Assembly: GCA_949152475.1 (NCBI GenBank)
Contig: OX424563.1
Location: 4,127,001 to 4,191,000, forward strand
From: Terebella lapidaria
Lineage: Eukaryota; Annelida; Polychaeta; Terebellida; Terebellidae
Reading direction: 5' to 3'
Length of the DNA stretch: 64,000 nt
The position numbers and the translations under genes are program-made. Below are positions 1 to 64,000 of this stretch, piece by piece; within the stretch, counting starts at the first letter, position 1, and every line of letters starts with the position of its first letter. Below the pieces are notes generated by a model. That model made no database searches. It worked only from the letters and a program-made list of their open reading frames with translations, and was not told where the DNA came from.

Positions 1-529
1 TAGCCGTGGCATCGCAGACGAATCGCTGTGTTTACTTCATGACGCCAAAAAAGTCCACACGCAGATGCCCACATGCATGTATGCATACACGAATTGCTGA
101 ACAGAAATTGTGTTTCAAAATACGCGTCATTGTGGTGAAATTTCCTTTGCATTGTGGGAACGTCAATTTCCATCGGCTCCGCCATTTTGGGACGTTTTTA
201 GATAATTTGAACATTTTTGTTATTTTCTCAAACCTAGCACATCGATTCATGCCTCATATATCTGTGGAATAGTCAAAGTTTCCCATCAATTCGAGAGATT
301 TTATGTCAAGGACAAAGAAAATCCTCATTTGAAGTAGGTATCTAAACGTTTACATGTCAAAACGTGCGTCGATAAGTTGGCATGACACCTCCATGAAAAA
401 GTCAGCACATAGACATGTAGAGGGTTGGGGGCTTCCGCTACAGAGATTTTGTAGTACTTGTAATTGATGGGAAAATGACATTCCGGAAATTTTGATCCGA
501 AAGTCTATGAAAAAGTCCATTTGTGGTTT
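1..529. other. Left flank, no gene recognised
   Basis: No supported gene is seen here. The short open frames show no domain, no conserved copy elsewhere in the window and no polyadenylation context. The interval lies before the point, about 530, where similarity to the second copy of the large repeated unit begins. Confidence 0.5.
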
Positions 530-770
530 TCTGCTTTCGAACTTTGAACTAGAAATATGAACGTTTTCAGTGCGATATTTGTGAGAACTTACCTTTTTAA
601 CGAGTTGTTCAGTCGGTGGTTCGTTCGCAAGCGGACCACTCTAAAATAAACCTTGACAGCAAACTTGTCAAAACAGAATGCATGTGGGTAATCTTGGATA
701 TCAACTATTCATACTGGGCGAAGTGTAATATATGCATGTCGATCAAGCTCATTCGTAAAACACTTATGTA

Positions 771-820
771 GTTATTGTCTTCTCCTGTACACGTCGTTAT
801 TGTCTTCTCCTGTACACGTC
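771..820. repeat. 25-bp perfect tandem duplication
   Basis: The 25-bp segment at 771-795 is repeated exactly at 796-820. The matching place in copy 2 (about 11,800) has a single unit, so the duplication arose after the large units separated. Confidence 0.9.
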
Positions 821-2009
821 CACTGGTATCTGATTGTAACAGTTTTCAAAGTAAACAAATTACTACACGTTTATATCATCGGGGTCCATACTCCTTCAGA
901 GTCGTATTTGAAACTATTTCATAGCTGATGCCCATACCAAATCGACAGTAGATGTTTGTTGGGAACAGGTTTGAATATAAACAAAATCCTGTTAATTAGA
1001 ATTTCCGCGCCTGTAGTCTATACCTAATTCACGTGTCCTGGCTGCCATTAAAAATATAATCGATTGTGGGAGAAAGAGAACCGATAATATGTAAAATTAC
1101 AATATGTATTTAGCTAAACAATTGGTTAAATTGAAAAAATGACCTGGTGCGATGATTTTTTTCAGTCTACTTACTGCGGATGTTGGGTATGATAACAAAT
1201 CACGCACAAGCACGTGAATCTTGAGAACATCTCTTGACAATACACTTTGTTTTTGCACCTTCCTTAGCAAAATATCGTGTGCAAGTTACGTTTGATTCAC
1301 GTGTTAATGTATGTGTAATATATGAAAAGAAATTATGGTACAATACAGCTTGTCTTCCCCACGATTTTGATGGTTCTATTTTTCCGATTCCTTGTGTAGG
1401 TTTCCTTTTTCACTCTATGTGAAAATGGGTGGGGATAGAACATCTACATTTAGTACGATGTGTGATTAATGAACTTGCCACTAACCAGTGTACCATTTAT
1501 CACTAGTCTCTTTTTTTAATGACTGGCTTGGCGAAAATTAGAGCATATGATCCATCAAAGAAATGGCAGCAATCTCCATCAGAGGATTGCTTATTCTCGC
1601 ACCAGCGGAAGTTAGAAGAAATATATATCTTGGAGCTTGTGACAGGTCTTCAGAAGGGAAGAACCAGAACAAAACGGTCGAGGATGTTGCTAGACTTATT
1701 ACGAGCAGTCCCGAGTTGGTGACGAATAGCACATGTCACACAGTTCTCAACCATGTATGTGTGTATTGTTTTTTGTTTGTTTGATTGAATAGACACTTAT
1801 ATCACCCTAATGTGACCCTTGTTAGTGGATTCTCGCTATTACTCGACCAGCAAATACTCAGAGTCAAGGAAATATAACCTATCTATCACAACTCATAGAA
1901 CTACTAGTTGTAGTTATTGCATTTCTAATTGCTCCGACCCCTTGATTCCTGTATTATTTGATCTGCTCAATTCATCATCCACTCCAGTATTTTTATTATA
2001 ATTTAATTA

Positions 2010-2400
2010 TATAAACAGATGGCACTTATAGCATTCATTGGACAACATAATCCACCGTTTCAATAAATATGTTCTACCAATAAAAGTAATTTCGTTAAGA
2101 CGTGGTATATTTCTGTTTTCCCACAGCTCTGGTATACATGATCACGCTGTTTTTTTGCTTTGCCATGTCGCGTTTGGTACGCCACACCTTCACGTATCAG
2201 CTTCACACTAGAAAAGGTCAGACGAGCTTCTTTTGAAAAAAGGCATGCTCTCCTCAGGACGTGATATGCTGGTAAGACCTGGATGTCTGTGATGCCATCC
2301 GCGAAGATACCAGGAATGTCACATCTATCTCGCATTACACAGACGAGGGACACGGGGAACTTTACTCTGTTCATGGTAATTCCTCATGTAAATGTGTCAC
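2010..2400. other. Unrecognised interval private to copy 1
   Basis: This stretch has no counterpart at the matching place in copy 2, where different sequence with short GTGAAACCTGA-type repeats (13,260-13,330) occurs. A minus-strand frame of 104 codons (2,374-2,060) is open, but no domain is recognised and no neighbour supports it. Confidence 0.4.
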
Positions 2401-3950
2401 AGATCGAGGGCGGAGGACATTATTTTATTCAGTGAATGCCCTGCTGTATTAGATGATTGATTGCTGTTTGATTCAGTTTGTGTTGTTTGTTCAAATAAAT
2501 ACAGACCATCAACGAAGAGAAACTACTAACCAGTGACGTTGAGCATTGCGAATCAGTTTTATCCTCTGATGGCGGTGCCATCTCACAATGGTCATGTCCA
2601 AACAAATTTCCTCATTGCATGATTGCCATTCAGTGTTTTCAGTATTTACAGCGTATTTGATGTTTGATTTTTATATGCATCTATCAGGAAATAGTTGTAA
2701 CCAGAATCCCATTACTACAATGATATGTTTGATTTGTGTCAAAATAAAAGACGGAGAGGATTCATATTTCCCACACGAACCACCACAATCATATCAGATG
2801 GATGGATAGAGGAATACCAAAATCATTATTAACACTAATGATTACCAGATACTGCTCAGAAGTAAATAGATATGTAGATCTTCTTTGCGGTTCCCAAGCG
2901 AATATACTAAGTAATGTCATCGATAAGAGAAACTACTTTCATCATCAGGAAAACTATAGAAATATGGATATGTGTGTACATTTTATGATCTTTAATTGGA
3001 GGGTTGTGTATTGTGATTGCCTGAAAATATAACCATTGTTGTTCAAGTTATATCATATAATGTATCTTCATCATATTTGAATAAAAATTGTGAACTATTC
3101 ATGTCATGTACATAGGAGAGTTTGAGTGCAATTCCTCATTAAATTTCTTGTCCCTCGACGTTGTCGTTTAGCACCAACAGTATCGGATTCTAGGTGAGTG
3201 TCATTGTCCTCAACTCATGTAGTGAAGAGAGCCCGAAGTCGTGGTGAACACATAGGCAGGCAGGACAGTCACACAACCAATATGCTGGTGGCTTCATACA
3301 TTTTATTTTGAAACATTTGTTTGGGCTAGTTGAAAGTGAAACACACTGATTGTCTGCGTCCTTTAGCTGGAGCGCAAATGATATGTAGGAAATTCTTGGT
3401 TGGTGCACCGTTTCTTGAAAATGCACGTGAAATATGGTGTTGTCACGAACATAATTTTCGTGAAAAGGGTATTATGTAGACATATACGCCACCATATATT
3501 CTTCTCATTGAACCATGATACCTAGTGGACTTCACATTGGACAAACCCATGTCAATATAATAATGTTTATTTCAATTCTTCTTTTCATGATCCAGTACCA
3601 CTGACATCTCAGCTATCGACATCTTTAATTTACAGTATTTGTTTTAACCATGACGTGTCAGTGTCAGAGTACGATTCCGATGATTATAAAACATTTTGAC
3701 TAGAGATTCCCCTCTGGGATACAACCTCGTCCCACTTTCAATTTCAAGTATCTTGAATCTACCGAATCATATGGGATGCAAGTCGTATGAATGTGAATTG
3801 AAGACAGGTGACGAGGGACAAAATACCCAATACCTTTTATGAACAGAATAATGGTTTTTCAGGATTTAATTACGACAATTGAATTGAAGTCTCCAGACGC
3901 TGGCCTGCAGACAGATTATTTTCACTTTCCATGACCTGCCGACAGACACT

Positions 3951-4006
3951 GACCAATGTCATGATAATATAATACAATGACCAATGTCATGATAATATAA
4001 TCCATT
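3951..4006. repeat. 28-bp tandem duplication
   Basis: The segment starting GACCAATGTCATGATAATAT at 3,951 is repeated nearly exactly from 3,979. The corresponding places at about 16,070 and 34,940 carry one unit. Confidence 0.85.
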
Positions 4007-6744
4007 ATAGGTATTCCAACAGTATAGATTTGCTTAGAATATTGCCATGGGCGAAGTCAGTTTATGTATTTGCACAGTCAACATGAATATGCATTGCCAA
4101 TGCATTCCCATTGACAATTTACACAACTCTGACTTCAGATGTGAAATATTCACATTGCACCCTTATGGCATGTATATGTTTCAATTCTTTTTACTCATAA
4201 GGTTAAAAATTGTTTAGTTTTTCAGGGATTCCAAGAGGGCAGTTCATGCATATCCTCATAATGGTTAAATCTTTCTGAAATTTAGCACAAGCATGCTTGA
4301 ACATATTTCAAAATATTTTTTTGTAGTTTTTTTATGTTCACATATTTCACGTAAAAAACAGCCAATTTATGATTTTGGTGATTTTGGACTTATTTCCTCT
4401 ATGACTGCTCAGACAGTTTTCCGATTTTTGTTTCAAATGATCCCCCATTCCCACTTCTGTGATGTGTCATTTGCCTTGAATCGCCACTCTGCGTGTTGCA
4501 GCCCTTCGATTTCCCGATGGCTTGACAAAGAAAAATTTGGTCAGAACTATCTGTGTTGAGTCATTTCAAGCCAAAACAGAAAACAAAATCATATTTTTTC
4601 TCCTCATAATGAGGCTGTGCAGAGTAAACTCCAGGATACGGATTCAGAAGTATAAATGTTGAAACATTCTTAAATATTAAAACATTCAAATGAGTTTCAG
4701 TGATGATCTTGAATTTGACCTTGGGTCCCCAAAGCCACAATTTTGATGAAAACGAGAAAAACCTTTGTGGCTCATGATCATGACAAGAGTAAGAAACTAT
4801 AATGAAGATTATGTTGGATACTGATCATCTGGTGTATCGTACCATCCCACACACACTGATCTTGCCATCCTGCACACATCAAATGTAATTGATTGCCATT
4901 TGGAGATAAACAGATTCAAAGATGACAAAGTAGGTCCCAATTAGGGTGTGCTGCGCCCTGCTCGTCACTACTCATGAATGTCATTTAGTTTGTCTGTCAC
5001 CTATTTAATCCTAATTGGAAACAGACTAAAGTGCGGCATACCCTACATGGGCCCAAAGTATGGTGTTATTCATGTAGAACTTTTTTATGAAAATTCGGAG
5101 GGGGCCTAGTAATTGGATATTGGTGTGCACAGATATTTTTGTAACGGATGCACTTGTATTGCAACTTCATTAGAGCACCACTAATGTTGCACAAACAATG
5201 CTGCTGTAAATGTGTCATTGTCTTTATTCATTCGAAGTGTATGCTATAAGCTTTTAAAACACGATTTTGAATGCAGCTCCTCATCAAATCTTCGTCAGTT
5301 CATATACTCACATTAAAGAGGTGTTCTTCAACACCTCCAGTGTCCATATCTAGGTGGATGTCATTACCCTCAACTCCTGAGGTGGAGTGAGCCCAAATGG
5401 GGTCAATGACAGGGATGGTAGTCCTTGTGAACGCATAGGTAGGATTACAGTTACTAACAACTATTATGCTTGTAGTTTGATGGTCTATGGCTGAAATGGG
5501 AAAACATGTGTTGGTGAGGGCGATATTCGATATGGAAGTGAAACGCACTTACTGTGGTTACATCTGATATCTTTGCACTCTTCCTTCTTTGGTTTTAATC
5601 CGAATGAATCTTCTAAGGACAGTATCTCGAGAATGGAACACGTACCATCTGCATAAGCTCTGGCCCATGATCAATATATGGCCTCAATCATCCACTTTAC
5701 TGGTAATACTACCTCGACCACTGATCAATGTATCAATATTTTAGCACATCGTTTGACAATCTGTACATGATGATTATTTCAATACTGAGGTTTCTCTGTT
5801 ATGTTCATTCATGCGGAATGTTTTGAAGTCCATGGCATGTAATATATATCGCCCGAAAGCCAAGTAAAAATAATGCATGTGATCGAAGCAAAATCCGTTA
5901 TCCAGTCTCAGAGTTCAGTATAAATCTGTGTAGCAGCTCATTCTGATGAGTTCCAGCTTCCTCGATTTGTTTAGAACCATTGGAATGTTTGATACTGAAG
6001 GTTACTTGGTACCAGCTAGTGGTTTCCGTATGTATATACAAACTTTGATGCAAATATGAATAACATCGTTTACATACACTAAGGACAATCATTTTAACAT
6101 GCTAAAATAAGCTAATGTTCTGAAGCCGGCCATGTGTCAATTTTTGCTAAGAATATTACAACGAGTGGAATGGTTTCATCAAATGATGTACTAGTGCCCG
6201 TCCACAGAATAATTATGAAATTATTGCGAATACGGGCCCCTCTGTGCCAATTTCTTCGTTGATTGTTTTATAATTGAGCTTTCCACAATTCCATGCAATG
6301 TACGATGTATACAATGTATGATCCATGCAATGCTTTGCGATGTTTTGCAGTGACATTCTGAAAAATACCCTGGTGTTCAGACACCATTTAAGTGAATGTG
6401 TAAATTTAATAGGGTTTTCTCCATCGCCTACACCAGTGTCCATCACCTTTCCTGGTGACATTTCCCTTCACTGGAGCCTTGATCCCAACAGAGTGGAGTA
6501 CGTAACCTTTGTAATTACACCAGACAACTGTGCTTTTTCCTTTTTTCAACCTTGCTTCGAAGGGAAATTCAGGGTTTTAGAAAATATCACATTTGCACAA
6601 AACGTGCTACCTTTATGACAATGCTTATTTTCATGCAACCTCGGTAAACTTTGCTCTGTAGGCACCCCTGTTTCAACACTGGGAGATGTTGTTCAAAATA
6701 ATTTACCAAGATAATATGTTATGTTATTTTTTGGGAAACTATAG

Positions 6745-7055
6745 AATGTAAGTATTAATTTATTACCAATAATATAGCCAAATTTTGATGATACCAATCA
6801 CAAACGTAAAATATATTTTGCAACAGAAACAAAGCCCGACCAGACAGTTTAATAAAAGACACACTGGTGTCATCAGGGGCAGACAGTGTGCTAAATGTAG
6901 TTGTTTCTACTGTACACCTGATGGAATTAGTATACAACTGCCCAAAACCTATGAAAATACTTTAGAAATCCGAAACAAACCCCATGGAATAGATATATGA
7001 CAAGTACATAAGTAGCTAATCACAAGCCAGAAGGCTACTGAGTTGATGGTGTCTT
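6745..7055 (+). repeat. Segment with an inverted copy around the LTR element
   Basis: The reverse complement of this segment is found split between 23,258-23,293 and 32,119-32,320, on either side of the Ty3/Gypsy element. The two flanks read continuously once the element is set aside, so this older inverted copy was the insertion target. Confidence 0.75.
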
Positions 7056-7329
7056 CACTGTCTATATTACTGAAAATATAGACAGTGTGATTATTGCACG
7101 TATTACCGGGACGGTCTTGAACGGGAATACCTCGAATCTTGTTGGTTTTACTTATTTTCATAATAGATTTATTTTGAAAGGATTACACATGCCACATTGT
7201 GGAACTAGGTGTTCTCCTTGTTGTTTTAATGGATGGGGGGGGGGGGGGTGCGGGGTCAGGGCAACTGAAACATATATGTACAAAAATATTATTATACATG
7301 CAGGTAAGTTTTCATTGTGGTACAAAAGT

Positions 7330-8122
7330 TGACAACTAGTAGGTCAGATGATTCAACTACAAGAGTCGAATACTATTAATAGAACTACACGAAGTGTTTA
7401 GTGTCTTGAATGTACTTATAAACATAATCAAATGAAAGTTCACCACTGTCCATATCGAGTGAAATACTCCCACTAACAATGTAGTTCAGTATATCGTTGT
7501 ATTGTTTATCAGAGAAGTCGCCCTGGTCGCCGTAGCCCAGTATTTGTGATACATTATTTATAAATTTGTCACAACTCAGCTTATAGGCAGGACAGAATAG
7601 AAAGAAGTGAGCAGCGTCCTCTGATTTATACCAACAGGCATCACAGGAAGGGATGTGTATGAAACTATGACTGTACCTTTGCGGTTTAGGCTGCTAAGTC
7701 CCAACCATACTCTAGTTAGATTTATTGCCCATGTACCATACCTATAAGAGAACAATTTATTTTTGCTTGGAAACATATAATTCTTCAAACGAATTTTGAA
7801 CATATATCTTGAGCTGGCAGTATGTAGTTCGTCCGGTAGGCCACTAAGCATATTGTTTGCTTTTCTGAGTCTGCATGGTTTCATATTGTCATGGTTTCTG
7901 ATGAACAGCTCTAATAGGTAAGAGGGAGCAGTTTGGGAGTCTTCTAGTGACGAGGCTAGCCTGTAATCCCCTGTGCATAGTATGACAACTGAACACTGTG
8001 TTCTTTCCATCAAATTTATGCTGTTGACCTCTTTGAACGACCTTGATCAATGAATGAAGATTGTGTAAGTTTTGAATTAGTTTCAAATGTTTACCATCCC
8101 CTTGTAGGGTTTTTCTGGGCAA
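7330..8122 (-). pseudogene. LINE fragment, C-terminal part of the reverse transcriptase ORF
   Basis: On the minus strand a frame of 145 codons (8,013-7,576) runs into sequence encoding CDACWY...AHFFLFCPAY. This cysteine/histidine knuckle is typical of the extreme C-terminus of APE-type LINE ORF2 proteins. The part before about 7,900 continues in another minus-strand frame, so the copy is frameshifted as well as truncated. It occurs in copy 1 of the large unit and not in copy 2, so it inserted after the duplication or was lost from the other copy. The exact LINE clade cannot be assigned from this tail. The G-run at 7,235-7,248 lies downstream. Confidence 0.7.
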
Positions 8123-9300
8123 CCTTTTTTCTCACGGAACACGCTTCACAACAGTTCATCAGAGCTGTCATGTGCCGATGGAATGCTGCCCGTACAGATC
8201 CTGAGTATTTTACCCGATTTCGTAAAGCCAACAGCTCAGGTAACCACCAATTATGGCGACTACATTATATCTGTGTGGGTGTGCCCCGGATCATGAATAT
8301 CACCTTTACCAAAGTTGCAAATGCCCATCAATTTGAATTTTACGAAGCCATTGTGCTGAGAACACACAATAAGGCCAGACTGAGACTAATTACCGAACAT
8401 TTTTGTATGACTTATACTTCATCTGATAGGAGGGAACCAATTGGCAGGAAAGACATGATGCCAAGTATATTGATACCAGCATCGTTTTGAAATTGTGAGA
8501 CACCGAATGCAGTTTTTACTCATGCTCACTCCGGAACAACGAATTTCAAACTGTGACATCAATAGACATTCATATCAATTTTTCGATGCCGCACCGCCTG
8601 CTCCAAACCATGCCAACCTAGGCTGATGAACACTTATATGAATATTTGTTTTACCCAAGACGCGCTTGTTGGTCCCAAGTCACATGATTATAGACAAGGA
8701 CGATATTTTGTCTGGGGATTCACCCCTGGGATATAAACTCATCCCACTTTCAATTTGGAATATCTCAGGTCTTCCAAATGGTATCCGGCAAGAAGTGTCA
8801 TGAATGTGAATAGGCGACAGGGACAAGAATGCCCTATACCTTTTATGGACAAATCAATGGTCGTTCAAGTTTAATTACGACAATCGAATTGACGTCACCA
8901 GACGCTGCCCACAACCATGTTCTATTCCCAGAGGCCATGACCTGCAGACATATATTTGCCATCAAATATTGACCACTGTCATAATAATATAACCTGCTGA
9001 AGGAATTCCAACAGTATATATTTGTTTACTAAATTGACAAGGGCGAAGTCAATTTACGTATTTGCACTGTCAACATGAAGGTGCATTGTCGATGCGTTCG
9101 CTTTGACAATTTTGACATTCACCTGTGAAACAGTCAAATGGAGATTTGTGCATTACAGATATATTGGCAACTGTTTCCAATTCATTATCTCCTGCATTTT
9201 GACAATATTCACAAATGAACGCGTCTTAATACACAGTGGAATTGCCCATATCATGATTCGAACCCTGGAGGTAGTTTCCAGTTTGTCATATCCATGATTA

Positions 9301-10420
9301 TATATTATATTAAGGTTGCGATATATTCAATATTTTTGAAAATGGATGTGTATAGTGTGTTTGAAAAGATATGACCAAACATTAATCGACGATAGAAAGA
9401 TGACTTGAAGCAATATTATGTTTTGTTTCATAAAGTAGAATAGATACATGTAATGATTTACAAGAGACTAATAGCTTTACTAATACTAGTACTGATAGCT
9501 TTACCAACACGAAGATTATGATCAATAGGCAGTTTGTTTTGGGATTTCATGATGGTAGTTCGTGTATATATCCTCAAGATGTTAAAAACTATCTAATAGA
9601 CTAAAAATCAATACCCAGTATTAAGTATTCCAAATGAAAAAGTTGACGTGAAACGAAGGAAAAACACAACATGGCCCAACTGACAATTACAAGGTACTCA
9701 CTTTGAATGATGCACAATCACAAAAACGAAGCCGAACATATATATTAACATGATGCATTACATTAAAAATATACATATTTTTCAACTGGGACTTCGACTA
9801 GGTTGGGATACCTTAAGGTTTGATATCTCTCGCAGAAGCGATGACAATTGGAATGGGTTATCTAAAACGGGACAGAAGACGATCGCCAAGTCCGAGAATT
9901 TCCATCACATCCTATCAACTGAGCAAACCTTGTAATTACGTCAATTTCATTGATGTACAGTGTGACTGGACGGTCAACAAAGACTCGCCATTAGGAGTGG
10001 GAAATTGAACGCCGTGCTGTACTGTAGTACTAGCATGTTCACTGACAAGTTGAAAGTGGTCTTCGGTGCAACTTTTGCATAGAGCTATAATGTTGAGCAT
10101 CAGTATGCAAAAAGTGGGAGTCAATAATTACTCATTGATGTTGGATAATGCCGAATATTGCAAATCGTGATTGAGATCAACTTAATATTCACCATTAGTT
10201 TACCAGTAATTAATCCAGTAATTAATCAATAACTTCCTGAGATTGCGGGGAAAGTGGGGTCATGAACTGAGTCACAACTGGGAAAATAAACTTACCACTA
10301 CATTGTGTCCACCAACACTAATGTGGATTTGGCTAACTGCTTATTCATATGTGCTTATAACTGCTTGTATCATTACACATCCAACTAGAAAATATATTTC
10401 ATGCTAGAAAATAGTTTATA
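9301..10420. other. Spacer between the large units, no gene seen
   Basis: The interval is AT-rich. A short piece near 9,670-9,740 matches 32,745-32,800 in the third unit. No coding frame is supported. Confidence 0.5.
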
Positions 10421-10612
10421 TTTTCCTTTTGTTCAACCAATCCAGACTTCCAACAGTGTTACTATTTGATAAAGGCTAAGGTGAAATGGTTCAAATCATG
10501 GAATATTTATACCACACATTTTCCTTTTGTACAACCAATGCAGTCTTGGAACAGAGATACTATTTAATGAAGTCTCAGGTAAAGTGGTTCAAACATAGAA
10601 TAGATATATCAC
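10421..10612. repeat. 98-bp tandem duplication
   Basis: The sequence beginning TTTTCCTTTTGTTCAACC at 10,421 is repeated in diverged form from 10,519, giving two units of about 98 bp. Confidence 0.75.
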
Positions 10613-10741
10613 ACTCCTAGCTTCACTCTTGTGGATACTCACTGTTCAGATGTTCATTTTCCTGGAACGCCTGATTTCACATACAGCTGGCTGGTTGTAT
10701 ATTATGTTTACATGTTAATATAACTTTACAAGTATGGCCAA

Positions 10742-10815
10742 GACATCACTTGGATTTGACCACGTGTACTGAATTTGGAAAGTTCGTCCATGGATCTGGT
10801 CTTGGAATATAAATT
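10742..10815 (+). repeat. Short segment with an inverted copy at 15,400-15,480
   Basis: The reverse complement of this stretch, including TCCATGGACGAACTTT, recurs at about 15,400-15,480. It is a dispersed repeat of unknown origin. Confidence 0.6.
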
Positions 10816-10895
10816 AGTTTGTTTATCTTATCACTTTGTGCTTTTCTGCTTTGGAATTTTGAACTGGACATATGAACGCCTTCAGTGCCTTTTAA

Positions 10896-11622
10896 AGTCT
10901 AACTAGAGTGTATCATTTTTATGTTCTCATACCGTGGAGATGGTTTCCCTGATCATTTTGGTTTTTACAGAACTTGAAAATCTCAATCACAACCTGAGAT
11001 ATTTCTATTTTCCTGAATTACTTTTTTCCAATCTATCAGCAATTTGCAGGACCTCATTAATTATTATAATTAGATATTCATGACGTCATATGAGTCAAGT
11101 GCTATAATTAGCTATCTAAACCTCATTTATGCAAGGGTTATAATGTAGACGAAGGTTCCTATAGAGACTGAAATGTTTTGTGGTAATGCATAGTCAGTCT
11201 TATGTTATGCCAGCATGTTGTCAAGGCTACACAATCAGAGCTAGCGCCCCTTAGCAACCAGTTGTCGGGTGGGTGGGCCATATTCCGGCTCTGGTTGCCA
11301 CGACACCAACAAAATTTATTCAAAATTTGAATATTTTCTGTATGGAGTCATTTTGTGAAACAAAAATTATTTTCATGCTCTTTATTATCATGCAGTACTG
11401 GTTTCAATGAGCTCATTATCTTTCAGTGACTCATATGACGTCATCATTGCTCATTTGCATATGACATGGAAAGGTCAATAGGACATGTCATAAACAAACC
11501 TCCGTAAAATAGTGACTCTTCAAGATATTTCAGTTTTGTAAAAACAGAAATGATCCCCAGACTTCCGTCTTTGATATTGACACTAAACTAAAATAAGTTA
11601 TTTTTTTCACTCTAGTTAGGCT
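10896..11622. mobile_element. Non-autonomous DNA transposon (MITE) with TTAA target duplication
   Basis: This 727-bp segment interrupts copy 2 exactly where copy 1 (about 600) has an uninterrupted site containing TTAA. It is flanked by TTAA at 10,892-10,895 and 11,623-11,626. The ends are inverted: AGTCTAACTAGAGTG on the left (10,896-10,910) and, on the other strand, AGCCTAACTAGAGTG on the right (11,608-11,622), 14 of 15 matching. Inside, an ATGACGTCATATGAGTCA-type block also occurs inverted near both ends, so the arms extend to about 200 bp. No transposase is encoded. TTAA duplication is typical of the piggyBac superfamily, but the terminal bases do not let me confirm that assignment. Confidence 0.85.
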
Positions 11623-13440
11623 TTAACAAGTTGTTCAGTCGGTGGTTTGTTCGCTAGCGGACCACTCTGAAATGTACCATGATAGCAAATTTGTCGAAAC
11701 AGAATGCATGGGGGGTACTCTGTCATCCCAAGTTTTCATACTGGTCGAAGTCCAATGCATGCAGTACGATTAAGCTCATATGTGAAACACTTATGTGGTT
11801 ATAGTCTTCTCAGGTACCCCATCACTGGTATGTGATAGTAACAGTTTTCAAAGTAAAACACATTACTACACGTTTATATCAAAGGAATCCATACTCAGAA
11901 TCGTATAGGAAACCTATTTCATAAGTGATACCCGTACCAAATCGACAGTATATGTTTGTTGGGAACATGTTTCAAGCTAAAAAAGCCTTGTAAATCAGAT
12001 ATTTCCGCACCTGTAGTCTACACCTAATTCACGTGTCTTGACTGCCATTAAATAGATAATCAATTGTGGGAGAAAGTGAACCGACAATGTGTAAGATTGC
12101 AATGTGTATTTAAGTGATCAATTGGTTGAATTGGAAAGATAACCCGGTGGAATGATTTTCTTTCAGCCTACTTACTGCGAAGTTGGGTATGATAGCAAAT
12201 CAAGCACAAGTACATGTGAATCTTAAGAGCATCTTTTGACAATTCACTTCGTAATTATACTTTCCTCAGCGAACTATCCTGTGAAAGTTACGTTTGACTC
12301 ACGTGTGAATATATGTGTAATATACAAGAAAAATGGTACAATATAGCTTGTCTTCCCCACCATTTTTATGTTGCCGTTTCCGTTTCCTTGTGTAGGTTTC
12401 CCTTTTCATTCTATGTGAAAATGGGTGGGATAAAATATCTAATTTTAGTATGATGTGTGATGAATGAACTTGCCACTAACCAGTGTACCATTTATCACTA
12501 GTCTCTTTTTTTAATGACGTAAAATTATTGGATTGGCGACAATTACAGCATATAATCCATCAAAGAAGTGGCAGCAATCTCCACCAGACGATTGCTTATT
12601 TTCGCACCAGCGGAAGTAAGAAGAACTATATTTTCTTGGAGCCTTTGACAGTTCTCCAGAGGCGAAGAACCAGAACAAAATTGTCCCGGATGTTGCTAGG
12701 CATATTACGAGCCGTCCTGAGTAGTTGACGAATAGCACATGTCGCATGGTTTTCGACCATGTCTGTGTGTAATGTTTTTTTGTCTGTTTGCTTGAATGTA
12801 GCCTGCACTTTGAAATATTTTCCCTCATTTGTCATCGATAAACTGCCATCTTTGCGAACATATCCATACACAGTTTAAGCATGCGAAAAAGGGATAAAAC
12901 AAACACATATATCACCCTGGTGTGACAACATGTTAGTGTGGGTTAACGCTTTCACTCGACCAGCAAACACTCAGAGTCAAGGAAATATTACATTTCTTTC
13001 ACGGAAATACCCCCTTTTTCTCACAACTCACAGAGCCCCTATTTGTAGTTATTGGATTTTCCCATTCTAATTGCGCCAACGCCTTGATTCTTCTATAATT
13101 TGGCTGTAGGGTATAGTGCGTAAGCCGTTGTCATATAGATTGTGGAGCGCATGCATGTTGAAATATACTGTGGGCAGAAAGTTTCATGGTGTTGTATAAG
13201 TCTGTGACTTGTCGGCGTGTGTATGTTTGCGTGAATGTGGGTGGAGCTAGGTTTCGGGGGGAGTGAAACCTGAGTGAAACCTGCAGTGAAACCTGAACCT
13301 GAAAATAGTGAAACCTGAACCTGAAAATATACTACATTTATTCAGTGAATGCCCTGTTGTATTAGATGATTGATTGGTGTGGGACTTAGTTTGTGCTATT
13401 TGTTCAAATAAATACAGACCACCAATGAAGAGAAACTAAT

Positions 13441-14559
13441 TTTTCATGGACAGTCCACCTTGACGTTTCCATTTCACGTTCCAGTTTATGATTTAAGTTT
13501 TTGTATGTAGCAACGACATACTGAAAATGGCTCCTGGTGCGACGCATTCATGTTGACATCGTCCTGAGTGAAGGAAATACCATGCAATGTTCCAGGAGGT
13601 TATATACATAACGGCCTGTATATTGAAAAAAGATGTGATTATGAGGAAGGGAATAGAAAGCATGTATTAACCAGTTTTGATAGGAAGCAAAACCGGACTA
13701 TACTGGTATATATAAGTGTATGTATCTATTTCACACTGAGACAGATCAGCATTTGTTGTCGAATATAAATATAATGTGAACATATCAGGAGCAGCTGTGT
13801 TAATTTACACAGTTATCATGATCTGTTATAATAACTTGTAATTGTAATTACAAGTTATTATAACAGATCATAAATGTAATTGTCAATTCTCATGATTTTT
13901 CCTGTTTGCTTGGACAATATATATGCTTCTTAGTACGGATTATAGTATGTAATCTACCCAATAACTGTGTCAGTATACCCTCATTGACACCAAGTCCTTA
14001 CACCATCGAAAAGCTCTGAACGGAAGACAATATGTAAGATGATACGAGATGATTTGGTGCATGCTATTTTATTATCGGAAGGGTCCACCAGAAAAAAAAA
14101 ATCAAAAATATGGATGTATTATCACGTCATCTATGTGTTACAAGATGAGAAATACCATCATGAGGGCATATATCATGTTTCTCTACCATATCGGCGTTGA
14201 TTTTGTGAGGATAAATTACATACTGCCATGGTAAAACTAAATCATATGGAATCCTGTAATTGGTGACTGTACTAATGGAGTGGATATTGTATTCTTTGCT
14301 AAATGAACTCGAATGAACTTGGACTATCTTGTGATTCGTGGGTACATAGGAGTTATTATGTCTGTGTCTATCGATTTATAAATCGATATTATCGGATTGG
14401 TGACTGTTGGGAATTTCAGAAACTAAAAAGTCGTCCGTGTCCCTTCTACGCCTGCATACATGATTGTTAACCTCAACATACTTTTTTCTATGGAGTCAGG
14501 TTTGGAATCAGTTTTCAATAATATGTTACATTTTGTTTAGCTAAAAACATGACTAAAAA
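13441..14559. other. Interval private to copy 2, no gene seen
   Basis: No counterpart is seen in copy 1. Two short open frames (13,568-13,768 and 14,049-14,234) lack any recognisable domain. The only clear structure is the palindrome at 13,818-13,871. Confidence 0.5.
13818..13871. repeat. 54-bp perfect palindrome
   Basis: A 26-bp arm (13,818-13,843) is followed by two bases and then by its exact reverse complement (13,846-13,871). This would form an uninterrupted cruciform or hairpin. No mobile-element ends or target duplications were recognised around it. Confidence 0.95.
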
Positions 14560-14842
14560 CAACATCTCTCGGCCCTCGGCGTTGTCCTCTAACATCCCCA
14601 GTATCGGAATCTAGGTGGATGTCATTGTCCACAACTCATGAGGTGAAGTGAGCCTAAATGGGGTCAAAGACAGAAAATGGTAATTCTTGTGAACACACAA
14701 GCAGGATTACAATCACAAAACAACCAAACTGATAGTGGCATCATACAGTTTATTCTGTCTGCTGGGGCCAGTTGAAAGGGATTCACACTGATCCTTTAGC
14801 TGGAGCGCAAATAATTTGTAGGAAGGTATCGGTTGGTATACA

Positions 14843-15330
14843 ACAATTGCACTGTTGGAAATTCGGTATTATTGCCCTATTGTTTTTCCCTATAAACCTG
14901 GCCTTAACATTGCTCAAAGTGCCATTGAGATAATTCTCGACCCAAGTATCATATCCTGCGCCTTCCTCTATATTCAATATTGAAAAGATGCGAGACGGAT
15001 TAAATGGCATGTTTTCAGTGGACGAGTAGTATTAAGGAGCTGTGTACGGTACTTGGGCCTCATTGGCCACTCATCTCAGCAACTCAACAATATTGACTTA
15101 CCAATGTTTAGTTTAATCGGGAACGCGTTAGTTGTACGACTCAGTCTTCTATATCCAATAAGGCTTAAAATACGAGAACACAAACTCAATCAAGAGTCTC
15201 TTTAGATGAGTAGTGTTGAGCTGAAGACCCGATTTGACACTCTGGACAATCAGCAATTATTGCAATGTCAAGGCCATGTTAGGGGAAAACAATAGGGCGA
15301 TAATACAGAATTTCCAATAGTGCAATGGGT
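14843..15330. mobile_element. Non-autonomous DNA transposon with about 65-bp inverted ends
   Basis: This 488-bp insertion in copy 2 is absent from the matching positions at about 3,405 and 34,383, which read straight through. The left arm (14,847-14,912) begins TTGCACTGTTGGAAATTC. The right arm (15,263-15,325), read on the other strand, begins TTGCACTATTGGAAATTC and stays similar for about 63 bp. GTATACA flanks the element on both sides (14,836-14,842 and 15,331-15,337), consistent with a target duplication of 7-8 bp. The interior has no transposase. An 8-bp duplication would suggest the hAT group, but this is not certain. Confidence 0.8.
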
Positions 15331-16420
15331 GTATACAGTTTCTTGAAAATGCAATGTATATTTTTCAAAAGTAGAAATGGATACCGACAAACAGACAAAT
15401 TCATATTCCAAGACCGAATCCATGGACGAACTTTACAAGATCAGTGTGAGTAGTCAAATCCGAATGATACTAAAGTATCAAAGTCAAAGCCATGTGAAAA
15501 ACACAGATTGCAAATTAGCTTCAGATCAGAACAGAATTTGAACATATGAAATAAGGAAATTCAATATGATAAATTTCGTGGAAAAAGGTATCAGGCTGAT
15601 ATGTACACCACCATATTCTCCTCATCGAACCATGTATCCAGTGGACAAATCCATGTCAAATGAATATTGTTTATTCCCTTTCTCTCTTTTTCATGGCCCA
15701 GTGAATTCTCCAACTCAGCTATCGACATCTTTTTTTAGAGTATTTGTTTAAACCAAGGCGTTTCGGTGTCAGGTCCCATTCCATTGATTATAAAACAGTT
15801 TGGCTAGAGATTCCCCTCTGGGATACAACCTCGAGCCACTTTCAATTTCAAATATCTTGAATCTACCAAATCATACCGAATACAAGTCGTATGACTGTGA
15901 ATAGAAGACAGGTGACGAGGGACAAGAATAATCCAATACCTTTTATGGACAGATTAATGGTTCTTCAGGATTTAATTACGACAATTGAATTGACGTCTCC
16001 AGAGGCTGGCCAGCAGTTTCTTTTCACCATCCATGACATGCGGACAAATATTCGCCGTTAAATATTGACCAATGTCATGATAATATAATCCACTATACGC
16101 TTTCCAACAGTATATATTTATTCAGAATTTTGGGGTCAATGAAAAGGGCGAAGTCAGTTTACGTATTTGCACAGCCAACGTGAACATGCATTGTCAATGC
16201 ATTCACATTGACAATTTCAACAACTGTATATGTTTCAATTTTCAATCTTTTTACTCATAAGGTTAAAAATAATTAATATCGAGGAACACTGTCTAAAACT
16301 AAAATTATTGTTTAGTACTTCAGGGATTCCAAGATGGCAGTTTGTGCATATCCTCACAATATTGCTAACAATTTCCGAAAGTTGCCAGGTACTAGACATT
16401 GAACACTGTAAATATTTTTT

Positions 16421-16900
16421 AGGCTACCGAACCTGTAAATCGAAACCTATTGGCATGGCGTTATATCCGACACCGTCTGTAGTTGTCCATTCTAATTATC
16501 ATCTTCAAGGTTTATCAGTGAAATTTAGAACAAGCATGCCTGAACATGTTCCATTTTTTTTTAAATTTTCACATATTTTCAAAATGGTGGCCAATTTATT
16601 ATTTTGGTCACATTTTCCTCTAAAACTGCTCAGAAGGTTTTCAGATTTTTTGTTCAAATGATTCCCCTTATGTACTTCTATGATGTGTGCAAGTGTCATT
16701 TCCCTTGTATTAGTGTTACATGTTGCAGCCCTTTTGATTTTCCGACGGCTTAACAAAAAAATTGATCGTAACTATCTGTTTTGAGATAGGCAAAATTTAA
16801 ACAATCACATATCTCATATTGAGGCTGTACAGAGTAAACTCCTGGAATACTTCAAAATAGAGATTCAGAAGTATAAATGTTGAAATTGGACCGAGAGTGA
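16421..16900 (+). mobile_element. Old, diverged relative of the pearl/HINE-like element
   Basis: The start, AGGCTACCGAACC followed by CCTATTGGCATGGCG, matches the left end of the element at 20,647 (AGGTTACCGGACC, CCTATTGGCATGGCA). The following AT-rich sequence is also similar. A shorter relative without the left end lies at about 4,230-4,740 in copy 1 and at 35,125-35,400 in copy 3. The frame 16,230-16,661 lies in this repeat and is not treated as a gene. Confidence 0.55.
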
Positions 16901-17802
16901 CCAAAACGACCATTTTGGAGAAAAGGAGAAAAACCTTTGTGACTCATGACCATGACAAGAGTAAGAAACTATGATGAATATTATGTTCGATACTGATCAT
17001 CTGGTATATCTTGCCATCCCACACAAACTGATCTTGCCTTCCTGCACACATCAAATGTAATTGATTGCCATTTGGAGATTAACACAATCAAAGATGACAA
17101 AGTAGGTCTCCAGTAGGGTGTGCTGCGCCCTGTGCATCACTACTCGTGAATGTCAGTTAATTTTTCTATTATATATTATATCCTAATTGAAATTAGAATA
17201 AAATGCAACATATCCTACTGGAGTCCAAAGTACAGTGTTATTCATGTAAACGTGGGAGTGTTGATATAATATTTCCTTTTTATGAAAATTCGGATCGGAC
17301 CTGCTAAATGGATATTGGTGTGTAGAAATATTTTATGTAAAGGATCCATTGTGCAACTTCATTAGAGCACCACCATTGCTGCACAAACAGCATTGTTTCC
17401 TTTGAAACTGTGTACTTTAAGCGTTAGAAAACGATTTTGAATGCAGCTCCTCATCAAATCTTCGGCAGTTCATATACCCACATTAAAGTGTTGGTCTTCA
17501 ACATCTCCAGTGTCCGTATCTAGGTGGATGTTATTACCCTCAACTTCTGAGGTGAAGTGAGCCCGAATGGGGTCAAAGACATAGAATGGTAGTCCATGTA
17601 CAGTTTGCGCTGAGAAGCAGCACCACGCCCTGTTGTGCTCTGGACATATCAGTGATATTCATCCGTTTCTCATGGAATATTTGCACTTCCTCTTGTGTCA
17701 TCAAGTGTTGGATACACTGAAGATTCTTAAGGGATACGTGGGATACGTGGCGGATTTGGATCCAGATGTTTCAGAACTCTAAGTGCCAAGAACACTTCAA
17801 CC

Positions 17803-18564
17803 ATGGCGATGAAGTATACAGCTACTCAATTGCTCTCACTGGGCAGAAGGATTAGTCGTGTGTCAACTGCAGTGTGGAGCCAATTGAAAGCTCATGGATC
17901 AACCACAGCACCCCCGACCAAGCGAGGCAAACGAGGAGGCTTTAAGCATTCAGTGAAACAAATCCCCTCTCTCGCCCAGCCAGCGGGTAGGGAACGAAAT
18001 TCCCCTACTACTCAAGCCGATGGAGTGTGTGTTGACAATCTGATTACAGTATCTGATGGAAAACCTGCTGCGACTTACAAGCTGACTAAGTATCTCAAGT
18101 TTGGTCTATGGAACAAGAGATCAATCACCCAGAAGTGTGCTGCAGTGACTGACTTTGTGATCGACAATCACTTGGATATTTGTGCCTTGACAGAAACCTG
18201 GCTGACTGGTAATGAAGCTGATGATTCTGTCAAAGGGGTCTTGGCTTCAACTCTTCAGGGTTTCAACATCATCCACAAGCCACGGAAGGTCAAAAGAGGA
18301 GGTGGGATAGCGTATATTTCAAGAGAGTCTTTGAGTACAAAGCGTCAACATGACCAGAATTTCAGAAACTTTGAGTTCATGAAGTTGACGATGCATACAG
18401 GACCTGACTCTTCTCATTGTGATAGCCTACAGGTCACCATCGTCTTCTGCTGTGGATTTTCTGGACGAATTTTCATCATTGTTGGAAATTCTAACTGTCT
18501 CAGCCGGACGACTTGTTATCCTAGGCGATTTCAACTTCCACATGAACAACATGTGCAATCGTGA
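17803..18564 (+). pseudogene. LINE ORF, N-terminal region and first half of the endonuclease
   Basis: The frame starts MAMKYTATQLL and runs for 253 codons. After a basic N-terminal stretch of about 100 residues it enters an apurinic-like (exonuclease-endonuclease-phosphatase) domain. The blocks ICALTETWL and RGGGIAYISR correspond to the early active-site motifs of LINE endonucleases, which nick target DNA. At about 18,405-18,415 the domain switches frame: LIVIAYRSPS is read in the next frame and continues in the downstream open frame. The copy therefore carries at least one frameshift in the endonuclease in addition to its internal deletion. Confidence 0.8.
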
Positions 18565-19693
18565 AGCATGCATGTTCAACTCTATGCTGGATTCTGCAAA
18601 TCTCCAACAACACGTTATCTCACCTACTCACGATAGGGGTCACACGCTAGACTTGGTGATAACCAGGCAGGACGAGCACACAATTGGGTCAGTCGAGATC
18701 CCCCACGGCCTGCCTTCAGACCATGCGGCTGTAGTGTGTACAGTTTCAGTCTCGCGAACTCCACCTGTCAGAAAGGAGCTGAGCAGCCGCCATCTTCGAA
18801 AAATTGACGTGAAGCTCCTTCATGAAGACGTTGACAAAGCGATGGCGTCACTCGATCTCCAGTCGCCAAGTCTGAGTAGTGAATACAGCAGTGTTCTGCT
18901 TGAAGTCTTGGATCAGCATGCTCCAATGAAAACACGCACCATAACCGTCCGTCATAATGCTCGATGGTACAGTGAAGAGATCCAGGAGGCGAAACTACAA
19001 AAACGGAAATGGGAAAGGTGTTGGGTGAAGTCGCGGCTGGAAATCCACAAACAAATTTTCCAAACACACTGTGAGCTCTACAATCAACTACTCGAACAGT
19101 CCAAGACAGCTTATTACAGACAACAAGTGGAAGATTCTGCTCCAAAAGAACTGTTTACACTCATCAACAAACATTTTGGAAACCAAGATACGCGAACCAT
19201 CTCACAAACGTCGGGGGCGGAGGAATTCAACAGTTTCTTCATCAACAAGGTCACCCAAATCAGACGCGGGCTCGATGCCGTAACGGATGGGGCTGATGAG
19301 GCGCAGATAGAAAACACTGCGGCTCGCATTGTAACCAGGACCAGCAGATATGAACACATTTCACCTGTGTTGTCAGATTTGCTTTGGTTACCCATTGCTC
19401 AACGTGTGAAATTTAAAGTTCTCCTTCTAGCTTACAAAGCGCAGCACCATATGGCTCCATCATACATCACTGAGCTGCTTCATACCTACCAACCAACCAG
19501 ATCACTGCGGTCTGCCACACAACATCAACTCGTTGTCCCTAAGACCACCACAAGCACCTATGGTCGCAGGGCGTTCTCGGTGGCTGCCCCAAAGTTGTGG
19601 AACTCGTTGCCGCTATCCCTCCGGGACTGTCAGAAATTTATCACCTTCAAATCTCAGTTTAAAATATCCCTCTTTGATGAGGCTTTCCATTGA
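18419..19693 (+). pseudogene. LINE ORF, second half of endonuclease fused to the C-terminal tail
   Basis: This frame of about 424 codons begins within the endonuclease (AYRSPSS, then LVILGDFNFHMNN, HTLDLVITR and GLPSDHAAVVC, which are the GDFN- and SDH-type catalytic blocks). It continues through the linker that normally precedes the reverse transcriptase (EEFNSFFINKVTQIR). It then jumps directly to the LINE C-terminal block (NTAARIVTRTSRYEHISPVL, LLWLPIAQRVKFKVLLLAYK, APKLWNSLPLSLRD). The roughly 500 residues with the reverse transcriptase motifs are missing. The frame stays open across the junction, so a shortened protein with endonuclease and tail could in principle have been made before the upstream frameshift. 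Confidence 0.85.
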
Positions 19694-20646
19694 ACAGTAA
19701 CAGTATATTTCAACAGTGTATATTTTTACTGTGTGTAATATTATGTTGTACAATGTTTAAATCATGTGAAGCGCATTGAGAGCATGCTTAGTATGCGCTA
19801 TATAAGAATAAATTATTATTATTATTTACTGATAATACTACCTCGACTCCTGATCAATGTATCAATATTTTAGCACATCGATTGACAACCTGTACCTGAT
19901 GATAATTTCAATACTGAGGTTTCTCTGTTATGTTCATTCATGTGCAATGTTTTGAAGTCCATGACATGTAATATATATCGCCCCGAAAGCCAAATAAAAA
20001 GTATGTGATTAAAGCGAAGTCCGATATCCAGTCTCGGAGTCTAGTATAGATCTGTGTAGCAGCTCATTCTGGTGAGTTTCGGCTTCCTCGATTTGTTCAG
20101 AACCATTGGAATGTTTGATACTGAGGGTTATTTGGTACCAGCTAGTGGTCTCCATATGTATATACAAACTTTGATGCAAATATGAGTAACATCGTTTACA
20201 TACACTAATGACAATCATTTTAACATGCTAAAATAAGCTAATGTTCTGGAGCCGGTCATGTGTATATTTTTGCTAAGAATATTACAACAAATGAAATGGT
20301 TCCATCGAATGATGCACTCGTAACCTCTCACAGAACAATTATGAAATTAGTGCAAATACTGGCCCCTTTGTGCCAATTTCTTCCTCGATTTTTTGACAAT
20401 TGAGCTTTCCATAAATTCATGCAATGTACGATGTTTTTTATCGGCAGTGAAATTTTGAAAAATACCCTGGTGTTCATACCCCATTCAAGTGAATGTGTAA
20501 ATTTAATACAGTTTCATCCATTGCCTACACCAGTGTCCATCACCCTTTTCTGGTGACATTTCCTTTCACTGGAACCTTGATCCTAACATTGAGCAGAGTA
20601 TGTAAACTCTGTAATTACACTAGGCAACTTTGCCATCTCCTTTTTT

Positions 20647-22044
20647 AGGTTACCGGACCTATGGTCCGATAACCTATTGGCATGGCATTGCGTCCGTCGT
20701 CCGTCGTCGTCCACATTTTTATCTTTTTTGTTTACGGACGAATATTTCTGAGAATTTGCACAAAAATGCCTAAAAATAATTCAAGAAGGAGGTATTTTTT
20801 AGTTTTTTGAATTTCGCATTTTTTTCAAAATGGCGGCCGTTTTCGACGAAAAATACCTGATTTTAGACTTTGGCGGCCATTTTCTCAAAATCTGTTCAGT
20901 AACTTTTTTTCTTTTTGATACATAACACTCCTCATATGTACTCCTATGATGTCCATAAATTTCGTTGCGCTTGAATCGCTCGAAGTGGACCATTTTGGCC
21001 CAAACTTGGCCCAAATGGGACTTTCCCATGTTAAATTCTCCTATGCTTTATAATGGGACACATTATGCCTAATATCTCACTTAATATTGAGATTAGAGAC
21101 TAGGAATCAATTGTGGACATATAAGAAATGATATATGCTGAATGTTCTTATGACCTTGAATTTGACCTCTGACCTCAGTTTCAAGGTCAAAGCACAAAAT
21201 GGCTTATATCTCGCTTATTATCGACTCTACAGCTTATGAATCAATTGTGGACATATAGGAAAAGATATATGCTGAATATACTGATGACCTTGAAATTGAC
21301 CTTTGACCCCATTTTCAAGGTCACAGGACAAAATGGCTTATATATCGCTTATTATCGACTCTACACCTAAGGAATCAATTGTGGACATATAGGAAATGAT
21401 ATATGCTGAATATACTGATGACCTTGAATTTGACCTTTGACTTTATTTTCAAGGTCATAGGACAAAATGGCTAATATCTCGCTTGTTATCGACTTTACAG
21501 CTTAGGAATCAGTTATGAACATATAGGAAATGATATATGCAAATTATTGTCATGACCTTGAATTTGACCTTTGATCTCATTTACAAGGTCACAGGACAAA
21601 ATTGTTAATATCTCACTTATTATCGATTTTACAGCTTAGGAATCAATTGTGGACATATAGGAAATGATATATGCTGAATATTCTCGTGACCTTGAATTTG
21701 ACCTCTGACCTCATCTTCAAGGTCGAAGGACAAACTGGCTCATATCTTGCTCCTATATTGACTGTATGGCTTGGGAATCAATTGTGGACATATAGCAAAT
21801 GATATACACTGAATATTTTGATGACTTTGAATTTGACCTTTGCCATCATTTTCAAGGCCACAGCACAAAATTGCTAATATCTCTCTGATTATTGAATTTA
21901 CAGGTTAGCAATCAATTGTGGACATGATATATGCTTAATATTATATATGCTGAATATTCTCTTGACCTTGAATTTAACCAGTGACCTGGCTAACATCTAA
22001 AATATTGAACATTGTCCGGTAACCTATCTTCGGCCCTTGGCCTA
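20647..22044. mobile_element. Pearl/HINE-like non-autonomous element with central tandem repeats
   Basis: This insertion of about 1.4 kb splits a T-run that is intact in copy 1 (6,541-6,546). The left end is AGGTTACCGGACC, immediately followed by its own near-complement GGTCCGATAACCT, forming a terminal hairpin. The right side carries GTCCGGTAACCT (22,014-22,025) and then a GGCCCTTGGCC palindrome at the very end. The centre is an array of 134-bp repeats. There is no coding capacity. Terminal inverted repeats, one palindromic end, insertion between T residues and a tandem core are known of Helentron-associated elements (HINEs, including DINE-1) and the bivalve pearl elements. Assignment to that group is inference. 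Confidence 0.65.
21050..22000. repeat. Tandem array with a period of about 134 bp, seven units
   Basis: The marker GACCTTGAATTTGACC and close variants recur at about 21,152, 21,287, 21,420, 21,554, 21,688, 21,823 and 21,964. Between them are shared blocks such as AATCAATTGTGGACATATAG and GATATATGCTGAATAT. Unit-to-unit divergence is modest. The array is the core of the surrounding mobile element. Confidence 0.9.
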
Positions 22045-23293
22045 ATTTTTCAACCTTGCTTCGAAAAGGAAACCAGTGTTTTGGAAAATATCACATTTGC
22101 ACATAACGTGCTGCCTATATATATGACATTGTTCATTTTCAGGTAAACTCGGTAAACATTTCTGTTTAGTCACCCCATTAAAACAACAGCAGATGTTGGT
22201 CAGATCAATACACCACGATGGTATGTTATTCTTGGGAAATGACTGCAGTTTTTAGTACTGCATGATTCGGGAATGCTCACTCCGGAACAATAAATTTCGA
22301 ACTGTGACATCAAAAGACATTCACATCAACTTTTCGATGCCACTCCGCCTGCTCCAAACCTTGCCAGCCTTAGCTGATTGACATTTGTATGGACGTATAC
22401 GAATATTTGTTTTACCCAAGACGCGATTGTTGGCCCCAAGTCACATGATTACAGACAAGAACGATATTTTGTCTGGCGATCTACCCCTGGGGTTCAAGCT
22501 CATCCTTCTTTCAATTTGGCATATCTCAGGTCTTTCGGATGGTATCAGACACGAAGGGCCATGAATGTGAATGGGCGACAGGGACATGAATGCTCTATAC
22601 CTTTCATGGACAAATCAATGGTCGTTCAAGATTAAATTACAATTGAATTGACGTCTCCAGACGTTGGCCACCAGACAGTTTCTATCGCCAGAGGCCATGA
22701 CCTGCAGACATATATTTGTCATCAAGTATCGACCACTGTCACGATAATATAATCTGCTGAAGGAATTCCAACAGTATATATTTGTTTACTAAATTGCCAA
22801 GGTCGAAGTCAATTTACGTATTCGCACTGTCAATAAGAAGGTGGATTTTGGATGTATTCACTTTGAGAACTTTGACATTCATATGGAGAACAGTCAAATG
22901 GAGATTTGCGGCCATATGGCTTAGTTCATGTGCTTCAATTTTATTGAGAATATCTTCTTACTCATCAAGTTGAAATATTTACAGCAATGTCGAGGAACAA
23001 TGCCACCGCTGTACATATTTTCTCTGAACCGATTTTGTCTATGTTTCATATGGACAAGATCACGACGCCATAGCAGCCAAAAAGACCGATTGGCGATATA
23101 TTTCGTAACAAAATCAGGCCCTTTCAACACACATGGTTTGTGAACACTATCGGGGATAATTTTAGAGGTAGTGTTGCCATATATTGAACGGTCATTTTGA
23201 GCAAATTCCAAACGTGAAATTGTCTCTGCTGGTGGACGTTAAATCTGTCCCCGAGGATACCATCAACTCAGTAGCCTCTTGGCTTGAGATTAG

Positions 23294-24283
23294 TGTGACA
23301 GGTTGGAAAATGTAACAATGTAGAGTCAGCATGTTCGAACCATTATGATTTGTCATAACGTGTAAAGTATACAATCGTTATTCTGTTAACGGTAACTGCT
23401 GCCATCTAGCGAGTGCGAGTATTGTACATACTTCCTGGAAGGAAGTGACGTAGTTTTGCACACGGTTCAAAGTCATCAGTTGGTCAGCCATCTTTGCCCA
23501 CATCGCCACATTTTGTTGTGGCCTCTCAGAAAAGTAAGGAATTTGTACTGGTATTTGCTGAATAACTGTGTATAATATGTAATAACATATTCTGGTAATC
23601 TAAGATCACTGTTTTATAACTTATAAGCTTGTCCAACTAGAAAAATCGTGTGTATTTCTTTCTTAGTAGATCTAATAGTTTTCCCGGCAGCCATATTGAT
23701 TTTTTACACACGTTCATCATGGTCATAAAGTTAACTATTTCTGTCTGTACTAGGATACCTTTGCCAAAATATTAGAGTAACTATCAGCAAATTGTGTATT
23801 ATGAAATTATCTAGGAATTCCGATAATTTGGGTTTTAACAAGTGTATATAAGTTCTGAAGTATATTCTTACTAAATAACTGTTGTATTCACATTTGTTTC
23901 CATGTAGCTGTGTAACTCAGAGATGCACACAGGATGGCACTGACCAACTCATAGCCAATGTCCTCTCACTTTGGGGTAAGACTCCATTTGATGTGTTCGG
24001 TATGAGTTCCTCGCTCAAGCTAATTTGTTATTTAGTAAACTTTTACCTAGTCTATCTGGCGGGTTAGCGAACCTGAAGGAAACAAATTAGATGTCACTAA
24101 ACATTAACATAATCATGGCTATCCATGGGTTGTTACTATACGAGGCCTGTGTTGTATCAAACTTACACCACCATTTATTTGTTATTGTTGTGTGCCTTGT
24201 TATCATGTCATATATTGTTTATTTTTCAATAAAGGGTTTGACACCGCATTACTTGTGTTGAAGACGGACCGGTCCTCCTTACA
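23294..24283 (+). repeat. 5' LTR
   Basis: Starts TGTGACAGGTTGGAAAATG and ends CCTCCTTACA. It contains a CAATAAAGGG-type polyadenylation signal near 24,230. It is nearly identical to the 3' LTR over its whole length, apart from a few short length differences. Confidence 0.93.
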
Positions 24284-24430
24284 TTGGTACCAGAAGTGGG
24301 GTTTCTTCAACGGTTTGCTTCAGCGGACAACCATGAGACCCAGTCTACAGTCAACCCCCAGAGTGAGACGAGCCTGTTGACACCAAGCTGTTACCGCCTA
24401 CGTGGGGGCTTCCCTGTTCTGCTCGTCTTC

Positions 24431-24987
24431 GGGAGCATCCCAGAGCCCCCTGTCCTCGGGAGCGTCCCAGAGCCGCCTGTCCTTGGGAGCGTCCCGAAAC
24501 CGCCGTTCCTTGGGAGCGTCCCGGAGCCGCTGTTCCTCGGGAGCGTCCCGGAGCCGCTGTTCCTCGGGAGCGTCCCAGAGCCGCCTGCCCTTGGGAGCGT
24601 CCCAGAGCCGCCGCTCCTTGGGAGCGTCCCGGAGCCGCCGTTTCTCGGGAGCGTCTCAGAGCCGCCTGTCCTCGGGAGCGTCTCAGAGCCGCCTGTCCTT
24701 GGGAGCGTCCCGGAGCCGCCTGTCCTCGGGAGCGTCCCGGAGCCGCCTGTCCTTGGGAGCGTCCCAGAGCCGCCGTTCCTCGGGAGCGTCCCAGAGCCGC
24801 CTGTCCTCGGGAGCGTCCCGGAGCCGCCTGTCCTTGGGAGCGTCCCAGAGCCGCCTTTCCTCAGGAGCATCCCGGAGCCGCCGTTCCTTGGGAGTGTCCC
24901 GGAGCCGCCGTTCCTCGGGAGCGTCCCAGAGCCGCCTGTCCTTGGGAGCGTCCTAGAGCCGCCTTTCCTCGGGAGCGTCCCGGAGCC
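24431..24987 (+). repeat. 27-bp GC-rich minisatellite in the retrotransposon leader
   Basis: About 20.6 units of a 27-bp repeat (consensus form GGGAGCGTCCCGGAGCCGCC plus TGTCCTC) start at 24,431. Because 27 is a multiple of three, several frames on both strands stay open and would give repetitive peptides (GSVPEPPVL in one frame). The block contrasts sharply in base composition with its AT-rich surroundings. It lies between the 5' LTR and the gag-like region. I read it as a tandem repeat, not as evidence for a protein. Confidence 0.92.
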
Positions 24988-25053
24988 ATTGACCATAGAG
25001 CGTTCAGACTAGCAAAGATTTATTCGATTTTGAAATTGTTGTAACTTGTTAAC

Positions 25054-25078
25054 AAAAAAAAAAAAAAAAAAAAAAAAA
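25054..25078. repeat. 25-base A tract in the retrotransposon leader
   Basis: An uninterrupted run of 25 A residues lies in the leader, about 70 bp after the minisatellite. Confidence 0.9.
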
Positions 25079-25812
25079 TAATGTGAGGATTTAACTATTT
25101 CGTAATACCTACTTGTCGATTGAATATATGTAATAATATTTCTTGTACACGTGTTAGGATTGTTTACTGAAATTACCGAGTGACCTTGCTGTTTTGTGAA
25201 ACTTTTGAGCTCGTCAAGTAATAGTGTGATACTATTAGGGTGTTTTAGTATGCATACCGGTAAACCCTAGTCTTGTTTTCTGTCAACGATTCAGAATTTT
25301 GGTGGTTTCAAACTTGCACGTTTATACATTACCTTCTATTTGTGTTTACTATCCGAATAATTCGGTGAAATCTCTGGACTTGCGTGTCCGTCTATGGTCG
25401 CTTAACATGGTCGTCTCTGTCGGTTCAGGTTACAGTTGTTGGTTGTCAACAGGGGACTACTAGCACTCAATGTCTAAGTGTATGCGGTGAACTCAGTTAT
25501 GTTTTTGTGGCGTGTACTGTGAAAAGTGTATTGTGACATTGGCTCTCTGAATTGGTGCTGTATATTTGATGTAGTTCATGCACTTGGTCATATTCATTGG
25601 ATTATTGGGAAATTTATACATAAATCTGTCCAGTATTTGGTGGTGTTGTACTGTGTACAACTTGTATAATTGCCAACAGTTTTTGTTCATGTGTGAGTTA
25701 GTACTATAGGAGTATTGTTTAAAATTAGGCGTCATATTCCATATATTTGTTCAATTCTGTCATTGTTGGTCAGTAACAGAGTCAACAGTAGCTGGGAGCC
25801 CAGAAGTTCAAG

Positions 25813-26735
25813 ATGTCGGAAGACGACAAATTGAAGGATGAACTGGACAAGATGCACGAGGCCCTAAAGATATCGCAGCAGCGAGAACAAGAGTTCCGGG
25901 CGGAACTGGACAGGGAGCGTCATCGTGAACCACAATCCCGCATTGAGCAAGCGGAAGCACGACCACTGTATGTCACTTCAAAGCGACATGCAAGCACATC
26001 TAGATGGACAACGGTTATCGAAATCTCAAAAGGCAGCTGTTGTCATGGAGCATCTTTCCGGATCAGCAAGACTTGAGATACAGGGGAGAGGAGATACAGT
26101 GTCAACAGATCCAACACAAATATTCGCCGTACTGAACAAGGTCTTTGGGGACGGTGACAGTATCAGCCAACTCATGTCACGCTTCCATGCCTATCAACAA
26201 AAGAGCGGTGACAGTCTCATCAACACATCACTCGATCTGCTTGCCCTGTTCCAGAGGATGATTCCACTTGATCCGAACTTGTCATCAAGGAGAGACAAGA
26301 TGCTGAAAGATCGCCTAGCAGAAGCTGTGCTGGACGAGAATCTTAAATAGGGCCATACAGTGGTTGGGATCACGCAGTTGCCTTCAGTCACAACAACCAC
26401 TTCGACAAGTATCTAACCAAGAAACTCCGGCAACTGCCACCGACCCCATCATACAGCTTCTGAGAAACCAGGAAGAGCTACTAAAGACACTGACAACAGA
26501 AATGAAAGATTTACGCACAACAAAGCGGAAACCAAGGGGACGTAATGAGAATGGGGAATTTGTCTGCTATCAGTGTAATCAACCAGGACACATGAAGAGG
26601 GAATGTCCTCAGAGGACTCCTAGGCAGAAATCAGCACAACAATCAGAAATACAGAGTCTAAAAGATCAGGTGCAAAGGTTGACAGATGTCATGGGAGCAG
26701 CCCAGAATCGTGATGTGCAGCCAAAAGAGTAGAGT
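25813..26735 (+). pseudogene. gag: gag-like region of the LTR retrotransposon
   Basis: The region begins MSEDDKLKDELDKMHEALK, a charged, probably coiled-coil start. It continues through capsid-like sequence and ends with a CX2CX4HX4C zinc knuckle (CYQCNQPGHMKREC, 26,565-26,606), the nucleic-acid-binding motif of retroelement nucleocapsids. The region is broken as found. Confidence 0.85.
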
Positions 26736-26752
26736 CTGTTACTGAGAGCCAA

Positions 26753-29700
26753 GTGACAGGCGTGGACCAACTACACATCGGCTCACTCATCTCTAAAGCC
26801 GTGGGGCACTGCCCCGAGACTGTTCTTCAGATCGGTTCCACAGAAGTGAGATGTCTTTTGGACACAGGAGCTCAAGTATCAACAATAACAGAGTCGTTCT
26901 TCAGGCAGCATTTGTTGAAAGAAGGTAGCGAGCTGGTGGATGTGTCTTCCTACATCAAGATCTCTGGAGCTGGTGGCGTCGAGATACCCTACTTGGGTTA
27001 TGTCGAGTTGGATGTACATGCTCTTGGCCAAAGGTTTCCCCGGATGAGCTTCCTGGTGGTGAAGGACCCAGTCAATCCCGCAATGTTGGCACGGAAGCAG
27101 GCAGTGCCTGGAGTCATAGGCAGTAACATTTTCCACTTTGTCAGAGGACACCTCGTCCACAGTTTGGGGAATGAATTTCTGTTGGATGTCATAAAGAGAC
27201 CGGGAGGGGAACAGTGGGCTGGAATCTTGGCTATGTACAGCTCTACACACTGCACCATCAAGAAAAAGCCGAATCTTGTCATGACCGCACAGAGAGAACT
27301 GATACCTGCTCGTTCACTTAAAGTCGTGGAATGTACTCCAAGGCAGAATCGTGGCATGTGCCTTGCCGTTGTGGAACGACTAGAAGCTGTTGCCTTGTCA
27401 CTACCTAGTGGACTGGTTGTTGCTAACTGCTTGGTGACCATACAAGAAGGATCGACATCGACAATACCTGTGCAGCTTGCGAATATGTCTGACCATGATA
27501 TCTACCTGTCCCCACACACATCTTTGGGTTCGCTGGTAGTTGTTGAAAGTGCTACTGATCAGGTGGACATTGTAGAGGTCAACGAACATGAAGTTATAAT
27601 TGAACCAAGTCATCCAGAGGATGCGTATACAAGTTGTGATGTGCCGCCAACTCTACAGAGCTTACTGTCGAAGTTAGACCAGGCTGAAGATCTTCCTGTG
27701 GACCACCATCAAGCCACAATGTCCATCCTTGCCAAGCACATTGATGTATTCAGTCAATCTGACAGTGATATCGGGCGATGTGACGTAGTTAAACACAAGA
27801 TATCTCTGGTTGATGACCGCCCGGTTCGACTTCCTCATAGGCGCATTCCTCCACATCAATGGCCAGAAGTACGAGAGTACCTGAAGAAATGTATCGACAT
27901 GGGAGTCATCCGCCCATCTTCCAGTGCCTATGCCTCTGCTGTAGTGGTTGTCAGGAAACCTAACGGGAAGTTGAGACTTTGTATCGACTATAGGCATCTG
28001 AATGCCAAAACGCATAGAGATGCTTACCCATTGCCCCGTATAGAAGAAGCACTGGATGCGCTGAAGGGAGCGAAATATTTTACATCGCTTGACTTGGCCC
28101 ATGGGTTTCACCAAATCGCTGTCGATGACGAAGATATCCCTAAAACAGTTTCCGAGTTGGAAGTGGCGGATTATATGAATACGTCCGGATGCCAATGAGA
28201 CTCTGCAATGCTCCTGCAACTTTCATGAAGCTCATGGACAAAACATTCGGGGACCAGAATTTCCAGAGCATTCTTGTCTATTTGGATGACATTCTCGTAT
28301 TTGGGTCAACACCACAGCAGATGCTCCAAAGATTGGACATGGTGCTGACACGTCTCAAAGATTGTGGACTGAAAGTCAAGCCAGAAAAATGTCATCTATT
28401 TAAGAAGGAAATACGATATCTGGGGCATCAAGTATCCGCACAAGGTGTCCAGACCCACAAAACATTTCTACAGTTAAGAATTGGCCTGTCTGCCAGTCGT
28501 ATGCCGAAGTTCGAAGCTTTCTAGGCCTTGCAAGTTACTACAGGCGATTCGTACCCATGTTTGCCAAGATTGCCCATCCACTGCACAAACTACTAGATGG
28601 CGCCGATACAAAGAAGCGAAAAAAAGTGAAACAAGACCAGATACCTTTCCATCAGAGATTGGATCAGAAGTGTACAGAAGCCTTCTCAGAACTGAAGGAG
28701 AAACTTGTCACTGCACCCATCCTTGGCTTCCCAGACTTCCAGAGGCCTTTTATATTGGAGACAGATGCCAGTCACGTTGGACTGGGAGCCGTGCTGTCAC
28801 AGAATCAAGAGGACGGCCTGGTAGTCTTAGCTTATGCGAGTCGGACACTACGGGGGGGGGGGGGGGGGGCAGAGAGGAACATGGAGCGGTATAGCACGAT
28901 GAAACTCGAACTGCTAGCTCTCAAGTGGGCTCTTACGGAGAAGTTTTGGGATCTCCTGATCGGTGCCGAGATCGTCATCTACACAGACAATAACCCATTG
29001 GGTTACTTCAAGACCAAAGACAAGCTGGGCGCCACAGAGACCAGGTGGGCAGCAGAGCTGGCACTCTTCAATTACACCATAAAGTACAGACCTGGGAAAT
29101 CTAATGGAAATGCAGATGCTCTGAGTAGAAAACCAGCCAATACACAGGAACCTCTCGACACATTCTATGAGTACACTGCCGTACTGTACGAGACCGGAGC
29201 CATTCAAGGTCAGGGATCCAAGATGCCAGTAACACTCAAACAACACATGGTGAACACCTTGCCTGCTGCTTGTGTGGAAGCTGTTCAGACCAGGACGCAG
29301 GAAGCACTTACCCTTGCTCCGGCAACAAGTCTCCCATTGGTACCGGCCCCTGAGTTGCTACACTTACAAGAAACAGACCCTACCATTGGACGAATTCTGG
29401 CATACTGGAAGACCGGCAAGCGACCTACAAGGAAAGAGATTGTCTCAGAATCAAAGGATGTTAGGAAACTGCTCAAGTTCTGGAGCCGAATACAGGATGA
29501 GAACGGTTTACTCTACAGGTCATGTCAGATTCATGGACGGGATGTCAAGCAACTTCTGCTTCCAGCATGCCTACAGGAGAGAGTCCTCCAGAACCTCCAT
29601 GATGACATGGGACACCAAGGATGTGAGAAAACCTTGTCTCTTGTCCAATCAAGATGCTATTGGCCCAGTATGTTTGCCGACATTGACCAATACTGCAAAG

Positions 29701-30913
29701 CCTGCCAACGATGCGCAGTGTCCAAGTTTGGGAAGAAGGTGAAGGCACCCATGGGGAACCTGGTTGTCACAAAACCTCTGGAAATGCTGGCCGTCGATTT
29801 CACTATCTTGGAGCCTGCAAGTAACGGGATGGAAAATGTCCTAGTTATGACGGATGCCTTCACCAAGTTCACTCAAGCAATTCCTACCTGAGACCAAAAG
29901 GCCAAGACAGTTGCCAAAGTTCTCATCAGGGAATGGTTCGTCAAGTTCGGAGTTCCGTCACGTCTCCATTCAGACCAGGGAAGGTGTTTCGAGGCCCAAG
30001 TCATTCAAGAGCTATGCAACATATATGGGATCAAGAAAACGAGAACTACTCCCTACCATCCTGCCGGCAATGGACAATGTGAGAGATTTAACAGAACAAT
30101 GCATGATCGTCTGAGAACATTACCACCTGAGAAGAAGCGGAAATGGCCGGAATATCTACAGGAAATCATCTATGCATATAATTGTACCCCCACTCAACCA
30201 CCAAGTATGCCCCATGTGTCCTGATGTTTGGGAGGGAACATAGATTGATGATCGACAATGTCCTTGGAATCCAAGACTCATCTAGTCAAAGTAAAGTAGA
30301 GGCCAGTAACCTGGATGAGTGGGTTGCAGAACACTATAGGAATCGGACTAGAGCATTCGAACAAGCTTACGAGAACCAAAAAGCTGAGGCTGAGCGCAGA
30401 GCAGCACTGCATGACCGAGCCGTCAATGATACTGGACTCAAGACAGGAGCGATAGTCTATCTCCGGAATCACCCACTTGGAAGAAATAAAATCCAAGATG
30501 TATGGAAGTCTTCTGCATACAAGGTAGTCGAACGACTGGATCCTGAAGGGAATGTCTATCGTATAGATCCTCATGGTTGGGAGGGTGACCAGAAGGTTGT
30601 AAACCGTGCCGAGCTGAAGGACTCTCATCAGGTCGTAGAGCATCATCAAATTGAAGAACCATCACAAGACGCCCCATCTGACACTTCAGACAGAGTAACA
30701 CTTATTCAAGAACCATCAGAGCGGGAGAGGAAAGAGTCAGAGGATAGAGGCTCGGAAGTCTTGGTATTCTCCATTCCAGACACGGTGATGACAGCAATGA
30801 CACCGGATCACTCACCACCAGTCGACAAGAGTACAGACAATGCCAGTGCACCCCAGCCAAGGCCAGAAACAGATCACAAACAACATCAGATGAAACGGAG
30901 ATGCCAGTGTTGA
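26753..30913 (+). pseudogene. pol: pol-like region: protease, reverse transcriptase, RNase H, integrase
   Basis: Parts in order are: an aspartic protease with LLDTGA (about 26,855-26,872); reverse transcriptase blocks including KLRLCIDYRHLN (about 27,965) and YLDDIL (about 28,279-28,296); RNase H beginning ETDASHVGLGAVLSQ (about 28,757); an integrase HHCC zinc finger (H...H...CKACQRC, about 29,598-29,712) and catalytic core; and an integrase C-terminal region to about 30,913. The order is that of Ty3/Gypsy. The region is broken as found. Confidence 0.9.
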
Positions 30914-31195
30914 GGCGATCTTCAAGGAAGGGAGCTGGGCAGCATTCCAACCCACACCATGAACCTAGGTCAGCAATAGGACATAATCAAGTGGATGCGG
31001 AGGTCCTGATGAATATCAGCCAGACCCAGCTGCTGTTGACTAGGTTGTTGGCCAATAATGGGTCGAAATAGCGATTTTTATATTGTGTGTTCCTCATAAA
31101 ACGATCGGTGTATCATACATTTTCTTGTAAATGGGTTTGTTACAAGTTTCTAAGTTGTTATTGATGAGGACATCAATGTTTTAACCAGGGGAGTA

Positions 31196-32118
31196 TGTGA
31201 CAGGTTGGAAAATGTCACAATGTAGAGTCAGCATGTTCGAACCATTATGATTTGTCATAACGTGTAAAGTATACAATCGTTATTCTGTTAACGGTAACTG
31301 CTGCCATCTAGCGAGTGCGAGTATTGTACATACTTCCTGGAAGGAAGTGACGTAGTTTTGCACACGGTTCAAAGTCATCAGTTGGTAAGTAAGGAATTTG
31401 TACTGGTATTTGCTGAATAACTGTGTATAATATGTAATAACATATTCTGGTAATCTAAGATCACTGTTTTATAACTTATAAGCTTGTCCAACTAGAAAAA
31501 TCGTGTGTATTTCTTTCTTAGTAGATCTAATAGTTTTCCCGGCAGCCATATTGATTTTTGACACACGTTCATCATGGTCATAAACTATTTCTGTCTGTAC
31601 TAGGATACCTTTGCCAAAATATTAGAGTAACTATCAGCAAATTGTGTATTATGAAATTATCTAGGAATTCCGATAATTTGGGTTTTAACAAGTGTATATA
31701 AGTTCTGAAGTATATTCTTACTAAATAACTGTTGTATTCACATTTAGCTGTTTAACTCAGAGATGCACACAGGATGGCACTGACCAACTCATAGCCAATG
31801 TCCTCTCACTTTGGGGTAAGACTCCATTTGATGTGTTCGGTATGAGTTCCTCGCTCAAGCTAATTTGTTATTTAGTAAACTTTTACCTAGTCTATCTGGC
31901 GGGTTAGCGAACCTGAAGGAAACAAATTAGATGTCACTAAACATTAACATAATCATGGCTATCCATGGGTTGTTACTATACGAGGCCTGTGTTGTATCAA
32001 ACTTACACCACCATTTATTTGTTATTGTTGTGTGCCTTGTTATCATGTCATATATTGTTTATTTTTCAATAAAGGGTTTGACACCGCATTACTTGTGTTG
32101 AAGACGGACCTCCTTACA
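31196..32118 (+). repeat. 3' LTR
   Basis: Starts TGTGACAGGTTGGAAAATG after a purine-rich stretch and ends CCTCCTTACA, followed by TTAG. It is shorter than the 5' LTR but otherwise nearly identical to it. Confidence 0.93.
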
Positions 32119-32749
32119 TTAGGTACTTGTGTACTTGTCATATTCTATTCCATGGGGTTTGTTTCGGATTTCCAAAAAATTCTGATAAAGTATTTGGTTG
32201 GGCTTTGTTTCTATTGCAAAATGTTGCATTTTACGTTTGTTATTGGAATCATCAAAATTTGGCTGTATTGGTGGTAATAGGTTGATACTTACATATATTG
32301 TTTTTCGGAAAATGGAATTAATGATAATAAGTTAGTTCAAGTTGTTTTTACAACAATGTGAAATATCCAATTTGAGGCATGTGATCAATTGAAGACAAAA
32401 ATATGAACAATGGCATGAACAAGTATAGAGCTGTTGATACTGTCAAAACAGATTACTAATTCTGAATAAGTTGATAAATACTCCACTATTCAGATCTATT
32501 ATCGTCCACAATATAAATAGTTACCATGAGAAACATTTATAATTGGATCACATAATTGGATAACTAGCCAAAGCTTTTGTCTGGAACTTTTAATACTGAC
32601 ATGATTGTCGAAAGAGACTTGTCTGGCAGAAATGATATTTCATCTGAATTATCACATTTTTGGCAACAGGATCAAGGGAAACACACCCACGCTCCGGCGA
32701 CCAGGAAGTGTGTAGTTACCAATGGTCCGCTACAACCACATATATATTC

Positions 32750-35700
32750 ACAACTGACAATTACAAGATACTTACATTGAATGATGCACAAGCCGAACAT
32801 ATGGTCATATCCAAACAAGTTCCCTCATTGTGTGATTATGGCCTTTCAGATGTTTTCCGGATTGATAGCGTATTTGATGTTAGTGTTATCAGGAATTCAA
32901 TGTAATCAGAATCCCATTACTATTACATAATTCATAGTTCCCACGTGAACCACCACAATCATATGGGATGGAAGGCTAGAGGAATACCAAAATCATTTTT
33001 GACACTAATGATTACCAGATACTGCTCAGTGATTGCCTGAAAATATACCATTTTTGCTCAAGATATTTAATACAATGTATTTTCGTCATATTTGATTCAA
33101 AATTGTGGACTATTCATCTCATGTATATATGAGATGTTGAGTGCAATTCCTCATTAAATTTCTTGTCGCTCGACGTTGTCCTTCAGCATCAGCAGTATCA
33201 GAATCTAAGTGAGTGTCATTGTCTTCAACTCATGTCGTGAAGAGAGCCTGAATAAGGTCAATGACAGACAAAAGTAGTCGTTGTGAACACATAGGCAGGC
33301 AGAACAGTCACACAACTAGTCCATGAGCCCATTATGAAAAAGCCATTATTTTTCAATTCCGTTGCACCCCAGAAGGGCCCAACATTCTTTGGTATCATTG
33401 GAAAGGTATAAGTCTCCAGTTCACGAAAATGTTATTTTTGACTTTTTGGCTTGATCGTTACCATGGTAACGGGTACTAAGTAACATATGCTAGAAAATGA
33501 CTAATTGTGAGATGGAATAATGCAAAATATGTGATAAAGTGTATATTATGTTTCTTTCAGTGCTGTATAAGCTATAAACTTCATTTTCAACTTGCGGGTC
33601 AGTATTGACTTAGTGATCAATGAGGCATGAGTGTTGGTTGAATATCGATCTGGCAGTTGTCAAGGTGGCATAGTTATATGTGATACCAAGTACTTTCCGA
33701 AATACCAAAATTTACATCAGATTTTTTCACAAAGGTTTTTAGTACATGGCATAAATTTTCAATTGAATATCACAATAACACCGTTATGAAATATATACAA
33801 TGTACAACCGATATGGCCAGTATTAAAAATTTCTGCCTCTCGGTTGCCATGGTAACAGACCCGGTATATAATATGAATAAAATGGTTTCACGCAGCATCT
33901 GGTTGTCAACATCGCTTATGAAAACTCATAGTTTAATAGTGTGCTCAACGGAAACTTGTAATCCGAAGATATTATGATCTTGTCTGGGGATGATATAACA
34001 TATATAAACACGATTTTAACATACATATTCAAAAACTCCATTCACAGTAAGTTTGTAGTATAGAATTGACGACAAAGTTAAGTAAAAGTTATTACATTTG
34101 ATATAGCGCTCTTTTCAGCCGAACTAATCCGCTTTCAAAGGCGCTTTACACTTTAACCCAGTCTGAGTGATTGTATTTGGAGCAGTCACACTCAAAGCCA
34201 CGGGGGTCAAGCGAACCTGAATTATTCGGAGGAACCTATAGTCCATGAGCCCATTATGAAAAAGCTGGTGGCTTCATACATTTTATTCTGAAACATTTGT
34301 TTGGGCTAGTTGAAAGTGATACACACTAATGGTCAGCGTTGTTTAGCTGGAGCGCAAAAAATATGTAGGGAATTCTTGGTTGGTGTACAGTTTCTTGAAA
34401 ATGCAACGTTGGTGCACCGTTTCTTGGAAATACACCTGAAGTATGGTGTTGGCACGAACATAATTTTCGTGAAAAGGGGATTATATAGACATATACACCA
34501 CTATATATTCTTCTCATTGAACCGACATACCTAGTGGACTTCACATTGGACAAACCCATGTCAATATAATAATTTTTATTCCAAGTCTTCTCTTCATGGT
34601 CCAGTGCCACCGACATCTCAGCTATCGACATCTTTAATTTACAGTGTTTGTTTAAACCAAGACGCACCAGTATCGAAGCCCCATTCTGATGATTATCAAA
34701 CATTTTGACTAGAGATTCCCCTCTTTCCCTCTCCCCCAAATACCTTGAATCTACCAAATCATGTCAGATGCAAGTCGTAAGAATGTGAATTGAAGACAGG
34801 TGACGAGGGACAAAAATACCCGATACCTTTTATGGACAGGACTTAATTACAACAATTGACTTGAGGTCTCCAGACGCTGGCCAGCAGACAGTATCTTTTC
34901 ACTTTCCATGACCCGCCGACGGACATTCAAACATTGACCAATCTCATGATAATAAAATCCATTATAGGTATTCCAACAGTATATATTTGTTCAGAAAATT
35001 ATCAGGGCGACGTCAGTTTATGTATTTGAACAGTCAACATGAATATGCATTGCCAATGCATTCCCACAACTCTGACTTCAGATGTGAAATGTTCACATTG
35101 CACCCTTATGGCATGTATATGTTTCAATCTTTTTACAGCCTTTGATTTTCCGATGGCTTGACAAAGAAAAATTTGGTCTGAACTATCTGTGTTGAGTCAT
35201 TTCAAGCCAAAATAGGAAACATTTTTTTTCTTCATAATGAGGCTGTGCACAGTAAACTTCAGGATAGAGATTCCGAAGTATAAATGTTGAAACATTCTTA
35301 AATATTAAAACATTCAGATGAGTTTCAGTGATGATCTTGAATTTGACCTTGAGTGCCCAAAGCGACAATTCTGATGAAAACGAGAAAAACCTTTGTGACC
35401 CATGATCATGGCAAAAGTAAGAAACGATGATGAAGATTTTACTGGATACTGATCATCTGGTATATCTTGCCATCCCCCACACACCAGATGTAATTGATTG
35501 CCATTTGGAGATTAACACATTCAAAGATGACAAAGTAGGTCCCGATTAGGGTGTGCTGCGCCCTGCTTGCCACTACTCGTGAATGTCATTTAATTTGTCT
35601 GTCATCTATTTAATCCCAATTGAAAAACAGACTAAAGCGCAACATACTCTACATGGGCCCGAATATTGTGTTATTCATGTAAAACGTGAGTTAGGAATCT

Positions 35701-35985
35701 GTTTTAAAAAGTGATAAATTATTGTAGACGAATATTACTTTTTTTATGAAAATTCGGAGAGGGCCTAGTAATTGAATATTGGTGTGCACAAATATTTTTG
35801 TAATGGATCCACTGTGTATTGCAACTTCATTAAAGCACCACTATTGCTGCACAAACAATGCTGCTGTAAATGCGTCATTGCCTCTATTCATTCGAACTGT
35901 ATACTATGAGTTTAAGAAAACGATTTTGAGTGCAGCTCCTCATCCAATATTCGGCAGTTCATATACCCACATTAAAGTGGTAATG
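32750..35985 (+). repeat. Large repeated unit, partial copy 3
   Basis: About 32,750-33,316 matches 2,570-3,290, and 34,265-35,985 matches 3,290-5,320 of copy 1, with copy 2 equivalents between 14,560 and 17,500. The match ends at about 35,985, after a TATACCCACATTAAAGTGG-type block. The private insertion 33,317-34,264 splits it. No coding content is recognised. Confidence 0.8.
33317..34264. mobile_element. Insertion with 26-bp direct terminal repeats, type unknown
   Basis: A 26-bp sequence starting TAGTCCATGAGCCCATTATG occurs at 33,317-33,342 and again, identically, at 34,239-34,264. The matching place in copy 1 (about 3,280) has neither the insertion nor the 26-bp sequence, so these are ends of the inserted unit and not a simple target duplication. 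The interior encodes nothing recognisable. Near the right end, AGCGCTCTTTTC and AAGGCGCTTTACA resemble the GCGCTTT-rich 3' ends of invertebrate retroposons. Confidence 0.6.
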
Positions 35986-36059
35986 ACACGAAAAATCACC
36001 ATAGCCATTGAATTGAATTTCAGTTATAACAGCTCCTATTCACACTATACATCAAAAAA

Positions 36060-36394
36060 ATATTGTCCAAGAAATGCGCCATTAAGAGTAAATCAGGACT
36101 TTGTTCACGGATTTGACCCCAAATCACCGCCAGCTCTGTGCAGCCGGTTTTACGACTCTCACTGGCTGCAGGCGCTGACGTCACATCGGTGTCGGCAGCT
36201 TAGCAGATACCACAATTCTGCAGTGGGAGCGTGGCCGGACAGTAGTCTGACACAGAGTTATAGTGATTTGGAGGATTTTTCTTTTGAAGCATCCGAGGAT
36301 AAATTGACATAAGCACTGTGTTGTCCCCGTTAGGTACTTTGCCACACCAATTTGAGTCTATACTGTCCGACATGGATCCGGATTCAACTGATAG

Positions 36395-36395
<1 letters not shown>
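36060..36395 (+). other. Open stretch of unknown nature before the GAT repeat
   Basis: After copy 3 of the large unit ends, one frame stays open to 36,312 (ending SYSDLEDFSFEASEDKLT). A second, short frame gives MDPDSTDSDDDD as it enters the GAT repeat. The GC content is higher than in the surroundings, as in coding exons, but no domain is recognised. It may be the remnant of a gene or of a transposase 5' exon. Confidence 0.25.

Positions 36396-36434
<39 letters not shown>
36396..36434. repeat. (GAT)13 microsatellite
   Basis: Thirteen uninterrupted GAT units. They pass into a G-rich purine tract (36,435-36,600) with many GGGG and GGGGG runs separated by ATGA and TGA. Confidence 0.95.
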
Positions 36435-36435
<1 letters not shown>

Positions 36436-36989
36436 CGGAGGATGATGATGAGGGGGTGAGGGGGTGATGATGGGGGGATGATGACGTGGATGTTGAGGAT
36501 GAGGGGAATGATGATTGATGAGGGGGATGTGGATGAGGGGGGTGAGTGGGTTATGAGGGGGATGAGAGGGGGATGATGAGGGGGTTGCGAATGCAGATGA
36601 TGATGGTGTTGATGATGATTGCAATGAGAAAGAAGAGACGACATGGAACGATGACGTTATGAGAAAAATGTAAGGTCTGGAGTAATACCACAGTGCCCCC
36701 TCCCCACGAGCCAAAGGATTTTGTCACAGCCTGATTCAGAGGTCGCTGTATCACTGGACGACAAGCAGCTTGAAATGAGAGGAAAATGCTTTCTTGCTGC
36801 ACATTGTCTTGTCTGGGTTCATATATATTGATACAGGTATATTGTTATTATCGGATTTTTTTTCAAAATACATCGAGCATAAGTCATACTGTTAGATTCA
36901 GCTGGTTTAATTTGGGAAGCGAGTTATGTCTCGTTTCATGATTGTAATCGTCAAAATCAATATGCACATCTTTATTATTTTGTATTAGA

Positions 36990-37610
36990 TGAGTTGCACT
37001 AAAATTTAGTTGTATTCATTGGAATGCAGTTGCTTTAAATACTGCCCCATTTCAAATGGGAAATCATATATTGCAGTTTCAGTGGTGGCCCTGAGTTTGA
37101 ACTTCAATGACCTTGAAAGGTCAAAATGGCCTCTTTTGTCAAAAAACGACCAATTTCTGATCTTGATGGCTATTTCTTTCAAAACCTGTTAAGACGGGTT
37201 TGATACTTTTGTTTCAAAAGATTTATCTCATGTACATTCGCAACATGTACAAGTTTCATCCCCCTTGAGTCACCGATCTGCAAGTGGTGGTCATTTTGAT
37301 TTTACAACGGGTCTTGCCCGATTTAAGTCACTATTTGCTTTGAACCATTTCCAGAAATAAACGTTTTTTTCCCATTGATTTGTTTGGGTAATTCAGCCTT
37401 CATAATGAGAGTTGCAGAGAGTAATATCCTAGAACACTTCAAGATGGAGCTCAAATATTGAAACATTCAAACTGGAATATATGTATGGCGAATTTACCGG
37501 TGACCTTGAGTTTGACTTTCAATAACCTCAAAAGGTCGAAATAGCAAGGATTTGTTGCAGTTTAAGGCGAATATTTTTCTGGTAACCTTTCGTAGCCATT
37601 GAGTTATTTT
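36990..37610 (+). mobile_element. Diverged relative of the pearl/HINE-like core
   Basis: Blocks such as TCAAAATGGCC, CAATGACCTTGAAAGGTC and the TGACCTTGAGTTTGACTTTC block resemble the element at 20,647-22,044. A GGTAACCTTTCG near 37,581 echoes its right-end GGTAACCTATCTTCGG. No terminal repeats are clear. Beyond it, to 37,960, nothing is recognised. Confidence 0.45.
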
Positions 37611-38087
37611 TTTTTCTATTTAACACAAGAGGTTTAATTGTGCTTGTATCATGAAGTGTTTGAAATGTTTTCAAACATGAATGGCTCAAGCAGTGGTATA
37701 TTGGTTGGTACTCACCAGATGGTGACTTATAACTTTGACATGATAGCTAGAATGTGCATGGTTGTCTTATGCGATGTTTGGTCAAAAGACAATGCCAAAA
37801 AGGCAGTAATCTCCATAAACCCGGGTCTTTCCAGTTTGTAGGTTTTCATGCATGTATTAACAAATTGCAACCCTATTTTGGAAAACAGAAATCAAACTCA
37901 AACAAAAAGTGACTATTTTGTATATCTATGTATAGATATTCCCAATAATCGATATTCATTTGCTTTTACGATTTTAATATCTTGTATTGCAACACATAAA
38001 TAAAACTCAACACGAACATCATAATCATATATACAGACACTACATATTTTTCAATATCTAATGACCCAATGGGCCCAACGTCTTTCA

Positions 38088-38333
38088 TTTTCACATTGGC
38101 GGCAATCTATCCTGTATTTGCTCTATGGCTTTCTGGTGGATAGGGTAAGAAAGGACACTGGAGTGTTGTTCAAGCCAGAACTGACGTAGGGTGATCCCTT
38201 CTTCTGTGTACTTGACTTGGGTAGGTGAAGTCCCCGGTGATGAACTTTGCTGTTTCTTTATTTTTCGCACAATGGAGGATGCAAGTTTCCTTGGCGACGG
38301 TGATGTATTTGACGTGTTGTCGCTGAGGGATCA
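38088..38333 (-). CDS. Terminal exon of a YVP-family small basic protein (inferred)
   Basis: Read on the minus strand, an open frame without a start methionine ends in LRQFWLEQHSSVLSYPIHQK, then an AIEQIQDRLPPM stop at about 38,088. This matches the C-terminus of the plus-strand gene at 41,596 (VLEKHSSVLAFPVKQK, then TIEDIQDRLPPVS) almost residue for residue. A possible splice acceptor, CTGATCCCTCAG, lies at about 38,322-38,333, giving an exon beginning CGACAACACG. The upstream peptide is Ser/Pro/Lys-rich (SPRKLASSIVRKIKKQQSSS). An ATTAAA variant polyadenylation signal lies about 110 bp downstream at 37,973-37,978. I did not find the upstream exon with the YVP motif. The function is unknown. 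Confidence 0.6.
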
Positions 38334-41300
38334 GCCTCGTCTTGATTTGAAATATTTGGATGATGGTGTTATGGGACTTTGTTGGCTGCCTTCGTCACAA
38401 AGTTGTTGGAGGTTATATGAGTTTGTGCTTCTCTTCATGATTTCTTATTTCGCTTTTCAGTTGCAACATTCACAATATACAAATATTAAATAATCCAGTA
38501 CGAAAGATGTAGGTGCAATGATGAGTAAATAATCAAACACTTGAAGTTTTACTTTGAATGTAATCTCACAATTCCACTTCATTCACAAGGCAAATCCAGT
38601 TAGTGGCAATCGGTTAATATGGTGGAATATTTATAGGAATTGAACCATCAGTAACTTGTTTTCACAGTTATTTTCAACCCGCCAATTATAAATGCGTCCT
38701 TTTGATAGTGTTTGCTTCAAAGAGGATTAGCGTCATGCGTTGGTGCAGGTTTAATTTCATTGATCTTCTTTAACTTGAACCGGAGTGTGAATTCCAACAC
38801 ATAACTGCTCTGTATTATATTGTATTGTATATTTATTTTTGTCTCACCCAGTATTATAGTACATAAAATATATATACTTTGTATATATATATATATTGAG
38901 AATATCGTTACACACATGAATGATTCTCCATTGAAGGTGCGTGTGCATGATTTACCTGAAAGGAACCTTTGCATTGCAATACCTACAACAATCGTGGGTC
39001 TCCGTAATTAGGCCCAGGGCTTATAAGGGGGGAAACGGTGCTGCATCCCCATAAAATTTACTCCATTTACGGGCCCATGAGCGCATATTTGAGGGATAAT
39101 TTTTATATCGGCTGTCCAATTGTAACAAACGGTCCTATGATTATGCCTGTATTAGTATACTGAATCAGTATGAATTATTCCCCAAAGCGAATGTAACCGT
39201 GAACCACACAGAAAAATTCGTGAAAATGCTAATTGTCATCCTGCTCATGAGATCAATTACATCAAGCCACACCAACTAGATAGTTGATGACATTTCCATG
39301 ATAACATGTGTCCACAATGTGTGGTACACATGAAAACTTCCAATGAATTGCGTTTATGTTATGTTATGTACTGCAAAGATCTGTAAAGCTGCACAAGTAT
39401 AATTGGCTGTTTCGGAGAAAGCCTCCCCTGCTTCCAGAAACGTGTAATGACAGTACAATACATGACGTTCACAACAATGCATGGCTGAACTGCTTTCTAA
39501 AAATTCCTAAACATTGTACTGTACAACCTCCCCAAATATATACCCCTGTTTGCATTCAAATGCACTCGATCATAGGGCATGGGCGTATTCAAAGCTAGAA
39601 CTCTCCTTGTATAAGCCCATGGGCGAAAATTTGGATGAGCGTGAATGCGGGCATCCCCCAGTAATAAGGGTAATTCCGGAAGTTTTGTGGAATTGCCTTT
39701 CATGACATGTTTATAGATTCATTATGATTGCATGGATTTTCGGGGTTCAACCAATATATTTTATCTTTTTTTTTTCTTTTTCCTTGTTTTTTTTTTACTA
39801 TTAAGATTGCATATCGGTTATGTTCTGGTAATTTCAATGATATAGTACCATGTGCAATTTTAGTTTATCTCTCGGCCGTTTCCTAACAAACTTACATGAT
39901 ATGTCGATTATATATTCTGCATATATCTATGAAGGTGGTGTGAATAAGCGATTAACAATTTCATCAATAAATCAGTAGATAAATACAGTTGAATGTTGCA
40001 TGAACAAATGTAACTTACGTTGCCTACTCGACGCAGTACATGGTGCAGTTTCTTAACTACAACGAGTGCACATATCCGTGACCAATAACCTACCCTTCAA
40101 TTCCAAGTATCCCATCGATATTCACGTCAAAGTGATGTGCAAATACTAATATCTATTGCGATTAACTGAAAATGTCTTGTGCCGCTGGTCAGTGAAACGC
40201 TAAGTGCAGATCAGCAGATTATTCGTATGGGAATACCGTCAATGCTCAGCTATCGAGAGTGTTGTACTGAGGTGTGAGATGTTGTTGTGATTTTGGTTCT
40301 ATAATACTCTCAGAAATTGTTAGAGTCGCTGAATTCTTGATATTTACAATTAAGGTTACAATGTTACTGATAAACACGTTATTACAATTATTTTCTTTTT
40401 CCCTGTGTATGCTTCATGCAGATGAATAAAATGCTATTTTGAACATCAAATTACGATCTAATGTCATGGTAAACCACAAAACAGGCAGTAGGTTATTGTT
40501 CTATGATGAGTAATATAACCATAGTCAAGAAGCTGCACCCTAAGACGCTGTCTGCTATCTATGTAAGTGACATTTATTTGGAGGTATGTAGCGTTCAGGA
40601 TCTGTATGATTATCGACTGGGTTTTTAATTTGGCCATCGGACAAGTCTGTCGTCATTCACAGAACCTACGGAACAATTTTCAGTGAAATTCAATGCCAAA
40701 CTGCAGAGATATAGCCCAAATGAAACATACCAGAATTCGGCTGATAAGGCATAGATCCTGACTGTCAAGCGACCTTAATATATTATCTATATTAATATAT
40801 ATTATTATTATTATATTATTATACTATACTTTTAGATTTTTTTCTGAATGAACAGTGCATAATATTGAGAAATAATGTGAATACAAACATGAAAATAGAA
40901 AATATATCACAGTCGTCAGATGTGCCTGGTTACTATGGCAAGAATACTTTACCTACGGCTCATAAAAAAGCTTTAAACTTTATTTATTTTACAACAATTG
41001 ATGAACAAGCATCAGCTTATATTAACATCTCTTGTTGACTCCTGTGAGAGGAAACCAGGGAACCTGGTGAAAACCCACTCGCCTGGTTTGGCGATCACAT
41101 ACCACCTCACATACTGCCGAGGCCGGGGATGGAAGCCGCGCCTAAACCGACTGCATTGGTGAGAAGTCAGCCCACATACAAATGGAGCTAACTAGGCAAC
41201 CATTTGGCTCACAGCAAGTTGGATGCTAAGGGATTCATTTCGGGATTAAAAATAAGGTTTAAAAAATTATCGAATGGTTTTCAGAAATGTCTCTCATACA

Positions 41301-41595
41301 TCTGTTCATAAGTTTTGTGGCACCTAATTCAAGTTTCATGGCGTTGAGTACAGGTACTACAATGCACGCAACAGAAAGTCACTATCCATCTAGTTCTTTC
41401 TATAAATTCATGACGGAAATCATCTAATTAAATAACTGTGAAAACTAAGCTGCAACTTCATGATAATTGCAATTATACACACAAAATTACTATATATATA
41501 TGATCTTAGCAGCCATCAATGACATAGTACCTTACCACTTGCGTCACTGGTAAACACTATTGCTGCTTAAACATTCATCACATCAAATAATAAAT
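38334..41595. other. Long interval without a recognised gene
   Basis: AT-rich sequence with short TA-rich tracts (38,880-38,900; 40,790-40,830). Any upstream exons of the minus-strand YVP-family gene should lie here, but none could be identified. Short open frames at 39,356-39,705 have no domain. Confidence 0.5.
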
Positions 41596-41994
41596 ATGAA
41601 GACAAAGACAATTTTTAGTCTGAAAGCAGGCTCAGCTGTAGTTAAGGAACCTTGCTGTTTAAGTTATGTGCCACATGTTCCATCCAGGGTCATTCTCTCA
41701 AATACTATTCCCAACAAACTGACATCTCCAGTGAAATCAACAAAGATGGACACTAGAAAGTTCACGAAGAATTCATCAACTACTCTCAACTCTCGGATAT
41801 CCAATAGCAGGCTGCTGAAATGTATCACAGATCATCCTTGTGGCCAGAAAATCCTGATTGAACCAAAAGTTACTCTTTCGTCTAGGGTGCACGGACGCCA
41901 TTTCGTGCTGGAGAAACACTCCAGTGTACTTGCTTTCCCAGTCAAGCAGAAAACTATTGAGGACATTCAAGATCGCCTTCCACCAGTTTCATAA
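41596..41994 (+). CDS. YVP-family small basic protein, longest member
   Basis: The protein is about 132 residues from the methionine at 41,596; an upstream in-frame ATG at 41,560 is possible but extends only this member. It has no signal peptide and no membrane segment, and is rich in Lys, Arg, Ser and Thr, so probably disordered and basic. Near residue 29 is SYVPHVPSR, the family motif seen as GYVPYVPR in its neighbours. The C-terminus, VLEKHSSVLAFPVKQK followed by TIEDIQDRLPPVS, is shared with the minus-strand exon at 38,088 and, in part, with the other genes. AATAAA follows at 42,091-42,096, about 97 bp after the stop. The function is unknown. Short basic proteins with Gly-Tyr/Pro motifs occur among ciliary microtubule inner proteins, but that link is only a guess. 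Confidence 0.7.
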   Translation: MKTKTIFSLKAGSAVVKEPCCLSYVPHVPSRVILSNTIPNKLTSPVKSTKMDTRKFTKNSSTTLNSRISNSRLLKCITDHPCGQKILIEPKVTLSSRVHGRHFVLEKHSSVLAFPVKQKTIEDIQDRLPPVS

Positions 41995-42090
41995 ATATTT
42001 TGTTTCCTATATTGTGTCAGTATGTTAAAATGTTATTGATGAGAAAGTGCATCACGGGTGATTTTGTTCTTACATGTTTGATTACTCGCA

Positions 42091-42096
42091 AATAAA
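42091..42096 (+). promoter_or_regulatory. Polyadenylation signal AATAAA
   Basis: AATAAA about 97 bp after the stop of the gene at 41,596. Confidence 0.6.
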
Positions 42097-43341
42097 TGCA
42101 TTTTATTTAATGCTTGTTTAATACACTATTCTTCCATGATAATTATGATAAGAAACTTGATGCTTAGTCCTCACTCAATCCCTGTGCAGGGAACAATGTC
42201 GATTCTTACAGTTTTGACATGATATATGTTTGTGTATTATTTGTTTGTTCATGAGCGAACAATGCATTATGGTTATTGAAGTCGTGGTGTTATCATGAAA
42301 CACCTGATTGAATTGGAGAATTAACCTAAGGGCTAATGTAAAGGGCCATACAAATGGCATGTTTTTTTTTTTAAATTTAGCGGGGAATGACTTGAAAGAC
42401 AGTGAATTATTCAAGGTCCATTAAAGGCAACAATAATACAGGTCACAAATATGAGACTCATGTTCATCCTTTAGAAGAAAAAAACATATTGTAGAGATTA
42501 TGTGAAAACGACTGCCATAAGTAAGAAATTTCATGTAAGAATTTTTTAAAAGAAAACAGTCAAAAACAGAAAAACATAATACCTCCTTCAGTGGATATTT
42601 GAATATTTTTGTGAATGTTTTCGAAACATCTGAATGTAAATTTCACGGATACAAACATGGACAAAACCCCAGACACAAAAAAAACACCCAGACAAAGGCA
42701 CACCCAGATGCAGTGCATACAATCTGTGCTGACCCTATGAATGACCGTACAAAAGTTTATTTTTAATGTGGAATTTAACAAAATACAGGCAAACATATTG
42801 GCTATGGCAGTATGGCTAAAAATTGTTATATTTGGCATATATTATGATGTCTATTTCAAGTTTCCACGCTAGTTTTCATATTCCAGTGTTAAAATTTGCT
42901 GACTTTTTAAATATACGAAAGATGCCATTAGAAAAAAATCGTATATATGACAGAGGCAATGTGTGGGACATATTTAATTTTCATACAAATGACAAGCTTT
43001 TCTACATTTTATTGGGTGTTCTGTCTGCTCGATCATCAATTCACAGTTGTTGAAAATACTCATCAGCATTATTTCTTGGGATGTGTTTATAATCATATTA
43101 ATGGTAATAGCAATTTAATAAAATATTGATTAGTTTCACATACTTCAAAGGATAACAATTGTTTTCAAATGAGCTACGTGACCAAACTTGATTCTTTTGT
43201 CTATGTTTGTCACAGTTTGAGGTAAGGATGTGAATTAAGCACATAAAGCTGGGGATGTGCTAGTTGTCAGTTGCTAGTTATCTATCCTTATGATATTACA
43301 TCTGTACAGAAACCAAAATATATTGCTCTTCATTTACAAAA

Positions 43342-43650
43342 ATGGAGAACTACAAAACAGAAAGTTTGATTGGGTATGTTCCTTATGTGCCAAGACGAAC
43401 AGTGGAATCGCTGGAAAAGCCGACAATGACTTTATACAAAGAGCATAAAACTGCCAACAAGCCAAACATCACAGGAAGTGCAGTTATTCACCAACTGGTC
43501 AGAAAGAGAAAGCTTGTCTCTGATGGCATGCGTCAGGAGGAGACCCAGAGGAAACATCAGAAATCAAGTTCATGGCAAGATATTCACCCCAAGCTGACTT
43601 CACTCCCAGTCATTGGTCAAAAATTAGAACAAAATGCAGTCGTTAGATAG
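43342..43650 (+). CDS. YVP-family small basic protein, duplicate A
   Basis: A 102-residue protein that starts MENYKTES, then IGYVPYVPRR at residues 10-19, with a very basic middle (HQLVRKRKL). The end, SSWQDIHPKLTSLPVIGQK, aligns with the family's C-terminal block (W-L-E-x-H-S-S-V-L-S-x-P-x-x-Q-K) but stops soon after. There is no signal peptide. The start is set by the first methionine, in AAAATGG context. AATAAA lies at 43,710-43,715. Compared with duplicate B at 50,585, I count eight replaced and about eight silently changed codons over 94. Since silent sites are about a third as numerous, this points to purifying selection on the protein. The function is unknown. Confidence 0.75.
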   Translation: MENYKTESLIGYVPYVPRRTVESLEKPTMTLYKEHKTANKPNITGSAVIHQLVRKRKLVSDGMRQEETQRKHQKSSSWQDIHPKLTSLPVIGQKLEQNAVVR

Positions 43651-43709
43651 AATCATGCATTTGTAATGTGCATATCATAATCATAAATATATTCACCATT
43701 TAAATGGCA

Positions 43710-43715
43710 AATAAA
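43710..43715 (+). promoter_or_regulatory. Polyadenylation signal AATAAA
   Basis: AATAAA 60 bp after the stop of the gene at 43,342. The same signal is kept in the duplicate at 50,953-50,958. Confidence 0.65.
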
Positions 43716-43910
43716 ACTATCAAACATGATTTTATTTTTGTTTTGTCAGTGTGAGTTATTTGCAACATTTCAGGAGTCAGTTTCCTCTTGCAAGTAGGAT
43801 CAGTATCAGTCAAAACCATTGATAAAATGTTTGAACAGTCATTGACAGTTCCGAGAAAAAAATGCACACCATTATCAATCATGCCTTGATATTTGCATGA
43901 TGTCTTTATA

Positions 43911-43994
43911 GAATATCTGCACCAGATGGCTGATTCTTTTGAATATCTGCACCAGATTGCTGATCTTTTTGAATATCTGCACCAGATCGATGAT
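43911..43994. repeat. 30-bp minisatellite, three units
   Basis: GAATATCTGCACCAGAT recurs at 43,911, 43,941 and 43,971. The array is not present in the second duplicated segment. A related single GAATATATGCACCAGAT occurs near 51,295. Confidence 0.85.
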
Positions 43995-45000
43995 TATCGC
44001 TGGTGTATACTACGTATCACAATGTATCAGTGTATCTCCAAACAACTCTACACACCATTCAAAAACATCACGTGGGTAACACATGTTTTGGATTAAATTC
44101 GAAACTATAGATCACATTAATACTTGTTGATGTAAAAAAATAAGACCACACCCAAGTAGAACACCACTACAAGCCTGTATCAGTAGGAAGAGAAGACAGA
44201 GTGATTGAATAGAAATAATGTGTTCTGGAACAAATGCACATCTATTTTGCAAAAAAATAGCATGCACTAATGTTTGCATCATGGTTTTGTTGAATGTATT
44301 CACCAGATCACTGTTCATTCTCACTGAAACTTGCATATGCCACACATTGTGTCTACAAGAAGCTCTATACAAAATCCATATATATCACATGCTGGAACCA
44401 ATACATGTCACTAGATCACAAGGACAAATATTCATATTGCGTCCATTGCTTTTCCTCTCACTTGATATTCATTTGCAAGTTTCAACATAATTTTGAATGG
44501 CATATTATATTCATAGTTGATCAGAGAAGCACCTAGTTTGAAAAAGATGGTGATGGTATTGCATATTGGTGAATGTTTATATCAGAGTGTCTCATGTAAA
44601 TGACCTGATAGGAAGATGGTCCAACATAAATTGCGGGTCCTCCTTGATCATGTCCAAGCACCTTGGCAAAAAGAAAATTAGTCCAAAGGCAAGGAGATGT
44701 TTTTTTTTCGAGAAATGTAGACTGTTGAGCCAGAACATTCATTTGTCTTTCTCTGAACTAAAAATCTTTCGAACAGTTTGAAGAACAATATGTCAATGTA
44801 ATAATCAAATATGTCTTCAGTTGTGTGAAAACACATACCGTCACTAGAAAGTCACCGGTTGAATGTACACACGCTTTCTAATATGAGAGAAAGCAACAAA
44901 TGCTGTAAACATACAAATCACTGAGCAAATATCATGCATAGGTGACATATGACATTTCATAAGTCATAAGATAGCATATTTATATCACTCATGCCTGAAA

Positions 45001-45409
45001 ATATTATTTTGTGACCTGAACCGAATGGCTGGAAAAAGCTCAATTTATTCCAGTACATAATTTCTTACAACATTCGTCCTGAAATGTTCCTCCTGAATAA
45101 AATATGTACAGTTATTTGCAATCAGCTTGCAAATTTCAAAGAATAGCTTTAGTCAATTGCAATTGCTTTAGTTGATTGCAATTGACAAGGAGCATTCTTA
45201 GGGACAAAAAGGATGTAATGAAGTTTGATAATTGAAATGTTGCAACAATTGTTTTGCGGAATTAGCTTTGATCATAAGAAAGCCATGATAGCTTCTCATA
45301 CATTGGTGTTGAAGAAATTTGTATATAAGGATAGATTTTGCAATGAAGAATTACCGATCCTTGTTCTACAAACAAAACACTCTATTCAAGTGACCAGTTT
45401 GAATCAGTA
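45001..45409. other. Upstream region of the gene at 45,410
   Basis: Nothing definite is seen. It lies outside the duplicated segment and includes a short imperfect repeat, AGTTGATTGCAATTG, near 45,150-45,185. Confidence 0.4.
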
Positions 45410-45799
45410 ATGATGAGGTCCAAAATTACAAATATAAATGCAAACAGTCTCCCAGTCGGATATGTCCCATACGTACCTCGCACTCAGGAAGATAAAACAC
45501 AGGAAAGAACCTTTCAACATGATGCAAATCCATCTTTGCGAGAACCTACAAAGAAGCATTTCACAAAACCTCACCACAAGCTATCCACTAGGAAATGCCC
45601 AGTTTCTGTCAGAATAAACAGATCAAAAGTGAAAGTCAAGACAAGATTCACACCTGAGATGGTGTCTTATCTGACGTCAGAAGCTGCCTGCCAGGAGAAG
45701 TCCATGGCTGGAGATGCACATCAGTGTCATGTCTCATCCTGTCAGGCAGAAGACCTTCCAAGATGTCCAGGACTGGATGTCTTAGCTTGTGTTAATTAA
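45410..45799 (+). CDS. YVP-family small basic protein with frameshifted C-terminus
   Basis: The annotated frame has 129 codons and carries VGYVPYVPR at about residues 16-24, followed by a basic, Lys/Thr/Ser-rich middle. Its last 30 residues do not match the family. However, the +1 frame from 45,705 to a stop at 45,783 reads WLEMHISVMSHPVRQK then TFQDVQDWMS, a clear match to the family C-terminus (WLEQHSSVLSYPIHQK). The +1 frame is open only from about 45,675, so a frameshift lies between there and 45,705. Either this member is decaying, or an unseen splice or a sequence error explains it. AATAAA follows at 45,892-45,897. The function is unknown. Confidence 0.65.
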   Translation: MMRSKITNINANSLPVGYVPYVPRTQEDKTQERTFQHDANPSLREPTKKHFTKPHHKLSTRKCPVSVRINRSKVKVKTRFTPEMVSYLTSEAACQEKSMAGDAHQCHVSSCQAEDLPRCPGLDVLACVN

Positions 45800-45891
45800 T
45801 CGCGTGTTTACCACAATGTGTTATTCGCCTTATTTATAAAGGATATACCACTTGCATATGTTTGTGATGCATCTGTGTTGATGTCTTATGA

Positions 45892-45897
45892 AATAAA
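45892..45897 (+). promoter_or_regulatory. Polyadenylation signal AATAAA
   Basis: AATAAA about 93 bp after the stop of the frame at 45,410. Confidence 0.55.
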
Positions 45898-46720
45898 TGT
45901 ATTGATTGAATAATAGTATATTTTCATTCATTTAAGTGAAATTTTATATATACAATGACAGCTGAGTATATGGATGGAATTTAAAAATAGTAGAACACGG
46001 ATATATGTTTTGATTTATACACATGTCAACATTCTCGTTCCAAACGCTAACGCAATCATGCAAACTCTAACAAAATGGAAGGACATATAGCTTGAGAGAG
46101 CTAAACGGATCCATGCATTGGGACAAACATTGAATTTATAGCATCAGACAATGTACATTTGATCCATTCGACTCGTGGACGAAAATGATCTGAGTGCTAT
46201 GAATATCAATGCTCAACATGTTCATTAACATAATAGATATACATGAGTATATCATGTATATCCTGGACACACAATATTTTGAAGTTGAAGACATATTCTC
46301 ACACACCTCGCCCAACAAATCCAAATATTGCACTCTTCATCTGAATATTCACAGTTTACCAAAGAAGATAAATGAACTTAAAATCATGCTTTCGAACTTA
46401 CAAAACACTGGGATAGTTGTGCACTTTATTCTGTTATGCGAAACCTTCCTGAACGACAATACATTGAATTTATGCAGCATACCTGGATATAACCTTGAAT
46501 GCCGTAACAGACAGGGTGGGACACGGGGAGGGGGTGTCGCGCTGTACATACATGATTCGCTACATTACGATATTGCTGGCCATAAATGTTGATTGCGAAT
46601 TTGAGTCGATTTTCATCGAAGTAAAACATAGTCAGCAAAACACAACTGTGGGTGAAATATACCGAATCCCAGGCACAAACGAAACACTATCAATATCTAG
46701 ATACGAAACAGTACTTGAAA

Positions 46721-46799
46721 AGTTAAACGGAACTAATTCTGACGTTATACTTGGTACAGATCAAAATTTTGATTATATATATATATTCGTTTATTCATC
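46721..46799. repeat. 79-bp direct repeat, left copy
   Basis: Identical to 47,678-47,756. The pair flanks the minus-strand LINE inserted into the endonuclease of the older LINE and is best read as an unusually long target-site duplication. Confidence 0.9.
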
Positions 46800-47677
46800 A
46801 GATACATCTGATACATTTCAAGGACATGAAATTTACATTATGATGACAGAAAAGAAAAATACACGATGATGATTCACTCAGTGCATAGGCTGTATAACAT
46901 GAACTCCATTTCTTCTTTCTTTAAGGTATCATAAGATGCATGGTCTCTCATAGACAGTAATTCACGTATAATACTAGCATAACAACCCAGCACTCCTTCG
47001 GAGCATACTTGTTTAGCTGGCTTGATTGGAACATTGACCAGGTCACTTTTGTCAAGATTATAAAAAGCACACAGCTCATTAATGTTTTTGGATAAATTGG
47101 TGTTACTACCATGTATTGCTAAATTATAAGCAGTTTTCACATACATATTCCGACTATTACATAGTTGACGGACGAACCGCGCGAGCCGTCGATATAATTG
47201 TTGCTTCACATCTAGATCTGCACAAATCAAATGAAGTAGGTTACAGTGCGTATTGTAGGGCAAATTGAATAGTTTCCTTATACATTTTCTCCACGCTATA
47301 AAGAATCGTTGTACATGGACAGACCCAATATCCCACAGCTGAACACCGTATAACGACATACAATATGATTTAAACAGTTGATATTTAACCTCGTATGTCA
47401 TTTTGTTGAAGTGCGAATATACCATATTGAACCGAGCAAAGAAATCTGCGACAGTATTGTCAATAACTTCTTTTTTTACATCATTACCGATTATATTACC
47501 AAGGTGTTTCTCACTCTTCACGAGACGTATTTGGCTATTCATGAACACAATTTTAGGATCACAGTAAGTAGGTTTCATGGAAAACACCAAGAGCTTGCTC
47601 TTATTAGGGTTAAATAGTACATGAAATTCTATGCCGTACGTTTCACATATTTTCAGCATTTTTCGCAAACCTGATAC
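46800..47677 (-). mobile_element. 5'-truncated LINE inserted in the older LINE
   Basis: A minus-strand frame of 264 codons (47,668-46,874) encodes a LINE ORF2 C-terminal part. It begins near the thumb-side block FNPNKSKLLVFS, then has KHLGNIIGNDV and a basic C-terminal region with RKLFNLPYNTH. It ends YSLCTE and is followed by a 3' UTR of about 70 bp. Everything upstream of the thumb is absent, the usual 5' truncation of LINE insertions. The frame is fully open, so this copy is younger than its host LINE and belongs to a different family. Identical 79-bp repeats lie on both sides. Confidence 0.85.
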
Positions 47678-47756
47678 AGTTAAACGGAACTAATTCTGAC
47701 GTTATACTTGGTACAGATCAAAATTTTGATTATATATATATATTCGTTTATTCATC
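47678..47756. repeat. 79-bp direct repeat, right copy
   Basis: Identical to 46,721-46,799. After it, the older LINE's endonuclease reading resumes. Confidence 0.9.
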
Positions 47757-50584
47757 TGTTTTATGAAGTGACTACTCAAATACCCTTGACATTATATCCA
47801 AATACACTCTAACAAGCACTCCGATGAATTACTTAACACCTTCATAGCATCTGGCTTCCTACCGACCGTTAATAAACCAACCAGAATAACACATAATAGT
47901 GCGACATTAATCGATAATATATACGTAAAGTGTTCCAACTACAATAATGTTAAATCTGGCATAATACTAAGGGATATATCTGATCATTTGCCCTTGTTTA
48001 CTGTTATGGGGGATACTTGATACTTCGTCCAGCAAGGTACAGTCCCTAACTATAACTTGTCGTCCTCTCACTTCTGAAAATATGATGTATATATGTAATG
48101 ATCTCAATTCAACAGACTGGACATATCTCGACCGAAGATATCCTTCACAAACAAAGTGAAACAGGCTATGGACAAATTTGCTAATGAAATAGACAAAACA
48201 ATCCCACGAAAACGTGTAATAAAAGAACCCTGGATGACACAAGATTTGTTACAGTCATCATCCAAATGTATCAAACTTTATAAAAAAGTGCCTACGTAAA
48301 TCAAAAACAGATAGTTCTTACCAAAAATATATTAAGCATAGGAACTTATTCAGAGCTTTGAAGAGACAATGCAAACGTGAATACTATGGGTCTCTTCTTG
48401 ATAAATACAAATTTGATGTGAAAAAAACGTGGAAAATTTCGACCAATGTTGTAGGGTGAACAAATGACAAATCATCAATCACCGACACCTTTCTTATCAA
48501 TAATAAACCTGAGACTGATCCAACCAAAATCGCTGACGGGTTCTGCAAATATTTCTCAAACATAGGCGTTTCACTGGCAGAACAAATTCCATCAGCCCCT
48601 AAACATTTCACTGAATATCTAAGTAAACAACCGTACCCAAACTCTATATTTCTCAACCTCACTGATCCCAACGAGGTCATGAAAATGATAGACTCATTGA
48701 AAGGCAAAAAATGTTCAGGAGTTGATAATTTGAGTAGTCACTTCATAAAACAGATAAAACATGTAGTTTGCACCCCAATATCATTACTAATAAACAAATC
48801 AATTTCAACGGGAATTGTCTCTCAGCAAATGAAAACGGCGAAAGTAATCCCAATCTACAAAAATAAAAACAAGCAAATGCTGAATAACTATAGGCCAATA
48901 TCACTATTACCCTGTTGCTCTAAATTCTTGGAAAAAAATCATCCACACACGACTGTATACGTTTCTTGTACAACATAATATACTCTATCCTAAGCAATAC
49001 GGATTTAGGCCCAAACATTCAACTATTAATGCAGTTACAGAATTTGCATTCAATACCCTAACTGGCCGTAACAATAACATGTACACACTTGGAGTTTTCC
49101 TGGACCTCTCCAAGGCATTCGATACTATTGACCATTCTATTCTGTTGTCCAAATTTGAATATTATGGTATTCGAGGGATTGCCTTGGAGTGGTTCAGAAC
49201 CGTGAGCAGTATGTCAAGTTCAAAAACTCATTACAAACCTCTATCCTATAAAATACGGTGTGCCAAAGGGTTCAGTATTGGGTCCGTTGCTTTTTATCAT
49301 ATATTCAAACGATATTCCCAACTCAATAACAAAATCAAAATGTTTTTTATTTGCAGATTATACAACGTTGTATTATACTCACAGTAATCTTCAACACCTA
49401 TATCACATTGTTGAATCAGATATCCTCCTCATGATTAATTGGTTCCGGAGCAACAAATTATCACTTCCTAAGCAAAAGCAAAACTAAAATAATCTTATTC
49501 TCCAAGAAGCTGGTACACAACTACAACACCCATTCGTTAAAAGTCAATACCGAATACATTAAACCATCACTTTCTGTTAAATTTCTTGGTATCCATATAG
49601 TATGCTTTTTAAAAAAAATTAGCTGGAAATGACTCAAAAGACAATGAATTGATCAAGGTCCATCAAAGGCAACAATAATACAGGTCACAAATACAAATGT
49701 GAGACTCATATGCATCCTTTAGAAGAAAAAAAACATATTGTAGAGATTATGATAAAACAACCGCCATAAGTAAGAAATTTCATATAGGAATTTTTGAAAA
49801 AAAAAATTAAAAACAAAAAAAACATAATACCTCCTTCAGTGAATATTTGAATATTTGTGTGAATGTTTTCGAAACATTTGAATGTAAACTTCACGGATAC
49901 AAACATGGACAAAACCCCAGACACAGGCACACCCAGATGCTGTGCGCACAATCTGTGCTGATCTTAAGGATGACCCTACAAAAGTTCATTTTTAATGTGG
50001 AATTCAACAAAATACAGGCAAACATATTGGCTATGGCAGTATGGCTAAAAAATGTTATATTTGGCATATATCACGATGTCTATTTTAACTTTTCAGGCTA
50101 GTTTTTATATTCCAGTGTAAAAATTTGCTGACTTTTTAAATATATTCATCTATAGAGCAATAAACGATAGGTGGCATTAGAAAAAAATCGTTTATATGAC
50201 AGAGGCAATGTGTGAGACATATTCAATTTTCATACAAATGACAAGCTTTTCTACATTTTATTGGGTGTTCTGTCTGCTCGATCATCAATTCACAGTTGTT
50301 GAAAATACTCATCAGCATTATTTCTTGGGATGTGTTTCTATTCATATTAATGGTAATAGCAATTTAATAAAATATTGATTAGTTTCACATAATTCAAGGG
50401 ATAACAATTGTCTTCAAATGAGCTACGTGACCAAACTTGATTTTTTTGTCTCTGTCACAGTTTGAGGTAAGGATGTGGATTAAGCATAAAGCTGGGGATG
50501 TGCTGGTTGTCAGCACAGAACCATCCACCCTTGTGATATTACATCTGTACAGAAACCGAAATATATTACTCTTCATTTTCAAAA

Positions 50585-50869
50585 ATGGAGAACTACAAAA
50601 CAGAAAGTTCAATTGGGTATGTTCCTTATGTGCCAAGAAGAATAGTTGAATCGCTGAAAAAGCCGACAATGACTTTATACAAAAAGCATAAAACTGCCAA
50701 CAAGCCAAACATCACAGGAAGTGCAGTTATTCACCAACTGGTCAGAAAGAGAAAGCTTGTCTCTGACGGCATGCATCAAGAGGACACTCAGAGGAAACAT
50801 CTGAAATCCAGCTCATGGCAAGATATTCACTCCAAGCTGACTTCACTCCCAGTCATTGGTCAGAAATGA
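50585..50869 (+). CDS. YVP-family small basic protein, duplicate B (shorter)
   Basis: A 94-residue protein, eight replacements away from duplicate A over the shared length. The motifs IGYVPYVPRR and SSWQDIHSKLTSLPVIGQK are intact. It ends eight residues earlier because the codon after GQK is TGA where duplicate A has TTA; the following bases still resemble duplicate A's coding end. AATAAA follows at 50,953-50,958. Conservation of the frame against a roughly 10 percent diverged background supports a real gene in both copies, though this one may be slightly degraded. The function is unknown. Confidence 0.7.
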   Translation: MENYKTESSIGYVPYVPRRIVESLKKPTMTLYKKHKTANKPNITGSAVIHQLVRKRKLVSDGMHQEDTQRKHLKSSSWQDIHSKLTSLPVIGQK

Positions 50870-50952
50870 GAACAAAATACAGTCGGTGGATAGAATCATG
50901 CATTTGTAATGTGTATATCATAATCATAATTATATTCACCATTCATATGGCA

Positions 50953-50958
50953 AATAAA
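50953..50958 (+). promoter_or_regulatory. Polyadenylation signal AATAAA
   Basis: AATAAA 84 bp after the stop of the gene at 50,585, in the same place as in duplicate A. Confidence 0.6.
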
Positions 50959-51376
50959 ACTGTCAAACATGATTTTATTTTTGTTCTGTCAGTATGAGTT
51001 ATGGGCATCATTTCAGGAGTAACCTTCGTCTTGCAATTAGGATCAGTATCAGTCATATCCATCGATGAAATGTTTGAACAGCAATTGACAGTTTAAAATA
51101 TGCACACCATTAACATTAATAGCGTGATATTTGCAACAAATAAGACAACGCCGAAAATAAAACACTACTACCAGCCAGTATCAGTAGGAAGCAAGGACAA
51201 AGTGCTCGGATATAAATAATGTGTTCTGGAACAGACGCACATCTAAAATGCAAAAAAAATATCATGCTCTAATATTTGCATCAAAGTTTTGTTGAATATA
51301 TGCACCAGATCACTGTTCATTCTGAATGGAACTCGCAGATGCCACGCGTTGTATCTACATGAAGTTCTATACAATA

Positions 51377-51580
51377 TGATAACAATATCAGTCCCAGGTC
51401 AATATTTCATATTCCAATTATTCACGTTATGATCGTGATCAGAATGCATACGTTATGGTTTAGTTGTTGCTTCATTGTTTATTCCTCATTCATTGTAAAT
51501 ATCATTTTTCATCGGCAAATAGCTGCTTGCAGCTATTGTTTTTGTTGTTTTACCCCGACGTTAAATAAAGTTATCTTAAT
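51377..51580 (+). mobile_element. Short 5'-truncated retroposon tail
   Basis: About 200 bp present in the second duplicated segment and absent from the first (near 44,375). It ends TTTACCCCGACGTTAAATAA then AGTTATCTTAAT, the style of a LINE or SINE 3' end. Borders are approximate. Confidence 0.6.
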
Positions 51581-51740
51581 ATCCATATATATATCATAGA
51601 CTGAAATCAATACATGTCACTAAATCAAACGGACAACTATTTATATCGCATCTTGTGCATTTTCTGACACTTGATATTCATTTTCAAGTTGCAACATAAT
51701 TTTGAATGGCATATATATTCAAAATTGGCCAGATCAGCAC

Positions 51741-51986
51741 CTAGTTTGAAATAGATGGTGATGGTGTTGCGTTTGGATGACTGTTTGTATCAGTGTGGCT
51801 CGGGTGAATGAACTGATAGGAAGACCGTCCAACAGAAATTGCGGGTCCTCCTTGATCATGTCCAAGCACCATGGCCAAATGAAAATTAGTCCAAGGGCAA
51901 AGAAATGTTTCTTTTTTCGAGAAATATAGCATGTTGAGCCATAATATTTCTCTCATCTCCATTGTTGTTTTTTTACCCTTAACCAT
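51741..51986 (-). other. Minus-strand open frame conserved in both duplicated segments
   Basis: An 81-codon minus-strand frame shares the block VLGHDQGGPAI and the ending PSPS(I/F)SN with a 69-codon frame at 44,742-44,533. The nearby nucleotide sequence is similarly conserved, so the coding signal is weak. It may be an unrecognised exon or just duplicated non-coding DNA. Confidence 0.25.
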
Positions 51987-52280
51987 ACAATATGTTTGTT
52001 ATTACTCTTTCTCTAAATTAAAAAAAAATCTTTCTAATTGTTCGAAGTGCAATATGCCAATGTAATAACCAGAAAATTATTCAGTTGTGTGGAAATACAT
52101 ACAGTCACTAGAAAGTCACCCAAGGTTGAACACACAGTTTCCAATATGAAAGAAAGCATCAAATGATGTCAACAAATAAATCACTGCACAAACATCATGA
52201 ATATGTGACATAGGACATTCCATTAGTCATAAGTTAGTACTCAATTATTCATTGATTTATATCATTCATGCCTGAAGAAA

Positions 52281-52816
52281 ATTAGTTTTTATTGATACAT
52301 CTATTGAGTATGATGGATGTAATAAAAACTAACTATATCGAATGCAATGTATAACAGGAACAATACTCAAATTATAAAATGCAGAGCATTACTTGTGGCT
52401 GATTTTATGATGCTATGGACTGATTGAAGTCTCCACACACACTACAAGATTTATGTATTGAAGCCATGGGCATAAGAAAAGATGGGGAACCATAACTTGG
52501 AAAAATATCTAGCTAAGCGGGCAGTGTATACTACAGTAAAAAATCATATATGTACACTAGACTTAGTACATATAAACACCGTCAGCAATATCCCAGATGG
52601 GGCAACAAAACGATGCACCAGTTTGGCACAAAATGCTCCATTGAATAGGTCATGTGACCAACAGTGCATTGGCGCCAAAGAGCAGAGAGGCACCTGACGA
52701 CTACTACTAAAACTAAAGTTCAAGGATGAAATACTCGTATAATATACCCCTATGATGTGCTGTCACACAAGCATGACGGAATCTCTTGTTCACTCTGTGT
52801 CAATTAGAACAAAATA
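52281..52816. other. Interval without a recognised gene
   Basis: The frame 52,482-52,697 is open but has no domain, no paralogue and no polyadenylation signal nearby. Confidence 0.4.
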
Positions 52817-53690
52817 GCCCAAGGGCACAGAAAGGTTACCGGATAACTATATAGTATTAAACAGCAACCAATATTGCTGTTACGACCTTTCAAGGCTATT
52901 GAAAGAACAAATTCAAGTTCACCTGTAAATTCGCCGTATATGACTTCCCATTTGAACGTGTCAATACTTAAGCTCCATTTTGAAGTATTCTGGGAGATTA
53001 ATCTCTACAGATCCCATAATAAAGGCTCAATTCACCCAAAAAATCAATGGCAAAATACGTTTTTGGCTGGAAATACGTTTTTGGCTCGAAACGAATAGTG
53101 ACCTGATTCGGGCAAAACCCTTTGAAAAATCTATATGGCTGCCAGTTGTAGATCGGCGACTCAAAAGCAATGAAACTTGTACAGGTCGCGAATTAAGGTA
53201 CATATGTGGAATGATTTGAAACAAAAATGTCAAAGCTGTCTTTACAGGTGTCGAGAAAAATGGCCGCCTGAGTCAGAAATTGGTGTCTTTTTGACAAAAA
53301 AAAATGCTGTTTTGACCTCTCAAATCATTGTAGGTCAAATTCAAGGTCACCACTGAAACTGCAGCATATGGTTTCCCATTTGAATGTGCCAACACATAAG
53401 TTCTATTCTGAAGTGTTGTAGGTGTGTACTCAATACAACTGCCATTATGAAAGAAATTTTGGGTGAAATTTATTAAGCCCGATAAAAAGATTCAAATGGG
53501 GTAATTTTTTTTTTTTTCGAAAATTCAAAATGGCTGGTATACGCGATTCAAGGGCAACAAAACTTCTATATATTGCAAAGGTAGATAAGGGAATCTTTGG
53601 AAACAAAAATATCAAAACTAAATAATATCTCCCTCTTAAATTATTTGATTTTTGTACAAAATTTCAGAAATATGGCCATGCCATACACTT
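52817..53690 (-). mobile_element. Diverged minus-strand relative of the pearl/HINE-like element
   Basis: The sequence AGCCCAAGGGCACAGAAAGG then TTACCGGATAAC at 52,817 corresponds to the right end of the element at 20,647-22,044 read on the other strand (GGCCAAGGGCCGAAGATAGG, TTACCGGAC). Following blocks (ATGGCCGCC, AGGTCAAATTCAAGGTCACC) match its interior. This second terminus supports the boundary of the family. The far end near 53,690 is degraded. Confidence 0.55.
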
Positions 53691-54139
53691 GATTGGGGCT
53701 TATCTAAAGGCCTGAGATACAAAGCGAAAAGCCTGTCTTCTGTGGGGCAATGCAACACGCACTTCTCGTACATATCCACGATACAGCGAGGCATCGTAGG
53801 CATCCACGGTTTTTGGTTCAACGCGACGATGGTTCAAACACCCTGGTTGGTTTTGTCGACGGCCATCGTTATCTGTCAAACACTCAATCTGTGGGTTGAT
53901 CCATGGTTGATTTTTGTGTTCCTTAGCGGCGTGTAATGCAAAATGTATCCCAAACAGATAGATAAGCGTACCCAGCAGTTATCCCAGGTATTCATTGAAA
54001 AATAAATCATTACTGGTAGACACAGTAAACACGCTGGGAATTGTATTTCTTTTAATTATAATACTCGATGTACATATTCTCGGACTCCACCATTTCCGTC
54101 CAATGGCGAGAGCAAATCCAACATATTTCGATCTTGCAC

Positions 54140-54500
54140 TCAGAAGTAACATGACATGATTTGGGGCTCAAAACAACAAATCGGCAGTAAATCACCAGCA
54201 TGTGTTATTTTAGGAGGGTTTTTGAGACTATTCCGCAAAGTTCTAACAAAGTGTAGGCAGTTCCATCGAGCTGTGATTGACAAATACCGGCCCGGACAAG
54301 GCGCTAGAAACGAGGGCATCTCCTCATAACAAACTCCTCGATCCTGGAAGAGTTCTGTCCCCTGGTAGCATCGCCATAAACGGGACACGACACTGGCTAA
54401 AATCAAAGCGTCTGGCGACCTCAACCTGTCGTACTCCATCTTCAATGAGCCGGACTGGTCGAGCCACGTCAGTGCACTCAGGTGGTGTCGTACAGCACCA
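54140..54500 (-). pseudogene. Tc1/mariner transposase relic, N-terminal helix-turn-helix region
   Basis: Minus-strand frames contain RPVRLIEDGVRQVEVARRFD, matching the Tc1-like N-terminal helix-turn-helix, then, in a different frame, VVSRLWRCYQ and LSITARWNCLHFVRTLRN, the second helix-turn-helix linker region. The fragment is frameshifted and lacks the catalytic DDE domain, so it is dead. No inverted ends were found nearby. Confidence 0.65.
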
Positions 54501-54659
54501 CAATGTGGAAAAAAATAAAGATGACAACCAGCATGAAAAGAAACATTTCAACTTTGACTTCTCTTGTAAAAAATAATGACCAAATTGAACAACAAAAAAG
54601 CCCTTGCAGTGTACACATGTGAGTATGGGCATGATGCTAAGTTTGGGTGTGTTCAATCA

Positions 54660-57368
54660 AGTTGAACAAACTTGAACTCCATGGGTATTTGCATCACTCA
54701 AACGTGAACAACAGGAGAATGGCCTAAAATGAGCAAAAAATATTTTGAAAAAAAAACTAATATATTAACGTGATTTACACTATTGGGTAATCCTAGGTAC
54801 CAATCTCACAAAAATCCACCTGATTCTTTCACCTTCTAGAATTCGGGAGGCAAATTTTCACTCGAGCAAATGTTTAGCATACATTCTGATACATTTTGTC
54901 TGGGTAGAAAATGTTGTGTTGAGTTATGAATGTGTTGTTAATTTTGAAAGAAATGGATATTTATGTAGAAAACTGAACTTAAAATATATTTTATGAGTCG
55001 AATGAGTAATTTTCTGAACATATGAAGAATTTACACCTAGTAAATAGTTGTAAAATATTTTTCATAACACATGGATTAAGGCACAATGTATCTTACAAAG
55101 TATCTCATCAAAAATGCACATATTTTAATAGTATAGGATTTCATGATAATTGTTTGAATAATGAATACAAATATACAATACCTCAAACTGGTTCTGCGGT
55201 GTTGTACATAATACTACCATAATTATCTGCTTGATCTAGATTTGATACTCTGGATTTCGTCTGGCCCATATGTGAAGATGTCCAGATCAATTGAGTCCTT
55301 GAAATGGTACTCTTGTGTAAATGCCACTTGTACATTATCATGTCGTGGTCCTTAAAGTAGGTGAATGGATCATCAGAAAACACTGGAAAGCAAAAAGATT
55401 CACACCATAAAAAACAGGGTTTAATTGAAAATCTTCGTCAGAAAACAAACATCATTGACATTTCATTTTGCTGACTATTAAAACCATTGGAAAAACGACT
55501 CTCATTACCATCTAAAATTCTGTTCTCTAAGAATGGTAAAAGGCATCCATCAAGAACACAATAGTAAGCAAACTAGATCCATTTAATTTTCCGTTTTATT
55601 CCATAGCAATAAGGATCTATAATGTATAACGCGGCATCGAAAATGAACATGAACGTCCTGTTCTAAACAAAATATCAGTATAGGTTATTGAAAAAGTAAT
55701 CATTCATGAAATTTGACAAAAAAAATTAGTTGATGTGATTCTCGTTCAGAGCGAACTGCTGGGAAGGTATCAACGATTTAATCAAATCTTTAATGAAAAC
55801 ATTTATCAACACAAAATTGATATGCCAGCGTATTCACCAAAAAATGATTAAGATATTTCGACCTATTTTACACTTATCGATTTTTCCGATATTTGTTTTT
55901 TGGATGCAAAATTGCAGCAACAAGTACCTTAATTCGATGATAGTTTCATGAAAATTTACAATGAATCGACAATAGTTTCGTGAGCGTCTTTAGAAGAGCG
56001 ACCCATTAGGGCACATTCATATCCATCTCAAACTATAAACACTGTACATATGTATGCTGATAATAAAAAACACATCAAAATCATACATAAAATTATACTG
56101 GATACAGTCACTAAATCTGGCTTCCAATAATATACTACATGTCTTCCATGCGAAAAAATACATTGATGCTATAACCACTTTTACAATTGACAAAATTCAT
56201 TTATTCTGTAGAAATTTTATTTATATTAAAATTTTATATTTATTGTCCATAGAATGATAGATCATACAAATTTGGGTCTGAGAATATGTATTAAATGTCT
56301 AAATTAAGTTGCCAAATCAAGATTCAAACTCGGACCAATCAATCTCGGATAAATGGTTTTCTCAAAGTGGCCCGCATGTGGGCGTGTTCTACACACAGTC
56401 TGATGACGTCATTGTCATTCGTCTAGATACGCTGGCAACCGGCTATGTAGACACGCCGATCATTCTCTATCCAGTGTTTTCATGTGTTTTCAACGACAAT
56501 TTTCTGAGAATAGACGTCGAACTTTGTATATTTCCTATATAATCCTAACTATCTCGAGAAGTACTTTCAAGTTTGCGTGATAAACAAAAATGCTACTTTA
56601 ATAGAATCCTTATAAGCGATAGTTCTGGTATTGCCATAAAAGTTGTACTTGTACAAATTTATTTTCTCACTGCCAAGGTATCCGTTGCATTGAGTGTCAC
56701 CCATTCAATGAACTTCTAGTATGGTGTGTCAGGTGACTCCTCGTTTGTTTGTATGCAAATATGTAAGGCCTCCTGAAATGTTTTCCAAAGCACAGAATGA
56801 GTGCACAGAGATTTCCAAACAGGCACTTTTTTCAGCTTTCAACAGAGATCTTGTGATCAACATGGATGAGTAATGAGTCTATGTCATGATCCTGTTGTAA
56901 GAGTAACTACAACACATACCTGCACAAAACTGGACAATTCTACATTGGACAAATGAGAGTTCGGATATTTGGGCCATGTAAATGGGCGAGACACATTGGT
57001 GACTGTAATGATTCCGATACATTGAATTGCGATGGTATAGATCCAGTGCCGGAGCATTTTTCATGTGCTTTGGTCAAATGGAAGCAGTGATATGTGGAAT
57101 CAATAATCACACAATTAGATACAACGTGGCTGAACAGCACTGATTACATTGAAATGTGAGCAAGTTCTAATTATTGGTGTGTGGAAACACCTTTTTCTCA
57201 AATTCATTGCAAAAATTGATAAATAATTGAAAACGAAATTGGATTCTAGATGAGCACATCAAGAACCAAAATTGGAACAAGGAAGTTCAATTACTTTTCC
57301 GATTTGTTTTTGACACAGCTGGCGATGCTAATTGAAATATTTTTGGTATTTGGTTCCCCAAAAAGCTG
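54660..57368. other. Upstream region of the secreted-protein gene, no other gene seen
   Basis: AT-rich, with short unrecognised frames (55,022-55,222; 56,309-56,542). The latter lies in a less AT-rich patch (56,330-56,480) with DSNSDQSISDKWF, but no domain or repeat partner was found. Confidence 0.45.
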
Positions 57369-57376
57369 TATAAATA
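57369..57376 (+). promoter_or_regulatory. TATA box of the secreted-protein gene
   Basis: TATAAATA lies 65 bp upstream of the start codon at 57,434, placing a transcription start near 57,400 and leaving a short 5' UTR. Confidence 0.7.
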
Positions 57377-57433
57377 TGGGTCTCTTGTTCTGGTGAAAGC
57401 ATCCCCCGGACGGAGTGCAAGACTTCTGTCACC

Positions 57434-60400
57434 ATGGACTCCAGGCTGATTTTCTGTGCCGTTCTTGTGGTAGTCGTTCATGTGGAAGGCTACTCCTATC
57501 CTACAACGCCAGCTCCTGACCGTAAGTGTGGAAACTTGTTAGGCAATCATGTATCAACTTCGATACCAATAGACACCACTGTTCTGGTAGTTGGATGAAC
57601 ACATTTCCTTGACTAACGCGTTCGGTATTGATTATGGTTGGGTATGGGCCCCGGACTGAGAAATTTGTTGCTGTCTACAACATAATATATAGGATATGCC
57701 TGAAAACTTTTCAGGCAACCATGTATCAACACTGATACCATTAGACAGGACTTTCCTGGTAGTTGGATTTGCATTGTTTTTTTAATAAAGCATCCGTTAT
57801 TTTCTGTGGTTGGCTATTTGGGGCTCAGATTAAGAGGCTAATTAATGTCTATAATATAATTGTCAAACAAATCAGGATACAAACTGTCTGACGATAGGTA
57901 TACATGTATTAACAATTTTTAAACTGGGTTTATGATGAGAGACGAGAATTGTACGTGGTGCAAAGCCCCACATCTCCACGGGTGAAATAAGTCATTATGG
58001 CAGGCTCATTTCTGGCACTCTTTCCATTTTATGGCAAACTTCCTTTTATATTCGTGTAATTGCATGAGCCTATATATCAGAGGAACGATGTTCATGTAAC
58101 AAAAATACCGGCGTAAAAGAAATGGTATTTTGCAGAAATAGTTGCTGATTAATATACGTCCAAGTATATATGTACAATTATATACGTAAAACAAACGTTA
58201 AAGACTACTACCGTTTGGAAGCAGATTTTCCCATGGATCGACCAGAATACCCCCATTGGATTCCAATAATGTACTCAAAAATTATCCAATATGGGGAGAC
58301 AATAACGTTGTCTTCACCTTGCGATTTGCAAAGCATTTCAGACATATTTCAAATGTTCGGCAGAGGGTAATTCCGGACTTTGACTACAAAGTATCGACTG
58401 TTAAGCCAGAAGGTTATAAGCGCCATTTTTGTCCAAAATCACTTTTTGTCATATTTGGAATATATTATCTATATATTATCTATTATCTATTATCTAATTA
58501 TCAATGCACCAGCCTTATAAAGCGAAAATACATAGATTTATTAATGTTTTTCTAAAAGGTTATAAGTGCCATAGCAATTGATACAGATAAGCCAGAAGGT
58601 AAAAAGTGCCACTGAAAAACGCCAGGACACAAGTGAATCACAAATAAAATACATATAAACACCAAGAAGTGCCAGAAGGTTACAAGCGCCATGTGTACCA
58701 GGCTCACACAGTGCAGAATGTATGTGCATGACTGCGTAGGTATGTTCTTTCTTCTATATCATGTACCCATAGCCATGACATGAATAAATTGTTTCAGGCA
58801 TAAAGGCACAAGAGAATGTTACTTTGGATGCAGCAGGCAACAATGGCACGGGGCCTGAGCTTGACGAAACATGGCATATTTTGTTCCGTAAATATAACAT
58901 ATCGGATGTTGAAACAGTGATGACAAGCTGATCAATTTTTTTTTGCTTTTTCTCGGTAATCTGCACTAGACTGCTGCCTCATGTGTAAAGCCTAAGCCAT
59001 GTCAGGCCAAGCTTTCTCTGTGTCTAGGGTGTTTATCAGCACGCGCGTTTGTGTGTGTGTGTGTGTGTGTGTGTGGTCACGGTGGCCATCATTCCCGCGT
59101 TTTTGCCGATTAAAAATTCAATTCCGTGTTGTTATAGTTAGGTCCCGCGTTATGGTAAAAGTTTCGAAATGGGCCTGGTAAAAAACGATAAATTCATACA
59201 GATACCTAATGCATTGGCGTACAACCTAGTTCGACGGAATATATATCAACGGTCAATAGACAATAGCTTGATATTTATTAGTCCAATCATCATTTTGCAC
59301 CAGTGACCACAGTTACGTTGATCGGGCGACAGTTGTCAAAATCGGGGGATATTTTCGTGCTAAATTAGCCATACAAATACATAAATAAGTAAAACATGAT
59401 ACAGAAATGTGTATTAGGATTAGTTAATGTCCAAGAAACATGAATAAGCCATATTTTCCCTGACGAACAGCTTGAATCGGTTCCTGATCGAAAGTTTGTT
59501 GCATCCGCGTTATTGCTCATCAAGAACACGCGAAATTGCTGGGGATCGAGGCTGATATAATGTGTATGCAGTCGGCCACAATCATGCAGATGATAAAATA
59601 TGTTTATTTATTTTCATCCACTTACACGAAGGGCGCTGCTCGATCCAGCTGAACACATATTTTCGATGAATTTGTTAAGAATTACTGAAAAAAATAAGCG
59701 TTGCTGTTATAATGTTTCAGTCATGTTATTTCCAGCACCGACATTTTTGATAAACAGACCTAAACATAACTATGTTTATTTTTGGCATTAATCTCAACAA
59801 TCAGTGCCTACAGTAGTTCCACTGAATTGTAGCATTAGCGTGAGATGAAATGATGACAACCAGCGCAGGCCTCATCACGAGGCAGTATTTGGGACCTGTT
59901 TCACCAAACTCCGATATTGAATCCGAACCTGGTTCTTCTCATGTGGGTCGAGGTCCTCGCTATGGGGCTTTCTATTTTCATGTATTCTGTACATATATTC
60001 TGACGAAACTGTTGGACCGAAGCGGCCCACAGTGTGGCATAATCAATAGACCAAGGAGGCATACACATCATCCTCAATGTCCGTATGTAATGCATTTTAT
60101 TATGTGTATATCTATACTTCAACGTTTATAGCATAATGGTTGAATGTAGGGTGTAAAAAGATGGGTGACATCTCTGACGGAATATTTTGCAATCATATAA
60201 CATTGATAGCGTCACCCCTCGTCCCAGTTCTGGATATACATGTATGTGGAATATTGCAGGAATATCAAAAGATCCGGAATCGCGAAAACACCGCTTTCTC
60301 TGAATAAGGGCGGATAATTTCATTAACTAAGTACCAATATATCGTCCACAAAATGTGGATATATCGTTTGGATACAAGTTACCACTAAATGATGCTATAC

Positions 60401-63400
60401 TGTGCAAATCGATGTGAATTTCTATTTGTTTTGAAAGTGTGATTTTGATGTGCATTTGTGTTCTTGTGATCGTTGAAAATTAAATGTGTACAAAACTGTT
60501 GTTTTCCATATGCACGTTCTCCCACTCACACTCGTAATTGGTAGGTTCCATACCGAGAACCTCAGGTTATCTGAAAAATTAACCTCTCGGGAGATTACTA
60601 TTTTATTTATTAACCTCCAGACGGATTTCCTTACATGAATAATAACCCTTGAGAACACTGGCGTCGGAACCGGGGGGGGGGGGGGACTCTGGGGGCCCGA
60701 GCCCCCTCACTTTTTTGATAGCGGGGGATCTAGTATGTTTGCCCCCCCCCCCCCCCCAGATTTTCGCAATTTTTTTTGGCATGGAACTACAGATCGCGAA
60801 TACGACTCTAAAACATTATATATAGTACACATTTCCAAAATATTTCATTTAATTGAATGGAAATTCACATGTCTCAGAAACCCATGGACGAGGCATAATG
60901 GATCTACTGAGAAAATCATTCCGGTTATTAAATCGCTGGAGACTTTCCAAACCTGACTCAACTAGCAACGATATAAGCAACTTCTGGAGCCCTTGAGCAG
61001 GCCCCAGACCCCACACCGAACACTAGCTCCTTCGCTCTGCTCGGTTGCAAATTGGGTACATATTTCAGACCCCCGCTTGCGAGGGAATCCTGCTGCCACC
61101 CCTATATAGAACACAAATACAGTCCACCCCTCTGTTTTGCTCATTAACTTCTCATAAAGATAATAAAAGATGGAGTGTCTTGAATTCTTTGGGCCTATTT
61201 TAGATGATAATTTTCCATTCAAAGAAAATTTAGTTCCTTGATATCCTACAAAAACAAAACACTGAACTGGACCCAAGGTACACGCCAGGAATGTTCTGAG
61301 AGAACACCAAATTTCAAAATTTTCTCGGGGGGCTTACGGCGCACCCCGAACCCCCAGACCGGACTTTTTTGGGCCCCCATACTTTTCAAATGCTTCCTAC
61401 GCCACTGCTTGAGAACAATGGGACATTCCAAAAATAATGCACTGTGTATGTTGTAAATCTACTTGAAATACACGTCTACCATACAATTTCCTCTTCATTT
61501 GAATACCCGACCAACAGGTCATTACCATATAATTTTAATGATCTGTATGTAAATTATTGAGCTCTACTCGGTGAATATCAGATTTATTGGGCTCTGCGAA
61601 ACAATAGAGCCAGTCACTAATGTTTGTTAATGTCTTAGTATTCACGATAATAACTTTTGATGGAGCTCGTTAAACTTTCGTTGATCTTCAGCCTTTTCTC
61701 TACCATAATAACGCGGACCATGACTATAATAACGCGGAATTCGATTTTTGTTGGATTGCCGGGACAGATCCTTGTGTACGAAATATCCATCAAATAGATG
61801 ACACGCATTGTTCCATGATGGTCAAATAGTTTATATGTTAGACACGTAGGCCTAAATGTGCCACTGGGCTTACGGTAGGCAGAATTGACAAACAATAAGT
61901 TAATCCAAGCCGTGTGAATTAATTTGCAGAGTGTCAGAAAGGATCAAAATTAATATTTTCAGGTTATTTTTAAGCTCAGCTTCAATATAGACAGTTTTGT
62001 CCATATTGTGTGATAGATACTGAAATTTCGAATCCCATGGTTTGTTTGTCATTACTTTTTGAAATTTATATGGCTAGTATTATATAATCCTGTGGATTCA
62101 AGTGAAGTACACTGCTCCTTAATTCTACACGTCTACAAAAACTCCTTAATGGAAATAGAGGAATAAACCGCGTGCGTTACTTGCGCCATAATTTGCATTC
62201 CTGCATGCAGTATTGCAACGTACTTTTACCAAAATTAGTATTATATATCTTGAGGTTCAATGTGACAACCCTGCTCTCGTTGAAGGAATATTGAACATGT
62301 TCGAAGTGGGGTGCCGACCTGGGCGATGGTGGGATCGTAGACGCTTCTGTATGGCTCAAGTTAGAGGAAGAAGATTGAGTAGATCAGGCCACGACCCACC
62401 ACATTCTAAAACAATTGTTGATCGAGGCAGAATCGCCTCCACTTTCTTGTCAGCAGTACAGGTTGTATTGCTTTACTTTTGCGCGTGTGTCCTTCTGGCA
62501 CTGTCATTACGCACATGCGTCCCTCTAGCGCTTTCATTACACACATGTGTCCTTCTGGTGCTTTCATTATGCACATATGTCTTTTTGCTTATTTTCTTGT
62601 AGTAATGCGTACCAGTTGCATTATTCATATATAATAATTACTTGATAGTGTCCCAGAAAACCTCCTGTATGAAAAAAATGGGCAATAGTCTCGAAATTGA
62701 TTGAGTAAAATATCGCACAAAATTTGTGTTTTGTACTTATTACCTTCTGGCACCGCAACATACCACGATATTACATGTTCTTGAGCGCCAGAAGGTAATA
62801 AGCACCATTTTAGTTAATATTAAGCTCATAATTAATATCAACTATAAACAATCAATTTTCTAAACGAAACGAACATTTCTGGTATCATATATTTAAAAAC
62901 ATGAGAGAAAACGCCGTTTTAATGTTGGTGCTTATAACCTTTTGGCGCTTCAAACTCAGTCGTCTGGATGACGGTAACTGTTGCCAGAAAGTAACAAGAA
63001 CCATTTTTAGCATAATCTCAGTGTATGTAAAGTTAGGGTGCGTAATTTTGCTTGTACATTATGGCAAATTCTACTCCTAATACTTACACAAAGACATTAT
63101 TTTGGAAACGTATATCGCAATCGAAAACTATCTTTAAAAGTGCCTCCTGTAAAAAAGCAGTTATGGCTCTTGTAACCTTCTGGCTTTCAACAGTCGGTAT
63201 AATACCTGTGTTCAAAGTTTCCATTATTTATATATATTAGATATGTTGGCAATAAAAATTCGATAAACGAAGAATGTAAATAGTGTAAAAGTATGGAAAG
63301 AGTGTGAAATCAATGCCTTTTTCAATACCACATCAACAAAAATTGTTGTTCATTGTCTAATCAAAGTTATCTCTACATCATCGATGTCGATATAGCGAGG

Positions 63401-64000
63401 GTGTCTTATACTTCCTCTTTAAATGTATTTACCTCTTTAAATGTATTGGAGATCAATGTGCATGTTTCTTTCAATGAAGCAAGAATTAGCATATTATGCA
63501 TTTCAACTTTCACATGGAAGTAAAAAAACAGGAATATTTTCCACCCACTAGTCCATAAAAGTCAATACTGCTGGATGTGTGTGAAATTGACTGTGGTAAC
63601 AAATAATATGAAACACATTTTTACATACCGAATGTCACTACGTCATCATGTTTGTTTTCAGCCTGCGCATGTGCAACTGTCAATCCAAATGAGAGGCAAA
63701 TGTGTGGTGGTATAGAAGGCAGAGAAGAAACCTGGTGTGTCTATGATTACATGTATTATTACTACTACTATGACTACGAACCAACTGGCTGCTGCTGGGA
63801 TGATTGTCACAGGAAAACTTACTATTGCTTCCAACCAGATCCTTACTTTGGATGTGAGTGACACATTCTCTGATTTGTGAATGCGCATATGTTTCACACA
63901 TTCAACACAACACTCATAAAAGCCACTTGATCCATAACTAGAACCTGTTCGTTTGCCTCGTAGATTATCCGACGTTCTCCGGCTCAGGAGCAGATGACCC
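57434..64000 (+). CDS. Secreted Cys/Tyr-rich protein, partial gene (three exons seen)
   Basis: Exon 1 (57,434-57,521) starts in a good context (CACCATGG). It encodes MDSRLIFCAVLVVVVHVEGY, a typical signal peptide likely cleaved after the VEG, then SYPTTPAPD. A GTAAGT donor follows. Exon 2 (63,662-63,853; acceptor TTTGTTTTCAG, donor GTGAGT) is 192 bp with phase-1 borders on both sides. It encodes a module with nine cysteines (CAC, MCGG, TWCVYDY, GCCWDDC, YYCF) and an unusual run of tyrosines (MYYYYYYDYE). Exon 3 starts at 63,964 (acceptor CTCGTAG) and continues YPTFSGSGADD off the window. All borders agree in frame. Symmetric phase-1 modules are characteristic of extracellular mosaic proteins. 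The cysteine pattern is not one I recognise. The product is probably an extracellular, matrix or mucus protein. Confidence 0.8.
57541..57885. repeat. Diverged tandem duplication of about 172 bp in intron 1
   Basis: AGGCAATCATGTATCAACTT at 57,541 recurs as AGGCAACCATGTATCAACAC at 57,713. The following sequence stays similar (TGGTAGTTGGAT, then TGGTTGG(G/C)TAT) for about 170 bp. Confidence 0.75.
58405..58691. repeat. Cluster of a short motif, GCCAGAAGGTTATAAGCGCC type
   Basis: Direct copies lie at 58,405, about 58,555, 58,591 and 58,671, with variants such as AAAGTGCC and CAAGCGCC. The same motif occurs in both orientations at 62,736-63,184. Confidence 0.75.
58692..60647. other. Intron 1 interior, no gene seen
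   Basis: It holds a GT microsatellite and AT-rich sequence. The frames at 59,600-59,791 and 59,850-60,131 have no domain. Confidence 0.45.
59051..59075. repeat. (GT)n microsatellite
   Basis: About 12.5 uninterrupted GT units in intron 1. Confidence 0.95.
60656..61407. mobile_element. hAT-type MITE with 8-bp target duplication
   Basis: A 752-bp element in intron 1. CTTGAGAA flanks both ends (60,648-60,655 and 61,408-61,415). The left end reads CACTGGCGTCGGAACC and the right end, on the other strand, CAGTGGCGTAGGAAGC; 13 of 16 bases match. An 8-bp duplication and CAGTGGCG-type ends are characteristic of the hAT superfamily. Long G and C runs (60,672-60,685; 60,744-60,757) lie just inside the left end. 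No transposase is encoded. Confidence 0.85.
61416..62735. other. Intron 1 interior, no gene seen
   Basis: AT-rich. The frame 62,213-62,602 ends in a leucine-rich repetitive stretch (LALSLRTCVPLALSLHTCVL). This comes from a degenerate repeat of about 33 bp built on CACATG(C/T)GTCC near 62,480-62,590, and it is not treated as a gene. Confidence 0.45.
62736..63184. repeat. Alternating palindromic motif copies in intron 1
   Basis: CTTATTACCTTCTGGC (62,736-62,751) and its exact reverse complement (62,787-62,802) form a 16-bp stem. A second, imperfect pair lies at about 62,926-62,948 and 62,983-63,005, and a further inverted copy at 63,164-63,184. The motif is that of the 58,405-58,691 cluster. 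Confidence 0.8.

Follow-up and report, generated by a model that had tools for sequence, protein, structure and literature searches.

The window analyzed here, a 64,000-nucleotide stretch of contig C9 of the Terebella lapidaria genome (C9:4127001-4191000; 761.6 Mb in 438 contigs), very probably harbours members of a true gene family rather than of a transposon, and represents an outpost of that family, in part a graveyard. We consider it reasonably probable that this is a multigene family with apparently single-exon members, which was amplified in tandem on contig C6 and recently copied to C9, where the copy is now decaying, and that the encoded proteins are probably disordered chains carrying two motifs.

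Family members in the window

A reading of the window from its sequence alone (hereafter the sequence-only reading) had proposed five loci for short proteins within 13 kb. Five members are indeed found at 38091-50869, but only three of them (A, B1 and B2) are open, while C and D are broken. Member A (41596-41994, plus strand) is intact and encodes 132 aa, with SYVPHVP near the N-terminus and a C-terminal LEKHSSVLAFPVKQKTIEDIQDRLPP. Member B2 (50585-50869, plus strand) is likewise intact, with 94 aa. Member B1 (43342-43650, plus strand) is open and reaches 102 aa because it has lost the usual B stop, so that 8 codons are added; among the ten B copies read, the other nine all use the stop after ...LPVIGQK. 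B1 and B2, the second B copy, lie on a locally duplicated stretch of about 2.5 kb, with the left copy at 42364-44856 and the right copy at 49606-52120 (both plus strand), pieces of which are 78-95% identical.

Member C (45410-45785, plus strand) carries a 4-bp tandem duplication near 45689 that breaks the frame and shifts its C-terminal block, WLEMHISVMSHPVRQKTFQDVQDWMS at 45705-45782, into a different one; the intact C copies on C6 (n = 10) encode 121-123 aa. Member D (38091-38438, minus strand) is a pseudogene with an ATG at 38438 and an in-frame TGA at 38331-38333, and retains the C-terminal block WLEQHSSVLSYPIHQKAIEQIQDRLPPM. Its intact version, of 115 aa, is open in 4 of 11 copies on C6.

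Each plus-strand member is followed by an AATAAA, which begins 97 bp (A), 60 bp (B1), 93 bp (C, in the window frame) or 84 bp (B2) after the stop; the measured range of 60-97 bp agrees with the 60-100 bp reported before. TATA-like sequences were seen by eye about 80-95 bp 5' of the ATG in A, B, C and E, the last a subfamily present only on C6. The frames, with their AATAAA signals and TATA-like boxes, fit short single-exon genes. Also noted by eye were a ATTGCAAT-type palindromic sequence 5' of the ATG in A, C (window) and E (L063), and AACTGTGAAAAC 5' of A and D; both are possible shared promoter elements.

Motifs and predicted protein properties

The motif (G/S)YVP(Y/H)VP occurs in four of the five window members, as the sequence-only reading had stated, namely A (41596), B1 (43342), C (45410) and B2 (50585). 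D lacks it, and E has GYLACVT at the corresponding position. The pattern [GS]Y[VI]P[YH]VP was present in 0 of 300 simulated 13-kb sequences matched to the dinucleotide make-up of the region. The C-terminal block, previously assigned to four members, is genuine but is carried by all five, at full length in A, D and C and in the shortened form WQDIHxKLTSLPVIGQK in B1 and B2.

The basic nature of the window members was confirmed (pI 9.9-10.4, with C and D represented by intact C6 copies), and across the family the proteins have 94-144 aa and a pI of 9.8-10.5. Inspection by eye revealed no signal peptide. An AlphaFold run on the window's own sequences, with 5 sequences, returned a mean pLDDT of 52 and a pTM of 0.12, with one helix at 121-127, which suggests, at low confidence, disorder and one short helix.

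No Pfam family matched above its curated cut-off, either for four window frames or for 13 family members that included the shorter B1. A match of DOR (PF14839) to B1 (E 0.02, 15.2 bits, against a curated cut-off of 25 bits) was attributed to chance; it was absent from the other three window frames tested and from the list of 13 members. Matches to Ubiquitin_3 (E 0.19), C5orf34_2nd (E 0.51) and Orthopox_F8 (E 3.6) were likewise taken as chance. Searches of the PDB by sequence and with two profiles gave no believable match (best E 0.054, 0.45 and 0.3), and one scan of viral contigs with subfamily A found no relatives. The string YVPYVP was not found in a full-text literature search, and none of the papers listed in a literature search for annelid orphan and tandem genes concerned such a family by its title. 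As far as Pfam, the PDB and, for subfamily A, viral contigs extend, these searches support the absence of the motif pair from the libraries used, in line with the earlier remark that no family with this pair was known.

The sequence-only reading had offered sperm DNA compaction or microtubule binding as speculative roles, and the results speak neither for nor decisively against them. Small size, a pI of about 10, rapid change and amplification, together with one SPVK, SPRK or SPKK motif each in A, D and E, would be expected if these were sperm nuclear basic proteins, amplified as in Drosophila, whose linkers bind spermatid DNA and whose terminal blocks link to a histone or chaperone. In Drosophila, genes of this type are reported to have undergone 19 independent amplification events, preferentially on sex chromosomes (PMC9917458). 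The composition of the Terebella proteins argues against this identity, which we consider unlikely: lysine and arginine make up just 14-18% of residues (13.9-18.1% in five representatives), whereas typical protamines lie well above these values. Moreover, (S/T)Px(K/R) motifs are missing from the B and C copies scored, Pfam gave no match to a histone, HMG or protamine family, and neither the very high Arg/Lys content nor the histone-like or HMG domain by which such proteins may be recognized was found.

It is also conceivable, but quite unlikely in our estimation, that the proteins are microtubule-associated or microtubule inner proteins of sperm or cilia, with basic disordered chains running along tubulin and the two blocks acting as anchors. 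In general terms, this class accommodates chains that are short, basic and disordered and carry fixed short motifs, and the low-confidence structure prediction contains no folded domain. Against this, homology to doublet-microtubule families was not detected in the PDB or in Pfam by sequence, searches that can miss distant relatives: with two family profiles, the PDB yielded neither an axonemal nor a doublet-microtubule chain, and no ciliary family was matched in Pfam. Proteins of this class are also usually encoded by conserved single-copy genes, unlike the C6 array.

The C6 array and its copy on C9

Whole-genome protein searches were performed with seven queries (A, B, C twice, D twice and E), and the locus counts derived from them are lower bounds. 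Matches with E ≤ 1e-3 were confined to C6:13808440-14442740 (634 kb) and the window; the best match elsewhere, in searches listed to E 10, lay on C3 (E 0.159). Counting the pieces of one broken copy as a single locus, the genome contains at least 80 family loci, with at least 75 on C6 and 5 in the window on C9. The description of the family as dispersed therefore did not survive the genome-wide search, which found the C6 array and the single C9 copy. Subfamily B is the largest, with at least 29 loci (27 on C6 and 2 in the window), 28 of which appear intact by their open frame, followed by A with at least 20 (19 and 1; 16 of 20 apparently intact when read) and C with at least 17 (16 and 1; 10 apparently intact when read and 7 broken). 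Subfamily D has at least 12 loci (11 and 1), 4 of them intact and 8 broken, and E at least 2, both intact and both on C6, at 13.808 and 13.811 Mb. Since 8 of the 12 D copies share the same TGA, a broken copy was spread by the amplification.

The array consists of 11 recurrences of a unit of about 54 kb beside older, diverged copies. Its D copies are located at 13892163, 13947605, 14001018, 14055343, 14111819, 14168232, 14229553, 14273007, 14325998, 14388986 and 14431167, at intervals of 42-63 kb that average 54 kb. The diverged copies occupy 13.81-13.88 Mb, with protein identities of about 61-86%, depending on the query. With its many similar copies in tandem units the array has the features of an ampliconic family, and the family is apparently an orphan ampliconic gene family, a designation of kind and not of sequence family, which may be lineage-restricted as far as Pfam, the PDB and, for subfamily A, viral contigs show.

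The window contains a copy of the C6 unit at 36395-64000 (plus strand), for which DNA matches were tested in stretches. Its left limit falls at 36395-36423, inside a GAT-rich microsatellite adjoining a dispersed repeat. Ten C6 places match the window at 36.4-38.0 kb (96-98% identity) and eleven at 51.9-54.4 kb (96-99%), and C6 places match at 55.5-58.9 kb with 98-99% identity, some as two pieces. The part at 58.9-64 kb was compared with the C6 unit (L067, L068) by eye, via open frames only, and a further piece matching the unit lies beyond the window end, at C9:4204430-4205635. The 96-99% identity across these stretches implies that one unit, or most of one, was copied to C9 recently, although the C9 copy may instead be an assembly error. 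Judged by these comparisons, the five small genes of the window are best described as an outlying, partly decayed copy of a repeated gene block that resides for the most part on another chromosome-sized contig.

The presence of eleven similar units, together with the interchromosomal copying and a turnover that leaves broken copies, would also be consistent with a conflict system. In that case the array would act as a meiotic driver or a suppressor, selection would bear on dosage, and the C9 locus would be a recent escape or a suppressor; published work on conflict and multigene families exists (PMC10618873). Unequal crossing-over alone can yield arrays of this type, however, and we regard such a system as very unlikely.

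Other features of the unit, the window and the assembly

Two inverted copies of a gene for a secreted trefoil-domain protein also seem to be part of the C6 unit. Pieces of this gene are present in the window at 57374-57595 and 63607-63858, as well as in L067 and L068; the L068 piece matches PF00088 above the cut-off (E 7.6e-5), the window piece below it (E 0.046), and a signal-peptide-like exon was seen by eye. The unit also includes, at L068 1844-5368 (minus strand), an open frame of more than 1100 codons that resembles a non-LTR retrotransposon protein.

An LTR-type retrotransposon occupies another part of the window, with ends at 23645-24290 and 31500-32126 that are 96% identical and coding pieces at 25868-30913 matching protease, RT, RNase H and integrase zinc-binding domains; a frame with proline-rich tandem repeats is located just within its ends. 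In the segment at 46721-47756, an antisense frame of 271 aa lies between the two copies of a perfect 79-bp direct repeat; the frame is reverse-transcriptase-like by eye, has no Pfam match above cut-off and lies inside another non-LTR-like element; this segment is perhaps a nested insertion. An inverted repeat at 37051-37347 and 53082-53384 was considered as a pair of transposon ends and rejected, as it is a separate repeat present on other contigs.

Elsewhere in the assembly, COX1 on contig C438 reads as a single 514-codon frame under translation tables 4, 5 and 9; the gene neighbourhood (ND3, ND2, COX1) and the protein itself are suggestive of a lophotrochozoan, perhaps an annelid. Contig C417 bears a second mitochondrial-type COX1, which differs from that of the animal itself: it is a 717-codon frame that has a long insertion and uses TGA for Trp. 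C417 is perhaps a contig of a protist contaminant or symbiont.

Coding constraint

Constraint was assessed on paralogue pairs within this genome by Nei-Gojobori dN/dS, with figures taken from pairs with at least 6 differences, and by neutral simulation. The dN/dS values were 0.20-0.22 for B1 against B2, 0.46-0.50 for B against the copy at 13.818 Mb, 0.24-0.32 for D, 0.32 for E, 0.25-0.72 for C and 0.47-0.78 for diverged A pairs, with one close A pair at 0.91. Synonymous changes were in excess at P < 0.05 in 5 of 11 contrasts, the other six having P values of 0.054-0.40. Combining one contrast per subfamily gave P = 9e-5, in which the A contrast was the most different pair among those with main copies; a less diverged pair would weaken the result. 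Within the C-terminal block, comparisons between subfamilies showed a synonymous excess in five of six cases (P 0.0002-0.0062), with P = 0.059 for D against C. The end blocks are more conserved than the middle: in A, the amino-acid changes per codon fall from 0.29-0.34 in the rest of the protein to 0.17 in the C-terminal block and 0.06 in the YVP block, at similar levels of synonymous change throughout.

The simulated chance of encountering no stop under neutrality was 0.11-0.65 per contrast, and an open frame by itself is therefore little proof of a gene. In four pairwise alignments of genes with their flanks (A, B, C and D), the coding sequences were free of gaps in A, B and D and had 6 gapped bases, equal to two codons, in C. 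In the flanks, 56 of 67 bins were gapped (A 13/14, D 14/14, C 13/14, B 16/25). Nine of the 25 B bins were gap-free, the nearest flanks of A and B are about as similar as the coding sequences, and alignment is hardly possible in the outer bins of A, C and D. By these measures, and at moderate strength, the frames behave as coding genes.

Among the findings that the sequence-only reading had itself named as counting against a family was that the frames are pieces of a known transposon; this was examined and not borne out, copies at E ≤ 1e-3 being confined to the C6 array and the window. That the frames are no genes at all, being transposon remnants or noncoding satellite with chance open frames, is highly improbable: the interval from C to B2 does contain retroelement pieces, broken copies are numerous and chance can preserve an open frame, but copies at E ≤ 1e-3 occur only at 13.81-14.44 Mb on C6 and in the window, no scattered copies bearing terminal repeats or genes for transposition were found, and the synonymous excess and the absence of frame-breaking indels from the coding sequences of intact pairs point to genes.

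Proposed explanation and significance

Under the multigene-family explanation that we favour, tandem duplication of the unit of about 54 kb would have amplified the family on C6, and one unit would recently have been copied to C9, where it would now be in partial decay. Each protein, of 94-144 aa and a pI of about 10, would probably be disordered. The N-terminal YVPxVP block, absent from D and degenerate in E, would form a first short linear motif, and a basic, fast-changing linker would join it to the C-terminal block. That block, about 30 aa long at most (W-L-E-x-H-x-S-V-x-S-x-P-V-x-Q-K), would, together with its short helix, dock on a partner. We infer that both blocks may serve as docking motifs and that binding to nucleic acid or tubulin may be driven by basic charge. 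It is possible, but somewhat doubtful, that the genes are expressed in the germ line and that dosage or conflict maintains their high copy number. The most far-reaching version, an undescribed animal family defined by YVPxVP and WLExHxSVxSxPVxQK, with an array that acts as an active germ-line dosage or conflict locus and a recent decaying daughter locus on C9, would have to be called rather unlikely.

By analogy, the closest parallels in kind would be amplified germ-line families, on which the literature includes work in flies, mammals and fish. The sperm nuclear basic proteins of Drosophila are, as reported, similarly small, basic, fast-evolving and repeatedly amplified (PMC9917458), but the Terebella proteins differ from them in their low K+R content and in that no DNA-binding domain was found, and the likeness shown is one of kind. 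Y-linked multicopy protamine-like genes have also been described in Drosophila (PMC10120018). The Slx/Slxl1-Sly genes of muroid rodents are likewise amplified to multiple copies, and conflict has been proposed for them (PMC7743899); the rodent genes are described as Sycp3-like, whereas no known domain was found here.

The locus combines intact with broken copies, one end of the array is occupied by diverged ones, and its jump to another contig can be placed by sequence identity. Even if its genes are not expressed in the germ line, they still make up a family with two clear short motifs that can be put to the test and no match in the searched libraries. If they are, the family would offer a case, beyond flies and mice, for testing if amplification is driven by dosage or by genetic conflict.
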